Positions 1 to 64,000 of a DNA stretch of 64,000 nucleotides are shown piece by piece. The notes under the pieces are model-generated. The model was given only the letters and a program-made list of their open reading frames with translations, ran no database searches and was not told the DNA's origin. This DNA comes from Aliiruegeria lutimaris (GTDB taxonomy: Bacteria > Pseudomonadota > Alphaproteobacteria > Rhodobacterales > Rhodobacteraceae): positions 1 to 64,000 of the forward strand of contig NZ_FNEK01000006.1 of the NCBI RefSeq assembly GCF_900099935.1, in the 5' to 3' direction. Within the stretch, counting starts at the first letter, position 1, and the number at the start of each line of letters is the position of its first letter. The translations under genes and the position numbers were made by a program.

Positions 1-468
1 GAATTGAAAACCACGACCTCAGCCACACGCCACACCGCCTGTGGTTCAACCGGCATGCGCAATTCCAAATATCGGAGGGGCGAAGGTTGCTGAAATCAAC
101 GGGACACAACGCATATCGGCAAAAAGCCCGCACAAAACCCGATGAGTTTGCCAACACCAGCCCTACCAACCCAACCTGCCCAGTCAGATCCAGAGCAACC
201 GAACGGCTCAAATCCCCATAGACACAGCTGATCCGCAAAGACCAACCCCGCGATTTCCCGCTTGCGCGCTTCTCCGACGCCAGGCAACGCCCCGCTCTTA
301 CTCAAACGTACCGCGTGGCGTCCGAGAAACCTGCACCGAAGCAGACGTCTGCCGACGGCTAAGCTTATGTCAGGATAGGCGAAACCGTACTGAAATACTT
401 TCGCGCTGCACCGAAGGGAGGCTTCTTTTTCTGCTCTGCTGGGCGAGCACTTTCTCCAATTTTCTGGC
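1..468. other. No supported gene at left edge
   Basis: I find no recognisable protein, RNA or repeat here. A short minus-strand open frame (96-305) has low-complexity Gly/Ala/Trp content and no family resemblance. A plus-strand frame open from base 3 could be the tail of a gene cut by the window edge, but its translation matches nothing I know. The A/T-richer stretch at about 360-470 could hold the 3' untranslated region of the dehydrogenase gene, which ends at 469. Confidence 0.5.
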
Positions 469-1500
469 TCAGTTCGTATCCACCGGCTTCGACCGCATAC
501 GACCCGCGGTTTCCCGTTCGGCGCGCTTGCAACGCATGGGCGGCAGCCCCTTATCCATCAGCGCCATATCTTCCAGGACCATATCGCCCATCTTCTTGAA
601 GGCCACGTCCATCGCACCCGCGCGGTGCGCCGAGTGGATAAGACCGGGAAGCCTGCGGGCACGGTGGTCGGGCGGCAGCGGCTCCTCGGGCCAGACATCG
701 GACGCGGCAAGGATATGGCCCCGCTCCACCGCATCGAGCAGGGCGTCGAAATCGACCACATCCGCGCGGCTTAGCAGAATAAAAGCGGCGCCGGGACGCA
801 TCCCGGCGAATTCCTCTGCCCCGAGAAACCCGCGGTTTTCAGTTGTGACGGCGGCCATGACGAAGACGAAGTCGGAGTCCTTGAGCACCTCGTCAAGGCT
901 CGCTGGCGCAACTTGGTGGTCCTGAAGGATCGACGGCGGCAGCCAGGGGTCGTGTACCTTTACGTTGCAGCGAAAGCCGATCAGCAACCTGTTGAGCGTC
1001 CGCCCCAGATCTCCAAATCCGATTATGCCGACGTCGGCGCCGGTCAGCAGGCGTGCCGACAGGTTGCCGTCGCCCCCCCAGAGTTCGCGCCCGGCCTTAA
1101 AGTCGGCATCCGACGCGCTGATCTGCCGGGCGAGGTCGAGCGCGAAACCGAGGCCGATCTCGGCCACCGGCACGGCGAAGACGGCACCGGTGGTGACGAC
1201 GTGGATGCCACGGGCAAACACCTCGTCGTACGGCATGTTGTCCAGGAGGTTCGATTCGACGTTCAGCACCGCCCGAAGCGACGTCATTTTGGCGAGCGTC
1301 TCCGACGGGATCGGAGGCTGGCCAAGCACGTATCGCGCCCTTGCGAGAGTGGCATCGTCGAGCCCGGCGACGGCTTCGGCTTCGGTCTCGAACAGTTCGT
1401 ACCGGTCCCGCAAGACTGCCAGTTTGTCCGACGTGAAGATCAGATCGAGGCTGCGCGGCTCCGGGGCGCAGATCACGAACGGCTTGGGTGTTGCGGGCAT
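469..1500 (-). CDS. D-isomer-specific 2-hydroxyacid dehydrogenase
   Basis: NAD(P)-dependent oxidoreductase of the D-2-hydroxyacid dehydrogenase family (2-hydroxyacid to 2-oxoacid), expected in the cytoplasm. The 343-residue length is typical. The Rossmann loop GFGDLG is at residues 161-166, followed by the cofactor-selecting Asp184 (VHDP), which favours NAD. The catalytic triad can be placed as Arg245 (LLSRAD), Glu272/273 (DVWPEEP) and His292 (SAHRAG). GGAGG precedes the ATG on the minus strand. It is divergent from a LacI regulator with a 96-base gap holding two operator-like sites, so it probably belongs to the same sugar or sugar-acid regulon. Substrate is unknown; nothing in the sequence separates glycerate, phosphoglycerate or aldonate use. 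Confidence 0.9.
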   Translation of the reverse strand: MPATPKPFVICAPEPRSLDLIFTSDKLAVLRDRYELFETEAEAVAGLDDATLARARYVLGQPPIPSETLAKMTSLRAVLNVESNLLDNMPYDEVFARGIHVVTTGAVFAVPVAEIGLGFALDLARQISASDADFKAGRELWGGDGNLSARLLTGADVGIIGFGDLGRTLNRLLIGFRCNVKVHDPWLPPSILQDHQVAPASLDEVLKDSDFVFVMAAVTTENRGFLGAEEFAGMRPGAAFILLSRADVVDFDALLDAVERGHILAASDVWPEEPLPPDHRARRLPGLIHSAHRAGAMDVAFKKMGDMVLEDMALMDKGLPPMRCKRAERETAGRMRSKPVDTN

Positions 1501-1521
1501 TTTGGCTCCTCCAATCGAAAA

Positions 1522-1554
1522 TGAATCGATTTACTTGCATAATAAACCGATTTA
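1522..1554. promoter_or_regulatory. Two LacI-type operators in divergent promoter
   Basis: TGAATCGATTTA (1522-1533) and TAAACCGATTTA (1543-1554) are near-identical and each centred on CG, the usual centre of LacI-family operators. Their centres are 21 bases apart, two helical turns, so two dimers would sit on the same DNA face. They lie between the dehydrogenase and the lacI-type gene. Binding by the adjacent regulator is inferred. Confidence 0.6.
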
Positions 1555-1596
1555 TCGTCGGATTCGAGACCCGAAAACGGGACTCCGGGGAGGAAT

Positions 1597-2670
1597 ATGC
1601 AGCCGGACGACAAGCACAGACGCGCGACGATACACGACGTCGCCCGGGCCGCCGGAGTATCGGCGGCAACCGTGTCGAAGGTGCTGCGCGGCGTGAAGAC
1701 CGTTCGGGCGGAAAACGCCGAGCGGGTGCACAAGGCGGTGAGCGAGTTGGACTACCGGATGGACCCCGTCGCCTCGGGCCTGCGCGGCGAACAGCGGCGG
1801 ATCATCGGCGCAGTGGTCCCGGATCTGGAAAGCCCCTTCTTCGGCAAGCTCGTGACGGAGCTGGAAAGTCTCGCCGAGGCGGCGGGCTATCACATGATCG
1901 TCGCCTCGTCGCGCGAGAACGAGGCGCGCGAGGCCGACCTTGCCGCACGGATGAACGATTGGCGCGTCGCCGGCTGCATACTGGTGCCGGTCCGGTCCGA
2001 ACGCGGGCCCGGGGCAGAGAAACTGCTAGACTTCGGCATGACGGCGGTACTCGTCGACCGGGTCTCGGCCGACGAGCGCTTCGACACGGTCTCCGCCGAC
2101 AATCATGAAGCGTCGGCGTCCGTGGCGGATCTGTTGATCGGCCAGCAGGGCCACAAACACATCCTGCTGCACGGCGCGACGCGAATCTCCAAAGCCATCC
2201 GAAACCGGCTCGCCGGGTTCGGGGAGAGGGCCCGGACACTCGATCCGGGCGTCGTGATCGACGAGCTTCTGTCCGACGAGCAGCTGGAGACCCAGCGTGC
2301 CGCGATCCGGTCCTATTTCGATGGCCAAGTGGACGGCCATCGGCCGACGGCCATCTTTTCCCTGTCGCAGCATTCGACCCTGCTTGTTCTCTCCGAGATC
2401 CGTAGGATGGGCCTGAAGATTCCCGAGGATGTGGCACTCGTCGGCTTCGACGATGCAGATTGGATGCAGACCACCTGGCCCTCGATTACCGCCGTCGCGC
2501 AGCCCGTATCGGCCATTGCCGAGCGCGCATTGGCGGCGTTGCTTGCACGCGTCGAGGGAGAGCACACCGGGTTCCCCGTTCAGTACCTGGAACCCTGCAC
2601 ATTGCTCGTCCGCCAATCGGCCGGACAGACGGAGACTGAACGACCGCGTCGGTCAGGCCGGAGCGGATAA
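1597..2670 (+). CDS. LacI-family transcriptional regulator
   Basis: DNA-binding repressor or activator with a periplasmic-binding-protein-like sugar domain. The N-terminal helix-turn-helix reads TIHDVARAAGVSAATVSKV (residues 9-27), continuing into a hinge helix with Arg/Pro/Val typical of the family. The C-terminal effector domain includes VALVGFDDADW, the conserved GFDD segment close to the C-terminus. Length (357 residues) is about normal, with a short basic tail. GGGGAGGA sits just before the ATG. It is followed after 33 bases by an ABC substrate-binding gene and is divergent from a dehydrogenase, so it probably controls both sides in response to the imported ligand. Confidence 0.93.
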   Translation: MQPDDKHRRATIHDVARAAGVSAATVSKVLRGVKTVRAENAERVHKAVSELDYRMDPVASGLRGEQRRIIGAVVPDLESPFFGKLVTELESLAEAAGYHMIVASSRENEAREADLAARMNDWRVAGCILVPVRSERGPGAEKLLDFGMTAVLVDRVSADERFDTVSADNHEASASVADLLIGQQGHKHILLHGATRISKAIRNRLAGFGERARTLDPGVVIDELLSDEQLETQRAAIRSYFDGQVDGHRPTAIFSLSQHSTLLVLSEIRRMGLKIPEDVALVGFDDADWMQTTWPSITAVAQPVSAIAERALAALLARVEGEHTGFPVQYLEPCTLLVRQSAGQTETERPRRSGRSG

Positions 2671-2703
2671 CCCAACGAAATGGTCCAAGAGGAGGAGGAA
2701 ACC

Positions 2704-3678
2704 ATGTCGAAACTGAAAACCACCCTGAAACTCGGCGCCACGCTCACGGCATTGCTCGCCGTCACGCCGGCAATGGCTGAGGGGGAATACGGCGTCTTGA
2801 TGAAAACCCTCGCCAACCCATTCTGGGGCGCGATGGGCCAAGGGGTCGAGGACGGCGCCACGGAGGCGGGCGTCGAATATTACATGCAGGCGGTCGAGAG
2901 CGACCAGGCGGCCGAAAGCCAGCTCAACGTCTGCAATACCATGTTGGAACGCCAGCCGGTGGCGATGATCACCGCCGCGATCAACTCGACCAACCTGCTG
3001 CCCTGCCTGAAGGCCGCGCAGGAATCGGGCATCAAGGTCGTCGACCTGGACGGCAACCTCGATCAGGCGATCCTGGATTCGGAAGGAATCGAGATCACGT
3101 TCCGGATCGGCTCCGACAATGTGCTGGCCGGGGCTCAGGGCGCTGAATACGTGGTCGGCCAGCTTGGCGCCGATGCCACTGGCCCGGTGCTGGTGATCGA
3201 GGGACTCTCGGGGAACATCACGGGCCAGAAACGCGCCCAGGGCTTTGCCGACAAACTCGCGGAGCTCGCGCCGGGCCTCGAGATCGTCGCCTCGCTGCCG
3301 GGAGACTGGGACCGCGGCAAGGCCGCCAACATCACCAACGATATCCTGACCCGCAACCCGGACCTCGTCGCGATCTTCGCCGCGAACGACGGCATGGCCC
3401 TGGGCGCGGTCGAGAGCGTCTTTGCCGCCGGAAAAGGCGGTGACGTAGTCATCGTCGGTGTCGACGGCAACTCGGACGCCGTGAAGTCGATCAACGAGGG
3501 CCGGCTTACGGCATCTGTGGCGCAGCTGCCCTACCTCGTCGGCAAGCAAGCGGTCGAGAACGTGAAGGTGGCCGTCGAGGGCGGCTCTGTCGAGAGCGAG
3601 ATCATCGTGCCCACACTCGTGCTCACCAAGGAGGTGATGGACGCCGGTACCGAGCCGCTGCTCGAATACGTCAAGTGA
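2704..3678 (+). CDS. Sugar ABC transporter substrate-binding protein
   Basis: Periplasmic binding protein of the ribose/fructose (RbsB/FrcB-like) type feeding the permease and ATPase that follow. The first 22-23 residues form a Sec signal peptide (MSKLK, hydrophobic run, PAMAEG cleavage region). The mature part opens with YGVLMKTLANPFWGAMGQG, the usual first beta strand and ligand loop, and ends with a second-lobe VGVDGNSDAVKSI segment. I chose the ATG at 2704, preceded by AGAGGAGGAGG, over an upstream in-frame start that would bury the signal sequence. First structural gene after lacI; the ligand is not deducible, though binding proteins of this subfamily often take sugars, polyols or tetrose/pentose acids. 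Confidence 0.9.
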   Translation: MSKLKTTLKLGATLTALLAVTPAMAEGEYGVLMKTLANPFWGAMGQGVEDGATEAGVEYYMQAVESDQAAESQLNVCNTMLERQPVAMITAAINSTNLLPCLKAAQESGIKVVDLDGNLDQAILDSEGIEITFRIGSDNVLAGAQGAEYVVGQLGADATGPVLVIEGLSGNITGQKRAQGFADKLAELAPGLEIVASLPGDWDRGKAANITNDILTRNPDLVAIFAANDGMALGAVESVFAAGKGGDVVIVGVDGNSDAVKSINEGRLTASVAQLPYLVGKQAVENVKVAVEGGSVESEIIVPTLVLTKEVMDAGTEPLLEYVK

Positions 3679-3685
3679 TCCTCCC

Positions 3686-3713
3686 GCCGGTTGGGCCTTA
3701 GGGCCCTGCCGGC
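3686..3713 (+). other. Stem-loop between binding-protein and permease genes
   Basis: GCCGG (3686-3690) pairs with CCGGC (3709-3713) and GGGCC (3693-3697) with GGCCC (3702-3706), around a TTAG loop and a small internal bulge. No T-run follows, so it is not a good intrinsic terminator. Such hairpins commonly protect the 3' end of the binding-protein message so that more of it is made than of the membrane genes. Confidence 0.5.
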
Positions 3714-3773
3714 ACTTCAGACGGCCTGACGCGCGCCGCGGCCCCTGCCAGCAATGCCGGAGACGACCTCCCA

Positions 3774-4781
3774 ATGACGCAATCCAATTCCGGACCCGCC
3801 AAACCCGGCCCGAGCCTCTGGGCAAGGGCACAGTCGAGCGCCATCGAGCAGCTTCACATCCGCCTTGAAAGCCTGATCGTGCTGCTCGTGCTCGGCGCCA
3901 TCATGTCGGTGCTGAGTCCCTATTTCCTGTCGGTCAGCAATTTTATGAACATCTTTCTGGCGACCGCCACGATCGGGGTGCTTGCCATCGCCGCGACCTT
4001 CATTCTGGGCTCGGGCGGGCTCGACCTGTCGCTGGGATCGGTCATGGGCTTCGCCGGTGTCGTCGGCGCCTGGGTGGCCGTGACCGCGGGCCTTCCGACA
4101 GGGATCGCGGTCATCGCGACCATCGGGGCCGGCGCCCTCGCCGGTTTCGTCAACGGCATAATCATCACCCGCGCCTTCGTGCCTGCGTTCATCGTCACGC
4201 TGGGGATGCTTGGCATCGCCCGCGGTCTGGCGCTGGTGATCAACAACGGCGCGGCGATCTACGGCCTGCCGCCTGCGATGGTCTATCTCGGCCAGGGCCG
4301 CCCCATGGGCATCCCGATGCCGGTGATCATATTCATCGGCACCGCCATCGTGATGCACATCCTTCTCGCCTACACCCGCTACGGCCGCCACACGCTCGCA
4401 ATCGGCGACAGCGAGAACGCGGCGCGCACGGCGGGCATCAACGTCTCGCGCCTGCGGCTGTCGCTCTATACGCTCTCGGGCGCGCTCGCCGGCCTCGCCG
4501 GGCTTATTTTTGCGACGCGCGTGAATGCGGGCGACCCGACCGCCGGGCTGACCTACGAACTCACCGCCATCACGGCGGCCATCATCGGCGGCACCAATCT
4601 CTTCGGCGGGCGCGCCTCGATCCTCGGCACGATGATCGGCGCGCTGATCATGGGCGTGCTGCAAAACGGCCTCAACCTGCTCGCAGTGCAGAGCTACTAC
4701 CAGCAGATGGCCATCGGCGCGGTGCTAATCCTCGCGGTCTTCATTGACCAGTGGCAGGTCCGGAAGGAGAGCCGGGTATGA
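3774..4781 (+). CDS. Sugar ABC transporter permease (RbsC/FrcC-like)
   Basis: Inner-membrane channel subunit of the importer. The 335-residue protein has about eight to ten hydrophobic segments and the family signature region SGGLDLSLGSVMGFAG (about residues 80-95), in which GLDLS is strongly conserved. A second conserved stretch, TRYGRHTLAIGDSENAART, is the cytoplasmic coupling loop contacting the ATPase. Its stop overlaps the next start as ATGA at 4778-4781, indicating translational coupling. Separated from the binding-protein gene by 95 bases containing a stem-loop. Confidence 0.93.
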   Translation: MTQSNSGPAKPGPSLWARAQSSAIEQLHIRLESLIVLLVLGAIMSVLSPYFLSVSNFMNIFLATATIGVLAIAATFILGSGGLDLSLGSVMGFAGVVGAWVAVTAGLPTGIAVIATIGAGALAGFVNGIIITRAFVPAFIVTLGMLGIARGLALVINNGAAIYGLPPAMVYLGQGRPMGIPMPVIIFIGTAIVMHILLAYTRYGRHTLAIGDSENAARTAGINVSRLRLSLYTLSGALAGLAGLIFATRVNAGDPTAGLTYELTAITAAIIGGTNLFGGRASILGTMIGALIMGVLQNGLNLLAVQSYYQQMAIGAVLILAVFIDQWQVRKESRV

Positions 4782-5548
4782 CCCTTCTCAACATCACCAA
4801 AGTCTCCAAGGCCTTCGGTCCGGTCAGCGTGCTGCATGGCGTCGACATGAGCGTCGACCGCGGCGAAGTGGTCGGCCTCGTGGGCGACAACGGAGCCGGC
4901 AAATCGACTCTGATGAAGATCGTCACTGGCATGTACACGGCCGACGCGGGCGAGATCACGCTCGACGGCCAGGACATTCTCGGCAACACCCCCGGCGAAC
5001 GACGTCGGATGGGGATCGAGATGATCTACCAGGATCTCGCCCTCGCCCGGCAGCAGGATGTCTCCGCCAACATCTTCCTTGGCCGCGAGCCGGAAAAGAA
5101 GGTGCTCGGGATGAATTTCGTGGACAAGGCCACCATGCGGCGAGAGGCCCAGGCGATGATCGACCGGCTGGGCGCGCGGCTCCCCGCGATCAACCGGCCA
5201 GTGGGCTCGTTTTCCGGCGGCCAGCAGCAATCCGTCGCCATCGCTCGGGCGCTCACCTTCGATCCGAAGCTCGTCATCATGGACGAACCAACGGCGGCCC
5301 TCGCCGTTCGGGAGGTGCAGGGCGTGCTGGACCTGATCCGCCAGCTCAAGTCGGAAGGGATCGGCGTGATCCTGATCTCGCACCGGCTGAACGACGTGCT
5401 TTCGGTCACGGACCGGATCGTGGTGCTGAACCACGGCCGTGCCGCCGCCAATCTCACCACCGCAGAGACCAACATGACCGAGGTCGTTTCCGCCATCGTC
5501 GGCAGCGCCGAGATGGACCACGCGGCCGCGCATGAAGCAAGAGGATAG
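4778..5548 (+). CDS. Sugar ABC transporter ATP-binding protein (single-domain)
   Basis: Nucleotide-binding subunit of the importer; 256 residues, so a one-domain FrcA-type ATPase rather than the duplicated RbsA type found in the second importer of this window. Walker A is GDNGAGKST (residues 36-44), the signature is SGGQQQSVAIARAL, and Walker B is LVIMDEPTAAL, followed by the switch histidine in ISHRLND. The chosen ATG overlaps the permease stop (ATGA); an upstream GTG at 4751 would overlap 31 bases and is less likely. The isomerase gene begins two bases after its stop. Confidence 0.92.
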   Translation: MTLLNITKVSKAFGPVSVLHGVDMSVDRGEVVGLVGDNGAGKSTLMKIVTGMYTADAGEITLDGQDILGNTPGERRRMGIEMIYQDLALARQQDVSANIFLGREPEKKVLGMNFVDKATMRREAQAMIDRLGARLPAINRPVGSFSGGQQQSVAIARALTFDPKLVIMDEPTAALAVREVQGVLDLIRQLKSEGIGVILISHRLNDVLSVTDRIVVLNHGRAAANLTTAETNMTEVVSAIVGSAEMDHAAAHEARG

Positions 5549-5550
5549 AC

Positions 5551-6405
5551 ATGGCTCAGCTTGGCCTTCACACGTTCGCCGCCGCACCCAGATGGGACCA
5601 GGCAGAAATGCGCGCACTTCTGGACAAGTTCCAACAGCACAAGATCCGCGTGCTCGAGATTCCGCTGCTCAACCCGGCCGAAATCGACGTGGCCGAGACC
5701 CGCGCTTTTTGCGAAGAAACCGGCATCGCGCCGGTGTGCTCCCTGGGTCTGCCGCCGGAAATCGACGTGATCGCGGATCCGGACTCTGGCCTCGCCTTCC
5801 TCGAACCGGCATTCCAGGTGGCAAGCGGCGTCGGTGCCTTCGCGCTCGCCGGCGTCACCTACGGCACAATCGGCAAGATCTCCGGCGCGCCCCGCTCCAC
5901 CGAGGAATTCGACGGCACCGCGCGTTTCATCGAACTCGCGGCGAGAGCGGCGAGGTCGCATGGGCTGAAGCTCGGGCTGGAGCCGTGCAACCGCTACGAG
6001 ACCCATATCATGAACACCGGTGCCGATGGCCGCGCTTTCTGCGAAGCGGTGGGGGCCGACAATGTTTTCATCCACATCGACACCTACCACATGAACATAG
6101 AGGAGGTGTCCTATGCCCAGGGCTTCCGCGATTGCGGCCCGTTCCTCGGCTACGTTCATCTGTCGGAGAGCAACCGTGGCGCGCCGGGAGCCGGGACAAT
6201 CGACTGGGAGCAGGTATATGGGGCTCTTGTCGAGGTCGGTTTCGACGGCATCACTACGCTGGAGAGCATGAATTACGTTCATCCCGCAATCGCCTCCGCT
6301 CTGGCGATCTGGCACCCAGTGGCCGCGAACCCGGACGACGTGGTCGACGTCGGCCTGCCTTTCCTACACGAGGTAGCGGCGGCGTCCGGCTTTCTCTACA
6401 CCTGA
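5551..6405 (+). CDS. Sugar phosphate isomerase/epimerase (ketose 3-epimerase-like)
   Basis: TIM-barrel enzyme of the xylose-isomerase-like superfamily, closest in motif layout to D-tagatose/D-psicose 3-epimerases. The four metal ligands expected for that family are visible in order: Glu in LEPCNRYETH, Asp in IHIDTYHMN, His in VHLSESNRG and Glu in TTLESMN. The protein is 284 residues, normal for the family. It starts two bases after the ATPase stop, so it is the last gene of the lacI-linked operon and probably acts on the imported ketose or tetrulose. The exact substrate cannot be read from the sequence. Confidence 0.85.
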   Translation: MAQLGLHTFAAAPRWDQAEMRALLDKFQQHKIRVLEIPLLNPAEIDVAETRAFCEETGIAPVCSLGLPPEIDVIADPDSGLAFLEPAFQVASGVGAFALAGVTYGTIGKISGAPRSTEEFDGTARFIELAARAARSHGLKLGLEPCNRYETHIMNTGADGRAFCEAVGADNVFIHIDTYHMNIEEVSYAQGFRDCGPFLGYVHLSESNRGAPGAGTIDWEQVYGALVEVGFDGITTLESMNYVHPAIASALAIWHPVAANPDDVVDVGLPFLHEVAAASGFLYT

Positions 6406-7093
6406 CCGGGATTGAGAAGTAAGCGTGCCGCTGTCAATTGGGCAGCAACTCATTCTTCGGCCCACATGCTGCGCTCTTACGGTGAAGGACGGGGTCGGCA
6501 ATGTTGATCGTGAGATACCCTGTGATGAAGCCAACGTGATCAAGCAAATTATCCTGACCAGACGATCAGATTTGAGTTCTAATTCGTAGAGTACAGCCGG
6601 CGTGGTTCGAGTAGCGGACTTTGGTGTTTCATGCAGCGAAGGTCGGTAAACCGCCCTTCTTGACGAATGCTGCAGCCGGCATGGACGGCAGCTTTGGATG
6701 CGAGGCGGTCATCCGAACCTGTCTCTGAGATGACCGTAAGACCGTCCGGGAGGCCTACCATTGAGACTGAGAAGATCTGAAAACGAAAGGCATTTGATGA
6801 ACAGGATTGCGTCGCTCGCGTCTGGGCAAAACCAATTGAACCAGAATTTGACCTGGTGACCCACTCTCTATCGCAGATAGTACTGGGCTTGAGCTGTGCG
6901 TGTCAGCGACCTACCCAAACACGGACGAATTATACCGCGGGTCGGTATCGCGATCTGCCGACCCCAAAGGCTCGCCATTTTCCCGATACCCAACGTAGCA
7001 AAAGGGGCGGCCACACTGACATAATTGCGATGAGTCGGAGGCCGGGCACGGTCTTTACGTTCGGTCTCGGAAAGTCGCGATATCGTGCGATCC
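6406..7093. other. Gene-free accessory stretch, possible decayed DNA
   Basis: About 690 bases with lower GC than the flanks and no open frame that resembles a known protein. Short frames on both strands (for example 6579-6761 minus and 6856-7155 plus) have no recognisable motif. It separates the sugar operon from the mobile-element debris that begins at 7094 and is probably the edge of an inserted segment. I see no tRNA or clear direct repeat that would mark an attachment site. Confidence 0.45.
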
Positions 7094-7657
7094 TCAACGA
7101 CACGCGTTCTTACCCCAGTTTTTTGATTGCCGCCTGTGGACTCGCCTCACGATGACATCTAACCGTGAGACCGCTCGCGCAACCTTGGTCCGCAGGATCT
7201 TGAGATCCAGATCGAGATTCCGGGCCTTGGCTTTCCGCTTCAGGGCGGAGATCATGCCCGATCTCTCAGCTTCATCAGACTTTGCGATCTCGACGCAGGC
7301 CGGGTCCACTTCGTCCATGGACATGGGAGCGACGCGCTTCTGCACCTGCTTCTTGATATCGAGCGTCGTCCAACCGGGGCCGAGGAGCGGCTTCAGTCTT
7401 GCGATCTCGTCGGGCCACGCGTCGGGATCCATTATTGCAATGCGGGAGAACTCTTTGTCTCGGGCTGCAATGTCCAGCGCCTGCGTTCGAAATCGTCGCT
7501 GGAGATCCTTCTCCAGCTTCGCTACGGTCAAACCTTTGGGCTCGCCCAACTCAACAATTAGGTCTCCCAAGAGTGTTGCCCGTTCCGCCTCGGTGCCGAG
7601 TTCAGCGGCCTGATCCAGCACCTCGCCGACTCGTCTGTTCTGTTGCTCACTCAGCAT
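7094..7657 (-). CDS. Hypothetical protein linked to primase-polymerase
   Basis: 187 residues, strongly charged and largely helical by composition, with no motif I recognise. Its ATG (7655-7657) shares one base with the stop of the upstream primase-polymerase gene (TGATG), so the pair is translationally coupled and probably came from the same plasmid, phage or integrative element. The C-terminus is basic (RRVHRRQSKNWGK), compatible with nucleic-acid binding, but this is only composition. No function is proposed. Confidence 0.55.
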   Translation of the reverse strand: MLSEQQNRRVGEVLDQAAELGTEAERATLLGDLIVELGEPKGLTVAKLEKDLQRRFRTQALDIAARDKEFSRIAIMDPDAWPDEIARLKPLLGPGWTTLDIKKQVQKRVAPMSMDEVDPACVEIAKSDEAERSGMISALKRKAKARNLDLDLKILRTKVARAVSRLDVIVRRVHRRQSKNWGKNACR

Positions 7658-8580
7658 CAGGTCTTTCCCCCGATGGTGGCAAAGAACTCTGCTTCATCCT
7701 CTTCGGACGTGGCCGGCTGAACCAACGCCGGAGCTATGTAGTCTTTTTCCAGTGACCGGATCGCGGCGGCGGCGCATCTGCACGCAGCACGTGGCTGCGA
7801 AACGGAAGGGCTGTTGGCGGCCTGTCCATGCTGGAACTTCTTAACGAGCAGAAAGACGATCTCGTCGAACGTGAAACCGGCCCGGGCAAGCATGTGAGCC
7901 GTCGAGAAATCCATGGCGGAGCGACTTCGTGCCTGCTCCTTGAGGCCGCCAGTCATTCCCTCCCAGCGACCGGCGATCCTCGCACCGACGAGGATCTTGA
8001 CTTCGAGCCGACCCATCACATCGGCTTTTTGCTCTGTCGTCAGTTGGGTGTACTCAGGCAGGTCGAGGCGTCCGACACCAGAGCCACCGGAGTACCCGCG
8101 AATGATCTCCTTGCAGGCGCTGTCGGTCAACATGGCTAGGGGCTTGGGCCGTACCACACGGTAGCCCTCGCCGAAGGCGATCCAGCCGCCAGCGCCGCGA
8201 CCGTCGAGGCCAACCACGATCCCGGCACGGCTAGGCAGGTCACTGAACTTCGCGGGAGTGCGATAGATGGCGTGCAAACCTCCCGAGACGGTCCTGTGCA
8301 CGCGTGTATCTCCGGTCAGCCCGTGCTTCTTCAGCCATTGTTCGGGAGCCGATCCGGGCTTGTAGATATCGAGATCGAGGGCATAGAGCCCGTGGCCCAT
8401 CAGGATTCCGACGCCGTTGCAACGTCCCTCCCAATCGTGAGCGTCGATGTCGAGACTGGCGTCAAGGTGCCCGTGTTGGGTCAGCGGAGTCTTTTGCCAC
8501 TTCTCACCAATCTTCTGGACCCTTACCGGGAAGACGGGAATGCCCATGGTGATGAACTGGCGGGCATCATCCCCAGACAT
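7657..8580 (-). CDS. Bifunctional DNA primase/polymerase domain protein, 5'-truncated
   Basis: Prim-pol (AEP-type) replication protein of mobile elements. It shows the family sequence from its first strand (MGIPVFPV), through a conserved Lys/Pro segment (KTPLTQHG), the acidic catalytic motif ALDLDIYKPG and the VSGGLHAIYRTP strand corresponding to the GGxH motif. A C-terminal helical region follows. The first ATG is at 8580, immediately beside the left edge of an IS3 transposase fragment (8583), and no ribosome binding site precedes it, so the native start and promoter seem to have been replaced. Probably a non-expressed remnant, together with the coupled 187-residue gene downstream. Confidence 0.75.
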   Translation of the reverse strand: MSGDDARQFITMGIPVFPVRVQKIGEKWQKTPLTQHGHLDASLDIDAHDWEGRCNGVGILMGHGLYALDLDIYKPGSAPEQWLKKHGLTGDTRVHRTVSGGLHAIYRTPAKFSDLPSRAGIVVGLDGRGAGGWIAFGEGYRVVRPKPLAMLTDSACKEIIRGYSGGSGVGRLDLPEYTQLTTEQKADVMGRLEVKILVGARIAGRWEGMTGGLKEQARSRSAMDFSTAHMLARAGFTFDEIVFLLVKKFQHGQAANSPSVSQPRAACRCAAAAIRSLEKDYIAPALVQPATSEEDEAEFFATIGGKT

Positions 8581-8582
8581 AG

Positions 8583-8840
8583 GGCAAGATCGAGCGCTGG
8601 CACCAGACCATGAAGAACCGTGTTCTGCTGGAGAACTACTACCTGCCAGGTGACCTCGAACGGCAGATCGAAGCCTTCGTCGAGCACTACAGCAACCACC
8701 GCTACCACGAGAGCTTGGGCAACCTGACACCCGCTGACGTCTACCACGGTCGGGGCGCTCAGATCCTGTCAATGAGAGAGGAGATCAAGAAACAGACAAT
8801 CCGGAAACGCCGCTTGCAGCAGGACAGCGCTGCCGCGTAA
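8583..8840 (+). pseudogene. IS3-family transposase, C-terminal fragment
   Basis: An 85-codon fragment starting GKIERWHQTMKNRV, the segment carrying the catalytic Glu of the DDE triad, and continuing with HYSNHRYHESLGN and TPADVYHGRG, typical of the end of an IS3 OrfB integrase core. Both catalytic Asp residues and the N-terminal half are missing. It runs to a natural stop. It abuts the truncated primase-polymerase gene on the opposite strand, so this insertion or a later deletion probably broke that gene. Confidence 0.85.
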
Positions 8841-8940
8841 CCTCAAACAGAAAGCGAACCGGAACTCACGTTACGAAATCGCCTCGCGATCTCCGAAAAA
8901 CTCTGACGACGGACAGATCCTACTGTCGCTTCTGGTCGGG

Positions 8941-9195
8941 ATGTTTCCTCTGGGTTTTGCCGGTTCGCTCATCGGCTTTTCGGGGGGTCTCGCGGACGGC
9001 ATCTCGGTTGCCGCCATGCTGTCGGCGGTAGCAGACCTCGTAAGCCTTGGCGCAGCTATTGCGACGGTTCTGGTTTTCCGATCCCTCGTCAAGGCGACCT
9101 ACCGGAAGGCGCGAGATCCCGGCAACGTGACGCCGCTGTCTCCGCGGTCGTCCTCGAAGCGCCCCGCATACGGGAACGTCCGGAAGGCGGCCTGA
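8941..9195 (+). CDS. Small hypothetical membrane protein or remnant
   Basis: 84 residues with two hydrophobic stretches (FPLGFAGSLIGFSGG and AAMLSAVADLVSLGAAIATV) and a basic tail. The same frame is open upstream to at least 8821, so it may be the end of a longer decayed gene rather than an independent one. No Shine-Dalgarno is evident. It sits between two transposase fragments. I do not recognise the family, and it could be non-coding. Confidence 0.25.
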   Translation: MFPLGFAGSLIGFSGGLADGISVAAMLSAVADLVSLGAAIATVLVFRSLVKATYRKARDPGNVTPLSPRSSSKRPAYGNVRKAA

Positions 9196-9384
9196 AGGAC
9201 CACGGACCGAATTGTTTTCGCGGCCGAGTTTGAACTGCTCCGGAAGGTTGCCGTTGCTGTTCGTCGCGCTCGCCTGAGAGATTCATTTCCAAAGTGCATT
9301 GTGAACTAAGAGAGCTTTGTCTCGCCGTTCGCCTTGTCCGTCATCAAAAGAAGTGGTCCGACTGAGTTGATCCCGATCTGGAAC

Positions 9385-9489
9385 CACGATGTAGCGGCTG
9401 TAATCATCGAGGATGGTGGAGAGATCGAACCAGCCCCAACCAATGACCCTCAGGTAGGTGAAGTCCGTCTGCCACAGCTGGTTCGGTCG
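9385..9489 (-). pseudogene. IS3-type integrase-core fragment
   Basis: The minus strand encodes RPNQLWQTDFTY followed by VIGWGWFDLSTILDDYSRYIV, the well-conserved middle of an IS3-type transposase containing the first (TDF) and second (LDDYSR) catalytic-region motifs. The frame is open for 123 codons (9283-9651), but sequence outside these 35 residues no longer matches, indicating frameshift and decay. This is a different element from the fragments at 8583 and 9932. Confidence 0.75.
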
Positions 9490-9694
9490 CATTCGCCATT
9501 TTCGCTCGGACCATGTATGGATGGCGTCCGCGGGGCAAGGGCTTGTCGTTGCGATTTTGGCGTCTGGTCGGTTGCGGCCATGTATACGGCGTCTGATCTG
9601 CAACACGGCGGCTGCGCGCCCTGATGTATTCCGCGGTCGCTTTGGTTCCAATCAATGGCACGCGCTTCGATGCGCTCCGGTTCGAACAGGGTGT

Positions 9695-9927
9695 CCTCTG
9701 TGGAATGACGATCCCGAATTCCCCGAGATGTGCCCGGATCGCATTCATGATCTGTGTCCGCTGGCGCACCAGAAATTCCCTTGCCTTGTGGGTAACCAGC
9801 CGGCCTTGCGTTTCTTCGAATTTCACGGGACGAACCGCATCGAGGTCCGTGTGACAGCCTCACAGATCGCTTCCGCGTCCGCCTGGTCTGTCTTGCCTCG
9901 TTTCACATAACCCTTCACGTAGCTCGG
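9695..9927 (-). pseudogene. IS110-family transposase, N-terminal fragment, frameshifted
   Basis: The minus strand encodes YVKGYVKRGKTDQADAEAIC then EAVTRTSMRFVP, and after a one-base frame change KFEETQGRLVTHKAREFLV then RQRTQIMNAIRAHLGEF. This is the DEDD-type N-terminal domain of an IS110 transposase: KTDxADAEAI and RQRTxxxNxxRxHLxEFG are its hallmarks. The C-terminal serine-containing domain is absent. It meets a plus-strand IS3 fragment at about 9930. Confidence 0.8.
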
Positions 9928-9931
9928 CTCC

Positions 9932-10108
9932 ACCTTCAAAACCATCAAGTCGGAGCTGATATGGCCGCTCGCCTGGCAGACCCGCGCACAGGCCGAAAAC
10001 GCCATCGCCAAATACATCGACGGGTTCAATAACCCCATCAGGCGACAGTCATCGCTCGGTTTCCAAAGCCTCATCGCCTTTGAGCGCAGGAGCCAGGAAG
10101 TGAGCTGA
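9932..10108 (+). pseudogene. IS3-family transposase, C-terminal fragment
   Basis: The plus-strand frame ending at the TGA at 10106-10108 reads TFKTIKSELIWP, WQTRAQAENAIAKYIDGF and RRQSSLGFQSLIAFERR, the classic end of an IS3 OrfB (YIxGFYNPxRRHSxLGxxSPxxFE). The start is truncated at the IS110 remnant. The true 3' end of the transposase gene is preserved, about 100 bases from the end of the acyl-ligase gene of the neighbouring biosynthetic cluster. Confidence 0.82.
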
Positions 10109-10207
10109 ACGCTCTCCGCAAGATCCGGGCAAGTCCAGTTTGGGTGCTTGGCTTCATCGCTGACGCTGCTGTGTATATCGACAGCTGATCGGCGGGAGGC
10201 CCGGGTT

Positions 10208-11632
10208 TCAGCAGAGCGGGGCAAGCTGGCGGCGAAGCTGTCGTTCGTCGACCTTGGAGGCGTGACGTTTGTCCATGGGGATGCTCTTCACGTGTACGAC
10301 ATTGCCCACACCATGCGTCTCGGCGTTTCGACGCCACTCGTGCAGATGCAACGGATCGCCCTCAATTGCCAGAACAGCCGATTCATCGTTCAGCCGTACC
10401 AGCGCGGCGCGGCTTACACCCGGCCAGTAGCGCGCCGAGGTTTCTACCTGCAGCGGCATCGGCTGCGAGATCCCGTCGGCCCGCCAGCGCCCGAGAAGCC
10501 ATAGCCGCCCCTGCGTGTCCATCCGCGCTGCATCTCCGGTCCGATGCCAGATCCGCGCGTCTTCGCGGATCTTGTCGCCTGCATCCTGTGCCGGATCGAT
10601 ATATCCCGAATTGACGTGATCGCCGGAGACCTGGATTTCTCCATCCACGAGGCGCAGTTCGAGACCCGGCACCGGGGGCCCGGCGAGCAGGCCGCCACCG
10701 GCTTCCATCTCGGCCCAGTCCGCGTCCGAAATCGACTCCGTTCCGATATGCGCGATCGGCTCGGCTTCGGTCGAACCGTAGACGGCGACCACGCGCAGGT
10801 CCGGCCTTTGGTGCCGCAGCCGCTGTATCGTGTCGGGGAAGACCGGGCCGCCGCCCGTGAAGATTGTCGAAATGCTCGACGGAACGCCCGTTGCCGCCAG
10901 TTTTTCGCAGATCGCCGGGGGCAGCAGCAGGCGGGTGGCGCCGCTGCGGGTGATCCAGTCGCGAATCTTCTCGATCTCGGCACGGTCCTGGCGGGTCAGT
11001 TTCCAGTTCGGCAGCACGGTGCAACGCCCGGCGGCAAGGTTGACCAGAGCGAATACCGGGAAACCGACCAGATCGCGCTCGGTGCCATCGGAGGCCAGCA
11101 GCGGCGAAACGGCTGCGTTCTGCGCCATCAGGAAGCCATGGCTGCGCAGGATGCCCTTGGGCGCGCCGCTGGAACCGGAGGTGAAGGAGATCAGGGCCGG
11201 GTCGTCGGGCGTCACTTCCGGTGATTGGAAGGTGTCGTCCCCTGTTCGCGACGCTTCAAGCCAGTGCATCCGCCAAAGCGCCGGCAGCAGGCGGAGCAGC
11301 CAATAGCGCCCCGCCGTGGCGAGCGCCACGGGTCGCGTCACGCGTATGGCATGCAGAAGCCCCCGCAGGCCCAGTGCCGGTTCGGGAAATACCGCCACCA
11401 GCCCGGCTTTCCAGATCCCGGCCAGCGTCACGTAGAGCTCCGACGTGACCGGAGCCGCCACCAGCACCCGGTCCCCCTTGCGCAGGCCGCGCTTCAGAAT
11501 TTGCGCCGCAAAGGCGGTCGAGCGCCGATCGAGTTCGGCGTTGGTGGTGATCTTTCCGGACGGATCAAGCAGCGCCGGGTCGTTCGGCGTGCGCGCAACC
11601 CGCGCCGCGAAGGCTTCAAGCAGGGTTGTCAT
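10208..11632 (-). CDS. AMP-dependent acyl-CoA synthetase/ligase
   Basis: Adenylate-forming enzyme that should activate a carboxylic acid with ATP, probably as a CoA or enzyme-bound ester. Signatures: the P-loop-like ISFTSGSSGAPKGILRSHG, the VYGSTEAEPIAH motif, HRTGDAARMDTQGRLWLLGR with the ribose-binding Asp, and the C-terminal catalytic Lys in DKRHASKVDERQL. That tail resembles OleC-type ligases. 474 residues, somewhat short for the family but with both domains. I chose the ATG at 11632; the codon before it is TTG. It overlaps the GNAT gene by 17 bases and ends the cluster. IS debris begins 100 bases downstream, so further genes may have been lost. Confidence 0.9.
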   Translation of the reverse strand: MTTLLEAFAARVARTPNDPALLDPSGKITTNAELDRRSTAFAAQILKRGLRKGDRVLVAAPVTSELYVTLAGIWKAGLVAVFPEPALGLRGLLHAIRVTRPVALATAGRYWLLRLLPALWRMHWLEASRTGDDTFQSPEVTPDDPALISFTSGSSGAPKGILRSHGFLMAQNAAVSPLLASDGTERDLVGFPVFALVNLAAGRCTVLPNWKLTRQDRAEIEKIRDWITRSGATRLLLPPAICEKLAATGVPSSISTIFTGGGPVFPDTIQRLRHQRPDLRVVAVYGSTEAEPIAHIGTESISDADWAEMEAGGGLLAGPPVPGLELRLVDGEIQVSGDHVNSGYIDPAQDAGDKIREDARIWHRTGDAARMDTQGRLWLLGRWRADGISQPMPLQVETSARYWPGVSRAALVRLNDESAVLAIEGDPLHLHEWRRNAETHGVGNVVHVKSIPMDKRHASKVDERQLRRQLAPLC

Positions 11633-12464
11633 CAAGCACTTTTCCCATCAGCGCGTAACGGCGGAACATGCGCCCCCCGAGCTGGGCGCTTCGCTGGGCC
11701 GAGACGTTCGTCTCATGGATCAGCGCGTGGATCGCGGTGGCGAAACCCGCCTCCTGCGCCGCGCTGTGGAAAACCGATGCCAGCGCTTGCCCCGCGCCAT
11801 GTTGCAGGCTGGCATAGGTCTTGAGAATGACCGTGTCCGGGGCAGGACCCGCGCCATAGTTCGGAATGCCAAAGAGAAAACCCACCAGTGCGCCTTCGGA
11901 ATTGTAGGCGAACAGGACGAATTCGCGCCGGATGACGGGCACGAAGGGAAGGTACATCCCCAGGAACGCCTCCCGCGAGATGGGGGTATAGAAAGCATTC
12001 CCGGAGAAGGCGGATAGCGACAGGTCGTAGACCTGAGAGAAATGCGCCTCGGGATCGGTGCCGTCCCAGGTTTCGACACGAATTTCCGGGTCCACGGGCG
12101 GTGGATTGTCCATGCCCGCAAGCGTGACCCGGGCGGAGAAATACCGGGCGATCGGGGCAAAACCGGCGGCCTCGAAGGCGGCAAGGTCGGATGGCCCCGA
12201 GGTTGGCTCCATGAGGAAGGGCGGCGTTCCATCGGTTTCGGTGACCAGCCGGTAGCTGTTCCAGGTGGTGCCGTCCATCGGGCCGAGAAGCCGGCGGGCA
12301 CCGGCCTCGCGCGCGGCGGCTGTGGCCTCGGCGAGAACCGCAGCCCCGTCCTTGACCGAACCGCATGAAAACTTTCCCACCGCCATGGTTGGCGCGCCTT
12401 CCCAGTCCGGCGCGTCGGGAAACAGCGTTGCATGGGCAGTGCCGTGGTTGAATTCCTGGGTCAC
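11616..12464 (-). CDS. GNAT-family N-acyltransferase
   Basis: About 282 residues with a GNAT-like fold in the C-terminal half: a beta strand FVLFAYNSEGALVGFLFGIP, then VILKTYASLQHGAGQALASV where the acyl-CoA pyrophosphate loop would be, and HALIHETNVSAQRSAQLGGR, close to the usual C-terminal asparagine/alanine helix. Start is the GTG at 12464, which overlaps the preceding stop as GTGA; upstream codons in the same frame run through the kinase-like gene and are not real. In this cluster it may acylate an amino group, for instance one introduced by the BtaA-like enzyme. That role is inference. Confidence 0.78.
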   Translation of the reverse strand: MTQEFNHGTAHATLFPDAPDWEGAPTMAVGKFSCGSVKDGAAVLAEATAAAREAGARRLLGPMDGTTWNSYRLVTETDGTPPFLMEPTSGPSDLAAFEAAGFAPIARYFSARVTLAGMDNPPPVDPEIRVETWDGTDPEAHFSQVYDLSLSAFSGNAFYTPISREAFLGMYLPFVPVIRREFVLFAYNSEGALVGFLFGIPNYGAGPAPDTVILKTYASLQHGAGQALASVFHSAAQEAGFATAIHALIHETNVSAQRSAQLGGRMFRRYALMGKVLDDNPA

Positions 12465-13792
12465 AGCTTTCCTCCCTCGAAGGTTGCGGCAGAGATGGCG
12501 TAGGCGAGCGCTGGCAGCAGGACCGCCAGCACGCCGAGCCGGGGCATGCGGTATCGGTAAAAGACGCCGGGGCGGGTCACCGTCGCCATGCCGACCAACG
12601 CGACGCTTGCAATCATGACCAGCCCAGCCTGCGGTGCCCAGTGTTTCTCGGCCGGGTTGAAATCCATCAGCCAGTTCCAGACCGGCGGCATCGCAACGCC
12701 CAGCCCGAGAAAGGCGGCAAGCCGTGTTCCAAGGCCAAGGCCCGACATCGCCAGCATCGTCAAACCCACGCAAATCCCTGCAAGACTCGCCCCGAAGGCA
12801 TCCAGCGCGTTGAAGCCCGTTGCGTTGCCAGCGGCGAGCCAGCCAAAGCTCAGCGCGGCGAGTGCCGCGACCGCATCCAGTTCGGGATGCGCGCTGGCGC
12901 TGGGGGATTTGCGTTCGGCGACGAGGTGAAGAAGCAGCATCAGAACGCAGAAGACGACGTTTTGCGTGGCCGTGACCGAAAGCAGAAGGAAGATCGCGGC
13001 AAGGTACGCGCGCGCGATCTGGGTCGGCAGGCCGAAACGGCGGGCGGTTGCATGGAACAGGGCCAGTGCCCCGAGATAGGTGGCGAACAGGGTTATCAGG
13101 TCTTCGGCACTGCTTGTCCTGTGTTCCCGCAGAATGATCAGCACCGCCAGCGGCAGGAACAGGTTGTCGAAACCGCGCCAGCTATCGGCCTCCACGAACG
13201 TGCTGAAGGTCGCGATCAGGAAGGCGAGGATCACGACGTTTTCGCGCGAGATGCCGGACAGCAACAGCAAGCATGTCATTGACAGGATGACTGTTACCAG
13301 GAAGAGGACCGCACTGCCCTCGAGGCTCTTTTGACCGTCCTCGACGGCAATGAAGCGCCTGCCATAGGCGCTGCCGGCCAGTGCGGCGGCGGCGTCGCCA
13401 AGTGTCAGAACGGCCAGCGGCAGGATATAGAGCAGCGGATCACGCTGGCTGAGCAGGAGCACCAATCCGACCGCGGCAACGATCAGGAAGTCGCCATAGG
13501 ACTGCCGCTCCACGGAATGGAGCGCGGCGCCGGCACCCTTGGAACGCAGGGCGGGCAGGCGCATCGCGGCCATCGCCAGAACTGCAAGACCGAGCAGCAG
13601 ATAGACCGGCCAGTTTTCGGAAAAGACGTACGGCAGGCAGATCGCAAAGAGCCCGGTGACCACATGGACGATCTTGCGCTGCAATTCGGCGCTCCAGCAG
13701 GCAGCCTCCGCTCGGCGGCGCACCAGCATCATGAAGCCGAGCAGGCCCGCAATGGAGAGTGCCGCCAGCAGGATCGGGCCGAGCAGGGCCAT
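12461..13792 (-). CDS. Dolichol/phytol kinase-like integral membrane protein
   Basis: 443 residues with about 12-14 hydrophobic segments. The N-terminal half carries the marks of the SEC59/VTE5/CTP-transferase superfamily: LQRKIVHVVTGLFAICLPYV, then LGDAAAALAGSAYGRRF and KSLEGSAVLFLVTVILS, matching the RKxxH, GDxxAxxxGxxxG and KSxEG motifs of CTP-dependent polyprenol and phytol kinases. The second half is a further membrane domain without a clear match. The ATG at 13792 shares a base with the upstream stop (TGATG). It would phosphorylate a lipid or isoprenoid alcohol at the inner membrane. Not close enough to assign a substrate. Confidence 0.8.
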   Translation of the reverse strand: MALLGPILLAALSIAGLLGFMMLVRRRAEAACWSAELQRKIVHVVTGLFAICLPYVFSENWPVYLLLGLAVLAMAAMRLPALRSKGAGAALHSVERQSYGDFLIVAAVGLVLLLSQRDPLLYILPLAVLTLGDAAAALAGSAYGRRFIAVEDGQKSLEGSAVLFLVTVILSMTCLLLLSGISRENVVILAFLIATFSTFVEADSWRGFDNLFLPLAVLIILREHRTSSAEDLITLFATYLGALALFHATARRFGLPTQIARAYLAAIFLLLSVTATQNVVFCVLMLLLHLVAERKSPSASAHPELDAVAALAALSFGWLAAGNATGFNALDAFGASLAGICVGLTMLAMSGLGLGTRLAAFLGLGVAMPPVWNWLMDFNPAEKHWAPQAGLVMIASVALVGMATVTRPGVFYRYRMPRLGVLAVLLPALAYAISAATFEGGKL

Positions 13793-14883
13793 CACCGCAC
13801 CTGCTCGATCACGAAATCGGAGTAGAAAAAGGCTTTGTCCATCTGCTTGAGGTCGTTTTCCAGAGCGGTGAGTGGCTTCACCCGGTCTGCAAGTGAAGCA
13901 GGTACCCGGCGCGGCGCCATCATGTTCCAGTAGACCAGCCGCGCCCCCGGGCTCGCGCGCTCAAGAAGTCGCGCATAGGCGGCTTCGGCCGCTGCGGGCG
14001 ACATGTATTCGAAGATATCGGACAGGTTGAACCCGTCCACCGGCGTGGTGCCGCTGGACTCCATGGGGCCGTGGACCAGTTCGAGCCGGTCCAGCCTGTC
14101 GCGGATGATCTCGTAGGGCTCCGGCCGCCAGGGCATCGGCAGTGCCGCGCCATGCCCGCCCTTGAGGATCCAGTGCAGGAACGGGTTCTCCGCCGGGTCG
14201 CAGGTGACCCCTGCATGGCGGATGCGACGGGCGACATGTTCGGCGACGGAGCCCTCGACATGGTCGAAGAACGCCTTGTCCCGGCCCATTCGGCCCATTG
14301 TGAAACGGGAAAAGAAAAGCTGCAGCATCAGCCGCCAGCGCCAGGTGACGAAGCGCTCGTCCAGGAAACGCACGCGTTCGGCCTGTGGTCGGGAGACGAA
14401 AACATCGTCGATGGTTCGACGGGAATGGATAAGCGGCAGGAGCCATTGGCGGAAGATACGAAAATACCGCTCGAACCGGCCGACACCGCCAGCGCCAAAG
14501 GCTTCGACCTGTGGGCGCAGCGCCTGCCAGCGAGTGCGGGTCTCCTCCGGCAGGTTCTTCAGCGCGCGGTCTAGCAATGCGCCCCGTCGCTCGCTCGGGC
14601 GCGACCCCATCAGTTCGAGGAATTCCGGCTGCTCCATCGCGCGCATCGCGCCCATGCGCAGGCGCAGGCAATCGAGCTGTGCCGCCGACAGGTCGACCGC
14701 CGTAACCCGCTCGGGGTCCAGTGTCAGGAGCGCCAGCGCGTTATCGCCCGCCGAGCAGACCGAGAGGAAATTCTGCCCCGGATCCGGGCGCATCGCGGCG
14801 ACCAGGATATCGGCATCCTCCCATAACTGGGCGTAGCGGATGATGTCGAAGCGGGCCCGCTCGGCGATGTCATTGCGTGTCAT
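13792..14883 (-). CDS. DUF3419/BtaA-like 3-amino-3-carboxypropyl transferase
   Basis: 363 residues resembling BtaA, which moves the 3-amino-3-carboxypropyl group of S-adenosylmethionine onto diacylglycerol in betaine-lipid synthesis. Visible family features: IIRYAQLWEDADILV near the N-terminus, the SAM-binding loop LSVCSAGDNALALLTLDP, the acidic residue AVDLSAAQLDCL, and GRFERYFRIFRQWLLP. A second conserved block ends with GFNLSDIFEYMSP. No btaB-type N-methyltransferase lies beside it, so the product is probably not a betaine lipid. It overlaps the dikinase gene by 14 bases. Here I infer that it adds a homoserine-type head group to the cluster's lipid product. Confidence 0.85.
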   Translation of the reverse strand: MTRNDIAERARFDIIRYAQLWEDADILVAAMRPDPGQNFLSVCSAGDNALALLTLDPERVTAVDLSAAQLDCLRLRMGAMRAMEQPEFLELMGSRPSERRGALLDRALKNLPEETRTRWQALRPQVEAFGAGGVGRFERYFRIFRQWLLPLIHSRRTIDDVFVSRPQAERVRFLDERFVTWRWRLMLQLFFSRFTMGRMGRDKAFFDHVEGSVAEHVARRIRHAGVTCDPAENPFLHWILKGGHGAALPMPWRPEPYEIIRDRLDRLELVHGPMESSGTTPVDGFNLSDIFEYMSPAAAEAAYARLLERASPGARLVYWNMMAPRRVPASLADRVKPLTALENDLKQMDKAFFYSDFVIEQVR

Positions 14884-17326
14884 GGCCGAGCCGAACCTCC
14901 CCGCTTTCCCCGTCGACGGTCAGCCACGCGCCCTCGGGCACCCAATCCGTCGCCCCCTTGATGCCGACGACGCAGGGGATGCCAAGCTCCCGCGCCACGA
15001 TGGCCGAATGTGACAGCAGCGAGCCGCGCTCGACGACAATGGCCGCCGCGTTGGAAAAGACGGCGATCCAGCCGGGGTCGGTGTTTCGTGCCACGAGGAT
15101 TTCACCAGCGACCAGGTGCTCGCTGCGCGGGTCGCGGATCACGCGGGCAGGCGCGGTGACACGGCCCGCCGAACAGCCCGTGCCGATGCGGGCATCGCCG
15201 GTCTCTTCCGGTTTCGCCTGTGCCGGCCCGGCGCGCACCAGCAGCGCCGCACCGCGCCCGATGAGGCGTTCCGGCGGATCGGGCAGGCGTGCGTTGTGAT
15301 CCTGTTCCGCCTTGCGGGCAGATACGATCGCGCGGAGATCGGTCGAGAGGGCATTGCCTTCGATGGCGCCCAGAACCTCCCCGACCGTCAGGTGGAAGAT
15401 ATCGCGCGGCGCGTCCAGCCGGCCATTGGCCCAGAACTCCCGGCCCATGGCGAGGAAAACGCGCCGGGCATGGCCAAAGATCCGGGTGCGCTCGAAGCGC
15501 AGGTTCTCCCGGTCCCGCACCCGCGCCTTGGCATAGACGGTGGCCCAGCGGGCGAGCTGTCGGCGGACCGGCCTGCCCGGAATTGCTGCCTCCCAGTCGG
15601 GTTCGGAGCGCTCGGCGGTGGCTTTGGCGGATCGGTTCGCGCTGGCTGCAATCGCGGCGAGAAGCTGCGAGGGGTCTTCATCGAGCGGGATCGATTCCAG
15701 TTTCAACTCCTGCGTGCAGCGATCCCCGAAGCGCTCCAGATAGGCTGTGAACGCGGCTTCGATTTCAGGCTGCCCCGCCAAGGCCACGCGACCGTCTTGG
15801 AGAAGGGCGTTGGCCAGCCCTGCCGCGGCCACCATCCGGCCCATCTCAGCGATCCGCTGCGACGGCTCGGCAGAGACAATATCGCCTTGGCCGATCATCA
15901 CGTCGTTATGCAGCGACAGTCCCGCCGGGCCGGCCCATTTCTCCAACAGCTTGCGCGATCCGCCAAAGGCCATCATGCAGAGGAAATCGTTGACCAGCGG
16001 CGCATCCCAGCGGTCGAGAAGGTCCGCCTCGATGGTCCGCCACGTGGCGGCCAGTTCGGTGAGATTGGCCCTCTCGGGCGGCGTGCCGGTGGCAAGGGCG
16101 CGTTCCAGCCGCGTAAGGAACCGGCGTTTCGTGGCCGGCAGGCGCAGCGCGGCCCAGAAAAGGCCCATGGCGACCCGCGTCGTTCTGAGCGTTTCGATGA
16201 ACCGCTTCAGCCCGGTGGCCGGTGGCGGGCCGATGGAATCCCGAAGTTCGGCCGGAAGCGGCTCATCGACCCCCATCATGGTTTCCATGTGGTCCCGGTT
16301 GCGGGAGAAGCCGGGCAGAAGCGCCAATGTCCGGTACCAGTTGCCGAGGTTGTAATAGACCCGGCCATCGACGCGGGTAAGCAGGTTGTCGAAGACGGGC
16401 GTGTTGGCGGAGATCTCGGCAGGGCGGACCCCGAGCAGCGCCACGAAGGCCCGGTAGACCCGGTTATAGACATAACAGGCAAAGCTGTAGGTGAGCGGGC
16501 TGACGATGCCGGGATAACTCTCGACGATATTGGAATTGTCCAGCACGACCAGAGCGCCGTCCGGCATCGGGCGCGGGCGTAGCAGCGTGGTGATCGGGCG
16601 GGATTGCAGCATGTAGAGCCGCGCGCCGTCGAGCGCCCATTCGATATCCTGTGGCCTGCCGAAAACCTCCTCGGCGCGCGTGGCAAGGGTGGCGATCTTC
16701 TGCGCCTCTTCCTGCGTCAGGACCTGCGGCTCCGCGGGAGTAACGAGCAACTCGCCTGTCTCCGAAACCTGCCAGTCTTCGCCATCGGCCGCGCCGGAAA
16801 CCAGCGCTTCGCCCAGTCCCTCCACCGCCGAAATGACCCGGCACCCCTGGAACCCGCTGACCGGGTCGGCCGAAAATGCCACACCGGCCGCGCGCGCCGG
16901 CACCATTTGCTGAACGATGATCGCCGGGGCTTCGGCCGGCGCGGCATGGGTTGCCGCCCGGTAGCTCGCGAGGCTGTCGGAAAAGCCCGAGGCCCAGACG
17001 TCGCGGATTGCGGCTTCCACCTCCGGCGCGGGAATGTCGAGCCCGGTATGGAACTGGCCGGCGTGGCTGTGCGCGCTGCCGTCCTCGGCCCGCCCGGAGG
17101 AGCGCACGGCGTATGGGCCCGGTCCCAGGCGTTCGAGCGCCTCTTGCAGTTCTGCGGCGAGTTCTGGCTGCGCGACAACACAATCATCCTGCCAATGGCA
17201 GGCTTGCGGCGAGACCACGCAAAACGCGGGCACATCGAAGCCCGCCTCGGATAACCGGTGGAGCGCCGCGCCCTTGCCGCCGGCGGTTTCCACCGAGATC
17301 TCTTCGGGCTTCAGGATCAGGTTCAT
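14870..17326 (-). CDS. PEP-synthase/rifampin-phosphotransferase-like dikinase
   Basis: 818 residues. N-terminal ATP-grasp part: GGKGAALHRLSEAGFDVPAF, YAVRSSGRAEDGSAHSHAGQ, then AGVAFSADPVSG and DIEWALDGARLYMLQSRPIT. A long helical middle section (about 330-680) follows. The C-terminal swivelling domain has the phospho-carrier His773 in GSLLSHSAIVARELGIP and stops shortly after. The PEP/pyruvate-binding barrel of true PEP synthases is missing, so the layout is that of rifampin phosphotransferases: ATP plus an acceptor hydroxyl gives AMP, Pi and a phosphorylated acceptor. It starts three bases after the prenyltransferase stop. Acceptor unknown; a lipid or isoprenoid alcohol would fit the cluster. 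Confidence 0.85.
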   Translation of the reverse strand: MNLILKPEEISVETAGGKGAALHRLSEAGFDVPAFCVVSPQACHWQDDCVVAQPELAAELQEALERLGPGPYAVRSSGRAEDGSAHSHAGQFHTGLDIPAPEVEAAIRDVWASGFSDSLASYRAATHAAPAEAPAIIVQQMVPARAAGVAFSADPVSGFQGCRVISAVEGLGEALVSGAADGEDWQVSETGELLVTPAEPQVLTQEEAQKIATLATRAEEVFGRPQDIEWALDGARLYMLQSRPITTLLRPRPMPDGALVVLDNSNIVESYPGIVSPLTYSFACYVYNRVYRAFVALLGVRPAEISANTPVFDNLLTRVDGRVYYNLGNWYRTLALLPGFSRNRDHMETMMGVDEPLPAELRDSIGPPPATGLKRFIETLRTTRVAMGLFWAALRLPATKRRFLTRLERALATGTPPERANLTELAATWRTIEADLLDRWDAPLVNDFLCMMAFGGSRKLLEKWAGPAGLSLHNDVMIGQGDIVSAEPSQRIAEMGRMVAAAGLANALLQDGRVALAGQPEIEAAFTAYLERFGDRCTQELKLESIPLDEDPSQLLAAIAASANRSAKATAERSEPDWEAAIPGRPVRRQLARWATVYAKARVRDRENLRFERTRIFGHARRVFLAMGREFWANGRLDAPRDIFHLTVGEVLGAIEGNALSTDLRAIVSARKAEQDHNARLPDPPERLIGRGAALLVRAGPAQAKPEETGDARIGTGCSAGRVTAPARVIRDPRSEHLVAGEILVARNTDPGWIAVFSNAAAIVVERGSLLSHSAIVARELGIPCVVGIKGATDWVPEGAWLTVDGESGEVRLGHDTQ

Positions 17327-17329
17327 GGC

Positions 17330-18244
17330 TCAAGCCCCGAATTCGAGCGGAAGGAAGCCTGCCGCGAGGTAGCACAGCAGCACCCATAACCCGGAAGCCA
17401 TGTCCACGCGCCCTTGCCAGACGGGATCGGGTGTGGCCCGAAACCGCATCATGCAGAAGGCGACAAGCAGCAACCCGGTGCCGCCCGCTGCCGTGATCGC
17501 GGTCGCCGCGCCGAGCGCTTGTCCCAGGGCGGCGAGCAGGAGGAAAGCGATGACGACCGTGGCAAACCATATCAGGACTGCCCGCCGTGGCCCCCACAGG
17601 CCCGAATAGGTCTCGACCCCTTCACGCTCCTTCTCGGGCGCCCAGACCTTGCGGCCGATCTCGATCACGCAGCCATTGGCGAAACTCAGCGCAAGGAACC
17701 ACGCGAGGGCGGGTGAGGGGGCTCCGCCGCCGGCGGTCCATTCGATGCCGGTCAGCATCAGGTCGATCAGCGGCATGATCAGCATGTGGCTGAGCAGGTA
17801 GACCACCGGGCGGGCCTTGAGCCACGCGGGCGATCCGAATTCGGCGGTCATCAGGGTCAGCCAGACCCATGTCAGGCACAGCAATCCCAGCGTTGCCAGG
17901 TTCCACGACCACGCGAGTGCGAGCATCCCGGCACCCACCACGGCCGCGAGCGTGAGAATGGTCCGCAGGCTGACCAGCCCGCGCGGGATGGGCCGTTCGG
18001 GCCGGTAACGGCAGTCGTCCTCCAAGTCCTTGTACTCGTCGCAGGCACGCATCTGGAAGAAGATCCCGAGCGCCAGCAGCGCCGCGATGACATAGGCCAT
18101 GGGGCCGGGCAGGGGGCGCCCGGCCAGCATCGCCGAGACATTGATGCTGGCGGCGGCGAACACGGAAAGCAAAGGCACTGTCCGAACAAGCGGAAAGCGC
18201 TCGGATTGGTAGATCCAGAGGCGTCCTGCGAGGCCCGCGGTCAT
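17330..18244 (-). CDS. UbiA-family prenyltransferase-like membrane protein
   Basis: 304 residues, about eight to nine membrane segments. The first Asp-rich motif is present as ACDEYKDLEDDCRYRPERPI followed by PRG (residues 67-89), as in enzymes binding Mg-prenyl diphosphate. The second motif region (EIGRKVWAPEKEREGVETYS, about 195-214) keeps the Glu, Arg and Lys pattern and the GVxTYS end but lacks the usual DxxxD, so the acceptor or mechanism may differ. The ATG overlaps the HMG-CoA reductase stop as ATGA. Probably transfers an isoprenoid onto a polar acceptor at the inner membrane. Confidence 0.83.
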   Translation of the reverse strand: MTAGLAGRLWIYQSERFPLVRTVPLLSVFAAASINVSAMLAGRPLPGPMAYVIAALLALGIFFQMRACDEYKDLEDDCRYRPERPIPRGLVSLRTILTLAAVVGAGMLALAWSWNLATLGLLCLTWVWLTLMTAEFGSPAWLKARPVVYLLSHMLIMPLIDLMLTGIEWTAGGGAPSPALAWFLALSFANGCVIEIGRKVWAPEKEREGVETYSGLWGPRRAVLIWFATVVIAFLLLAALGQALGAATAITAAGGTGLLLVAFCMMRFRATPDPVWQGRVDMASGLWVLLCYLAAGFLPLEFGA

Positions 18245-19530
18245 CTCTTGCGCGCCAGCTTGTGGTGGGCAGACGCGAAATGCCCCGCCGCCATCGCCGC
18301 CACGATGGAGATTTCTCCACACAGGCAGAGCGCCGCCGTCACCTCGGCCAGGGCCGCCGCGCTCTCCGGTCCCTCCAGCCCGACAAGGCTCAGCGCTGCG
18401 TGCTGGCTGGGAAGGCGCGTGCCGCCGCCTACGGTTCCCACGAGGATATTCGGCATCGTGACCGAGCAGAACAGCCCGTCCTCGCGCCGCTCCAGTCGCG
18501 TGAAGCCCACCGCGCTTTCGGCGACGCAGGCGGCATCCTGCCCGGTCGCGATATAGAAGGCCGCCAGCGCGTTGGCGTAATGGGCCTGGGCGCCGAACTG
18601 GCCGGAAAGCAGCGCGCCGAGCCCTGCCACGCGGCTGTAATCGAGCATCGCGTCGATATCGGTGCGCAGCACCTTTTGGACGATCTCCCCGGGCAGGACC
18701 ACCGAGGCGCTGACCTTGCGCCCGCGCCCGGTCAGGGTTCCGAGCGAGGTCGCCTTCTTGTCGCCGGAGAAATTGCCCTCGACATACCAGCGCTGCGGCT
18801 TGATCGGGCATTCGGCGACCGCCTTCTTGCCAAGGGCGTCGGTCGCGATGGTCACCATGTTCTGTCCCGCGGCTTCGCCGGTGGTGAAGCGGCAAAGCAG
18901 GAAAGCGATGTTGTTGTCGATCACGGGCTCCAGCGAGACGAGCCGTCCGTGCGATGTCGTCGCTTCGGCGGCCTTCTTCAGCTGCTCCACGTTGCTCACG
19001 ACCCAGTCGACGAAACGTCCGGCGCTCAGCAAGCTGTCGAAGACGAAGGCCGGGGAACGGAGCACGCCTTCATAGAGGACCGCTGTGCTGATCCCGCCGG
19101 CCCGGGTGGCGGCCAGGGCGCCCCGCGCAGAGGACGCGACGAGCGCGGCTTCCGTGGTCGCGAGCGGCAGGTGGAAATCTCCATCCGCGTGCAGGCCGCG
19201 CACACGCAGCGGACCAACGACGCCCACGGGCACCTTCACCGTTCCGATCATGTTCTCGATATTGCCCGAGTAGGCTTCGGCGTTTGCCAGTGTCTCGGCA
19301 TCGGCCAGGAGCGCCTCGCTCAGCTCGGATGCTTTCCCCTGTCCGCGAAGCACCGTCCACAAGCTGGTAATTGACGCCGACGATGCCGACTGCGTACCCC
19401 GGAATGGCGCATGCGCCGCATCACTGGGAAGCATGCGGCTTTCGCGACCGTCCTGAAAATACAAGGCCCGCACGCGTTTGAGCATATCGAGCACATGGTT
19501 GGGGACAATCACGACCGTCACCTCCAGCAT
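18241..19530 (-). CDS. HMG-CoA reductase, class I
   Basis: Four-electron NADPH-dependent reductase of HMG-CoA to mevalonate, or of a related acyl-CoA. Numbering from the chosen ATG (429 residues): ENMIGTVKVPVGVVGPL, catalytic Glu127 in LATTEAALVAS, Lys258/259 in GNFSGDKKATS, Asp332 in ATGQDAA, His422/423 in the SAHH near the C-terminus, and GTVGGGTRLPSQ. The cofactor loop is GEAAGQNM in place of the usual DAMGMNM. The DKK segment is the class I (eukaryote/archaea) form. ATG 19530 has GGGAG eight bases upstream; longer frames would start inside the preceding hairpin. First gene of the cluster. Surprising in a group that makes isoprenoids by the MEP route. Confidence 0.88.
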   Translation of the reverse strand: MLEVTVVIVPNHVLDMLKRVRALYFQDGRESRMLPSDAAHAPFRGTQSASSASITSLWTVLRGQGKASELSEALLADAETLANAEAYSGNIENMIGTVKVPVGVVGPLRVRGLHADGDFHLPLATTEAALVASSARGALAATRAGGISTAVLYEGVLRSPAFVFDSLLSAGRFVDWVVSNVEQLKKAAEATTSHGRLVSLEPVIDNNIAFLLCRFTTGEAAGQNMVTIATDALGKKAVAECPIKPQRWYVEGNFSGDKKATSLGTLTGRGRKVSASVVLPGEIVQKVLRTDIDAMLDYSRVAGLGALLSGQFGAQAHYANALAAFYIATGQDAACVAESAVGFTRLERREDGLFCSVTMPNILVGTVGGGTRLPSQHAALSLVGLEGPESAAALAEVTAALCLCGEISIVAAMAAGHFASAHHKLARKR

Positions 19531-19567
19531 CCCGGCCGGCTCCCGCAGCGCGCCGGCAATCATGCCG

Positions 19568-19596
19568 AGCGTACAGACGGGACCTGTCCCAAGCAA
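19568..19596 (-). promoter_or_regulatory. Candidate promoter and operator of the HMGR cluster
   Basis: On the minus strand TTGCTT (19591-19596) and TACGCT (19568-19573) are 17 bases apart, a passable sigma-70-like pair. The spacer contains the inverted repeat GGGAC-N2-GTCCC (19579-19590), a possible operator. A transcript starting at about 19561 would leave a leader of some 30 bases before the ATG at 19530. The -10 is weak, so this is a suggestion. Confidence 0.35.
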
Positions 19597-19752
19597 GAAG
19601 TCGCAAGGCCCGCAAACAGGATGGTCGATTGTCGCGAGGCGATGGTTTCGGGCTTTCCAGACCTGTTGAAGGCCGCCGAAATCTGGACCGCATGATGTGC
19701 CGGGATTGCGGTCTTTCGGACATGGTGGCTGGCTGGAAGGGGCTGCTTTCAT

Positions 19753-19783
19753 GTGAATGCCACGCCGTGGGCGTGGCATTCAC
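19753..19783 (-). terminator. Strong hairpin after the TRAP operon
   Basis: GTGAATGCCACGCC (19753-19766) and its perfect complement GGCGTGGCATTCAC (19770-19783) form a 14-base-pair stem with a three-base loop, seven bases past the stop of the TRAP large-permease gene. There is no T-run on either side, so it is either an I-shaped terminator or an mRNA-end stabiliser. It separates the TRAP operon from the HMGR cluster. Confidence 0.65.
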
Positions 19784-19790
19784 ACGGATA

Positions 19791-21146
19791 TCACCCGTAA
19801 ATCAGGTTCGGCAGCCACGTTATGACCTCGGGGAAGAGCATGCAGACTGCGAGGCCAACGACCTGCAGGAACAGGAATGGAAGCGCCGCTACGAAGATAT
19901 CCTTCATGGGAATCGACGGCGGGGCCACCCCCCTGAGGTAGAAGAGAGCGTAGCCGAAGGGGGGCGACAGAAAGCTCATCTGCATGTTCACGAGGTAGAG
20001 CACGCCAAACCACAGCACGAGGTCGTTCGGGTCGTCGAAGCCGAAAGCGGCCGCCCCAAGGGCCTTGATGATAGGCACGAAGATGGGCACGCAGAGCAGC
20101 AGGATTCCCACCCAGTCGAGAAACATCCCCAACACAATCAGCAATATCTGCATGACGATCAGGATACCCCACGGGCCGAGGCCCGCGCCCTGCATCGTTT
20201 CCTGCACGAATTGCTGGCCGCCTTCGAGCACGTAGAGGCCAACGAAGATCGTCGCGCCGAACATGATCCAGATCACCATGGCGCTGGCCTTGAGCGTGGT
20301 CAGGCAGGCTTCACGGACGGTCGCCCAATCCAGCTTGCGGTGGATCGCCGCGACGATGAAGGCGCCGAAGGTGCCGATGCCGGCGGCTTCCACCGGCGTG
20401 GCGACGCCGGTGAAGATCACGCCCAGCACGATCACGATCAGCGCGATCGGCGCGGCCATCTTGCCAAGCAGGTTGAATTTTTCGCGGGTCGAGACGCGTT
20501 CGCTTTCCGGGATCGGCGGGCCGAGATCGGGGTTCAGGAAGCACCGGAAGGTGACGTAGAGGATGTAGAGACCAGACAGCATCAGGCCGGGGATGACCGC
20601 CCCGACGAAGAGCTCACCCACCGATTGTTCGGCCACCACCGCGTAGATGATGGCGAGGATCGAGGGGGGGATCAGGATGCCGAGTGTGCCGCCGGCCATG
20701 ATCGATCCCATGGCGATCTTCGGATCGTAGCCGCGCTTGAGCATCGCCGGCAGCGCGATGATACCCATCGTGACAACCGCCGCGCCGATCACTCCGACCA
20801 TGGCGGCGAGGATGGTGGAGGCGAGGATCGTCGCCGCCGCCAGTCCGCCGCGCAAACCGCCGAGCAGCTTGTAGATCACGTCGAACATATCGTTGATAAG
20901 CCCGGCTTTCTCCAGCATCGCCGCCATGAATATGAAGAGCGGTATCGCTGAAAGCTGGTAATTCGTCATCAGCGGGAAGATCCGGCTGGGAACGATATTG
21001 AGCGCCCGTGCGTCGCCCAGAACGAACAGGAACACGCAGGCCAGCCCGCCGGTGACGAAGGCCAGCGGCAACCCCGCCATCAGCAGGGCTACCAGCGATC
21101 CGAACATGATGAGCGTCAACAGCTCGATGGAAATTTCGAGGCCCAT
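19791..21146 (-). CDS. TRAP transporter large permease (DctM-like)
   Basis: 451 residues, about 12-13 membrane segments, the sodium-coupled transport subunit of a tripartite ATP-independent periplasmic importer. Typical DctM stretches are present: PLFIFMAAMLEKAGLINDMF, MGSIMAGGTLGILIPPSILA and VTGGLACVFLF at the N-terminus. The C-terminal half includes MFLDWVGILLLCVPIFVP, also conserved. It begins four bases after the small-subunit gene, so the two are co-translated. Ligand is set by the DctP partner (22563-23663). Confidence 0.93.
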   Translation of the reverse strand: MGLEISIELLTLIMFGSLVALLMAGLPLAFVTGGLACVFLFVLGDARALNIVPSRIFPLMTNYQLSAIPLFIFMAAMLEKAGLINDMFDVIYKLLGGLRGGLAAATILASTILAAMVGVIGAAVVTMGIIALPAMLKRGYDPKIAMGSIMAGGTLGILIPPSILAIIYAVVAEQSVGELFVGAVIPGLMLSGLYILYVTFRCFLNPDLGPPIPESERVSTREKFNLLGKMAAPIALIVIVLGVIFTGVATPVEAAGIGTFGAFIVAAIHRKLDWATVREACLTTLKASAMVIWIMFGATIFVGLYVLEGGQQFVQETMQGAGLGPWGILIVMQILLIVLGMFLDWVGILLLCVPIFVPIIKALGAAAFGFDDPNDLVLWFGVLYLVNMQMSFLSPPFGYALFYLRGVAPPSIPMKDIFVAALPFLFLQVVGLAVCMLFPEVITWLPNLIYG

Positions 21147-21150
21147 GGTC

Positions 21151-22476
21151 TCAGTGTCCTCTCGCGATCGTGCGGATATCTTTTGATAGCTTGGAAACGC
21201 CCTGCAGGATCAGAAGCAGCGATCCGACGACCATCATCCATTTCATCGGCCAGAGCGGGATCTCCCACTCGTTGAAGCTGATCTCGCCCCAGCGGATATT
21301 CGGGTCCGTCCAGTCGCCGAAGGTCAGCATACCGAGCATTTCGAAGAAACCGACGTCTCCTCGTGCCCAGTCCGACACCACGGAGTTTCCGGAAGGCACG
21401 GCGATGGCGTCCATTGCGAAGATGTAGGAGGTCACCAGCAGCGTGCCGGCAAAGATGAAGAAAAAGATCGACGTGACCAGATCCGCCCAGGCTTTCTGTG
21501 GCTTGCGCAACGGGGCGTAGAAGATGTCTACCCGAACGTGGCTTTCGGTGAGCATCGCGTAGGATCCGGCAATCAGGTACTGCATTCCGAACATCAGGTA
21601 CATGGACTCGTGGGCCCAGTTGGTCGGCGAATTGAAGACGTAGCGGACGATGACCTCGTAGTAATAGACGAAGACCGCGATCACGGCCCAGTAACTTACG
21701 AATTCGCCAGCATAGAGCGCGAGCCGGTCGATCCAGTTCTCGGCGAAATCGGCATCGCCGCGGCGGGCATCGGGGTCGAACTCGGCGGCCCGTGCCGCCG
21801 TTTCCTCGTCGATCTCGAACTCTTCCTCGTTGTCCTGCTCGGCGAGCGCGCGTGCGCGGCGCGCCAGTCCGGGCAGGAGCACGGCGTCGATCGCAAGCAG
21901 CGCGAGGATGACGAAGAACGCATAGCGCGCCATGCTGTTCCAGAACGCCCGGCCTTCGGCGGCCTCATCGGCAGCCGGGCCGTATTCGGCAAGCTGCGCC
22001 TGCGCTTCCGCGATCCGTTCGCGTCCGGTTTCAATCCCCTTCTCCGCGCGCGACAACGACTTTTCCGCGCGGCGCTTGGTAAAGCTGCCTTCCTCGGCGA
22101 CCTGCACGGCGGCCTGAAGCTCCGGCAGATCCTTCTCGGCCGTCTCGACCCTCTCTGCCTCACGCTCGATCGTTCGTTCCGCGGTCCGCACGTAATTGCT
22201 GGCATCCGAATAGAGCGAGCGTGCCGCGCGCTCCTGCCCGTTTGCGAACAGGATCGCGATGAAAAGCGGGATATAGACCAGTCCCAGCAGGCTGCGGAAA
22301 TAGAAACGGTGCAACCCGAGCAAGCCGCCGGTCACGAGGATCATGTACCCCAGCGGCAAACCATATGTCCGTTCCCCCGGCGCGGTCTTCCGGGCCAGGT
22401 ACATCGCCGCAAGCGGAAACAGGATGAGCCCCACCCAATACATCCAGTGCGGCAAGGTGAAATCGATATTCGGCAT
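21151..22476 (-). CDS. TRAP small permease (DctQ) with TM2-like/coiled-coil N-terminal extension
   Basis: 441 residues, more than twice the usual DctQ length. Residues about 255-441 are a normal four-helix DctQ (YYEVIVRYVFNSPTNWAHES, then ESHVRVDIFYAP). The N-terminal 95 residues contain GGLLGLHRFYFRSLLGLVYI, a TM2-domain-type GxxGxHRFY motif within three membrane segments. Residues about 90-165 are a charged coiled coil rich in Glu, Arg and Ala, followed by another membrane segment and an acidic linker. One continuous frame with no sign of frameshift. The extension could scaffold the transporter or sense membrane state; its role is unknown to me. Confidence 0.85.
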   Translation of the reverse strand: MPNIDFTLPHWMYWVGLILFPLAAMYLARKTAPGERTYGLPLGYMILVTGGLLGLHRFYFRSLLGLVYIPLFIAILFANGQERAARSLYSDASNYVRTAERTIEREAERVETAEKDLPELQAAVQVAEEGSFTKRRAEKSLSRAEKGIETGRERIAEAQAQLAEYGPAADEAAEGRAFWNSMARYAFFVILALLAIDAVLLPGLARRARALAEQDNEEEFEIDEETAARAAEFDPDARRGDADFAENWIDRLALYAGEFVSYWAVIAVFVYYYEVIVRYVFNSPTNWAHESMYLMFGMQYLIAGSYAMLTESHVRVDIFYAPLRKPQKAWADLVTSIFFFIFAGTLLVTSYIFAMDAIAVPSGNSVVSDWARGDVGFFEMLGMLTFGDWTDPNIRWGEISFNEWEIPLWPMKWMMVVGSLLLILQGVSKLSKDIRTIARGH

Positions 22477-22562
22477 GCTTCACTCCAGCTCGACGGCATT
22501 GCGCCGCCACGCGCAAGTGTCCGCGCGCCGGGGCGCGCGGACATTCCTCATGGCTAACGGTG

Positions 22563-23663
22563 TCAGAGATCCAGCGTAAGGCCTTCAATCTGCTCGGGGG
22601 TCACGTAGCCGAGCGAGCCGGACATCATGTAGTCCAGCTGGATCTTGAAGACACGCGCCGCGTCCTTGTCGCGGTTGGCGTATTTGAACCAGATCGGCAC
22701 GGCGACCTCGGTCATCAGCTCCACGTCATCCTGGGTTAGGCGCGTCACCTCGGTGCCGTCGGCCTCGAATTTCGCCCAGGCCTCCTGGTCTGCTGCCTGG
22801 ATCGCGGCGTGGTGCATGTCCGAATAGACATGGGTTTCCATCTCGACGAACTGCTGCATCTGCGGGCTGAGCGCATCCCAGGCCGCCTGGCCGACGGTGA
22901 TGTCCATCAGGTCGACCGGCTGGTAGAGCGACATGAAGCCCGGCGGGCCCATGGAGATGTACTTGGTCACCTGGCTGAAGCCGAGCGCGTAGTTCACGGC
23001 CGGGCCGACATAGTCGGCGACGTCGATCGTGCCCTTCTCCAGCGCCGGGAAGATCTCGGAACCCGGCAGAACCGTGGTCTCTGCGCCGATTTCCGAGAAG
23101 ACCTCGGCGACCATGCCGCCGGGAACCCGCATCTTGCGGCCGGCGAAATCGTCGATGGAGCGGATCGGCACCTTCGAGTGAATGATGTTCGGGCCGTGAT
23201 GCACGGGACCGACGAAATGCATGCCCTGGGCCTTGTAGAGTTCGCGGGCAATCTCGAGGCCACCCAGCGAATAGTAGAACACGTCCCATTCATGCGGGTT
23301 CCGCAACCCGAGAGGATAGGAGGTAAGGAAAGTCGCCGCCGGGATGATACCCTGGGCATAGATCGTGAACGGGTTCACCGCGTCCAGCACGCCGTTCTTC
23401 ACCGCGTCGAAAAGCTGGAAGTCGCCGACGACATCGTTGGCGCCGAACGGCTGGAAGGCGAGTTCTCCTCCCGTTTTTTCTTCGATTGTCGCACACCAAT
23501 CCTTGAAGATCTGCAACCCAACGCCGCCGGGCCAGGATGTCTGGATTTTCCAGGTCGTACCCTGACCTTGGGCAGAGGCGATATGCGGCGCTGCAAGCGT
23601 GGCCGTTCCGGCGGCTGCAATCCCTCCAAGCGCGCCGCGGCGCGTTACCAATTTTACTGTCAT
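22563..23663 (-). CDS. TRAP transporter substrate-binding protein (DctP-like)
   Basis: Periplasmic receptor of the TRAP system, 366 residues. The N-terminus has a twin-arginine-type leader (TRRGALGGIAAAGTATLAA, cleavage after ASAQG), so the protein may be exported folded. The mature sequence WKIQTSWPGGVGLQIFKDW and the conserved MRVPGGMVAEVFSEIGAET segment, with the ligand Arg, place it among DctP proteins of the TakP-like type that bind 2-oxoacids or related carboxylates; the ligand is not certain. First gene of the three-gene operon, which is read away from a 300-base upstream region (23664-23969) with no other gene. Confidence 0.9.
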   Translation of the reverse strand: MTVKLVTRRGALGGIAAAGTATLAAPHIASAQGQGTTWKIQTSWPGGVGLQIFKDWCATIEEKTGGELAFQPFGANDVVGDFQLFDAVKNGVLDAVNPFTIYAQGIIPAATFLTSYPLGLRNPHEWDVFYYSLGGLEIARELYKAQGMHFVGPVHHGPNIIHSKVPIRSIDDFAGRKMRVPGGMVAEVFSEIGAETTVLPGSEIFPALEKGTIDVADYVGPAVNYALGFSQVTKYISMGPPGFMSLYQPVDLMDITVGQAAWDALSPQMQQFVEMETHVYSDMHHAAIQAADQEAWAKFEADGTEVTRLTQDDVELMTEVAVPIWFKYANRDKDAARVFKIQLDYMMSGSLGYVTPEQIEGLTLDL

Positions 23664-23969
23664 TTTTTCCTCCCTAGTCGACGCTCCCGTCTGTTAATCA
23701 ACGGTAAGCCCGGTCGAATATATCGTCGAATGCACAAATTGGTATGTTTTTCTTTCCAATACGATCAAGTCGCTAAGTGCCGCCGACGAAAACGAGAAAG
23801 ATCCGGCGCGGTTAGGCATCATTCCCCCCCACAAATCGATGCGATCAGGTACCGCAGCGGCAATGAAAACAAAGAGTTGCCTTGAATCGATCGCGGTATT
23901 CCGGACCCACTTGTCATCTCGGGGCGGATACGGGCGGCACGGCAGCAAGTGCAGTGCCGCCCGCGCAGA

Positions 23970-24137
23970 TCAAAGGCTGTCAACGGCCTTGTGGTGGATC
24001 GAGGGCCAGGTTTCTTCGGCCTTGCGCAGCGTTTCTTCCGGGTTCTCCTTGTACTTGGCAAAGACGGCGGCGTTGACGAAGAGATAGAGCTTGCCATCGA
24101 CGATATCGGCATAGCGCGGCTTGCAGGTCATGATCTT
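23970..24137 (-). pseudogene. YHS-domain protein, C-terminal remnant
   Basis: About 55 codons matching the end of a YHS-domain protein: CKPRYADIVDGKLYLFVNAA followed by a Lys/Glu-rich segment and TWPSIHHKAV. The metal-binding YHS core that should lie upstream is missing, and sequence beyond 24137 no longer matches. An ATG at 24131 could in principle still start a 53-residue product, but no ribosome site is visible. Remnant of a deletion. Confidence 0.65.
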
Positions 24138-24253
24138 GGTCCTTGAATTGTGCCAATACTTGGCGGTTTCCCGGGGCGGAATGCCGCCGGGATCGGGTCT
24201 TCCGGACCGGTCTGCGGAGCAGATCTGCCGGGAATTCGGTGAATGGAAACTGG

Positions 24254-24304
24254 ACGCCCGGCCCCGACGGGGACGTTGCCTTGGGAACAGACGGGGCCGG
24301 GCGT
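24254..24304. repeat. 13-bp inverted repeat downstream of isochorismatase gene
   Basis: ACGCCCGGCCCCG (24254-24266) and CGGGGCCGGGCGT (24292-24304) are perfect complements separated by 25 bases. It lies about 90 bases past the stop of the minus-strand hydrolase gene. It may form the mRNA 3' end, though no T-run follows. Confidence 0.5.
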
Positions 24305-24391
24305 GGCGACCGATGCCTCTTTTCGGGGACAAGGAGGCGCCTAGTCGGTCGCGGGACGAACTGGCGCGGGAACGGCGCCGAACGTCCGGGG

Positions 24392-25237
24392 TTACTTGCC
24401 GTAGGCGGTTTCGATCGCGCGTAAGGTGTTCTCGGTGTTGTTCACGTCGCTGGCGATCATGCGGAAATTGGTGAGCGAGGCGGCGTAGCCGTCATAAAGC
24501 GGGGTGATCGCGCCAGCCGTCGCGTCGGTGACGACCATGACCTCGAAGCCGGCCTCGATCAGCGAACGCATGTGGCTCTCGGTGCACAGGTTCGAGGACA
24601 TGCCGCCGAGGATCACCTTGTCGATGCCCGCCTTGCGCAACTGGAGCGCCAGGTCATTGCTGTCGGGCCCGTAGATCTTGTGCGGGCTGGTTACGATCAC
24701 GTTGTCACCGTCGATAAAGGGCTTGTAGAGTTCCAGCCAGTCGGCACCCGCGCCTTCGAAACCGTCGAGACTCAACGCATGGGGCCGGTCGAACATGCCG
24801 ATGGAATGCATCAACGTCTCCAGCGTGCCTTCGAAATGCCATTCGTGATCGTGTTCGAAATAGAAGTGCGGCGAGACGAAGACCGGCATTCCGACCTTGT
24901 CCGCCACGTCGAAAAGCGCCGCGAGATTTTCCACCGTACCGTTCGCGGTGATGCTCTGGCCGACAACGCCCCATGTCACGCCATCCGGCGAGAGAAAATC
25001 GTTCTGGGGATCCGTGATTACGATCGCGGTGGTCTCCGGCGTGATCTCGAAGCCCGGCAACGGCAGGCCGTCATTGACCGGCGGCATCCCGGCGGTGACG
25101 GCGCGCGCTTCCATGCCTTGTGCCAAGGCTGTGCCACTTCCCAGCCCGAGGATTGCGGTGCTGGAGGTGAAGGCCATTCCGGCGCCGAGCAGGGCGGTTG
25201 CCAGGTTCATGCCAAGGATATTGCGGGAATTGTTCAT
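24392..25237 (-). CDS. Isochorismatase-family cysteine hydrolase, predicted exported
   Basis: 281 residues. The catalytic triad is visible: Asp in VITDPQNDFLSPDG, Lys in SPHKIYGPDSND and Cys in GGMSSNLCTESHMRS, with the cis-peptide region before it. Family members hydrolyse amides, imides or vinyl ethers. Unusually there is a roughly 45-residue N-terminal leader with a hydrophobic run ending GTALAQG, a good signal-peptidase site, so it should act in the periplasm. ATG 25237 has GAGGAC nine bases upstream. Divergent from an AraC-type regulator across a region with tandem repeats, which probably control it. Substrate unknown. Confidence 0.85.
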   Translation of the reverse strand: MNNSRNILGMNLATALLGAGMAFTSSTAILGLGSGTALAQGMEARAVTAGMPPVNDGLPLPGFEITPETTAIVITDPQNDFLSPDGVTWGVVGQSITANGTVENLAALFDVADKVGMPVFVSPHFYFEHDHEWHFEGTLETLMHSIGMFDRPHALSLDGFEGAGADWLELYKPFIDGDNVIVTSPHKIYGPDSNDLALQLRKAGIDKVILGGMSSNLCTESHMRSLIEAGFEVMVVTDATAGAITPLYDGYAASLTNFRMIASDVNNTENTLRAIETAYGK

Positions 25238-25376
25238 CTTGGTGTCCTCACGTAGATTCATTAATAGGTTTCAATTGGTTGACTTGCGCGCGTCGTGCGT
25301 TTGGCGGTGTGCCTTCCGGGTGGCGTCGCGGTGTCACTGAACATCTTCTGACTACGTTAGGACGAGGCGCCCGGTC

Positions 25377-25416
25377 TTGACCGGGGGTGTCAAAGACTTG
25401 ACCGGGCGCGTCAAAG
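25377..25416. promoter_or_regulatory. Tandem 19-bp repeats, likely regulator sites
   Basis: TTGACCGGGGGTGTCAAAG (25377-25395) and TTGACCGGGCGCGTCAAAG (25398-25416) repeat with a 21-base period, and each is itself an inverted repeat TTGAC-N7-GTCAA. Same-face tandem sites are typical of AraC-family activators. Position is upstream of both the isochorismatase and the AraC-type gene. Which protein binds is inferred. Confidence 0.6.
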
Positions 25417-25427
25417 CCGGCGAGAAC

Positions 25428-25447
25428 CGATCACGCGCGCGTGATCG
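25428..25447. promoter_or_regulatory. 20-bp perfect palindrome
   Basis: CGATCACGCG followed by CGCGTGATCG, an uninterrupted palindrome 11 bases from the tandem repeats and 60 bases before the AraC-type start. It could be a second operator, for example for autoregulation, or a cruciform-prone site. Confidence 0.5.
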
Positions 25448-25507
25448 TTCCAGCCATTGGCACCGCATCCGGCGGTCGGGGTGCAGGATGCAAGAGGATA
25501 TGGCCCC

Positions 25508-26527
25508 ATGATTTCAGCCTTTTACGCAAGAAAGCAGATCGAGCAGGCGGTCAATGTGCCCGACGTTTCGGCGCTGTACGACATCGTCTCCCTCACGCCC
25601 GAGAGCGCTGCGGACCCAACGGCCATGATCCATCCGGACGACTATCATTCCCTGATGGAAGCCATTGCCGCGAGCGAGTGGCCGGACCTGCGCTTTCACA
25701 TGCGGGTCTGTGCCGGCATGCGCTGCGACGAGTTTGGCGCCTTCGGTCTTGCGATCAAGTCCGCGCCGACCCTGCGTCACAGCCTCAAGCGCATCGGCCG
25801 CTACACCCGGCTGCACAACCAGATTTCCGAATTCGTCGCGTTGGACAGGGGAGAGGTGTTCTGTTGGACACATCGCAAGCCATGGATCGCGCGGCTGGGC
25901 AGCCACCTGTCGAACGAGGCTGCGCTTGCGACCACGTTGACGCTATGCCGCGAGGCAACGACGCCGAGCCTTACTCCGGTGCGCGTGCAGTTTGTACATC
26001 GGCGCGAGGGGTCCATCGCGGCGTTGGTCGAGCATTTCGGCATCGAGCCGGTGTTCGGGGCAGAGTTGGATGGGATGCAGTTCGCCATCGAGGAAATCGA
26101 CAAGCCGACCGCCGTCGGCGACCCCGGTATCTGGCAGTTCTTCACCGATCATCTTGAGAGCCTGCTGCAGGCGGAGGAACAGCAGCCCGATCTGCCGCTG
26201 GACACACGGGTGGTGGAAGAGATCGCCAAGCTGCTCAGCGGTGGCGTGCCGCCACTGGCAGAGGTGGCGATGACACTGGGCATGGGGGCGCGCACGTTGC
26301 AGCGTCGGCTCGCGGAGCGGGGTACCACATACCAGGCGTTGGTCGACGAGGCGCGCCGGCAACTCGCGCATCAACTGGTCGGCGGGTCGCAATACGCGCT
26401 TTCAGAGATCGCGTTCCTGACCGGATTTTCGGAACAGAGCGCCTTTATCAGCGCTTTCAAACGCTGGGAGGGGCAGACCCCGCGCGCCTTTCGGCAAGCG
26501 GGAGCCGCGGGGTCAGGTGCCGGGTGA
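25508..26527 (+). CDS. AraC-family transcriptional regulator
   Basis: 339 residues. The N-terminal about 200 residues fit the OruR/ArgR-type arabinose-binding-like sensor found in many AraC regulators. The C-terminal pair of helix-turn-helix motifs is clear: PPLAEVAMTLGMGARTLQRR, then YALSEIAFLTGFSEQSAFIS and FKRWEGQTPRAFRQ, the conserved second HTH and tail. I chose ATG 25508 over an in-frame start 51 bases upstream whose extra residues are atypical. Tandem 19-bp repeats lie about 90-130 bases upstream. It probably activates the divergent isochorismatase-family gene. Its end overlaps the convergent PNPOx gene by 15 bases. Confidence 0.9.
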   Translation: MISAFYARKQIEQAVNVPDVSALYDIVSLTPESAADPTAMIHPDDYHSLMEAIAASEWPDLRFHMRVCAGMRCDEFGAFGLAIKSAPTLRHSLKRIGRYTRLHNQISEFVALDRGEVFCWTHRKPWIARLGSHLSNEAALATTLTLCREATTPSLTPVRVQFVHRREGSIAALVEHFGIEPVFGAELDGMQFAIEEIDKPTAVGDPGIWQFFTDHLESLLQAEEQQPDLPLDTRVVEEIAKLLSGGVPPLAEVAMTLGMGARTLQRRLAERGTTYQALVDEARRQLAHQLVGGSQYALSEIAFLTGFSEQSAFISAFKRWEGQTPRAFRQAGAAGSGAG

Positions 26528-27133
26528 CGAGGGGCCGCGTCGCGCAAGCTCGGCTTCCAGCATCGCGATGCGGCTGTCCCGCTCGGCCAGCAATGCCGCC
26601 GCCCGAGCCACGTCGATCCGCTGCGGGATATGTTGCGGGCAGTTGACGTCCCAGGCGGCGATGTCGAAGAGAATGGCCCGCTCGGCCCGTCCGGAGCCAC
26701 CCTCGGGACGCAGCCGGTCTAGCAGTGAGGGATCTTCTTCCACCACGCGGGCAGACCCCCAGAGCCTCACGCGCCGGGCATGTTCATAGTCGATCAGGAA
26801 CAGGTAGGCGCGCGGGTTCTCCGAGAGGTTGCCCAGCGTGATATATTGCTTGTTGCCCGCGAGATCGGCGAAGCCGAGTTGCCGGTCTCCCAGCACCTTG
26901 AGAAAGCCCGCCGGGCCACCGCGATGCTGGATATAAGGCTGGCCAGCGGCGCTCGCAGTGCCGAAGAAAACGCTGCTCTGCGCGCCGATGAACGCGGCAA
27001 GCTCGGGCGTGATCCGGTCGGACCACGGGCGCTTCGTCTCCACATTCGCATAAAGCGCGCGCGACCCTTTTGCCGCCTGTACTGCCTTGACCGCGGCAGA
27101 AAAGGCGACGTCGCTGGGGGGAGGGGTGACCAT
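26513..27133 (-). CDS. Pyridoxamine 5'-phosphate oxidase-family flavoprotein
   Basis: 206 residues with the split-barrel FMN-binding fold of the PNPOx-like superfamily: PELAAFIGAQSSVFFGTASA near the N-terminus, PYIQHRGGPAGFLKVLGDRQ, and DYEHARRVRLWGSARVVEED. These match proteins usually annotated as pyridoxamine 5'-phosphate oxidase family rather than the true PdxH, which has a longer C-terminal substrate part. Likely an FMN- or F420-type redox or stress enzyme. The next gene upstream (DUF1348) ends two bases before its start, so the two form an operon. Confidence 0.85.
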   Translation of the reverse strand: MVTPPPSDVAFSAAVKAVQAAKGSRALYANVETKRPWSDRITPELAAFIGAQSSVFFGTASAAGQPYIQHRGGPAGFLKVLGDRQLGFADLAGNKQYITLGNLSENPRAYLFLIDYEHARRVRLWGSARVVEEDPSLLDRLRPEGGSGRAERAILFDIAAWDVNCPQHIPQRIDVARAAALLAERDSRIAMLEAELARRGPSSPGT

Positions 27134-27135
27134 TT

Positions 27136-27600
27136 TCAGAGCCCCAGATCACTGAGCGAGGGGTGCTCGCGCGGACGGCGGCCAAGAGGCCAGTGAAACA
27201 GCCGGTCGGCCGCATCTATCGCGAGGTCGTTGATACTGGCATGGCGTTCGGCCATCAGCCCTGCCGCATCGAACCGCCAGTTCTCGTTACCATGAGAGCG
27301 GATCCACTGACCGGCCGGCCCGCGCCACTCATAGGCAAAGCGCACGGCGATGCGGTTGCTGTGAAAGGCCCATAGTTCCTTGATAAGGCGGTATTCCTGC
27401 TCCTTCTGCCATTTCTCGGCGAGGAAGGCGACGATCTGCTCTCGCCCGCTCAGGAAGGTGCTGCGGTTGCGCCATCGGCTGTCGGGCGTGTAGGCGCGCG
27501 ATACGGCGTCCGGATCGCGGCTGTTCCAGGCGTCCTCTGCCAGGCGCACCTTCCGGGCTGCGGTCAGTGCGGTGAAAGGGGGAAGCGGGGGGCGGCTCAT
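27136..27600 (-). CDS. DUF1348 / NTF2-like protein
   Basis: 154 residues matching DUF1348: [60 protein letters not shown] and the end [20 protein letters not shown]. The fold is NTF2-like (cone-shaped alpha+beta). The biochemical role of the family is not established. Located two bases before the PNPOx-family gene, so co-expressed with it. Confidence 0.92.
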
Positions 27601-27671
27601 CGTCTGCTACTGTTGGCAATGGCGGCTTGGAAGTGGCGGCGGGCGTTCCGGCCCGCCGCGCGGGGGGCGGC

Positions 27672-27899
27672 TCAGGCCGCGACGCCTTCGGCGACGGGGA
27701 AATCGATGTCGGTTCTGGCCACCTCGTTGAGGTAGTTGGTCCAGATGTTCAGCGCGACGTGCTGGATAATCTCGATCACCTGGGCATCGTCATAACCGGC
27801 CTCGTGCACGGCATTCAGATCGCCATTGCTGACATGGCCGCGCGTCTCGGTGACCTTCACGGCGAACCGCACGGCGGCGTCGGCCTTGGCATCGGTCGA
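27672..27899 (-). pseudogene. Carboxymuconolactone decarboxylase/AhpD-like, C-terminal fragment
   Basis: 75 codons (DAAVRFAVKVTETRGHVSNG, DLNAVHEAGYDDAQVIEIIQ, HVALNIWTNYLNEVARTDID) match the C-terminal half of an AhpD/CMD-like protein. The N-terminal half with the CxxC redox motif is absent: the match stops at 27899, and eleven bases later the end of a LysR gene begins on the other strand. The gene is therefore dead by deletion of its 5' half. Confidence 0.8.
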
Positions 27900-27910
27900 G
27901 CCGCCCCGGC

Positions 27911-28057
27911 GACGAGCCGGAACCGTGGCCGGTGAGAATCCTCTACCGCGGCGGACTCGTTGCCCAGAAAGTCCGCGCCTTCGTCGACTTTGCCGCGCCG
28001 CGCCTGGAAGCGGCGCTGACCGGCACGCCGCGCCCGCCCGTGTCCGTGAGCGCTTGA
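27911..28057 (+). pseudogene. LysR-family regulator, C-terminal fragment
   Basis: 48 codons to a TGA at 28055-28057, reading DEPEPWPVRILYRGGLVAQK then VRAFVDFAAPRLEAAL. This is the very end of a LysR effector domain (PxxILYPGGRxxxxKVRAFVDFLAPRL). The helix-turn-helix and most of the sensor are missing. The arrangement (two 3' ends meeting tail-out) shows that a LysR gene and its divergent AhpD-like target lost both 5' halves in one deletion. Confidence 0.78.
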
Positions 28058-28150
28058 AACGGTGCCGTAACGGGAAAAGGGAACGGTGGTTCAGCCGGAG
28101 GGTTCCGGAGCGGGAGCCCCCGGCCAGGATTCTCCCCAAAAGAGGGGGTA

Positions 28151-29611
28151 TCAGCCGCCAAACGGCCCGATTTGCCTGCCTTCCCCCGAAATCGTCTGCA
28201 CGCCCGGCAAGCGCACGAGGTTCTGGTTCCGGTTGGCAACCAGCGGAACCAGTCCTGCGTCCTTGACCCGCTCCACCACGCGCTCCGGCAAGAGCACTTC
28301 GGCGCAGGGCATCAGCCGCGTCCCTTCGATCGCCTCGTAGTAGACCAGCGGCAGGTCGCCGAAGTCTAGATTGCCGGCCAGCCATGCCTCCCAGCCCTCC
28401 TGCCGGTAGGCCTGCGCGATCAACACCGCGCCGAGCACCGAAGCTGCGCCCCACAGTAACGCCTCCGGCTCTTCTCCGGGCCGCTCCAACTCCTCGAAGG
28501 TGAAACCATCGACCGGGTCGAACTTCTTTCCATAGGGCGATCGCAACAGGAAACCCGGCCCGAAACCGCAGATCCGGCCGCCAACCCCGCTTTCGCACAA
28601 GGCCGTCCACCCGACGGAAGGGGCAATCTCCTGCCCGGTCGCATCCGCCAGCGCCGCCCAGCTCTCCGCGCCCAAGGCTTCCGGGCCGACCGGGGCCAGC
28701 ACGACGCCCCCCGTCCGCCCGGCAATCGCGCCGAGCGTCCCGAGCAGCCGCATATCTTCCATCTCGCCGCGAAACGGAATGTCGCTCACGATCAGCGAGA
28801 AGGGCGCCCCTTCGCGCTCGACGACCAGCCGCCGGTCCAGCTCCGACCCCTCAAGCGCCCCGTCGCCCAGCGATGCCTGCAACTCCTCCCGGGTCACGTT
28901 CCACAGGTGGAGTGAAAGCTCTTCATCCGTCTCGACCTGCGAGACGAGGAAATCGAGTCCGCGCCACGCCGCCTCCAGCGCCTGGAATCCCGGATCATGC
29001 AGGATGCCTCGCATCTGGGCTGCCAAAGCCGCGTCCACCGCCGCCACGTATTGCTCCGCCCGCGGGTCCTCCGCCGCCACGATATGTGCGGCCACTGCGT
29101 CCCGGATCAACCCTGTCAGGAAACCCTTCTGCGGCGTCGCAGGCGCGGCCGCGGCCTCTGCGGGTTTGCCCAACAGGCGCGCAAAGGTGTCATTGTCGCT
29201 CTCCGGTGCCGCCTCGGCCTCGCCGGCTTCCGGTACGTCCTGCAGCAGGGCCCGAACCTCTGCCGCCGCCGCCTCGAAACTCCCCGACATTCGCAGCCGC
29301 CGCCGCAAGTCCTTCAACTTCTGGAACGCCGGCAGGATCCGCGCGATCTCGTCAGGGCGGAAATCCTCAACCTCCCGCGGTGCGATCTCCTCTTCGCCCA
29401 GCGAAAAAACCGGCCGCTCGCGCTCGAACAGATCCTCGAAACTATCGATATCCAGCGGCAGGATCGGGCGCGTCTCCACGGGCACATCCTGCGAGCGCGT
29501 CCCCGGACCCAGATCCATCATCACGAGAATGCGCAGGGGCTGCCCCTCCACCCGTCGCGCCGACGGGTCCACCTTGCCGAAATCCATCGAGAAATGAAGC
29601 GGATTGGACAT
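28151..29611 (-). CDS. Orphan type VI secretion sheath protein, TssB-TssC-like fusion
   Basis: 486 residues. The first about 110 look like TssB/VipA: LRILVMMDLGPG, then DIDSFEDLFERERPVFSL and VEDFRPDEIARILPAFQKLK, matching the 'dnFdevl' and 'DFxPdxla' segments. After an Ala/Pro-rich linker, residues about 165-486 resemble TssC/VipB, notably MRGILHDPGFQALEAAWRGL. In standard systems these are two proteins that interlock to form the contractile sheath. No other T6SS component is present nearby. Start ATG 29611 has a GGGAGG about nine bases upstream. Could work with a T6SS elsewhere or in a different contractile particle. Confidence 0.78.
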   Translation of the reverse strand: MSNPLHFSMDFGKVDPSARRVEGQPLRILVMMDLGPGTRSQDVPVETRPILPLDIDSFEDLFERERPVFSLGEEEIAPREVEDFRPDEIARILPAFQKLKDLRRRLRMSGSFEAAAAEVRALLQDVPEAGEAEAAPESDNDTFARLLGKPAEAAAAPATPQKGFLTGLIRDAVAAHIVAAEDPRAEQYVAAVDAALAAQMRGILHDPGFQALEAAWRGLDFLVSQVETDEELSLHLWNVTREELQASLGDGALEGSELDRRLVVEREGAPFSLIVSDIPFRGEMEDMRLLGTLGAIAGRTGGVVLAPVGPEALGAESWAALADATGQEIAPSVGWTALCESGVGGRICGFGPGFLLRSPYGKKFDPVDGFTFEELERPGEEPEALLWGAASVLGAVLIAQAYRQEGWEAWLAGNLDFGDLPLVYYEAIEGTRLMPCAEVLLPERVVERVKDAGLVPLVANRNQNLVRLPGVQTISGEGRQIGPFGG

Positions 29612-29985
29612 CGTGAACCTCCCTGACCAATGATCTTCCCCGATGGTACAGCCCGCGCCCAATGGATCCAGAAAATTCGTTCATCCGGGTTGCGCCCGGG
29701 CATGCCGCCGGCAGCGCTGGACCTTGCTGCCAAGCGCCAATCCCGCTGAAGGCCGTCGTATCGTCTCTGCTTTCGGTCGGAATGGCCCGCTTGACGGCAT
29801 TGGGAGATGGTAGCCGCGGGGGCTGCCAAGGCGCTCTTCCAATTTGCCCAGTCGTCACAGGCGCCGGCCTTGCCCGGATTTCATCCGCGGCATTTTCGTT
29901 TGGAGCCTGATTGCGGTTCGATCCAGATTGTATCTGGCCTTCGACAGACTTATCCCCCGGGCCCAAACGCCTATGGAGCAAGGAC
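29612..29985. other. Divergent intergenic region
   Basis: 374 bases between the minus-strand sheath gene and the plus-strand hydratase gene. It must hold both promoters. I see no repeat or hairpin strong enough to report and no convincing small gene. Confidence 0.5.
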
Positions 29986-30705
29986 ATGACGAAGGTTGAC
30001 ACCATTTCGACGGCACTGATTGCGGCCCACCAGAGCGGCCAGCGTGCGGATGCCGGCAAACTTCCGGTTCCGGACTATGACGAGGCGCTGGAAGTCCAGC
30101 GGCGTGTCCAGGCAGAGCTCGGCGCTGTCAGCGGTTTCAAGGTGATCGAACGCCCCGATGCGCGCCCGTTCCTTGGGCCCATTTCCGCCGCGTCGACCGT
30201 GCCTTCCGGCGGGAACGTGTCGGTGAAAGACCAGATCGGGATCGAGTTGGAGATCGGGTTCGAGCTGATCGCCGAGCCCTCCGATGACATGACGAGCGAC
30301 CCGAAGGCGTTTTTCCGTCCGCGTCTGGTGATCGAACTGGTCGACACGCGGCTGGATGGCGCTGACGAGCTGGCGATGTTGAAACTGGCCGATATGCAAC
30401 TCAATGCGGGCCTCGTTGTCGGTCCGGAAATGGCCGACTGGGATGGTCGGGATTTCGGCGCGACCACCGCGTTCCTGTGCTGTGGCGACCAGCAGGTCCT
30501 TGACGGCGAGACCACCGTTCCGGGCGGGTCGGCACTGTCCAACCTCGCGCTGTTCTGCACCAATATCGGCGCGCATCTCGGCGGCCTTCAAAAGGGGCAG
30601 ATCGTGATCACAGGCTCGCTGACGGGCTGCGAATTCTTCCCCGGTGGCATCGACGTTACCGGCCGGGTCGAAGGATTTGGCGAAATCTCCGTGCACCTTG
30701 TGTGA
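29986..30705 (+). CDS. 2-keto-4-pentenoate hydratase-like (FAH/MhpD family)
   Basis: 239 residues of the fumarylacetoacetase/2-hydroxypentadienoate hydratase superfamily. Metal ligands are suggested by the GIELEIGFEL motif (two Glu) and RLVIELVDTRL; the end matches MhpD (GFGEISVHLV for the usual FxxLGxVxxxF). These enzymes add water to 2-keto-4-pentenoate in aromatic meta-cleavage or act on related dienoates. There is no other meta-cleavage gene in view, so the substrate is open. ATG 29986 follows AAGGAC; an upstream frame to 29911 is not needed. Confidence 0.82.
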   Translation: MTKVDTISTALIAAHQSGQRADAGKLPVPDYDEALEVQRRVQAELGAVSGFKVIERPDARPFLGPISAASTVPSGGNVSVKDQIGIELEIGFELIAEPSDDMTSDPKAFFRPRLVIELVDTRLDGADELAMLKLADMQLNAGLVVGPEMADWDGRDFGATTAFLCCGDQQVLDGETTVPGGSALSNLALFCTNIGAHLGGLQKGQIVITGSLTGCEFFPGGIDVTGRVEGFGEISVHLV

Positions 30706-30794
30706 CGGGGGGCCGGGCGCGGTCACGCGCCCGGACGGCTCCGAACTTCCCTGAAGGAGCCAAAAAATCGGACGCAGCCTCGATGGGTTCCGTT

Positions 30795-31763
30795 TCAACG
30801 CTCCTGCGGGGCTGTGTCCAGCAAGGCCAGCGCGGTCTGCTCGTCGGTCACCAGATTGTTGACATAGCCACCGCGCAGCGAGGCCCGGATGATCGTCAGC
30901 TTGTTTATCCCATCCGAGGCGAGAACCGAGACCGGCTTGTTGCGAAGAGCCGCCGGGTTGAGCGCCACCGCTGTCCGGTTGAGCGGGTGATCGACGATTT
31001 CGCCCTGCGCATCGAGGAAACAGCCGAGAATGTCGCCCACCGCGCCAAGCTCCAGCAACGCCTCGCGCGCCTCCTTCGCCCGCCGCAACTGCATGACCGA
31101 GGATAGGGGGGAAAGATCTCCGGCCGAGATCAGGGCCACCTCGACCCCTTCGGCCATGTGCATGGTGGCCGCGAGTTCCTCGTCGGTCAGCAGGGCCTGT
31201 CGGGTCCGCTGGGAATGGCAATAGAGCGGCGCGGTCAGGTAGTGGCATTCCATGCCGAGCGCGTTGGCGATGGCGGTGGCGACCTCGATCGTGTTGGATC
31301 CGGTGGCGCGCGGCGCCGCCCCCATCAGGCCGACGACATGGGTGAGGTCGTCATGCGGGCTGAAGATGCACCGCGCGACATGGCTCAGCGTTTGTCCCCA
31401 GCCCACGCCGATGCCCTTGTGGTGTTCGAGATGCCGCTCCACCATGCGTCCGGCCGCTTCGCCGATCACACGCTGCATTTGGTGAGCGTCATCCAGCGTC
31501 GGCAGAACGCTTGCGTCGCGCAGCCTGAAGCGCTCTCTGAGGGCGTCCTCCAGAGCCACGCAATCCACCAGCGGCAGGCGCAGGTCCACGACCACGGAGC
31601 CTTCGGCGCGCACCTGTCCGATGATGCGGTTGACCCGCAGCCGGGTAACGCCAAGCCGGTCGGCGACCTGTTGTTGGGTCTGTCCGCCCACGAAATAGAA
31701 CCAGGCTATGCGGGCCCTGAGCAACTGGCCTTCGAGATCCGGTTCAAAGGACGAGGCGCTCAT
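30795..31763 (-). CDS. SorC/DeoR-type sugar-binding transcriptional regulator
   Basis: 322 residues. N-terminal HTH FVGGQTQQQVADRLGVTRLR with VNRII recognition helix, then a C-terminal SorC sugar-phosphate-binding domain (GIGVGWGQTLSHVAR, VVGLMGAAPR, TAPLYCH, DILGCFLDAQG, the last matching a characteristic SorC block). The ATG overlaps the stop of the upstream SIS-domain isomerase gene as ATGA, so both come from one message. It is divergent from an ABC importer operon and probably represses it until a phosphorylated sugar appears. Confidence 0.9.
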   Translation of the reverse strand: MSASSFEPDLEGQLLRARIAWFYFVGGQTQQQVADRLGVTRLRVNRIIGQVRAEGSVVVDLRLPLVDCVALEDALRERFRLRDASVLPTLDDAHQMQRVIGEAAGRMVERHLEHHKGIGVGWGQTLSHVARCIFSPHDDLTHVVGLMGAAPRATGSNTIEVATAIANALGMECHYLTAPLYCHSQRTRQALLTDEELAATMHMAEGVEVALISAGDLSPLSSVMQLRRAKEAREALLELGAVGDILGCFLDAQGEIVDHPLNRTAVALNPAALRNKPVSVLASDGINKLTIIRASLRGGYVNNLVTDEQTALALLDTAPQER

Positions 31764-32323
31764 TCCAGGTTCGTGTGGTTTTGGCGCATGGCGTCGGAGT
31801 CGATCGCGAGGCGATCCCGAAGTTTCAGGATCATGCATTCGAACAGCACATATTGCGACCCTTCATAGAGAGACCCCATTGGCAGCACTGACAGCGTGTC
31901 ACCGGCCTGCTCGGGCCGGTCATCGGACATTGTCTTTGCCGGGATCGTGAGTACATGATCGGCGGCCTTCGGGCATTGGCCTTCGGGCTGTGCGGTGATG
32001 CAGAGCGTCCGGGCGCCAGCAGAGGCGGCCGTTTTCATCAGTGCGGCGACGGTGGAGAAATGCCCCGGTCCGGCGGAGACGATCAGCAGGTCGCCCGCGC
32101 CCAGGGGCGGTGTCGTCATGTCGCCCACGACGGAAGCCTTCAGGCCGAGGTGGAAGAGCCGCATGGCAAGGCCCTTGATCTGCAATCCCTCCCGGCCAAC
32201 GCCGTAGAGCGCAATGCGTCCGGCGCCGGCGATAACCTCTACCGCGGCGTCGACCGAGGCATCGTCCAGGCGGGCGAAAACCGTACCCAGTTCGCCCAGG
32301 GCCTGATGGTAAATGCTCATCAT
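31760..32323 (-). CDS. SIS-domain sugar isomerase (6-phospho-3-hexuloisomerase-like)
   Basis: 187 residues, one SIS domain: RIALYGVGREGLQIKGLAMR (phosphosugar loop), VVGDMTTPPLGAGDLLIVSA, then MGSLYEGSQYVLFECMILKL, which resembles the C-terminal catalytic Glu-containing helix of HxlB. A hexulose-phosphate synthase gene, the usual HxlB partner, is not present. Given the transport and epimerase genes beside it, the substrate is more likely a tetrose or pentose phosphate, by inference. First gene of a two-gene operon with the SorC regulator. Confidence 0.8.
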   Translation of the reverse strand: MMSIYHQALGELGTVFARLDDASVDAAVEVIAGAGRIALYGVGREGLQIKGLAMRLFHLGLKASVVGDMTTPPLGAGDLLIVSAGPGHFSTVAALMKTAASAGARTLCITAQPEGQCPKAADHVLTIPAKTMSDDRPEQAGDTLSVLPMGSLYEGSQYVLFECMILKLRDRLAIDSDAMRQNHTNLE

Positions 32324-32428
32324 TGCTCCTCCTTAAAGCGCACATCCTCACCCTTGGCGAAATCCACCTTTTTCCAAGGCGCGCCAGGCAAATGAGTCCT
32401 TATGTAAAAGGAACATCAAGGATACGAT

Positions 32429-32461
32429 AAACACTTGTAAATCTGAAAAACAATTGTAATT
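32429..32461. promoter_or_regulatory. Direct-repeat operator candidates between SIS/SorC and ABC operons
   Basis: AAACACTTGTAAAT (32429-32442) and AAACAATTGTAATT (32448-32461) recur at a 19-base spacing in an A/T-rich gap between the divergent operons. Each contains an ACAxTTGT-like core, the kind of half-palindrome SorC proteins bind. Position suits control of both directions by the adjacent SorC regulator. Confidence 0.45.
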
Positions 32462-32542
32462 GTCCGGTCGGAGGCGTGAATCGGGAAGGCCGGAGGAGGC
32501 TTTATGTCCCGGTTGAGAGCTACGCCCGCCATGGAGGAAATC

Positions 32543-33490
32543 ATGAAAACTCTGACACTTGCGCTGGCAACTGTTGCAACCCTCGCCCTGCCCGGGCATG
32601 CCGTGGCCGCAGATGGACCCGGCATGACGAAGAAGGACAGCTATCGCTTCGTCATCATCCCAAAGGTGGTCCATCCCTGGTTCGACCTGGTCAATGATGG
32701 CGCTCAGGAGGCCGGCGCCGTGATCGAGGCCCAGACCGGCTCCAAGGTGGAGATCGTCTACAGTGCACCGCAGCAGGCCGACGTCGTGCAGCAGAACCAG
32801 ATCATCGAAAGCTCGATCGCGACCCGGCCCGACGGCATCGCAATTGACCTTCTGGACGCCAGCGGCAACCGCGCCTCGCTCGAGGAAGCTATGGAGCAGG
32901 GCATCCCGGTGACCGTTTTCGATTCGGTCCCCCCCGAAGGCATGAACCTGACCTCTATCGGAAACGATTTTTGCGAGCAGGCAGAGATCGCCTCGGAACG
33001 TCTCGTCGAACTGTTGGGTGGCGAAGGTGAAGTCGCGATCATGATGGGCGTTCCGACCGCCCCAAACCACGCGATCCGAGCCGAATGCCACGAGAAAGTG
33101 TTCGCGAAATATGACGGCATCAAGCTCGTCGCCACCGGCATCGACAATGACAGCATCAAGACGGCCCAGAAACAGGCCGCCGCGATCATGCAGGCCAACC
33201 CGGGCCTGAAGGGTTGGGTCGCCTGTGACGCCGCCGGCCCGATCGGCATCGGCCAGGCAATCCAGGAAGCCGGCAAGGTCGGCGAAGTGCTGATGGTCGG
33301 CCTCGACAACCTTCCCGAGATGCCGCAGCTGATCCGGGACGGTGTGGCGGACAGTTCCTCCTCCACCAAGCCGCAGATGCAGGGTTACTGGTCGGTCATG
33401 GCCATGTGGCAGCAGGCAACGGGCATAGAGACCCCGAAATACATCGACACCGGCATCGCCATCCTGACAACCGACAACGTCGGCGAATAA
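32543..33490 (+). CDS. Sugar ABC transporter substrate-binding protein
   Basis: 315 residues with a 22-23 residue Sec signal (MKTLTLALATVATLALPGHA, then VAA). The mature chain resembles RbsB/TorT-type binding proteins: FVIIPKVVHPWFDLVNDGAQ at the start, GWVACDAAGPIGIGQAI and VLMVGLDNLPEMPQLI in the second lobe. ATG 32543 is preceded by TGGAGGAAATC, a good ribosome site; in-frame upstream ATGs lack one. Followed after 119 bases, which contain a hairpin, by the ATPase gene. The importer differs from the one at 2.7-5.5 kb in ATPase type and gene order. Confidence 0.9.
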   Translation: MKTLTLALATVATLALPGHAVAADGPGMTKKDSYRFVIIPKVVHPWFDLVNDGAQEAGAVIEAQTGSKVEIVYSAPQQADVVQQNQIIESSIATRPDGIAIDLLDASGNRASLEEAMEQGIPVTVFDSVPPEGMNLTSIGNDFCEQAEIASERLVELLGGEGEVAIMMGVPTAPNHAIRAECHEKVFAKYDGIKLVATGIDNDSIKTAQKQAAAIMQANPGLKGWVACDAAGPIGIGQAIQEAGKVGEVLMVGLDNLPEMPQLIRDGVADSSSSTKPQMQGYWSVMAMWQQATGIETPKYIDTGIAILTTDNVGE

Positions 33491-33507
33491 ACCATCTCAT
33501 CCTTCGT

Positions 33508-33527
33508 CCGGCCGTTCACGCGGCCGG
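33508..33527 (+). other. Stem-loop after binding-protein gene
   Basis: CCGGCCG (33508-33514) pairs with CGGCCGG (33521-33527) around a six-base loop, 18 bases past the binding-protein stop. No T-run. As in the first importer, a stable hairpin sits directly after the binding-protein gene and would raise its message stability relative to the downstream genes. Confidence 0.5.
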
Positions 33528-33609
33528 GCGCCTTCGCGGGCAATGTTCGGGCGACCGGACAATGCCGAGGCAAACCGGCTCGACCGGCAGACGTTTTCCG
33601 GGATGGATC

Positions 33610-35118
33610 ATGGCATTTCTCGAAGTAGAAGACCTGGGCCGGGACTTTCCCGGTGTACGGGCCCTGAACGATGTCAGCCTCAAGCTGGAATTGGGACGGG
33701 TTCACGTGCTGGCCGGCGAAAATGGCGCCGGCAAGTCGACCTTGGTGAAGCTGGTGACCGGCGCCTATCGGCCCAGTCGCGGGCGTATCCTGATCGACGG
33801 GCAGGATGTCGATCAGCACCCCGAACTGCATCGCTACGTGGCGTATGTGCCGCAGGAGCTGAACCTGTTTCCCAACCTCTCCGTGGCCGAAAACCTGTTT
33901 CTTCCCTATGACCGGGCCAAGCTTGGCGGGGCAACGGTCAACCGTCGGGAGATTGAGCGAGCGGCGCAGGAATACCTCGATCGTTATGCCATCACGGCCG
34001 CACCGAGGGACCTAGTGCGCGATATCTCGGTGCCGGAGCAGCAGCTTTTGCAGATCGCCCGGGCCTCGACCAATCACGACATGAAGGTCTTGTTCCTCGA
34101 CGAGCCAACCTCGTCGCTGACCTCGACCGAGATCGAACGGGTGATGACCGTGATCCGCGGCTTCCGCGACAGTGACCATGCGATCGTCTTCATCTCCCAC
34201 AAGATCGAGGAAGTGCTCGAAATCGGTGACGAGTACACCGTGCTCCGCAATGGCGAGAAGGTGGCCGACGGGCTGATCGCCAAGATCGACGAGCCGGGGC
34301 TGATCCGTGCCATGTCGGGCGCGGAGATCGCCATTGACCAGCGTTTTCGCCCCGATCCGCCCCCCGAGGGCGCGCCGGAAGAGGTGATCCTCGATGTTCA
34401 GGGGCTTTCGGGTCATGGGTTCGAAAATGTGTCCTTCCGGCTGAAACGGGGCGAGATCCTCGGCTTCGCGGGGCTTCTCGGCGCGGGGCGGTCCGAGGTC
34501 ATGCAGTCGATCTTCGGCTACATGAAAGCAACCGCTGGCACGGTTGCCCTCAACGGCAAGGACTTTCCGCTGGGCGATACCAGCCGGTCTGTCAAGGCCG
34601 GGCTGCTCTACCTTTCCGAGGAGCGCAAGCTGCACGGCATCCTGCCGCAGCTTTCGGTGCGCGAGAATATCGGCATCTCGATTCTCGACCAGATCACCGG
34701 GCGGCTCGGCATCTCGCGCCGGCAGGAACGCAGCCGCGTGCATGACATCATCAAGGCCTACGACATCAAGGTCGCCAGCATGTCGCAACAGATCTCGAAC
34801 CTCTCGGGCGGCAACCAGCAGAAGACAATCATCGGGCGCGCGATGGCGACCGAGCCGGTGGTGCTGATCTTCGACGAGCCGACCAAGGGGATCGATGTAC
34901 GCACCAAGGCGGAGATCTACCGGATCATGAAATCCCTCGCCGAACGCGGGGTGGGCATCCTCCTTGTCTCTTCGGAGATGGAGGAGTTGCGCAAATGCGC
35001 CAACCGGATCGTCGCCATGTACTCAGGCAGAATCACAGGCAGCTTCGACACCGCCACGACCAGCAACGAGACGCTGGTGGGCGCGATGTTCGGATCGGAG
35101 AAAACAAATGCAGCGTAA
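33610..35118 (+). CDS. Sugar ABC transporter ATP-binding protein (duplicated, RbsA/XylG-like)
   Basis: 502 residues with two nucleotide-binding domains. First: Walker A AGENGAGKSTLVK, degenerate signature (DISVPEQQLLQIARA) and Walker B VLFLDEPTSSL. Second: a Walker A region reduced to GLLGAGRSEVM, as is normal in the second half of RbsA proteins, with a good signature LSGGNQQKTIIGRA and Walker B LIFDEPTKGIDV. ATG 33610 follows GGGATGG-type sequence; the long upstream frame is spurious. Its stop overlaps the permease start by 11 bases. Confidence 0.93.
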   Translation: MAFLEVEDLGRDFPGVRALNDVSLKLELGRVHVLAGENGAGKSTLVKLVTGAYRPSRGRILIDGQDVDQHPELHRYVAYVPQELNLFPNLSVAENLFLPYDRAKLGGATVNRREIERAAQEYLDRYAITAAPRDLVRDISVPEQQLLQIARASTNHDMKVLFLDEPTSSLTSTEIERVMTVIRGFRDSDHAIVFISHKIEEVLEIGDEYTVLRNGEKVADGLIAKIDEPGLIRAMSGAEIAIDQRFRPDPPPEGAPEEVILDVQGLSGHGFENVSFRLKRGEILGFAGLLGAGRSEVMQSIFGYMKATAGTVALNGKDFPLGDTSRSVKAGLLYLSEERKLHGILPQLSVRENIGISILDQITGRLGISRRQERSRVHDIIKAYDIKVASMSQQISNLSGGNQQKTIIGRAMATEPVVLIFDEPTKGIDVRTKAEIYRIMKSLAERGVGILLVSSEMEELRKCANRIVAMYSGRITGSFDTATTSNETLVGAMFGSEKTNAA

Positions 35119-36070
35119 GAGCAAACTTGCCTTTCTGAGGAACCAGATGATGGGGGTGCTGATCGCGCTGCTGGTGATCTTCGCGATCTCGGCGGTGATG
35201 TCGCCCTATTTCCTGACCTCCTACAACATGACGGTCGTGGCCCGCTCGCTGGCCTTTGTCGGGCTGATCACCATCGGGCAGTCGATGCTGATGATCCTGG
35301 GCGAGCTGGACCTCTCGCTTGGCGTAATGGCCGGGCTTTGTGGCGTGGTCAGCGGCATCCTGATGGTCAATTACGGACTGAACCCGTGGTTCGCCATGTT
35401 CCTGAGCCTTTGTCTCGGGGCGGCGCTGGGCTGTTTCAACGGGCTCATGGTCACGTCGCTGCAACTCCACTCGCTGGTGCTGACCATTGGTACCGCGGGG
35501 ATCTTCGGCGGCATCAACCTCGTGCTGACAAAGGGCGTGGCGATCACCAATATCCCCAAGGAGGTGCAGTTCCTCGGCCGTGGCGATTTCCTCGGCATCC
35601 CGGTGCCCTTCGTCATCATGATCGTGGTGCTCGCCGTCGCCTCGTGGGTGATCCTGAAGACGCCCTTCGGCCGCTATATCTATGCCATCGGCGACAACAC
35701 CCCCGCCGCGCGGATGCTGGGGATCAAGGTGGACCGGGTGCGCATTCTCGTCTTCACCGCCGCAGGCACGCTTGCGGCTCTTGCCGGCCTGCTGATGGTT
35801 ACCCGGCTCGGCACCGCGCAGCCCTCCATTGGCGAGACCTGGGTGCTGCCGCCGATCGCGGCCTCCGTCATCGGTGGGGTGGCGACCACGGGCGGCGTCG
35901 GCACGCCTTTCGGCGCCATCCTCGGCGCGGCCATCATCGGGGTCATCGAGAACATCATCGTGCTCTTCGGTGTCTCGCCCTACTGGCAGGGCGTGGTGAG
36001 CGGTTTCATCGTCGTGCTGGCGATCTCCTTCGACTCGATCTCGCGGCGTTACTTCCGCGGAAACCGGTAA
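35108..36070 (+). CDS. Sugar ABC transporter permease
   Basis: 320 residues, about ten membrane segments. The family signature MLMILGELDLSLGVMAGLCG (about residues 60-79) and the coupling loop FGRYIYAIGDNTPAARMLGI are clear. ATG 35108 lies within the end of the ATPase gene, giving an 11-base overlap. Followed after 21 bases by the TIM-barrel epimerase gene, so the operon is binding protein, ATPase, permease, epimerase. Confidence 0.93.
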   Translation: MQRKSKLAFLRNQMMGVLIALLVIFAISAVMSPYFLTSYNMTVVARSLAFVGLITIGQSMLMILGELDLSLGVMAGLCGVVSGILMVNYGLNPWFAMFLSLCLGAALGCFNGLMVTSLQLHSLVLTIGTAGIFGGINLVLTKGVAITNIPKEVQFLGRGDFLGIPVPFVIMIVVLAVASWVILKTPFGRYIYAIGDNTPAARMLGIKVDRVRILVFTAAGTLAALAGLLMVTRLGTAQPSIGETWVLPPIAASVIGGVATTGGVGTPFGAILGAAIIGVIENIIVLFGVSPYWQGVVSGFIVVLAISFDSISRRYFRGNR

Positions 36071-36091
36071 TGCCTCACGGGAGGGAATGAC

Positions 36092-36973
36092 ATGAAACTT
36101 GGCCTGAACCTTTCCTTTGCGATCAAACGCTGCATCGAAAGCGAACGTCTCGCGACGCTTGTGGCGGAGGATCTGGACACGAAATATGTCCAGTTCACCT
36201 GGGACCTGGTCGATCCCGGCTGGCCAGCACAGACGCGCGATGCGCTGGCAAAGGACTATGCGAAAGCCTTCAAAAGCGCGGGCGTGACGGTGGAGAGCAC
36301 CTTTGGCGGCCTCGCCTCCTATACCTATAGCCACATCCTGGCGCCGAGCCCGGAGCTTCGGGCGCTGGGCCGCGATCACCTCAAGAACGCGATCGACATG
36401 ACGGCGGCGATGGAGGTTCCGGCGGCCGGGATGCCTTTCGGCTCCTTCAGCGCCGACGATGCGCTGAACCCGGCGCGGCGGGAGGAGATCTACAAGGAAG
36501 CGCTGGAGATCTATGTCGGCCTGTCACGCCACGCCAAGGAGCGCGGGCTTTCGATGCTGCTGGTGGAACCGGTCCCGTTGGCGACCGAGTTCCCCTCGAC
36601 CGCGGCCGATGCGCTGCGGCTGATGCAGGACCTGGACGGGCAGACCGACGTGCCGGTGCGTCTCTGCGTCGACTGGGGTCATGCGATGTTCGAGCCGCTC
36701 TTCGGTACGGATGCGAACATGGATCACTGGGCGGAAGTGGTTGGCCCGTGGATGGCGGTTTATCACATCCAGCAGACCGACGGGCACTATGACCGGCACT
36801 GGAACTTCACCCATGACGGGCTGGTCACGCCGGAGCTGTTGCGCAACTATTGGGACCGCTACGGCCTTACCGACCAGACCTATTTCCTCGAAATCATCTT
36901 TGCCTTCGAAGAACGCGACGAGATCGTGCTCGAAGACATGAAAGCCGCCCTGAAACTCCTGCGTGCGGGATAG
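36092..36973 (+). CDS. Sugar phosphate isomerase/epimerase (TIM barrel)
   Basis: 293 residues of the xylose-isomerase-like superfamily. Candidate metal ligands: Glu in LLVEPVPLATE, Asp and His in LCVDWGHAMF, His in YHIQQTDGHYD and Glu in YFLEIIF. It resembles 3-epimerases acting on small ketoses or tetrulose phosphates (the EryC-type reaction), but is clearly diverged from the paralogue at 5551-6405. GGAGGG lies ten bases before the ATG. Because the OiaX-type reaction encoded at 42.1 kb yields L-erythrulose 1-phosphate, a tetrulose-phosphate substrate is attractive. This is inference. Confidence 0.8.
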   Translation: MKLGLNLSFAIKRCIESERLATLVAEDLDTKYVQFTWDLVDPGWPAQTRDALAKDYAKAFKSAGVTVESTFGGLASYTYSHILAPSPELRALGRDHLKNAIDMTAAMEVPAAGMPFGSFSADDALNPARREEIYKEALEIYVGLSRHAKERGLSMLLVEPVPLATEFPSTAADALRLMQDLDGQTDVPVRLCVDWGHAMFEPLFGTDANMDHWAEVVGPWMAVYHIQQTDGHYDRHWNFTHDGLVTPELLRNYWDRYGLTDQTYFLEIIFAFEERDEIVLEDMKAALKLLRAG

Positions 36974-37069
36974 GCAAGTATTCGGTTCTCCGCTGTCGGC
37001 GATCAACTGCCGCGTCAGCACTGCTCCGTTTCAACGGGCCTGTGCTGGCGCGGTTCTTTTTTCCTGCGT

Positions 37070-37810
37070 TCAGTTTTCGGTCGCATTCGAGATATAGAGA
37101 GGATCGGAGCGGCTGAGGTGGTCGCCCATCATCCGGATGGCGCCCTCCTGATCCCGCTGGCCGAGAAGATCGGCGATCTTCTCATGTTCCTGAAGCGTGG
37201 TGTTCTCGCGACCCTCCCAATGCAGAACGGGCTGGTAATACTCAAGCAGCCAGGTCAGCATCGCCCGCGTCACGCTCACCAGAAGCGGGTTGTCCGTGAT
37301 TTCTGCGATCCGGACGTGAAAGGCGATATCGGCCTGGATAAAGGCCTTTTCGTCGCCGAGCAGGCCACGCTGCTCTTCGATCAGGTTGCGCAAGTCCCGC
37401 ACATCCTCGGCCCCGCAGCTTTCAGCGGCGAGGCGAACCGTTCCCGCCTCCAGGATCTTGCGAAGCTGCTTGAGGTGGTCGACATTCGACGGCTCGGCCG
37501 ACAACAGAAGCTTGGCGATCTCGTCCACCTGGCCGAGCGCGGTCGTGGCGTTCAACTCGTTCACACGGCTGCGTTCACCATGGGAAATGGAGATCAGTCC
37601 CTTGTTCGCCAGCGATTGCAGCGCCTCGCGCACTGCCGGCCGGCCAACGCCGAACAGCTCCATCAGCGCGCGTTCAGAGGGCATGGCATCGCCCGGCGCC
37701 AGTTCGCCGGACTTGATCATGCGCCAAAGGCGGTCAAACACCTGGTCGGACAGCTTTTGCCGTTGGATCGGCTCGACCGGCGTCTTGGAAAAAGGAGTGT
37801 CCTGGGGCAT
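37070..37810 (-). CDS. GntR-family regulator, FCD (FadR) type
   Basis: 246 residues. N-terminal winged helix QVFDRLWRMIKSGELAPGDA, MPSERALMELFGVGRPAVRE (residues about 23-62), then an all-helical FCD effector domain with the metal-ligand pattern (DIAFHVRIAEITDNPLLVSV, and a C-terminal HEKIADLLGQRDQ and MGDHL). FCD regulators usually sense a carboxylate. A TGGTATGACA site overlaps its own -35 region and the same core lies in the oiaK promoter (40608), so it likely represses both itself and the oxo-isoapionate genes. Confidence 0.92.
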   Translation of the reverse strand: MPQDTPFSKTPVEPIQRQKLSDQVFDRLWRMIKSGELAPGDAMPSERALMELFGVGRPAVREALQSLANKGLISISHGERSRVNELNATTALGQVDEIAKLLLSAEPSNVDHLKQLRKILEAGTVRLAAESCGAEDVRDLRNLIEEQRGLLGDEKAFIQADIAFHVRIAEITDNPLLVSVTRAMLTWLLEYYQPVLHWEGRENTTLQEHEKIADLLGQRDQEGAIRMMGDHLSRSDPLYISNATEN

Positions 37811-38285
37811 GGGGCGACCATCTTGTTACTCCTTTCGGCTTACTTGAGTGCTAATGGTATGACAAGGTGATGAGCTGCTTTTGGGCTGTTGTTGGGTCGG
37901 GTGGACCGGTTTTGTGGCTTCTGAAGGCATTTTGGCCCGCATCTGTCGCATAGCAACGCCGAAGCTGGAGCCGGTCCGCGAAAAGACGGTATCCGCGCAG
38001 AGCGTCAAAGCTGTTGACATATCGACTCGAAACCTGCACTAGCCGCTTCGAACGTTCTCTGCCGCGTGAGCAGAAGGCGGTCTCCCATGACGGGATGACG
38101 CAGAACGTCCTCAACTTCCCAGGTTCCCAGATCACGCGGGGGTCCGACGCGGTGGCGACCCTCGAGGCAATGCGGCTTCGTGGTCACGACATCGCGCAAC
38201 CCGACTGCGCCCGCCACTTCGTTCCGAAGGGCGGCGATTCTTTTTGGCACGGCCAATGGCCGGCGCCGCGATTGGACACAGACAT
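37811..38285. other. Intergenic region between gntR-type and helicase genes
   Basis: 475 bases holding two divergent promoters. The only motif I can support is the TGGTATGACA site at 37855-37864. Minus-strand and plus-strand open frames in 38000-38280 lack family features and look like chance frames. The helicase leader contains no obvious cold-shock element I can identify. Confidence 0.5.
37854..37866 (-). promoter_or_regulatory. GntR operator over own promoter
   Basis: ATGGTATGACAAG reads on the minus strand as CTTGTCATACCAT; TTGTCA is a good -35, with a weak -10 (TAAGCC) 17 bases further. The TGGTATGA core recurs at 40608-40615 in the apnO/oiaK promoter and I noticed no other intergenic copy in the window. 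Confidence 0.5.
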
Positions 38286-39518
38286 ATGACTTTTGAAACA
38301 CTCGGCCTGGCGCCGCGCCTCGTTCGTAAACTTGCTGAACAGGGCATCTCCGAGCCGACGCCGATCCAGACCAAGGCAATCCCGCATGCGCTCGCCGGGC
38401 GCGACGTCATGGGCATTGCCCAGACCGGCACCGGAAAGACCGCTGCTTTCGGCCTGCCGATGGCGCATAACCTGCTTGGGATGGGCAGCGCGCCCGAACC
38501 GAAATCGGTGCGCGGACTGATCCTCGCCCCGACCCGCGAACTGGCCAAGCAGATCGCCGACAACCTCGCGGCTTATACAAACGGCACGCATCTCAAGGTA
38601 AACCTCGTCGTCGGTGGCGCCTCCCTTAACGCGCAGGCAACTCGGCTTCACCGGGGCACGGACCTGCTGGTGGCAACGCCGGGCCGGTTGATCGACCTGA
38701 TCGAGCGCAAGGCCGTCCGGCTCGACCAGACCCGCTACCTCGTTCTCGACGAGGCCGACCAGATGCTGGACATGGGCTTCATCCACGCGCTTCGCCGCAT
38801 CGCGCCGCTGCTGTCGAAGGACCGCCAGACCATGCTGTTCTCGGCCACCATGCCGAAGTTGATGGCGGACCTGTCGAAAACCTATCTCACCGACCCGATC
38901 CGCATCGAGGTCAGCCCTCCGGGCAAGCCTGCCGACAAGGTCGAGCAGGGGCTGCATTTCGTCGAACAGGCTGGCAAGACCACGCTCTTGATCGAGCATC
39001 TCGATGCGCATCGCGCGGAAATGGCGCTGGTCTTCACGCGCACCAAACACGGTGCGAACCGCCTGGCCGGAGCACTGGAGAAAGCTGGTTATGCAGTTGG
39101 CGCGATCCATGGCAACAAGTCGCAGGGCCAGCGGGACCGGGCGATCAAGGCGTTCAAATCGGGTGAGCTGAAAGTGCTGGTGGCCACGGATGTCGCGGCG
39201 CGCGGGCTGGACATTCCGGGTGTGCGGCATGTCTACAACTACGACCTGCCCAATGTTCCCGACAACTACGTGCACCGTATCGGCCGTACCGCGCGTGCCG
39301 GCCGTGATGGGCGCGCCGTCACCTATTGTGCGCCGGCTGAAATGTCGGAGCTGAAGGCGATCCAGAAGACGATGGGGCGCGAGATCCCCGTGGAAGGCGG
39401 CACGCGCTGGTCCGGGTCCCAGGGCGAGACCTCGCGGCGCGGGAACCAGTCCAAACCGTCGCGTCCGAATGCCAAAAGCCGCCCGCGGCGCCGGACTGGC
39501 GGTCGCAAGGCGGCCTGA
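38286..39518 (+). CDS. DEAD-box RNA helicase (RhlE-like)
   Basis: 410 residues. Q motif (FETLGLAPRLVRKLAEQGIS, PTPIQ), motif I AQTGTGKTAA, Ia PTRELAKQI, motif II DEAD, motif III SATMP, motif V ARGLDIPGV and motif VI HRIGRTARAGRDG are all present. The C-terminus is a short basic Arg/Lys/Ser tail suitable for RNA binding. It unwinds structured RNA in ribosome assembly, mRNA decay or cold response. ATG 38286 is used; 14 upstream in-frame codons are not conserved-looking. Its 3' end overlaps an unusual set of interleaved inverted repeats (39517-39620). Confidence 0.95.
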   Translation: MTFETLGLAPRLVRKLAEQGISEPTPIQTKAIPHALAGRDVMGIAQTGTGKTAAFGLPMAHNLLGMGSAPEPKSVRGLILAPTRELAKQIADNLAAYTNGTHLKVNLVVGGASLNAQATRLHRGTDLLVATPGRLIDLIERKAVRLDQTRYLVLDEADQMLDMGFIHALRRIAPLLSKDRQTMLFSATMPKLMADLSKTYLTDPIRIEVSPPGKPADKVEQGLHFVEQAGKTTLLIEHLDAHRAEMALVFTRTKHGANRLAGALEKAGYAVGAIHGNKSQGQRDRAIKAFKSGELKVLVATDVAARGLDIPGVRHVYNYDLPNVPDNYVHRIGRTARAGRDGRAVTYCAPAEMSELKAIQKTMGREIPVEGGTRWSGSQGETSRRGNQSKPSRPNAKSRPRRRTGGRKAA

Positions 39519-39620
39519 CGCAAAAAAGCGTTTCGGGGAAAACGTGGGACATCCGTATCGCCTTTTTGCGTCTGAAGGGACGCCGGGAGGTGAGGGAAGG
39601 CGATCTGTTTTCCCCGAAAC
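39517..39620. repeat. Interleaved inverted repeats A-B-A'-B' after helicase gene
   Basis: Two inverted repeats cross each other. A = GACGCAAAAAAGCG (39517-39530, beginning in the stop codon) pairs with A' = CGCCTTTTTGCGTC (39559-39572), one mismatch in 14. B = GTTTCGGGGAAAAC (39530-39543) pairs perfectly with B' = GTTTTCCCCGAAAC (39607-39620). The order A-B-A'-B' allows either hairpin alone, or both as a pseudoknot-like fold. No gene lies in 39519-39723. Confidence 0.7.
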
Positions 39621-39723
39621 ACTATAACGTACCGCGCGTCGGGCCTGGCTTAGTATCGGGCCCGGGCGCTGCGGCCCCCGCCATGTTGCCGGGAGCCGGT
39701 TTGGGCATTGTCGATCGGAACGA

Positions 39724-40554
39724 TCAGGTGATCCGCTCGACGCTCGCGGCGATCTCGTCATCGTCGAAGCAGCGCTTCCAGTCGTCCTTCATCAGCACGG
39801 GGATGCCGTATTCGATGGCCTTGTTGGCCGCATCGGAGAAGACGCCCTTGTGCTGGTCGAAGGTCACCGCGCCCATGATGTTCATGTGCCCAAGCAGGAA
39901 GTCGCGCGCACAATCATAGCTCACGCCCTTGGAGATCACCTCGTCCATCGCCTGACGCAGCACCGCCATCAGCGAGCCGTTGACAGTCTCGGAGAGGCCC
40001 GGTTCCAGCAGCGCGAACTGCTTCAGCGTCACGCGGTGCGAGCGCGCAACCGGCGCATAGATCGTCCGGGCGACCTCGTTGCCAAGCTCGTAATCGCTCT
40101 CCGGCCCCTGGATCAGCACGTTGACGACACCTTGCTTGGCGGCGATCCCGCCGAAATAGTCGCGCCGGCCTTCCGGCGTATCCTCGTCGTTCCAGATCGG
40201 CGGATGGCAGGGATGGGACATGAAATAGGTGACGTCCGCGCGCTCCGGCAGGTGGCCGGCAAAAGGCGCCGCGCCGTCGAGGCAGAAGAGCATCGCGCCC
40301 GGCTTCACCTTGTCGATGATGGCATGGGAGATCTTGCCGATCAGCGTGTCCGGAACGGCGAGCACGATCACGTCGGCGCCCGCGAGCGCGGTATCGGGAT
40401 CGACGCAATCGACGCCGAAGGTTTCCTTCACCCGTTTTTGCCCGTCTTCGGAAACTTCCACATGCAGGGTCTCGAAGGCGTCCGTTTTGGCGAGGTTCGC
40501 GCCGAGACGCATCCCCATTTTGCCGCCAGCTCCAAACAAGGCCAATTTCGTCAC
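39724..40554 (-). CDS. apnO: D-apionate oxidoisomerase-like (phosphogluconate dehydrogenase-type)
   Basis: 276 residues. N-terminal Rossmann domain with LALFGAGGKMGMRLG (residues 4-18) and DVIVLAVPDTLIGKI, followed by a helical C-terminal domain like the phosphogluconate-dehydrogenase C-terminal family. This is the architecture of ApnO, which converts D-apionate to 3-oxo-isoapionate with NAD. Identity is supported mainly by context: it is divergent from a DUF1537 kinase and RuBisCO-like protein that match the next two steps. Start is GTG 40554 behind AGAAGGAGAAG. Without the neighbours I would call it only an NAD-binding dehydrogenase. Confidence 0.72.
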   Translation of the reverse strand: MTKLALFGAGGKMGMRLGANLAKTDAFETLHVEVSEDGQKRVKETFGVDCVDPDTALAGADVIVLAVPDTLIGKISHAIIDKVKPGAMLFCLDGAAPFAGHLPERADVTYFMSHPCHPPIWNDEDTPEGRRDYFGGIAAKQGVVNVLIQGPESDYELGNEVARTIYAPVARSHRVTLKQFALLEPGLSETVNGSLMAVLRQAMDEVISKGVSYDCARDFLLGHMNIMGAVTFDQHKGVFSDAANKAIEYGIPVLMKDDWKRCFDDDEIAASVERIT

Positions 40555-40599
40555 GTCTGCTTCTCCTTCTGTCCATTCCCACCCGGAGCAGGAATCGGA

Positions 40600-40628
40600 T
40601 TGACAACTGGTATGATGAGTTAATAACT
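40600..40628 (+). promoter_or_regulatory. oiaK promoter with GntR operator between -35 and -10
   Basis: TTGACA (40600-40605) is a perfect -35; TAATAA (40621-40626) or the bases just after it serve as -10. The TGGTATGAT core (40608-40616), shared with the gntR-type promoter at 37854, lies in the spacer, the classic repressor position. The predicted transcript start at about 40635 makes the ATG at 40637 too close, favouring ATG 40667 for the kinase. Confidence 0.55.
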
Positions 40629-40666
40629 ATGCCAGCATGGTCACTGTCAATAGAAAAGCCGCAGCA

Positions 40667-42049
40667 ATGGGTACACAAATCTCGGAAAAGGGCCGCCTCG
40701 ACGCGGGCATTCTCGTTGCCTGGTATGGCGATGACTTCACCGGAGCGGCCGCGACGATGGAGGTGCTGACCTTCTCGGGGCTTCCGGCGATCCTGTTTCT
40801 CGATGTGCCGACGGCCGAACAGCTGGAACGGTTCCCTGACCTGCGTGCAATCGGTGTCGCCTCCACGGCGCGGACGATGTCGCCGGCTTGGATGGACGAA
40901 AACCTGCCGGCAGTGTTCGAACGGCTGAAGGCCTTCGATCCGGAACTTGTCCACTACAAGCTCTGCTCCACGCTCGACTCCTCGCCCGAAACCGGCTCCA
41001 TCGGACGCGCCATCGAGATTGGAGCAACCGTTTTTTGCTCACGAGCAGTGCCCGTGGTGGTAGCCGCGCCGCAAATGCGCCGTTACCAGTGCTTCGGCCA
41101 TCTCTTTGCCGGAATGGGCGATCAGGTCTTCCGGCTCGACCGGCACCCCGTGATGTCGCGCCACCCGGTCACGCCGATGGACGAGGCTGATGTCGCCCTC
41201 CATATCGCCCGGCAATCGGACCGGCTCGACACCGCCTTGCTGTCGCTGGAAGACCTCGCACGCGGCGCCGGTTTGCCCGAGGTTGAAGCGGGACGGCTCT
41301 GCGCGGTAACGATCGATACCATGGATGCCGCGTCCGATGCCGCCGCCGGGCGCGCGATGTGGGGGGCGCGGGAGCGCAGCCGCTTCGTGATTGGCTCCCA
41401 GGGCGTCGAATACGCGCTGGTCGAGCATTGGTGCCAGAGCGGCCTGCTGGAGCGCGCGACCCCGCCGACCGGCATCGGGCGCTCAAAGGGCATGATCTCG
41501 GTCTCCGGCTCCGTGTCGCCGACAACCGCGGCGCAGATCGCCTGGTCCAAGGAGAACGGGTTTGCCTGCGTTGCCTTCGATGCCACGCAGGTCTGCCACG
41601 GGCAGGAGGCCGTCGAGCGCGAGATCGAACTCAGCGTCGCGGCCTGTCTGGCGGCCCTCTCCGAAGGGCGCGACCCGTTGGTGTATACGGCCGAGGGGCC
41701 GGACGATCCGGCGGTGCAACGTTTCCGCGAGGAAATCGCCGCGACGGGAACACAGGTTCAGGACGCCTACCGGCTGATTGGCGAATCGCTTGGCAAGATC
41801 CTGTTCGAAGTGCTCCAGCGCAGCGGCGTGCGCCGCGCCATCGTCTCCGGTGGCGACACCTCGGGCTTTGCCAGCCAGCAGCTCGGCATCTACGCCCTGT
41901 CCGCCCTCGCGCCGACCATACCGGGTGCCTCGATCTTCCGTGCCCACGCGGAAGGGCCGATGGATGGGTTGGAACTCGCGCTGAAAGGCGGCCAGATGGG
42001 CTCGCCGGATTATTTCGGCTGGGTGCGCGACGGTGGTGGGCCGCGCTGA
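40667..42049 (+). CDS. oiaK: DUF1537 four-carbon acid sugar kinase (3-oxo-isoapionate kinase)
   Basis: 460 residues of the DUF1537 kinase family. N-terminal substrate domain: VAWYGDDFTGAAATMEVLTF, with the conserved DDxTGA. C-terminal nucleotide domain: ISVSGSVSPTTAAQIAW and the Gly-rich IVSGGDTSGFASQQLGI. Members phosphorylate C4 acid sugars and, as OiaK, 3-oxo-isoapionate at O4. The next gene is a RuBisCO-like protein, the combination described for the OiaK-OiaX branch of D-apionate breakdown. ATG 40667 is preferred to 40637 because of the promoter position; neither has a strong ribosome site. 31 bases separate it from oiaX. Confidence 0.82.
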   Translation: MGTQISEKGRLDAGILVAWYGDDFTGAAATMEVLTFSGLPAILFLDVPTAEQLERFPDLRAIGVASTARTMSPAWMDENLPAVFERLKAFDPELVHYKLCSTLDSSPETGSIGRAIEIGATVFCSRAVPVVVAAPQMRRYQCFGHLFAGMGDQVFRLDRHPVMSRHPVTPMDEADVALHIARQSDRLDTALLSLEDLARGAGLPEVEAGRLCAVTIDTMDAASDAAAGRAMWGARERSRFVIGSQGVEYALVEHWCQSGLLERATPPTGIGRSKGMISVSGSVSPTTAAQIAWSKENGFACVAFDATQVCHGQEAVEREIELSVAACLAALSEGRDPLVYTAEGPDDPAVQRFREEIAATGTQVQDAYRLIGESLGKILFEVLQRSGVRRAIVSGGDTSGFASQQLGIYALSALAPTIPGASIFRAHAEGPMDGLELALKGGQMGSPDYFGWVRDGGGPR

Positions 42050-42080
42050 GACCGGGCAACAGGGAAAACAGGGAAGATCC

Positions 42081-43328
42081 ATGTCACGCAGCACGATCAA
42101 GGTCACATATCGGCTTGAAACGCCCGGTGATATCGAAGCGCTCGCCGCCAAGATCGCCTCAGACCAGTCCACAGGCACCTTCACAGAGCTTCCCGGCGAG
42201 ACGGAGGCGGTCCGCGCCCGCTGCGCCGCGCGGGTCGAGGCCATCACCCCGCTTGAGCCGTCCGACACACCCTCCTTTCCCGATCCCGGCGGCAGCGGCC
42301 CCTATCACCGCGCCGATGCGGTGATCTCCTATCCGCTCGAAGCAGTCGGAACGGATATCGCCGCGCTGATGACCATCACCGTCGGGGGCGTCTTCGCCGC
42401 GCGCGGACCGACCGGCATTCGCGTCATGGATTTCGACCTGCCACAGGAATGGGCGGTCCATCCCGGCCCGCAATTCGGCATTCCGGGTTCGCGCCAACTG
42501 ACGGGCGTGGCCGAAGGGCCGATCATCGCCTCGATCATCAAGCCGTCGCTCGGGCTTCTGCCGGAGGAAACGGCAACAGTCGTCAAGCAGCTCTGCGAGG
42601 CCGGCGTCGATTTCATCAAGGATGACGAGAAGCTGATGAGCCCGGGCTATTCCTCTCTCGAGGACCGGGTGAAGGCGATCATGCCGGTCATTCTCGATCA
42701 CGAGCAGAAGACCGGCAAGAAGGTGATGTATGCCTTTGGCATCTCCTCGGCCGACCCGGATGTGATGACGCGCAACCACGACTGCGTGGTCGCGGCCGGC
42801 GGCAACGCGGGGGTGATCAACATCAACTCCATCGGCTATGGCGGCATGTCCTTCCTGCGCAAGCGCTCGAAGCTCTGCCTGCACGCGCATCGCAATGGCT
42901 GGGACATCCTCACCCGTCATCCCGGCCTCGGCATGGAGTTTCGCGCCTACCAGAAGATCTGGCGCCTGCTCGGCGTCGACCAGTTCCAGATCAACGGCAT
43001 CCGTGCAAAATACTGGGAGCCCGACGAGAGCTTTGTCCGCTCCTTCCACGACCTCGCAGAGCCGATTTTCTCACCGGCGGACCGCTCGCTGCCGGTCGTC
43101 TGTTCGGGGCAATGGGGCGGGCAGGCGGTAGACACCTACCGGCAGACCGGCCGGACGCTGGACCTGATGTATCTCGCCGGCGGCGGGGTTCACGGCCACC
43201 CGATGGGGCCGGCCGCGGGCGTGCGGGCCGTTCAACAGGCGTGGAAAGCTGCGGAAAGCGATGTCGAGCTGGCCGATTACGCGCTGGACCATCCGGAACT
43301 CGCGGCCGCGCTCGCCAAGTGGGGTTAG
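42081..43328 (+). CDS. oiaX: RuBisCO-like protein, 3-oxo-isoapionate-4-phosphate decarboxylase type
   Basis: 415 residues with the RuBisCO large-subunit fold. N-terminal domain to about 140; the barrel then has IASIIKPSLGLLPEE (Lys corresponding to RuBisCO K175), GVDFIKDDEKLMSP (the carbamylated Lys and Mg ligands Asp and Glu, KDDE), CLHAHRNGW (loop His) and VCSGQWGGQAVDTY, AGGGVHGHPMGPAAG (phosphate sites). Loop 6 reads RAKYWEPDE instead of the GKLEGE of carboxylases, so it is not a CO2-fixing enzyme. By known OiaX chemistry it should give L-erythrulose 1-phosphate and CO2; OiaT-type transcarboxylase/hydrolase activity is the alternative. GGGAAG precedes the ATG. Confidence 0.85.
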   Translation: MSRSTIKVTYRLETPGDIEALAAKIASDQSTGTFTELPGETEAVRARCAARVEAITPLEPSDTPSFPDPGGSGPYHRADAVISYPLEAVGTDIAALMTITVGGVFAARGPTGIRVMDFDLPQEWAVHPGPQFGIPGSRQLTGVAEGPIIASIIKPSLGLLPEETATVVKQLCEAGVDFIKDDEKLMSPGYSSLEDRVKAIMPVILDHEQKTGKKVMYAFGISSADPDVMTRNHDCVVAAGGNAGVININSIGYGGMSFLRKRSKLCLHAHRNGWDILTRHPGLGMEFRAYQKIWRLLGVDQFQINGIRAKYWEPDESFVRSFHDLAEPIFSPADRSLPVVCSGQWGGQAVDTYRQTGRTLDLMYLAGGGVHGHPMGPAAGVRAVQQAWKAAESDVELADYALDHPELAAALAKWG

Positions 43329-43441
43329 GTCAGAAGCCTGCGACACCCAAGTGAGAGTAGTATGCGCGGGAGAATGGGCATCATCCCCGGTTCCCGCGCT
43401 ATTTCATGGCATTGGCACAAGGCGCGTGCTCGGCGTGTGGA

Positions 43442-43999
43442 TCAATCTAGTTCCTTGTCCCGTCTGTTTGCCCAGAACCTGCGCCAGCGCGTGTAGATCG
43501 CCAGCCAGACGCAGCCCAGAACGACGAGAATCGAGATCGAGATCCACGGGGTGACCCGCGCATCCGGTCCCTCGACCGGCTTCACCGAGATCGCGTTGGG
43601 ATAGATCGAGGCATAGGGGATCCGCCAGCCGTATTTCTTGACCGCCACCCATTGCGGGCTTTCCTTGGTCGATTTCAGGTCCGCGGCGATGGTCTGCAGG
43701 TTCGAGGTGTGGAACTTGAAATAGGGCGGCCAGCCCCAGCCGGTATCCTCGTTTCGATAGACCATCGGCTTGTCCTTGACGTTCATCGCCTGGATGAAGA
43801 ACACGTCGCGGCTGGTGGTGTTGACCGCCTCGCCGGTGCCGGAGTGCGACCAGAAGATAGAGTTCTCGCCGAAATCGACCCGTTTTTCATAGGTGTCGGT
43901 GATCCGCACCACGTCGTTGCGCGGCAGGGTGTAATGCAGGAAGCCCGCGATCACGGCCAGGATCAGGAGCCAGAGGGTCCAGCGGATGTAGTACCACAT
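43442..43999 (-). CDS. DUF1523 family membrane-anchored protein
   Basis: 185 residues. An N-terminal membrane anchor (YYIRWTLWLLILAVIAGFLH), a conserved extracytoplasmic domain beginning YTLPRNDVVRITDTYEKRVD with DVFFIQAMN and VYRNEDTGWGWPPYFKF, and a second membrane segment near the C-terminus (WISISILVVLGCVWLAIYTR). This matches DUF1523, common in Rhodobacterales; function unknown. A small membrane protein gene ends 12 bases upstream and is probably co-transcribed. Confidence 0.93.
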   Translation of the reverse strand: MWYYIRWTLWLLILAVIAGFLHYTLPRNDVVRITDTYEKRVDFGENSIFWSHSGTGEAVNTTSRDVFFIQAMNVKDKPMVYRNEDTGWGWPPYFKFHTSNLQTIAADLKSTKESPQWVAVKKYGWRIPYASIYPNAISVKPVEGPDARVTPWISISILVVLGCVWLAIYTRWRRFWANRRDKELD

Positions 44000-44011
44000 T
44001 GGGGAACGTCC

Positions 44012-44278
44012 TCAGTTGTAATTCGTGAAATAGATGATGATCCCGATCAGCACGATCGGGACGACATAGACACCCAGGATAAGCTTGCGCCGCAGGGAAT
44101 GATCATAGTCATCAAGCCCTTCGCGGATGAAGGCCTCCCGGTCGCCGGAGCGGATTTCCTCGTCCCATTCCTCTTCGAGCTTGTCGCGTCGTATCGCGCG
44201 CGAGTAGAACGACAGGCTGACATAGACGACGCTCAGCACGACGAAAAGGATCAGCAGCAGTCTGGCAAGCGCGGCCAT
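44012..44278 (-). CDS. Small two-helix membrane protein
   Basis: 88 residues from ATG 44278: an N-terminal hydrophobic helix (ARLLLILFVVLSVVYVSLSF), a charged middle (IRRDKLEEEWDEEIRSGDRE) and a C-terminal helix (LILGVYVVPIVLIGIIIYFT). Upstream in-frame starts to 44413 add only a basic low-similarity stretch. Lies 12 bases before the DUF1523 gene. I recall similar small proteins next to DUF1523 in this order but know no function. Confidence 0.75.
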   Translation of the reverse strand: MAALARLLLILFVVLSVVYVSLSFYSRAIRRDKLEEEWDEEIRSGDREAFIREGLDDYDHSLRRKLILGVYVVPIVLIGIIIYFTNYN

Positions 44279-44435
44279 CGGGAGCTCCGGGGTCGAGGCG
44301 CGACGGGCGCGCCCGGGTTTCTCCTCGTGATAGACCGACTGGCGGCCAAGCGCGACGGCTAAATTCGGCAGCCGGGCCATCCTGTCGCGGCTCAACGCCA
44401 TTGCGGGCGCCATGTCACGGGCCTAGCCTGCAGGC

Positions 44436-45728
44436 ATGGCCACGGATACAGACTCCCGGCTCGTCACTGCCATCGAGGCCCGGCGGGACGACCTGATTTC
44501 ACTGACACAGGACCTCATCCGGATACCAACGCTGAACCCGCCGGGGCGGTACTACCGGGATATTTGTGAATATCTCGACGGGCGGCTGTCGGAAGCCGGC
44601 TTCCATGTCGAGCTGGTGCGCGCCGAAGGAGCGCTCGCCGATAGCGACCGTTACCCGCGTTGGAACATTGTCGCGAGCCGCGAAGGGCGCGCGGGCGGCG
44701 ACACGGTGCATTTCAACTCCCACCATGACGTGGTCGAGGTGGGCAATGGCTGGAAATTCGATCCCTTCGGCGGCGAGCTTCACGACGGCCGCATCTATGG
44801 GCGCGGGGCCTGCGACATGAAGGGCGGGCTGGCCACCTCGATCATCGCGGCGGAAACCTTTGTCCACACCTTCCCGGATTTTCACGGTTCGGTGGAGATT
44901 TCGGCCACTGCGGACGAAGAATCGGGTGGTTATGGTGGCGTGGCCTATCTTGCCGAGCAAGGCTGGTTCGACCCGATCCGCGTGCAGCACGTGATCATCC
45001 CCGAGCCGCTCAACAAGGACCGCATCTGCCTCGGTCATCGTGGGGTCTGGTGGGCGGAGATCGAAACCATGGGCCGGATCGCACATGGCTCGATGCCCTT
45101 CCTCGGCGACTGCGCGGTGCGGCACATGGGGGCCGTTCTGAGCGAGATGGAAGCCTATCTCTTCCCGCTTCTGGCCACCAAGCGGACCGAGATGCCGGTG
45201 GTGCCCGAGGGCGCCAAACAGTCCACGCTCAATATCAACGCCATCCATGGCGGTGAACCGGTTCAGGAAGACGACTATACGGGGCTTCCGGCGCCGTGCG
45301 TGCCGGACCGCTGCCGCATAACCATCGACCGTCGTTTCCTCATTGAGGAGGACATTGCCGAGGTGAAGGCCGAGGTGACCTCCATGCTGGAGCGGGTGAA
45401 GGGCGAGCGGCCCGGGTTCGAATACGAACTGCGGGACCTCTTCGAAGTGCAGCCGACCATGACGGCGGAGGATGCGCCGGTCGTGACCTCCGTTGCGCAT
45501 GCCATCGAAAAGGTTCTGGCGCGCGCGCCAGATTACGTTGTCAGCCCCGGCACCTACGACCAGAAACATATCGACCGTATCGGGCGGCTGAAGAACTGCA
45601 TCGCTTATGGGCCGGGCATTCTGGATCTGGCCCACCAGCCGGATGAGTGGGTCGGCGTGGACGACATGCTGGACAGCGCAAAGGTCATGGCGCTGACATT
45701 GGCCGAGCTGCTGCTCTTGCCCTCGTGA
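44436..45728 (+). CDS. M20 metallopeptidase, ArgE/DapE-type deacylase
   Basis: 430 residues. Zinc ligands of the M20 family are visible: His and Asp in HFNSHHDVVEV, the bridging Asp in GRGACDMKGG, catalytic Glu pair in ATADEESGGYG, and the final His in DLAHQPDEWV. A dimerisation domain interrupts the catalytic one. Family members remove acyl groups from N-acetyl-ornithine, N-succinyl-diaminopimelate or related amino acids. No arginine or lysine genes are adjacent, so the substrate is undefined; it may be a catabolic deacylase. Confidence 0.88.
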   Translation: MATDTDSRLVTAIEARRDDLISLTQDLIRIPTLNPPGRYYRDICEYLDGRLSEAGFHVELVRAEGALADSDRYPRWNIVASREGRAGGDTVHFNSHHDVVEVGNGWKFDPFGGELHDGRIYGRGACDMKGGLATSIIAAETFVHTFPDFHGSVEISATADEESGGYGGVAYLAEQGWFDPIRVQHVIIPEPLNKDRICLGHRGVWWAEIETMGRIAHGSMPFLGDCAVRHMGAVLSEMEAYLFPLLATKRTEMPVVPEGAKQSTLNINAIHGGEPVQEDDYTGLPAPCVPDRCRITIDRRFLIEEDIAEVKAEVTSMLERVKGERPGFEYELRDLFEVQPTMTAEDAPVVTSVAHAIEKVLARAPDYVVSPGTYDQKHIDRIGRLKNCIAYGPGILDLAHQPDEWVGVDDMLDSAKVMALTLAELLLLPS

Positions 45729-45941
45729 CCTTTGTCCACAGAGTCGCCGCAAGGCAACCGGGTCGTCGTTTCGTGTCCTGAACCTCGGTGCCAGCGCGCC
45801 TTGTCGGAGAACCGCGCTCAGACTCCCATACAGGCCGGGGCCGGTTGCGGCGTTCGGCGGAGGGATGCCAATGGAATGGTGGTCCCCCCGGATCCGCGAG
45901 TTTCAGCAGGACGCGACACCCCGGATCTGCCCCGAAACGCC

Positions 45942-46370
45942 CTAGGCGACGGCCTTCGCCGGTGTCATGGCCACGGGGGCCACAACCTGATCGGCATCGA
46001 AATTGCTGCTGCAGGCGACAATCAGCCAGCCATCGTCCGGGTCCAGCCGGATGACCCCGAGCGCGGTCCCTTCGCAGAATGCGTTCTTCCCGGTGTCGGC
46101 GTCGGGGACCAGGTCCCGAAAGCGCCAGATCGCGTAGACATGGTTTCCGATCGACTCGATCTGCTGAACCTGCATCTCCCGTTCGGCGTGGTTCTCCTGG
46201 ATCCAGGACTGGTGCAGCTGTTCGACCTGCGATCGCCCCCGGAACACACCACGCGGCGTGATGAACTTGCAGTCCTCGTCGAAGAAGGCGAGGCAGGCAT
46301 CCACATCGCGGGCACGAAAATCTTCGCTGTAGGTATCCAGCATCAATTGCAGTTCGGTCTTCAATGACAT
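45942..46370 (-). CDS. SnoaL/NTF2-like domain protein
   Basis: 142 residues with the NTF2-like pattern: LMLDTYSEDFRARDVDACLA, FFDEDCKFITPRGVFRGRSQ and VYAIWRFRDLVPDADTGKNA. This matches SnoaL-like or DUF4440-type polyketide-cyclase-fold proteins, which cover many unrelated activities. ATG 46370 is used, with the region upstream to 46616 encoding only low-complexity Arg-rich sequence. It is divergent from the DMT transporter gene. No specific function is proposed. Confidence 0.8.
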   Translation of the reverse strand: MSLKTELQLMLDTYSEDFRARDVDACLAFFDEDCKFITPRGVFRGRSQVEQLHQSWIQENHAEREMQVQQIESIGNHVYAIWRFRDLVPDADTGKNAFCEGTALGVIRLDPDDGWLIVACSSNFDADQVVAPVAMTPAKAVA

Positions 46371-46621
46371 GACTTTCTCCGTGCAGACATACCGACGGCC
46401 GAAGCTCGGCGGGTGTTCGCCCCGATTTCGCATGAAACCGTTAGGGAACGGTGAAGCCTGGCCTTTCTGTCTCCGAGCCACGCCCCGAGGCGCATGTATC
46501 CCAAGGGTTTCGGCGGTCTCGCACCTGCTTGCCTCACATCGGTGCTGCGTGTAGCGGTAACCGGTACGGCGCGCGGCGCGGGCAGGTTGCCCGCGCCCGT
46601 TGCCGCCCGGGACCATCGATC

Positions 46622-47542
46622 ATGACCAATACCCAAACCCTGTCGCCGGAGGCGATGAACATCGCGCGGGGCAATCTGCTGGGCCTGCTGCTGTTGGCGC
46701 TCGGTTATTTCATGATGGGCACGGTCGACATGATGGCGAAATACCTCACCCAATACGTGCACCCGTTCCAGATCGTCTGGTTCCGACAATTTGGGCTCTT
46801 CGTCATGGCGGTCATGATCCTGTCGCGGAAAGGCACTGTCCTGCTGCGGACACGGCGGCCGGTTCTGCAACTGTTGCGCGGCAGTTCCGCCGCGATTTCG
46901 GCCCTGTGTTTCGTCACCGCGATCCGCTACGCGCCGATTGCCGATGCCACGGCCGTTTCCTTCATCGCGCCGCTTCTGGTGACGGCGATGGGGGCGATCT
47001 TTCTGGGCGAGACCGTCGGCCGCAACCGTTGGATCGCGGTGCTGCTGGGGTTCGTCGGCGCGCTGATCGTCATTCGCCCCGGTTTCAGCGTGTTCCACCC
47101 GGCGATCGGGCTGGTCGTAGCCGCGGCCAGTTTCTTTTCCATCCGGCAGGTCCTGAGCCGGGTTCTCGCCTCCCAGGACCGGACCTCGACGACCATCGTC
47201 TATACCGCGGTCACGAGTTTCGTGCTGCTCACCGTCCTGCAGCCCTTTGTCTGGCATTGGCCGCAGGAGAGCTGGATCATCCTGTTGATGCTTGCAATGG
47301 CCGGTTGCGCCGCCGTCACCGAGTTCCTGGTCATCCGCGCCTTCGAACTGGCGCAGGTCGTGGTGGTCGCGCCGATGCATTACAGCATCATGATCTGGGC
47401 CACGTTCTATGGCTGGCTGATCTTCGGCCAACTTCCCGATCTTTGGACATGGGTTGGAACGGGCGTGATCTTCGCCACCGGCATTTTCCTGATCTACCGC
47501 GAACGCCTCGCCGCCCGGCGGATCAGGGCCGGGCGGGTGTGA
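46622..47542 (+). CDS. DMT/EamA-family transporter
   Basis: 306 residues, ten hydrophobic segments in two EamA repeats: LLLLALGYFMMGTVDMMAKY opens the first, and the second begins about residue 155. The loop-side RKGTVLLRTRRPVLQLLRG and the IRYAPIADATAVSFIAPLLV stretch are characteristic of exporters of the drug/metabolite family. ATG 46622 is chosen over in-frame codons from 46451. Likely exports an amino acid, purine or small metabolite; unknown. It converges on purD with a nine-base gap. Confidence 0.88.
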   Translation: MTNTQTLSPEAMNIARGNLLGLLLLALGYFMMGTVDMMAKYLTQYVHPFQIVWFRQFGLFVMAVMILSRKGTVLLRTRRPVLQLLRGSSAAISALCFVTAIRYAPIADATAVSFIAPLLVTAMGAIFLGETVGRNRWIAVLLGFVGALIVIRPGFSVFHPAIGLVVAAASFFSIRQVLSRVLASQDRTSTTIVYTAVTSFVLLTVLQPFVWHWPQESWIILLMLAMAGCAAVTEFLVIRAFELAQVVVVAPMHYSIMIWATFYGWLIFGQLPDLWTWVGTGVIFATGIFLIYRERLAARRIRAGRV

Positions 47543-47551
47543 TCGCGGACC

Positions 47552-48823
47552 TCAGCCCTTGCCGAGCGCGCGCCAGCCGATATCCCGGCGGAAGAAGCCT
47601 TGCGGCCAATCCACGGCCTCGGCCATGGCATAGGCCCTATCGCGCGCCTCTTCCAGCGTGCGGCCCCGCGCCGTGGCGTTGAGAACCCGCCCGCCGGTCG
47701 CCGTCACCTTGCCGTCCACCTCGGTTGTGCCGGCGTGGAACATCATCTCCCAACTCGTCTCCGGCAGGTCGTCGAGCCCGCCGATCACAGTGCCCTTCTC
47801 GTAAGACCCCGGATAGCCCTCGGCGGCGAGTACCACGGTCATCGCGTGGTCCTCGGCCCAGTTCACATGCCGTTCGGCCAATCGGCCTTCGGCGGCGGCC
47901 AGAAGCAGGTCCAGCGCCTGTGCCCCCAGCCGCATCATCAGCGCCTGGCATTCCGGATCGCCGAAGCGGACATTGTATTCCACCAGCCGCGGCTTGCCGT
48001 CCTTGATCATCAGCCCGACATAGAGCACGCCGCGATAGGGTGCGCCGCGCCGGGCCATTTCCGCCATTGTCGGCTTGACGATCTGCTCCAGCGTCGCCTC
48101 GACCAGCTCTGGCGTCATGATCGGGGCAGGGGAATACGCACCCATGCCGCCTGTATTGGGGCCGGTATCGCCCTCGCCGACGCGCTTGTGGTCCTGCGCC
48201 GCGCCGACGGGCAGCACCGTCTCGCCGTCGCAGAGCACAAAGAAGCTCGCCTCCTCGCCCTCCATGAACTCCTCGATCACCACTTCCGCGCCCGCCGCGC
48301 CAAAGGCTCCGCCGAGGATATCCTCGACACCTGCCAGCGCCTCTTCCTCGGTCATGGCCACGATCACGCCCTTGCCGGCGGCCAGCCCGTCGGCCTTGAC
48401 CACGATGGGGGCCCCCTGTTCGCGGATATAGGCCTTGGCCAGCTCCAGATCGTCGAACCGGGCCCACCCGGCGGTCGGGGCGCCTGCCGCGTCGCAGACC
48501 TCCTTGGTGAACCGCTTGGAGGCCTCCAGCCGCGCGGCTTCCTTGGAGGGGCCGAAAACCGGGATGCCGGCTTCAGCCAACCGGTCCGCCACGCCGGCGG
48601 CCAGCGGCGCCTCGGGCCCGACGACGACGAAATCGATGCTCTCGGCTTCGGCAAACTCCACCACCGCACCGCCATCGCAGATATCGAAGCTCGCGCATTC
48701 GGCGATCTGCTCGATGCCGGCATTGCCGGGCGCCACGATCAGCCGGTCGCATTTGGGGTTCTGCAGGATCGCCCAGGCCAGGGCATGTTCGCGGCCGCCG
48801 CCGCCAAGCACCAGTATGTTCAT
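47552..48823 (-). CDS. purD: Phosphoribosylamine--glycine ligase
   Basis: 423 residues, GARS step of purine synthesis: phosphoribosylamine plus glycine and ATP to glycinamide ribonucleotide. N-terminus MNILVLGGGGREHALAWAIL, ATP-grasp domain with IVVKADGLAAGKGVIVAMTE, the conserved DHKRVGEGDTGPNTGGMGAY (substrate loop) and FGDPECQALMMRL. Full length, no internal defects. Located beside xseA, an arrangement I recall from Rhodobacterales chromosomes. Confidence 0.97.
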   Translation of the reverse strand: MNILVLGGGGREHALAWAILQNPKCDRLIVAPGNAGIEQIAECASFDICDGGAVVEFAEAESIDFVVVGPEAPLAAGVADRLAEAGIPVFGPSKEAARLEASKRFTKEVCDAAGAPTAGWARFDDLELAKAYIREQGAPIVVKADGLAAGKGVIVAMTEEEALAGVEDILGGAFGAAGAEVVIEEFMEGEEASFFVLCDGETVLPVGAAQDHKRVGEGDTGPNTGGMGAYSPAPIMTPELVEATLEQIVKPTMAEMARRGAPYRGVLYVGLMIKDGKPRLVEYNVRFGDPECQALMMRLGAQALDLLLAAAEGRLAERHVNWAEDHAMTVVLAAEGYPGSYEKGTVIGGLDDLPETSWEMMFHAGTTEVDGKVTATGGRVLNATARGRTLEEARDRAYAMAEAVDWPQGFFRRDIGWRALGKG

Positions 48824-48943
48824 GTCGTCTCCTCGGTCGGCCTTCTTCTAGGAGGGGCCGGGCCGGATCACAAGCACTCGCGGGCGGGCATTTGGTGTCG
48901 AAAGGGCTCTCTGTTACCCTGAGGAAGCCAAGGGAGAAAAAGG

Positions 48944-49726
48944 ATGCTGGAATTCGACGCCGACACCACGCGCCTGCTTGAGCAATGCTATGTCGGCGCC
49001 GATGTCACGCGGCGCCGGAGAGCCTCGTTCGACCGCCTGCGGCCCGGACCCGGCGAGCGAATCGTCGATATTGGCTGCGGTAACGGCTTGCTGACGCTGG
49101 AGCTGGCGCGCGCGGTCGGGGAGGGGGGCGAGGTGATCGGTGTCGATCCCAGCCCGGACATGCGTGCCGCGGCAGAGGACCGTTGTCGGGAGAGCCGCAA
49201 CGTGCGCATCCTCCACGGGACCGCCGACGCGGTGCCACTCGCAGATGAAACCGCCGACAAGGCGCTCTCTGTGCAGGTCTTCGAATACCTTTCCGATGTG
49301 CCCGCCGCGCTCACCGAAGCTTTGCGCATCCTGCGTCCAGGCGGGCGGCTTGTCCTGGGGGATATCCATTTCGGCTCGCTGGTCTGGCATAGCGACGATC
49401 CCGGCAGGATGAACCGGATGTGCGACTCCTGGGACCTCCATGCCGTCCATCTCGACCTGCCAGCGCATCTGCCGGGACTGCTGCGCACAGCGGGCTTTGC
49501 CGTCGACGGCACCGACCCCGTGACGATCTGCGACTCCGAGATGCGCCCGGACGGGCTTGCGATCATGATGCTCCGGTTGATGGAGCGCTACGCGGTGGCC
49601 AACGGCCATATGGAGGCCGCCGAGGCCGCCGCCTGGGCCGAGGAGCAGCATGCACTGTCACAAGCCGGGCGCTTCTTCTTCTCGATCAGCCATTACGTCA
49701 CCATCGCCCACAAGCCGCATCGGTAG
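48944..49726 (+). CDS. Class I SAM-dependent methyltransferase
   Basis: 260 residues. Motif I IVDIGCGNGLLTLELARAV, motif II-like VIGVDPSPDMRAAAEDRCRE, and DKALSVQVFEYLSDVPAALT for the post-motif acidic loop, as in UbiE/MenG-like small-molecule methyltransferases. The ATG is preceded by AGGGAGAAAAAGG. Substrate unknown. It is transcribed toward xseA with 63 bases between, possibly one operon. Confidence 0.9.
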   Translation: MLEFDADTTRLLEQCYVGADVTRRRRASFDRLRPGPGERIVDIGCGNGLLTLELARAVGEGGEVIGVDPSPDMRAAAEDRCRESRNVRILHGTADAVPLADETADKALSVQVFEYLSDVPAALTEALRILRPGGRLVLGDIHFGSLVWHSDDPGRMNRMCDSWDLHAVHLDLPAHLPGLLRTAGFAVDGTDPVTICDSEMRPDGLAIMMLRLMERYAVANGHMEAAEAAAWAEEQHALSQAGRFFFSISHYVTIAHKPHR

Positions 49727-49789
49727 CGCCGCCGGTTTCCATCCGCTTCCGCGAGCGATAGGTTGGCCAAAATGGCAGGAGAGCAGCCC

Positions 49790-51334
49790 ATGTCAGACCT
49801 GATCGACGCACCCGACGGCCCGGGCTCAAACGCGCCCGAATTCACCGTCTCGGAGATCTCCGGCGCGGTGAAGAAGACGTTGGAAGGCGCCTTTGGCCGT
49901 ATCCGCGTGCGCGGCGAGGTCGGCCGGGTCTTCCGGGCGCGTTCGGGCCACCTCTACTATGACATCAAGGACGAACGGAACGTGCTCGCCTGCACCACGT
50001 GGAAAGGGCAGCTGGCAAACCTCACGGTGATGCCGGAAGAAGGCATGGAAGTGATCGTCTCCGGCCGGCTGACGGCCTTCGGGGCGCAATCCAAATACAA
50101 CCTCAATGTTGAACAGGTCGAGCCCGCCGGCGCCGGCGCGCTGATGGCGATGCTGGAGAAGCGCAAGAAACAGCTCGCTGCCGAAGGACTTTTCGACGAG
50201 GCCCGCAAGCGCCCGTTGCCCTTCCTGCCCGAGATCATCGGCGTGGTGACCTCGCCCTCCGGCGCGGTGATCCGGGACATTCTGCACCGGCTGCGCGACC
50301 GTTTCCCGCGCAAGGTGCTGATCTGGCCCGTGGCCGTGCAGGGCCGCGATTGCGCGCCGCAGGTCGCCGCCGCCATCGACGGTTTCAACCAGCTCAGCCC
50401 CGGCGGTCCCTTGCCACGTCCCGATGTGATCATCGTCGCCCGTGGCGGTGGCTCCATCGAGGATCTCTGGGGCTTCAACGAAGAGATTGTCGCCCGCGCC
50501 GCCGCCGCCTCGCAAATTCCACTGATCTCGGCCGTCGGCCACGAGACCGACACCACCCTGATCGACTTCGTCTCCGACCGCCGCGCCCCGACGCCCACTG
50601 CCGCCGCCGAGATGGCGGTGCCCGTGCGGCTCGAATTGCTGGCCCATTTCGACAGCCAGAGCGCACGCCTCTCCGGGGCCCTGTCGCGCAACATGACCCG
50701 CCGCGGCGAACGCCTGCGCGACCTCGCCCGCGCTTTGCCGCGTCCCGACAGCCTGCTGGCCACGCCGCGCCAGCGCTACGACAACGCCGCCAGCCGCCTG
50801 CCATTGGCGCTCAAGACAGGCGTGCAAAGCCGCCGCCTCGGGCTCGCCCACATCACGGCCCCACTGCGCCCGAAATTGCTGTCGCAAAGATTGCAGACCC
50901 TCTCCGAACGACTGGACGCCTCGGCCAAACGGCTGGTCCCGGCGCTTGCGCGTGGAACCTCCCGGGCCAGGCAAGATTTCGACGCGCGCGTCGGTCGCCT
51001 CACCCCAACGCCACTGCTGCGTGAAAACACCCGCCGCCGGGAAAAACTCTCCGAACTATCCCGCCGGCTGCAAACGGCGAGCCAGATCTCCGTCGCGGGT
51101 CGCCGCGACCACCTCGCATCGCTCGAACGCATCCTGCAAAGCCTCAATTACGAGGAAACCATGAAGCGCGGCTATGCAGTCATCCGAGGCGATGGCCATG
51201 TCGTCACCACGAAATCCGCCGCCGAACAGGCAAGCAGCCTTGAAATCCAATTCGCCGATGGCCGCCTCAAGCTGGGCCAGACGAAATCCGCCAAACCGCG
51301 CAAGGACAAACCCGAACAGGGAAGCCTGTTCTAG
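49790..51334 (+). CDS. xseA: Exodeoxyribonuclease VII large subunit
   Basis: 514 residues. N-terminal OB-fold with EFTVSEISGAVKKTLEGAFG and VRGEVGRVFRARSGHLYYDI; catalytic core with IIVARGGGSIEDLWGFNEE and ISAVGHETDTTLIDFVSDRR; a long coiled-coil C-terminal half, ending LEIQFADGRL. Degrades single-stranded DNA with XseB, whose gene is not in this window. GGAGAG nine bases upstream supports ATG 49790. A dispersed repeat lies immediately after the stop. Confidence 0.96.
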   Translation: MSDLIDAPDGPGSNAPEFTVSEISGAVKKTLEGAFGRIRVRGEVGRVFRARSGHLYYDIKDERNVLACTTWKGQLANLTVMPEEGMEVIVSGRLTAFGAQSKYNLNVEQVEPAGAGALMAMLEKRKKQLAAEGLFDEARKRPLPFLPEIIGVVTSPSGAVIRDILHRLRDRFPRKVLIWPVAVQGRDCAPQVAAAIDGFNQLSPGGPLPRPDVIIVARGGGSIEDLWGFNEEIVARAAAASQIPLISAVGHETDTTLIDFVSDRRAPTPTAAAEMAVPVRLELLAHFDSQSARLSGALSRNMTRRGERLRDLARALPRPDSLLATPRQRYDNAASRLPLALKTGVQSRRLGLAHITAPLRPKLLSQRLQTLSERLDASAKRLVPALARGTSRARQDFDARVGRLTPTPLLRENTRRREKLSELSRRLQTASQISVAGRRDHLASLERILQSLNYEETMKRGYAVIRGDGHVVTTKSAAEQASSLEIQFADGRLKLGQTKSAKPRKDKPEQGSLF

Positions 51335-51342
51335 CGTTCCGA

Positions 51343-51375
51343 CTTCCTCTTTCTAAAAATATCCTCGCCGAAGGC
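51343..51375 (-). repeat. Dispersed intergenic repeat, copy 1
   Basis: On the minus strand this reads GCCTTCGGCGAGGATATTTT followed by TAGAAAGAGGAA. It aligns with the copy at 59144-59178 (GCCTCCGGCGGAAGTATTTG, GAGAAAGATGAA). Both lie in gaps between converging genes. Consensus GCCTyCGGCGrrrrTATTTkkAGAAAGAkGAA. Confidence 0.65.
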
Positions 51376-51394
51376 AGGCGCGCCCCGCGCGCCT

Positions 51395-51796
51395 TCACGC
51401 CCCGACCTTGGGGCCGAGACAGAACAGGTCCTCTTCCGTCTCCCCGGCCTCGTAAAGCTCGGTTCCCGTTTCCTCGCCATCGAACAAGGCCCGAAGCCCC
51501 CCGCCCTCGGCATGGAAGGTCCAGCATTGCTGCCCTTCGATCCCTTCATAGACGAAACAGATCATCTCCCCGAGCGGGTACCAGTACCCGTCCTGGCATT
51601 CGCCATCGAGGAAACTCCATGTCACCTTTCGCCCCGGCATGTACCGCTCGGCGCCGTAAGCCCTGCCATGGGAGTGGAACAGGAGCGTGCGCCCCTCGGT
51701 ATGGGCTTCGAAAGCCTCCGCCGAAAGCGGTCCCTCGGCGCGCGCAGGGGCGCAGAGCGTCATCGCGATGACAACAAGAGCGAAAAGGCGGCACAT
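51395..51796 (-). CDS. Exported hypothetical protein
   Basis: 133 residues with a clear signal peptide (MCRLFALVVIAMTLCAPARA, cleavage before EGPLS). The mature 113 residues contain a glycine/aromatic-rich core (YGAERYMPGRKVTWSFLDGE, CQDGYWYPLGEMICFVYEGI, EGQQCWTF) with three conserved-looking Cys that could form disulfides in the periplasm. Small exported proteins with a GRKVxWxFxxGxCxxGxWY pattern are frequent in Rhodobacterales. Function unknown. Divergent from the lysoplasmalogenase-like gene. Confidence 0.82.
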   Translation of the reverse strand: MCRLFALVVIAMTLCAPARAEGPLSAEAFEAHTEGRTLLFHSHGRAYGAERYMPGRKVTWSFLDGECQDGYWYPLGEMICFVYEGIEGQQCWTFHAEGGGLRALFDGEETGTELYEAGETEEDLFCLGPKVGA

Positions 51797-51916
51797 GGCG
51801 GCTCCCTGAAAACTGCCCGGCCAACATGCCAGATCCTCTGCCGCCACTCCAGCCCGCCCGAAAGGCACGTGGCGAAACGGATGACAGGGCCGCCGCCTTC
51901 CCTTAAGCCGCAGACC

Positions 51917-52579
51917 ATGTCCCTCTTCTCCGTTCCCCTCGCCCTGCTGGCGACGCTCTCTTCGGCGACCTACCTGCTTTTCCTCAGCGCTTCCCCGCCG
52001 GGCCTCGTCAAATCCACGCTGAAAACGGCATCGACCCTGCCCCTGGCGCTCTCGGCCCTGGCCACCGGCGCAACGCCTTGGCTCGTCGCCGCGCTCGGCC
52101 TCGGCGCACTGGGCGACCTGCTGCTCTCGCGCGCCGGGCAGAGGGCTTTCCTGCTCGGATTGATCGCCTTCGCAATCGCCCACCTGGCCTATCTCGGGCT
52201 GTTTCTTTTCGAGGCCAGCGCCGAATTCGCGGAGTTGGCACAAGCTGGGAAAATCGTCCCGGCCTTCCTGCTGCTTGCCTTCGGCGGCGCGATGGCAGGG
52301 TTCCTCTGGCCCGCGGCAGGCGAAATGCGCTGGCCGGTCATGGCTTACATCGCCATCATCCTCGCCATGGGCCTCGCCGCCTTCGCGCTTCCCGCGAGCA
52401 CTGGTCCGTGGCCTCTCCTGGCCGCGCTTTCCTTCATCGCCTCGGACGCGATTCTGGCCAGCGAGCTCTTCCTGCTTCCGGAACGGCATCCGGCGCGCCG
52501 CTACACGCCCTATGCGGTCTGGGCGCTTTACTGGAGCGCCCAGGCGCTTTTTCTTGTAACATTCGGGTTGCTGGCGTGA
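51917..52579 (+). CDS. YhhN/lysoplasmalogenase-family membrane protein
   Basis: 220 residues, about eight membrane segments, matching the YhhN/TMEM86 family: STLKTASTLPLALSALATGA near the N-terminus, LGLGALGDLLLSR (the conserved GDxxL) and LSFIASDAILASELFLLPER (the conserved SD). Eukaryotic members hydrolyse the vinyl-ether bond of lysoplasmalogens; bacterial roles are less clear. ATG 51917 is the first start whose product fits the family; the frame upstream belongs to the opposite strand. Confidence 0.88.
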   Translation: MSLFSVPLALLATLSSATYLLFLSASPPGLVKSTLKTASTLPLALSALATGATPWLVAALGLGALGDLLLSRAGQRAFLLGLIAFAIAHLAYLGLFLFEASAEFAELAQAGKIVPAFLLLAFGGAMAGFLWPAAGEMRWPVMAYIAIILAMGLAAFALPASTGPWPLLAALSFIASDAILASELFLLPERHPARRYTPYAVWALYWSAQALFLVTFGLLA

Positions 52580-52668
52580 GGCTGAAGCCGCATTCATGCG
52601 GCATCGCCGGGCTTCCAAATCGCGCGGCTTGTGATTAGGTGAGAAGGAGTCCCAGCGGAAAGACCCCC

Positions 52669-53856
52669 ATGGCATTTTTCAGTAAACTCAAGGACCGGCT
52701 GTTCAAATCTTCCTCCAAGCTCGAAGAGGGGCTGGATGCCATCGTGCAGGATGGCGGCGAGGAGGAGGCGATCGCGCCGGAATCCCCGGCCCGGTTCGCA
52801 CAGGATCCCGAGCCGGAACCCGCGCCCGAACCGGCCCGTCCGCCCGAACCGGCGGTCCCCGAGCCGGTCACGCCGGAGGCGCCGCAGCCGGGCGATCCCT
52901 TCCCCGATGCGCCGCCTTCGGAAATGCCCCAACCGGAGCTGCCCCCCGAGACATCGGCCGCGCCCGCGCGGCCGGGCCTCATGGGCCGGCTCTTCGGACG
53001 CAGCGAGCCGACAACGGTGGTGCGTCGCGCGCTCGATGATGACATGCTCGAACAACTCGAGGAATTGCTCATCGCCTCCGACATGGGCGTCGATACCGCG
53101 CTGCGGGTGACGGCCAACATGGCCGAAGGGCGCTTCGGCAAGAAACTCTCGACCGCCGAGATCAAGTCCCTGCTGGCCTCCGAGGTCGCCCGCATCATGG
53201 AGCCGGTCGCCCGCCCGCTGCCACTCTACCCGAAGAAACCGCAGGTTGTGCTGGTGGTCGGCGTGAACGGCTCGGGCAAGACCACGACCATCGGCAAGCT
53301 CGCCAGCCAGTTCCGCGCCGCCGGCAAGAAGGTGGTGATCGCCGCCGGCGACACCTTTCGTGCGGCGGCGGTCGAGCAACTCCAGATCTGGGGTGACCGG
53401 GCGGGCGTTCCTGTCCTGACCGCTCCTGAAGGCTCCGATCCCGCGAGCCTCGCCTTCGACGCCATGGAACAGGCGCAGCGCGATGGGGCGGACCTGCTTA
53501 TGATCGACACGGCCGGCCGGCTTCAGAACCGTGCCGACCTCATGGAAGAACTCGCCAAGATCGTCCGCGTCATCCGCAAGAAAGACCCGGACGCGCCACA
53601 TAACACCCTCCTCGTACTGGACGCGACCACCGGGCAGAATGCACTGTCCCAGGTCGAGACCTTCCAGAAGCTTTCCGACGTTTCCGGCCTCGTCATGACC
53701 AAGCTCGATGGCACTGCGCGCGGTGGCGTGCTGGTCGCACTGGCCGACAAGTTCGGCCTTCCGATCCACGCCATTGGCGTCGGCGAACAGATCGACGATC
53801 TGCAGCCCTTCGATCCGGAAGAATTCGCCGCCGCCCTGACCGGCGCCGAGGGCTAA
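52669..53856 (+). CDS. ftsY: Signal recognition particle receptor
   Basis: 395 residues. An acidic, Pro/Glu-rich N-terminal A domain (about residues 20-110) precedes the NG GTPase: [20 protein letters not shown] (G1), [11 protein letters not shown] (G2), [18 protein letters not shown] (G3), [12 protein letters not shown] (G4) and a final [20 protein letters not shown]. It docks SRP-bound ribosomes at the inner membrane. ATG 52669 is used, ten codons inside the longer frame. A run of six T bases follows closely after the stop, but I see no paired stem before it. Confidence 0.97.
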
Positions 53857-54086
53857 GGCCAGCAAACGCTTTTTTCAAAGTTTCTAATCTGACAACACAT
53901 CCCGGCAAAAAACGGGAACGCGCGAACAAGGCGAAGCTCTCGCGGTTGCCACGCGAAGCCACCAAGGGCGAGCGGATGACAGGCGTCGATCACGAGGGCT
54001 TAAAAGGGCCTGACTTCCGGCGTATGGGAAGGCCCGAGGAACCAACAGACGCGCAACCGCTGGCTGCGCCGTAGTCGGGGTGAGAC

Positions 54087-54989
54087 GTGTCGGACTGGAT
54101 CATTTCGCTCGAGGGCACGGAGGCCGGCGCCTTGCTCGCCACCCTGCTGGCATTGAGCGCGGCCTTCCTGCATGCCGTCTTCGGCGCGTTGCAAAAGGGG
54201 CGTTTCGACCCCTGGCTCAGCCGTGGCGCCATTGACGCCTGGCTGTTTGTGATCTCCGCGCCCATCGCGCTTCTCATGGTGCCTTGGCCCAGGGGCTGGG
54301 AGTGGCTGATCATGCTCGGGGTGATGATCATCCATTTCGCTTACAAGATCGGCATGGCACTGGCCTATTCGCGCGGTGCCTTCACCGTGGTCTACCCGGT
54401 TGTGCGCGGCTCCGGCCCGCTCTTCACGGTCATTGGCGCCTGGATCATCTTCGGCGAGACCTTCACGCTCATCCAGTGGGTTGGCGTGCTGGTGTTGGTC
54501 GCCGGCATCTTCGGGCTGGCCGTCTACAACCTGATCCATGTCGAGATCGACCGCGAAACGCTCGTGCCCGCGCTTTGGCTGGCGGTGGGCACCGGCGCGC
54601 TGGTCGCGCTCTACACCACCTACGACGCTTACGGCATTCGCACCACGCCGGATCCGTTCACCTTCCTTGCATGGTTCTTCTTCCTCACCGCCATGGACAT
54701 GCCGGTGATCGCCGCCCTGCGCTGGCACAACCTGCGCCACCGGCCAGACCCGCGCCCGCTGCTCTGGATGGGCTTTGTCGGCGCGCTCGTGGCCTGGGGC
54801 AGCTTCGGTTCGGTCATGCTGGCCACCCGGCTCGACAAGGTGGGTGAAGCAGCCGTGCTGCGTGAGACCTCTACCGTCTTTGCCGCCCTGATCGGGTGGC
54901 TCGTGCTCAAGGAAAGCGTCGGCCCGCGCCGGCTCGCGCTGATGAGCACAATCGCGTTAGGCGCCGTCATCATGGAGCTGGGCAGTTGA
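54087..54989 (+). CDS. EamA-family transporter
   Basis: 300 residues, ten membrane segments in two EamA repeats; GAFTVVYPVVRGSGPLFTVI and AAVLRETSTVFAALIGWLVL mark the two halves (the latter with the ETSxxFA motif of the family). Starts with GTG at 54087. Distinct from the DMT transporter at 46.6 kb. Followed after 53 bases by yciB. Exported compound unknown. Confidence 0.88.
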   Translation: MSDWIISLEGTEAGALLATLLALSAAFLHAVFGALQKGRFDPWLSRGAIDAWLFVISAPIALLMVPWPRGWEWLIMLGVMIIHFAYKIGMALAYSRGAFTVVYPVVRGSGPLFTVIGAWIIFGETFTLIQWVGVLVLVAGIFGLAVYNLIHVEIDRETLVPALWLAVGTGALVALYTTYDAYGIRTTPDPFTFLAWFFFLTAMDMPVIAALRWHNLRHRPDPRPLLWMGFVGALVAWGSFGSVMLATRLDKVGEAAVLRETSTVFAALIGWLVLKESVGPRRLALMSTIALGAVIMELGS

Positions 54990-55042
54990 CACCGCCGCAA
55001 AAAACGGCTGCAACCCTGCGAAACAAACCCGGAGCCCGCGCA

Positions 55043-55651
55043 ATGGACGAAAAAAAGATCAACCCGCTCCTGAAACAGGTGCTGGAACTTGGCCCGACCA
55101 TTGCCTTCTTCGTGGCCTACATGCGCATGCGCGAGCAGACCTACATGCTCGCAGGCACCGAATATGATGGGTTTATCGTCGCTGCTGCAGCCTTTGTGCC
55201 GATCCTGCTGGTGGCGATGGCGATCCTTTGGAAGCTGACCGGCAAGCTCTCCCGCATCCAGGTGTTTACGGCGGTGCTGGTGATCGTCTTCGGCGGCCTG
55301 ACCGTGTGGTTCAACGACGAAACCTTCTTCAAGATGAAGACAACCATCGTCTACGGCCTCTTCGCCATACTGCTTGGCATCGGCCTGCTGCAGGGACGCA
55401 GCTACCTCGCCTGGGTCCTGGGCGACGCCATGCCCATGGCCGAGGAAGGCTGGATGAAACTCACCCGACGGCTGACTTACGGCTTCGCTGTGCTGGCCGT
55501 GGCAAACGAATATGTCTGGCGGACCATGTCCACCGATGCCTGGGTAAAGATCGAGACTTTCGGCTTTCCCATCGCGCTCTTTGTTTTCCTCTCGGTGCAG
55601 GTCTTCACCTTGCAGAAATACATGGAAATGGAGGACGAACCGGCCGAATAG
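55043..55651 (+). CDS. yciB: Septation/YciB (IspZ) inner-membrane protein
   Basis: 202 residues, about five membrane segments. Family marks: LLKQVLELGPTIAFFVAYMR near the N-terminus, KLSRIQVFTAVLVIVFGGLT, WFNDETFFKMKTTIVYGLFA and NEYVWRTMSTDAWVKIETFG. YciB influences envelope integrity and septation; mechanism is unclear. The gene is often close to ftsY in alphaproteobacteria, as here. Confidence 0.93.
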   Translation: MDEKKINPLLKQVLELGPTIAFFVAYMRMREQTYMLAGTEYDGFIVAAAAFVPILLVAMAILWKLTGKLSRIQVFTAVLVIVFGGLTVWFNDETFFKMKTTIVYGLFAILLGIGLLQGRSYLAWVLGDAMPMAEEGWMKLTRRLTYGFAVLAVANEYVWRTMSTDAWVKIETFGFPIALFVFLSVQVFTLQKYMEMEDEPAE

Positions 55652-55782
55652 GCCGGTCCCGCGCCGTTCCGCTTACGTCACGCCGTGTCGCGTGCGGGCT
55701 TTCTCATGCCGCACGTGCCACTTGACGGAAATCCCGCAGGCAATAGCCTCGTTCCGATCCGCCGCATGAAACGAGGCATGTC

Positions 55783-56484
55783 GTGACCGAGTTCCCTTCC
55801 GATCTTCCGGCCACCCGCCGCCTGCACGACGATCCGAACTGGCTTTACCTGTTGCGGGAATTCGAAACGCTCTATCGCTACGGCTCTCCCGGCGGCAGCA
55901 GGGCCATCCGTGCCCACCGCCGCAAGATCCGTGAAAGGCTCTCGCAGGCGATCGACGCGAACCCGGAGATCCTGCCGCGCGAACCGGCAGAAAAACCGGT
56001 GACCGCCTTCCTGCCGCGGGCGCTCGATATCGCGGCGCGCGGATCGGTCTACGCCCTGGCGCGCGCTTTCGGGCGTATCTGCCCGGCGCTGACCTGGGAA
56101 TACGGATACGAGAAGGTGCCCAAGGCGCTGGAAAAGAAATATGCCTATTGCGAGGTGCTGGGACCCAAGGGGCCGGTTCAGGCCGATAAGCTCATCCTCG
56201 GATTCGTTCTCTTCGCGCCGCGCACGACCTATCCCCAGCACAGCCATCATGACATCGAGGAAAGCTATGTCTCGGTGGCCGGCGCATGGTCCGAGAACGA
56301 CGCGGCCGTCTACGCGCCCGGCTCTCTGATCCTGAACAATCCCGGCCATGAACACCGCATCACCACCGGCGATCAGGAACCCTGCCTGCTCGCCTATGCC
56401 TGGACGGGAACCCAGGAGCGCCTCGTCGCGCCGGGGATGAAATTCTCCTCCACCCGCAAGATCCGGGCCGCCAAGGGGATCTGA
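55783..56484 (+). CDS. dddL: Dimethylsulfoniopropionate lyase, DddL type
   Basis: 233 residues, a C-terminal cupin preceded by a helical N-terminal half, as in DddL. The metal/catalytic segment is TTYPQHSHHDIEESYVSVAG (His, His, Glu, Tyr as in DMSP lyases), with a second histidine motif in LILNNPGHEHRITTG. The reaction cleaves DMSP to dimethyl sulfide and acrylate, and DddL is common in roseobacters. The GTG at 55783 is the start. No acrylate-handling gene is next to it. The protein could also be a diverged cupin lyase, but layout and length fit DddL. Confidence 0.83.
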   Translation: MTEFPSDLPATRRLHDDPNWLYLLREFETLYRYGSPGGSRAIRAHRRKIRERLSQAIDANPEILPREPAEKPVTAFLPRALDIAARGSVYALARAFGRICPALTWEYGYEKVPKALEKKYAYCEVLGPKGPVQADKLILGFVLFAPRTTYPQHSHHDIEESYVSVAGAWSENDAAVYAPGSLILNNPGHEHRITTGDQEPCLLAYAWTGTQERLVAPGMKFSSTRKIRAAKGI

Positions 56485-56584
56485 GCCCCGAAGTGGAAAG
56501 GCGTCTGGCTTCCTCTTTAGCGGAAATGTCTCCGGAACGGCGCCTATGGGGGCAGGCCCCGCCCCTGCTCCGCGCGAAACGACG

Positions 56585-57289
56585 CTAGCGCCGGAACAGC
56601 ACAGACTGGCTCGCCTTGTCCTTCCGGAAATCGCCCCGCTTTTCGGCCGCAAGCGCGCGTCCCCGCTGCACGCCCGGACGCGCGCCCATCGTCTCCAGCC
56701 AGCGCGCCATATGCGGCTTGTCGTCCAGCGTCTGCTGCTGCCCTTCCCAGAGCGAGGCCCAGCCCCAGATCGCCATATCGGCAATCGAATAGAAATCGCC
56801 GGCCACGAATTCATGCTTTGCCAGTTGCCGGTCCAGCACGCCGTAAAGTCGCGCAGTTTCGGCCCGGTAGCGGTCTTTCGCATAGGGCAGGTCATTGGGC
56901 GGATCCATCGCCGGGGCGTATTTCAGAAAATGATGCGCCTGTCCCGCCATTGGGCCAAGCCCGCCCATCTGCCACATCAGCCACTGGTCGACGGCAATGC
57001 GCTCGCGTTCGCTCTCACCATAAAAGCGCCCGGTCTTGCGAGCGAGATATTGCAGGATGGCGCCGGATTCGAAGATCGAGATCGGCGCACCATCGGGACC
57101 CTCGGGGTCGATGATCGCCGGCATCTTGTTGTTCGGCGCAATCTTGAGGAAATCCGGCTCGTACTGCTCCCCCTTGCCGATATCGACAAGGTGCAGCTCG
57201 TAGGGCAGCGCCATTTCTTCCAGGGCGATGGATACTTTCCAGCCATTCGGGGTCGGCCAGAAATACAGATCTATCGGCTCCCGCTGCAT
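56585..57289 (-). CDS. Glutathione S-transferase, YfcG/YghU-like
   Basis: 234 residues. N-terminal thioredoxin-like domain starting PIDLYFWPTPNGWKVSIALE and KIAPNNKMPAIIDPEG (cis-Pro region), then an all-helical C-terminal domain (QWLMWQMGGLGPMAGQAHHF). The TPNGWKVS start marks the nu-class YfcG/YghU group, which has disulfide-bond reductase activity. Stand-alone gene, divergent from metZ. Confidence 0.92.
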   Translation of the reverse strand: MQREPIDLYFWPTPNGWKVSIALEEMALPYELHLVDIGKGEQYEPDFLKIAPNNKMPAIIDPEGPDGAPISIFESGAILQYLARKTGRFYGESERERIAVDQWLMWQMGGLGPMAGQAHHFLKYAPAMDPPNDLPYAKDRYRAETARLYGVLDRQLAKHEFVAGDFYSIADMAIWGWASLWEGQQQTLDDKPHMARWLETMGARPGVQRGRALAAEKRGDFRKDKASQSVLFRR

Positions 57290-57767
57290 TGTACCCTCCC
57301 GTGAGTCCGGCGGTCAGATTGCCGCTCAGGAGGCGAAGGGCAAGGGCGGAATGCACCGTGCGAAGCTGCCTGTGCCAATCCTCTCGCCTGCTGGCCTCGG
57401 CTGGGGCGCAATCAGACTGACCAATGCAATGGCACGCCCGCGCGCCGGAGATCGGTATCTCGAATCCTTGCGCCGCCAGCGCCGCCACGATCTCGCGTCA
57501 GGCAATAGTCACATCGGTCCAGTTTCGAGGCGCCGCGAAATGCCCATCCCGAGCGCCCGCTCGTCAAAGCGTAGCGGTGTAACCAACCATTCCAGCAGCT
57601 GCGATCCGGGGCGCGCGACAGGATATGGGGGCGGGCTGTTCACGTGTCATTGCCACGGCGGGGGGACGGCCCGATTGCAGCGCCGTGACGCATCGGTAAC
57701 GAAATGGCAACGCTCTCGGCCCGCGCTTGACGAGACGTCCCTCAAGGCGATAACTGCCCCTCACGAG
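57290..57767. other. Intergenic leader between GST and metZ
   Basis: 478 bases with no gene I can support. A plus-strand frame in phase with metZ is open through the region, but it would cross the riboswitch and terminator and shows no family features. The metZ promoter should lie in the last about 60-100 bases; I cannot single out a convincing -35/-10 pair. Confidence 0.5.
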
Positions 57768-57825
57768 ACTCGTGGCGATTTGTGCACCGGATTGCGGGCC
57801 ACGTTAAACATGCCGCTAAAGAGGT
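57768..57825 (+). ncRNA. SAM-II riboswitch
   Basis: The sequence follows the SAM-II (metA-type) consensus: GGCGATTTGT, GATTGCGGGCCACGTTAAA and GCTAAAGAGG, in that order and at the usual spacing. The GCGGGCCACGTTAAA segment and the final GCTAAAG are the conserved pseudoknot parts. SAM-II elements are found in alphaproteobacteria upstream of methionine and SAM genes. It lies just ahead of an intrinsic terminator and metZ, so high SAM should lower metZ expression. Confidence 0.9.
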
Positions 57826-57837
57826 CAGAAGCGGGTC

Positions 57838-57868
57838 GCCCCGCCGCTGGCTGCGGTGGGGCTTTTTT
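57838..57868 (+). terminator. Intrinsic terminator of the SAM-II attenuator
   Basis: GCCCCGCCGC (57838-57847) pairs over its full length, with one G-U pair, to GCGGTGGGGC (57853-57862) around a TGGCT loop, then TTTTTT (57863-57868). It starts 13 bases after the riboswitch core and ends 17 bases before the metZ ATG, so it is the likely expression platform. Confidence 0.88.
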
Positions 57869-57884
57869 GTTGGGAGGTCTCCAC

Positions 57885-59072
57885 ATGGAAGACTGGAAAA
57901 CGCGCACCAAACTGATCCATTCCGGCATTCGCCGAAGCCAGTATGGCGAAGTGGCCGAAGCGATCTTCATGACCCAGGGCTTCGTCTATGAAAGCGCCGA
58001 GCAGGCCGAGGCTCGCTTCCTTGAGGCAGGGCCGGACGAATTCATCTATGCCCGCTACGGCAACCCGACTGTCAAGATGTTCGAAGACCGCATTGCCGCG
58101 CTGGAAGGCGCGGAGGACGCCTTTGCTACCGCCTCCGGCATGGCCGCAGTCAACGGCGCGCTGACTTCCATGTTGAAGGCGGGAGATCACGTTGTGGCCG
58201 CGCGGGCTCTGTTCGGTTCCTGTCTCTATATTCTCGAAGAAGTGCTGACCCGCTTCGGCGTCAACGTGACCTTTGTCGACGGTACCGATCTCGACCAGTG
58301 GAAGCACGCGATCAACAAGGACACCAAGGCGGTCTTCTTCGAATCGATGTCCAACCCGACGCTCGAAGTGATCGACCTTCCGGCGGTGGCCAGGCTGGCC
58401 CGCCGCGTGGGGGCAAAGGTGATCGTGGACAATGTCTTTGCCACGCCCGTCTTTTCCCGCGCGCTGGAGCAGGGCGCCGACGTGGTCGTATACTCGGCCA
58501 CCAAGCATATCGACGGGCAGGGCCGTGCACTGGGCGGCGTGATCCTTGGAACAAAAGAGTTCATCCGCAAGACGGTCGAGCCCTATCTCAAGCATACCGG
58601 CGGTTCGATGAGCCCGTTCACCGCCTGGATCATGCTGAAGGGACTGGAAACGCTGGACCTGCGCGTGCGCGCACAAGCGGCGACGGCGCAGGCCATGGCC
58701 GAAGCTCTGCAATGGGATGCCCGGCTGGAACGGGTGATCTATCCCGGCCTGGAACAGCACCCGCAGCATGTGCTGGCCGGGAAGCTTCTGGAAAAGCCGG
58801 GCACGGTCCTGTCGCTCGACATCAAGGGCGGGCAGGCGGCGGCGTTCCGCTTCCTCAATGCGCTCAAGATCATGACGATTTCGAACAATCTTGGCGACGC
58901 GAAATCCATTGTTACGCACCCGGCGACGACGACGCATCAACGCCTTAGCGATGAGCAGAAGGATATGCTGGGTATCACGCCGGGACTCGTGCGTGTCAGC
59001 ATTGGCATCGAGGATTCTGACGACCTGATCGCGGATGTGAAACAGGCGCTGGATGCTGTGGAGGCCAGATAG
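57885..59072 (+). CDS. metZ: O-succinylhomoserine (homoserine) sulfhydrylase
   Basis: 395 residues, PLP-dependent Cys/Met-metabolism enzyme making homocysteine from an acylated homoserine and sulfide. FATASGMAAVNGALTSMLKA binds the cofactor phosphate, VIVDNVFATPVF carries the Asp, and the PLP Lys is in VVYSATKHIDGQGRALGG. The LKHTGGSMSPFTAWIMLKGL stretch is MetZ-like. GGGAGG precedes ATG 57885; the frame upstream runs through the riboswitch and is not coding. Regulation by the SAM-II element is clear. Confidence 0.95.
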   Translation: MEDWKTRTKLIHSGIRRSQYGEVAEAIFMTQGFVYESAEQAEARFLEAGPDEFIYARYGNPTVKMFEDRIAALEGAEDAFATASGMAAVNGALTSMLKAGDHVVAARALFGSCLYILEEVLTRFGVNVTFVDGTDLDQWKHAINKDTKAVFFESMSNPTLEVIDLPAVARLARRVGAKVIVDNVFATPVFSRALEQGADVVVYSATKHIDGQGRALGGVILGTKEFIRKTVEPYLKHTGGSMSPFTAWIMLKGLETLDLRVRAQAATAQAMAEALQWDARLERVIYPGLEQHPQHVLAGKLLEKPGTVLSLDIKGGQAAAFRFLNALKIMTISNNLGDAKSIVTHPATTTHQRLSDEQKDMLGITPGLVRVSIGIEDSDDLIADVKQALDAVEAR

Positions 59073-59143
59073 CGGTCGGTTAGCGAACCGGGTGGCCGTC
59101 GGGTGGCGTGCGCTTCGCGCGCGTGAACGATCCTGCGGATCAT

Positions 59144-59220
59144 GCCTCCGGCGGAAGTATTTGGAGAAAGATGAAAGCGGAAGCCGCTTATCATCCTCTT
59201 TCTGAAAGTATCCTGGGGGG
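59144..59220. repeat. Dispersed intergenic repeat, inverted pair (copies 2 and 3)
   Basis: Copy 2 (59144-59178, plus) reads GCCTCCGGCGGAAGTATTTG followed by GAGAAAGATGAAAG. Copy 3 (59191-59220) is on the other strand: CCCCCCAGGATACTTTCAG followed by AAAGAGGATGA, less well kept at its first ten bases. They face each other between metZ and the convergent DUF2061 gene and match the copy after xseA (51343-51375). Confidence 0.6.
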
Positions 59221-59221
59221 A

Positions 59222-59256
59222 GTGCTCGTAAGAGCACCGGGGGGCAAGGCCCCCCG
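59222..59256. terminator. Two adjacent hairpins between convergent genes
   Basis: GTGCTC-GTAA-GAGCAC (59222-59237) is followed directly by CGGGGGG-CAAGG-CCCCCCG (59238-59256). They lie between metZ and the convergent DUF2061 gene and probably end transcription from both sides. Neither has a clear T-run. Confidence 0.5.
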
Positions 59257-59282
59257 AAACCGTCTATATCGGCTCCTTCCAG

Positions 59283-59492
59283 CTAGTCCGAATTACGTCC
59301 CCAGCGGACCCGTGCCCAGGCTCGCTCGTGCAGCATATAGGTGACCATGCCCGATGCCGCGCCAAGCAGGGCAATGGCGCCGCCTGTTTCAACCGATCCC
59401 GTCAGCGCCCAGGTGATCGCGGTCATCACCACCAACCCCATTGCCTGCCATGTCAGGGCCTTCGCGAAACTACGCCTGGGGGTCTCTGTCAT
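59283..59492 (-). CDS. DUF2061 membrane protein
   Basis: 69 residues from ATG 59492, GGAG eight bases upstream (a TTG two codons earlier is the alternative). Matches DUF2061: RRSFAKALTWQAMGLVVMTA, ITWALTGSVETGGAIALLGA and MVTYMLHERAWARVRWGR, two membrane segments. Function unknown. In some bacteria the family is found beside sulfur-assimilation genes; here it converges on metZ. Confidence 0.9.
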   Translation of the reverse strand: MTETPRRSFAKALTWQAMGLVVMTAITWALTGSVETGGAIALLGAASGMVTYMLHERAWARVRWGRNSD

Positions 59493-59607
59493 GTCCAATC
59501 TCCAGATCTTGTTGGTTTTTTCATCTCTCTATCGCGCGGTTCTCCGCTGTTGGAAACTCTGCAAATACTCTTGCTTTTTTCTCCATTGGTGAGAATAGTC
59601 TGCAATT

Positions 59608-60471
59608 ATGACAAATATGGACAAGCGTGATCGTGTGGTGACGTTCCGCGAAAGGCTGATCGCGCAGATGGCAGCCTCCGGGATGAACCGCAGTGCTCTG
59701 GCGCGCGCCACGGGTGTGGACCGCTCCACCGTGGCCCAGATCCTGGCCGAAGGGACGGCGCGGCTGCCGAATGCGCATCTGGCGGCGGAATGCGCCCGCG
59801 CGCTCGGAGTTTCCTCGGACTGGTTGCTGGGTCTGACGGATCGACCCGAACGGCCCGGCGATGTGCTGGCCGCGGCGATGACAATGACCGAGGCAGCGCG
59901 TTCCTCGGCAGATGCGCAGCTTCACGAGTGGCACCGGGAAGCCGCCGGTTCCAAAATCCGCCACGTTCCGGCGACGTTGCCGGATGTGCTCAAGACCGAG
60001 GCGCTGCTGAACTGGGAGTACAGCCGCTTCCTTGGCAAGACACCGGAGCAGGCAATAGGTGCCTCGCAGGATCGTTTCGGCCTTCTGGGCGAGCAGATGT
60101 CGGATTACGAGATCGCCATATCAACGGGCGAGTTGCGCGCTTTTGCCAGCGGGGCTGGGTACTACCAGGGGCTCGATGCCGGGATACGGCGTGAACAGCT
60201 CGATTACCTGATCGAGGCCTCGCGCGAGATCTATCCCGCCTTGCGCTTGTTCCTGTTCGATGCACGCCGGGTCTTCAGCGCGCCGGTCACCGTGTTCGGC
60301 TCTTTCCTCGGCGTGGTCTATGTCGGGCGGTTCTACCTGGCTTTCCGCTCGCGCGACCGGGTTCGCTCCCTGGCCGAACATTTCGACAACCTCGTCCGGG
60401 AGGCGGAAATCGGCGACAGGTCAGTCTCCGACTGGTTGACGGAGCTGCGCGACGGGGCCGAGATGGCTTGA
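59608..60471 (+). CDS. XRE-family HTH transcriptional regulator
   Basis: 287 residues. Helix-turn-helix at about residues 15-70: MAASGMNRSALARATGVDRS, TVAQILAEG, then ALGVSSDWLLGLTDRP, a standard XRE ending. The C-terminal 200 residues have no motif I can name but contain LRLFLFDARRVFSAPVTVFG and YVGRFYLAFRSRDRV, resembling the sensor part of a group of alphaproteobacterial XRE regulators. Its promoter lies in the short gap to DUF2061 (59493-59607), to which it is divergent. Target unknown. Confidence 0.85.
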   Translation: MTNMDKRDRVVTFRERLIAQMAASGMNRSALARATGVDRSTVAQILAEGTARLPNAHLAAECARALGVSSDWLLGLTDRPERPGDVLAAAMTMTEAARSSADAQLHEWHREAAGSKIRHVPATLPDVLKTEALLNWEYSRFLGKTPEQAIGASQDRFGLLGEQMSDYEIAISTGELRAFASGAGYYQGLDAGIRREQLDYLIEASREIYPALRLFLFDARRVFSAPVTVFGSFLGVVYVGRFYLAFRSRDRVRSLAEHFDNLVREAEIGDRSVSDWLTELRDGAEMA

Positions 60472-60523
60472 CCTCCTCGGGGGCAACACGGCAGATGCAG
60501 GAATGCAAACAGGATCCCGCCCC

Positions 60524-61258
60524 ATGAAGCCATTTCTCATTCTGCAATTGCGCCCCGAACCGGAGGCCTCGGACAATGAATTCGATGCCTTCCTCGAAAA
60601 GGGGGGGATGCGGCTCGAAGAGACACGGCGGATCCGGCTGGAACGGGAGGAGATCCCCGCCGACCTCGACCTGACCGATTATGCCGGCGTGATCGTCGGC
60701 GGCGGTCCGGGATGCGTGTCGGACCCGGACGAAAGCAAGCCCGCCATCGAGAAGCATATCGAGGAGGAGATCCTCGGCCTGATGCCGCAGATCACCGAAC
60801 AGGACATTCCCTTCATGGGATGCTGCTACGGGATCGGTATCCTGGCGCATCATCTTGGCGGGAAGGTATCGAAGGAGCGCTATGGCGAACCGGTGGGAGC
60901 GGTGCCCTGCACCGTCACCGCCATTGGGCGGGCCGATCCGGTTCTGGCGGGACTGCCGGAGCGGTTCGAAGCGCTGGTCGGGCACAAGGAGGCTGTGCAG
61001 GAGTTGCCGCGGGGCTGTGTGCAATTGCTGAGCTCGGAGCCTTGCCCGTTCCAGATGATCCGCCACGGGCAGAATGTCTATGCCACGCAGTTCCACCCGG
61101 AGGCCGATGGCGCGGTCTTCGCGCTTCGCATCGCCATCTACAAGGACAAGGGCTATTTTCCGCCTCAGGAGGCCGAGGCGCTGACCCGCACCGTGCTGGC
61201 CTCGAAGACCGAGCTTGCCCCGCGTATCCTGCGCAATTTCGTCGAGCGATATCGGTAA
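60524..61258 (+). CDS. Class I glutamine amidotransferase-like protein
   Basis: 244 residues, GMP-synthase-like GATase domain. The nucleophile is in PFMGCCYGIGILAHHLGG (Cys-Tyr-Gly), with the His-x-Glu part in ATQFHPEAD. VIVGGGPGCVSDPD matches the oxyanion strand. No synthetase domain is attached, so it is a free-standing amidotransferase of the YfeJ type, perhaps acting on gamma-glutamyl compounds. ATG 60524 is used. 52 bases separate it from the XRE gene. Confidence 0.88.
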   Translation: MKPFLILQLRPEPEASDNEFDAFLEKGGMRLEETRRIRLEREEIPADLDLTDYAGVIVGGGPGCVSDPDESKPAIEKHIEEEILGLMPQITEQDIPFMGCCYGIGILAHHLGGKVSKERYGEPVGAVPCTVTAIGRADPVLAGLPERFEALVGHKEAVQELPRGCVQLLSSEPCPFQMIRHGQNVYATQFHPEADGAVFALRIAIYKDKGYFPPQEAEALTRTVLASKTELAPRILRNFVERYR

Positions 61259-61387
61259 TTTTTCTCGCCCGGGCGTTCGACCTCCGTGCCGGGAACACTA
61301 TTTAGGGCCAAACGGGTATTGGAGATGACCCGAAAGCGGCGCAAGGTTGACTCCTGTCCGCTGAAACTGGACACCGGAGGGGATGTT

Positions 61388-62491
<1,104 letters not shown>

Positions 62492-62493
62492 TC

Positions 62494-63186
62494 TCAGCCT
62501 CGACGTGTTCCGAAAAGCTTCTGCGCCGCCTCGGCGCGGTTGCGCACGCCGAGCTTGCGATAGGCTGATTTGGTGTAATCGGCGACGGTATTTGGCGAGA
62601 GGTCGAGCTTTCCAGCGCATTCCTTGCGCGAATCTCCCGTCCCGATCAGCTCGATGATTTCTCTTTCGCGGGGCGTCAGAAGGCTGAACCCGTCGGCATC
62701 GGTATGCGACAGTTCTTCGAAACGGCGATGCAGAAGCAGGCAGAAACCGCGGATATCTGCCAGTTGATCAGACATTTCGGCCTCGAACCGCTCGCGGTCC
62801 AGAGAGGTGCCGATATTGAAGCCGCCGAATCGCGGTGAGCCGTCCAGCCGGGTCGGGATGCCGAAGCCAGTCCGAAATCCGACCTTTTCGGCGGTAAGAA
62901 TGAGTGCGCGGGCTTCCTCCGGCAGGTAGTCATGAGTCTGCAGGTACTCCACGCCCGTGCGCGTGGCCTGATAGCTTGAACAGCAATATTCCAGAAAAGG
63001 GTCGCGGGCAGGATCGGCCGTCCCGTAGATCTGCGGGATGTTCGTTCTCAGATCGACCGTGCTACGTTCCGCGTTGGTCAAGATATAGATGACATGCGGA
63101 AAACCGGCGGCGGCGAAACTCTCAATGGCGCCGGCCCAAAGACCCTCCGCTGTTGCCTCGCGTTCCAGCAAGGCCGCACGTTCCAT
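62494..63186 (-). CDS. LuxR-family transcriptional regulator, autoinducer-binding type
   Basis: 230 residues. C-terminal HTH: FSLLTPREREIIELIGTGDS, RKECAGKLDLSPNTVADYTK and SAYRKLGVRNRAEAAQ (residues about 165-222). The N-terminal half has the length and aromatic pattern of an autoinducer-binding domain (PRFGGFNIGTSLDRERF near its end), but I cannot confirm acyl-homoserine-lactone contacts. No luxI gene is adjacent, so this would be a solo regulator. ATG 63186 follows a G-rich stretch that forms a hairpin, and its end is two bases from folE2. Confidence 0.85.
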   Translation of the reverse strand: MERAALLEREATAEGLWAGAIESFAAAGFPHVIYILTNAERSTVDLRTNIPQIYGTADPARDPFLEYCCSSYQATRTGVEYLQTHDYLPEEARALILTAEKVGFRTGFGIPTRLDGSPRFGGFNIGTSLDRERFEAEMSDQLADIRGFCLLLHRRFEELSHTDADGFSLLTPREREIIELIGTGDSRKECAGKLDLSPNTVADYTKSAYRKLGVRNRAEAAQKLFGTRRG

Positions 63187-63556
63187 CAACACCGACAGCC
63201 CCCCATTTGGGGGGATATTCGTCGCCCCCCCACACTTGTACTCTTCACACGTACCCGGGGCGGTCCCGGGCAATTTAAACCGGTTCTAATTCTAACGAGT
63301 TCAGCCGACCAGTACGAAATACTTTTTTCAATTCAGGCGCGTGGTCTGAACGGGTTTTGTTTCCATGTCCCCTCGGAACTGCCTGTCCGGCCCATGAGCC
63401 CGCGGGGCCGCAACGTGGAGATCTGCTCGTCCTCCCGTCAGGTGGGGGGCAGGCAAAAACGATGACCGGCTGCGGTGAGTGAGTGGCACCTCGGTCGGTC
63501 ATCGTTACATTGCCGGGTGTTGACAGCCGCGTGCAGGCACGCCAACCCTTGCCGCC
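63187..63556. other. Divergent luxR-type/trkH intergenic region
   Basis: 370 bases with both promoters. Contains a hairpin (63199-63214), an AACCGGTT palindrome (63278-63285) and a CCCGGG-GCGGT-CCCGGG hairpin next to it, but no gene I can support. The palindrome could be a regulator site for the LuxR-type protein. Confidence 0.45.
63199..63214 (-). promoter_or_regulatory. Hairpin at the luxR-type ribosome binding site
   Basis: CCCCCC-ATTT-GGGGGG: on the minus strand the G-run lies 13 to 18 bases before the ATG at 63186 and pairs with the C-run upstream of it. If those Gs serve as the ribosome site they would be hidden, so translation could depend on opening the stem. Confidence 0.4.
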
Positions 63557-64000
63557 ATGTTCGACTATCGCCCCGTAGGATACGTCATTGGCTTGCTTGT
63601 CGCCGCACTCGGGGCGGTCATGCTGCTGCCGATGCTGGCCGACCTTATTTCAGGGAACGAGCACTGGTTCGTGTTCCTGGTCTCCTCGCTCGTGACGATA
63701 TTCGTTGGCGGCCTGATTGCGCTGGCCTGTCAGAATGGCGTCGAGGCGGGGCTGACGATCCGGCAGACCTTTATCCTGACAACGGGTGTCTGGGTGATGC
63801 TGCCTGTGTTCGGGGCCATTCCCTTCGTGCTGGGCGAGACGCAGGCCAGTTACACCGACGCATTCTTCGAAGCGATGTCCGGGCTGACCACGACCGGTTC
63901 GACCGTCTTTACCGGGCTCGATGATCTGCCCGAGGGCCTGCTGCTGTGGCGCGGGCTCATGCAATGGCTTGGCGGTATCGGCATCATCGTCGTGGCGATG
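63557..64000 (+). CDS. trkH: TrkH-family potassium uptake protein, N-terminal part (cut by window)
   Basis: 148 codons before the window ends. Membrane segments YVIGLLVAALGAVMLLPMLA and ILTTGVWVMLPVFGAIPFVL are followed by the first pore loop, YTDAFFEAMSGLTTTGSTVF, in which TTTGST is the TrkH/KtrB potassium filter, and WRGLMQWLGGIGIIV. A TrkH protein is about 480 residues, so two thirds lie to the right. Sodium- or proton-linked potassium uptake with TrkA is expected. Start 63557 has no strong ribosome site. Confidence 0.9.
   Translation, partial: MFDYRPVGYVIGLLVAALGAVMLLPMLADLISGNEHWFVFLVSSLVTIFVGGLIALACQNGVEAGLTIRQTFILTTGVWVMLPVFGAIPFVLGETQASYTDAFFEAMSGLTTTGSTVFTGLDDLPEGLLLWRGLMQWLGGIGIIVVAM

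What the first reader, a model, noticed from the sequence alone, without database searches (positions are those of the whole stretch)
10208..19530. Seven-gene coupled cluster: HMGR, UbiA-like, RPH-like dikinase, BtaA-like, dolichol/phytol kinase-like, GNAT, acyl ligase
Seen directly: seven minus-strand genes with ATGA, TGATG and GTGA junctions or overlaps of 14 and 17 bases; the largest gap is 3 bases. Established: each family can act on lipid or isoprenoid intermediates (reduction of an acyl-CoA to an alcohol, phosphorylation of alcohols, prenyl transfer, transfer of the 3-amino-3-carboxypropyl group of SAM, N-acylation, carboxylate activation). Inference: together they could build a prenylated or polyol lipid with a homoserine-type head group, acylated on nitrogen. 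I know of no described pathway with this set. The downstream edge meets IS debris, so genes may be missing.
Basis: partly seen in the sequence, partly recalled or inferred. Interest (0 to 1): 0.88.

Follow-up and report, generated by a model that had tools for sequence, protein, structure and literature searches.

The report
Conserved seven-gene lipid-like pathway operon
Seven tightly packed genes, kept together across many marine and soil bacteria, look like the recipe for an undescribed fatty, amino-acid-tagged molecule, and one of them is a relative of the cholesterol-pathway enzyme HMG-CoA reductase that seems to have changed its job.

Summary
The seven coupled genes are real and at the stated place; gene 1 more likely starts at 19512 than 19530. 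They are a conserved unit: of 80 relatives' loci examined (the best 80 of 160 found), 73 hold all seven in the same order (in one, two genes share a reading frame); the other 7 end at contig edges. Carriers are mainly Rhodobacterales, also Hyphomicrobiales, but only 15 of 292 sampled genomes of the order. The last gene is full length, so nothing conserved seems lost to the IS debris. Two labels change. The 'HMGR' keeps its four catalytic residues but lacks the two residues that hold HMG's carboxylate (Ser to Glu, Lys to Ala, 75 of 75), and no mevalonate kinase was found, so mevalonate is unlikely. The BtaA-like protein differs in motifs from six other DUF3419 genes and has no BtaB beside it. 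One distant relative has four of the genes plus a phosphatidylserine-decarboxylase-type gene, as expected if an aminocarboxypropyl group is added. P450s and a sulfotransferase recur beside the operon. Best reading: a dedicated pathway for an N-acylated aminocarboxypropyl amphiphile; all substrates and the product are inferred. Ten paper searches found no description.

The parts
18241..19512 (-).
   Evidence: PF00368 346 bits; catalytic Glu/Lys/Asp/His conserved, human Ser684->Glu and Lys735->Ala in 75 of 75 rows; start GTG 19512 with GGAGG upstream
17330..18244 (-). UbiA-superfamily membrane transferase; first Asp-rich motif present as DExKDxxxD, second degenerate (ExxGVxxYS)
   Evidence: PF01040 49 bits; motif conservation
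14870..17326 (-). PEP-synthase/RPH-type dikinase (ATP-binding + swivelling His domain)
   Evidence: PF01326 + PF00391; best solved chains 5fbs and kin, listed as PEP synthase and recalled to be rifampicin phosphotransferase; catalytic His and other residues conserved
13792..14883 (-). DUF3419 protein, predicted SAM 3-amino-3-carboxypropyl transferase, with motifs of its own
   Evidence: PF11899 173 bits; only DUF3419 match in the genome; alignment with six distant DUF3419 genes
12461..13792 (-). Polyprenol/phytol-kinase-like membrane protein with an RKxxH clamp and a longer C-terminal part
   Evidence: No supported family match; R39 K40 H43 in 81 of 81 rows as in the PfPolK clamp; model pLDDT 91 but no significant PDB fold match
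11616..12464 (-). GNAT-fold acyltransferase resembling tandem GNATs
   Evidence: Model pLDDT 93; Foldseek to tandem GNATs 7q3a E 7e-12 and 2wpw, mycothiol synthase 1ozp
10208..11632 (-). Acyl-adenylate-forming ligase, nearest to the PRK09274/OleC group; full length
   Evidence: PF00501 141 bits; PRK09274 257 bits, below its cut-off of 478; SFTSG loop and C-terminal Lys conserved; 474 aa against a median of 473 in relatives
9283..9651 (-). Transposase (rve) fragment marking the downstream edge; not part of the operon
   Evidence: PF00665 40 bits

Best explanation
A dedicated, co-inherited seven-gene operon that makes a membrane-associated amphiphile carrying a 3-amino-3-carboxypropyl (homoserine-type) group from SAM. 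Proposed steps, all inferred: the adenylate-forming ligase activates a carboxylic acid as its CoA ester; the repurposed HMGR-fold enzyme reduces that (non-HMG) thioester by four electrons to an alcohol; the RPH-type dikinase and the polyprenol-kinase-like membrane protein phosphorylate alcohols, giving an alkyl or prenyl (di)phosphate; the UbiA-type enzyme transfers that chain to an acceptor in the membrane; the DUF3419 enzyme adds the aminocarboxypropyl group, probably on oxygen as BtaA does; the GNAT acylates the free amine, which no BtaB-type enzyme of the operon trimethylates. In about a quarter of the loci a P450, often with a sulfotransferase, may tailor the product. Shown: operon integrity, family assignment of five genes by sequence and of the GNAT by fold of a model, conservation of active-site residues, replacement of the HMG anchors. 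Inferred: every substrate, the role of gene 5 and the order of steps.
For: Conserved unit: 73 of 80 loci with all seven in order, median gaps -8 to -1 bases; in one of them (L088) the dikinase and DUF3419 share one open frame. Pairwise distances of the seven families correlate, r 0.75-0.91, without a control for shared species history. Competent enzymes: HMGR Glu 74 of 74 ungapped, Lys, Asp and His 75 of 75; dikinase His 78 of 79 ungapped, Lys18 and Arg75 77 of 77 ungapped, DUF3419 GDN loop 81 of 81, ligase C-terminal Lys 77 of 77 ungapped, gene 5 clamp RKxxH 81 of 81 (PfPolK clamp). HMG probably not the substrate: Ser684->Glu and Lys735->Ala 75 of 75, residues named as contacts of the HMG moiety, Lys735 by a salt bridge to its carboxylate. 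No mevalonate route seen: two GHMP kinase matches in the genome, the better one reading as galactokinase beside galT; no mevalonate kinase over the cut-off. Aminocarboxypropyl step: a distant relative (L098) has dikinase, DUF3419, UbiA and GNAT followed by a PS-decarboxylase-family gene, 162 bits, able in principle to decarboxylate such a group to aminopropyl. Tailoring: a sulfotransferase + P450 pair in 15 of 80 loci; a second P450 family directly next to the operon in 6 others, on either side of it.
Against: No substrate or product was measured. The order of steps rests on family logic alone. Gene 5 has no supported family match and no significant PDB fold match. The UbiA second Asp motif is degenerate, so a diphosphate donor is not assured. 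Five HMGR-like proteins from Vibrio, Photobacterium, Alteromonas, Sinorhizobium and Streptomyces plasmid records also lack both anchors, and none of the four of these loci with annotated neighbours or the others showed this operon, so the substitution is not specific to this pathway. HMG binding by other residues is not excluded: the Arg590, Asp690, Lys692 and Asn755 equivalents are kept. The ligase may instead feed the GNAT.
Confidence: 0.4

Rival explanations
1. Gene 1 is a true HMG-CoA reductase and its mevalonate is itself the building block: the ligase makes mevalonyl-CoA and the GNAT puts it on an amine, as recalled for the SidI/SidF steps of fungal fusarinine siderophores.
For: HMGR-fold enzyme, adenylating ligase and GNAT occur together in one operon; all four catalytic residues and the Arg590, Asp690, Lys692 and Asn755 equivalents are kept.
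Against: Ser684 and Lys735, contacts of the HMG moiety, are Glu and Ala in all 75 rows; it does not explain UbiA, the kinase-like protein and DUF3419; no siderophore gene was recognised among the recurring flank families (by eye).
Confidence: 0.12
2. A non-phosphorus membrane lipid in bulk amounts, a variant of the homoserine/betaine lipids made by BtaA under phosphate starvation.
For: DUF3419 family and two integral membrane enzymes; lipid remodelling under phosphorus depletion is described in Rhodobacteraceae (PMC6298996, search listing).
Against: Motifs differ from six distant DUF3419 genes, three of which are followed by an ORF that reads as BtaB; no second DUF3419 gene in the genome; patchy presence, 15 of 292 order genomes; optional P450 and sulfotransferase look like specialised metabolism.
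Confidence: 0.2
3. A secreted specialised metabolite or signal (small prenylated amino-acid derivative, later hydroxylated and sulfated), not a membrane lipid.
For: Patchy presence, a plasmid copy in Roseinatronobacter sp. S2, P450 and sulfotransferase partners in two positions.
Against: The only transporter-type family among recurring flank families is an ABC-ATPase group in 25 of 80 loci, at scattered places; 6 of its members, in 5 loci, lie within 1.5 kb of the operon. Two membrane-embedded enzymes.
Confidence: 0.25

Closest known systems
BtaA/BtaB betaine-lipid (DGTS) pathway
   Same: DUF3419 aminocarboxypropyl transferase family; the SAM-loop region aligns
   Different: Motifs of its own (RYAQxWEDAD, SxGDN, LSDIFEYM against VYxQIWEDP, SGGCN, LLDAQDWM in most of the six distant genes); no BtaB in the operon; six other enzymes
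Class I HMG-CoA reductase
   Same: Fold family, catalytic Glu/Lys/Asp/His, GGGT loop
   Different: Ser684->Glu, Lys735->Ala, DAMGMNM -> (D/E)A(A/S)GQNMV; no mevalonate kinase over the cut-off in the genome
Rifampicin phosphotransferase / PEP-synthase-like ligases (PigC, RedH)
   Same: Domain order, conserved ATP-domain residues and histidine
   Different: None of the NCBIfam subfamily models shown passes its cut-off
Polyprenol/phytol kinases (VTE5, PfPolK)
   Same: RKxxH clamp (PfPolK passage) in a multi-helix membrane protein; further likeness of the KSxEGS and DN motifs is recalled
   Different: Longer C-terminal membrane part; no supported match in Pfam, NCBIfam or PDB folds
OleC-type adenylating ligases (PRK09274 group)
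   Same: Best NCBIfam model; C-terminal RHxxK motif (likeness recalled)
   Different: Below cut-off (257 of 478 bits); no OleA/B/D recognised by eye among recurring neighbours, not searched by model
Archaeal ether-lipid genes (HMGR, UbiA-type DGGGP synthase, CTP-dependent CarS; recalled)
   Same: Superficially similar trio of families
   Different: No prenyl synthase, GGGP synthase or geranylgeranyl reductase among the seven genes; gene 1 probably not mevalonate-forming

Membership tests
HMG-CoA reductase (mevalonate-forming) | Catalytic Glu559/Lys691/Asp767/His866 (human numbering, recalled) | tested here: met
   74 of 74 ungapped, then 75, 75 and 75 of 75 rows
HMG-CoA reductase (mevalonate-forming) | HMG contacts Ser684 and Lys735 | tested here: not met
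   Glu and Ala in 75 of 75 rows; Ser and Lys in the four solved chains whose alignments were printed, two of them alike (residue roles)
HMG-CoA reductase (mevalonate-forming) | Downstream mevalonate pathway in the genome | tested here: not met
   Mevalonate kinase model 91 bits against cut-off 163, hit reads as galactokinase; two GHMP kinase matches in all, the second not examined
BtaA/BtaB betaine-lipid pathway | DUF3419 domain | tested here: met
   173 bits, cut-off 28.2
BtaA/BtaB betaine-lipid pathway | Adjacent BtaB methyltransferase | tested here: not met
   None among the seven genes; none recognised by eye among families recurring in 5 or more of 80 loci
PEP synthase/RPH dikinases | PPDK_N + PEP-utiliser domain with catalytic His | tested here: met
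Polyprenol kinase | RKxxH clamp in a multi-helix membrane protein | tested here: met
   81 of 81 rows; helices in the model; compared with a passage on PfPolK
Polyprenol kinase | Fold match to a solved relative | tested here: inconclusive
   No PDB match at E <= 0.001
GNAT | GNAT fold | tested here: met
   Foldseek E 7.4e-12 to a tandem GNAT
OleC beta-lactone synthetase | NCBIfam equivalog score | tested here: not met
   155 bits against cut-off 900
UbiA prenyltransferase | Two Asp-rich motifs | tested here: inconclusive
   First as DExKDxxxD, 76 of 76 rows; second degenerate
All of the above | Measured substrate and product | not testable with these tools

The most novel reading that the evidence does not exclude
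A new class of bacterial amphiphile (N-acylated aminocarboxypropyl ether of a prenyl or alkyl chain, sometimes hydroxylated and sulfated), whose chain alcohol is made by an HMG-CoA reductase relative repurposed as an acyl-CoA-to-alcohol reductase on a non-HMG substrate, and whose activation uses an RPH-type phosphotransferase plus a polyprenol-kinase-like protein.
Probability: 0.3. Interest if true: 0.82.

Novelty: new variant of a known kind. Interest (0 to 1): 0.64.

Why it matters
If right, an alphaproteobacterial operon found in dozens of genera makes an unknown lipid-like compound, DUF3419 enzymes do more than betaine lipids, and 'HMG-CoA reductase' annotations in bacteria without a mevalonate pathway are wrong for a group of proteins. 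The four-gene core of the distant variant and the optional tailoring genes give a direct genetic and mass-spectrometric way to find the product.

Tried and rejected
Rejected: mevalonate supply (no mevalonate kinase over cut-off, anchors replaced); truncation by the IS (ligase full length; apart from optional P450/sulfotransferase genes and scattered ABC-transporter genes no family recurs downstream in 5 or more loci); betaine lipid as such (no BtaB).

Led nowhere: Pfam, NCBIfam and PDB searches with genes 5 and 6 (single-member chance hits only); the fold search with gene 5; a motif scan for gene-5-like proteins in L098, L101 and L103-L107, no hit; upstream k-mer counting in 73 regions, where the commonest 8-mers (14 of 73; shuffles up to 10) are not separable from kinship; dikinase neighbourhoods in two Streptomyces, one Methylocystis and genome G336, which did not show the operon; the IMG/VR scan, 6 pattern matches and no relative; an order search around G219, only 2 genomes held. 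Ten paper searches showed no paper describing this gene set. Only open-licence PMC papers are held, and only 10 of 22, 15 of 309 and 12 of 21 papers were listed. Passages only were seen of PMC9500038, PMC12421683, PMC10491745, PMC9782597 and PMC10849223; the rest were listings. The fungal siderophore and archaeal CarS parallels, human HMGR catalytic numbering, the roles of dikinase ATP-site residues, and the gene names galT and BtaB are recalled or read by eye.
Full report
Observation. One start is corrected: gene 1 most likely begins at GTG 19512, which has GGAGG eight bases upstream and gives 423 aa, the median length in relatives as called by script.

Conservation. A scan of the genome-contig collection with the DUF3419 protein found 160 encoded relatives; the best 80 were kept and examined. 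Of these, 73 hold all seven genes. In 72 the seven ORFs are co-linear on one strand; in the last, L088, the order is the same but dikinase and DUF3419 share one open frame, a possible fusion. The other 7 lack one to four genes and sit on loci that end at contig edges. Median gaps are -4, -1, -8, -4, -1 and -8 bases. By record title 68 loci are Rhodobacterales-type organisms and 12 are others (Hyphomicrobium, Chelativorans, Anderseniella, Bosea, Devosia, Marinicaulis, one gammaproteobacterial MAG); the orders are recalled, the titles are. Distances in the seven families rise and fall together (r 0.75-0.91), with no control for shared species history. In the midpoint-rooted tree of the joined alignments the 11 non-Rhodobacterales rows that entered it lie on one side. 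The operon is patchy: orthologues (59% identity or more) in 4 of 9 sampled genomes of the window's genus, 15 of 292 of the order, 2 of 385 of the class sample and 1 of 398 of the phylum sample, the window's own genome counted in each; the thresholds of these calls differ.

Gene 1. It is a class I type HMGR by Pfam and by its nearest solved chains; its NCBIfam scores are below the cut-offs (312 of 442 bits for the NADPH form). Catalytic residues are conserved. But Ser684 and Lys735, named among the contacts of the HMG moiety, Lys735 by a salt bridge to its carboxylate (PMC9500038, passage), are Glu and Ala in 75 of 75 rows, while Arg590, Asp690, Lys692 and Asn755 equivalents stay. The motif DAMGMNM reads (D/E)A(A/S)GQNMV. 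Five HMGR-like proteins taken from plasmid records also lack both anchors, so a wider group of bacterial 'HMG-CoA reductases' may act on other thioesters; it also means that the change is not special to this operon. The genome has one HMGR match and two GHMP kinase matches, the better of which reads as galactokinase beside galT; the other was not examined. A mevalonate pathway would need more such kinases (recalled). The MEP pathway was not searched.

Genes 2 and 3. Gene 2 is a UbiA-superfamily protein with the first Asp motif present and the second degenerate. Gene 3 is a PEP-synthase/RPH-type dikinase with its histidine conserved. None of the 25 NCBIfam models shown for it reaches its cut-off.

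Gene 4. It is the only DUF3419 match in the genome. It was aligned with the six distant DUF3419 genes; three of these (L010, L012, L015) are followed by an ORF that reads as BtaB, three are not, two of the latter being in the window's own genus. Gene 4 and its orthologues differ from the six in motifs; no tree was built. SAM aminocarboxypropyl transfer is inferred from the family (PMC10491745, passages).

Genes 5 and 6. Gene 5 has no supported family match, but the Arg-Lys-x-x-His clamp described for a polyprenol kinase (PMC10849223, passage) is present in 81 of 81 rows. Its model is confident (pLDDT 91) and has no significant match among solved folds, so this label is the weakest. Gene 6 is a GNAT by fold, closest to tandem GNATs.

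Gene 7. An adenylate-forming ligase nearest to the PRK09274/OleC group, below that model's cut-off, full length and with its conserved loop and C-terminal lysine. This, and the lack of any regular downstream partner, answers the worry that the IS removed part of the set.

Neighbours. A sulfotransferase + P450 pair lies beside the operon in 15 of 80 loci (14 divergent upstream, 1 downstream on the same strand). A second P450 family is directly upstream on the same strand in 4 and directly downstream in 2, with a 92-residue remnant in 1; one further locus has a P450 of 31% identity farther off. The pair is scattered: the smallest clade holding its 15 rows has 47. The window itself has neither next to the operon. 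ABC-transporter ATPases occur in 25 of 80 loci at scattered places. A distant relative, L098, holds dikinase (39%), DUF3419 (47%), UbiA (29%) and GNAT (26%) followed by a phosphatidylserine-decarboxylase-family gene, and no match to gene 1, gene 5 or the ligase on its 14.9-kb contig; the rest of that genome was not searched for them. This suggests a core of four genes with a detachable acid-activation, reduction and phosphorylation module, and fits an added alpha-amino acid group. It is one locus.

Reading. The evidence supports a dedicated pathway to a lipid-like compound with a SAM-derived aminocarboxypropyl group. The operon and the replaced HMG anchors are shown; every substrate, the order of steps and the product are inferred.

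Novelty. Each enzyme family is known except that of gene 5, which matched no model; the set and the two variants were not seen described in ten searches of the held library, which lacks most subscription journals.

Noticed in passing
window 19791-23663 (-): A TRAP transporter (DctM, a DctQ with a long N-terminal part, DctP) lies directly upstream of the operon on the same strand; no such family was among those recurring in 5 or more relatives' loci.
   Followed up: partly
L101, L102, L103, L104, L108: HMGR-like proteins of Vibrio, Photobacterium, Alteromonas, Sinorhizobium and Streptomyces plasmid records lack both HMG-contact residues, so annotation as hydroxymethylglutaryl-CoA reductase may be wrong.
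   Followed up: partly
L088:6638-11098 (+): Dikinase and DUF3419 share one open frame in a Devosia MAG; a real fusion or a sequence error.
   Followed up: partly
window 7657-8772 (-): A Prim-Pol (primase/polymerase) gene near the transposase debris suggests a mobile-element boundary downstream of the operon.
   Followed up: no
L105, L107: Streptomyces dikinases of the same broad family sit next to AfsA-type and isoprenylcysteine-methyltransferase-type genes.
   Followed up: no
L098:13697-14845 (-): Another ORF that reads as GNAT-like converges on the decarboxylase gene in the distant variant cluster (by eye).
   Followed up: no
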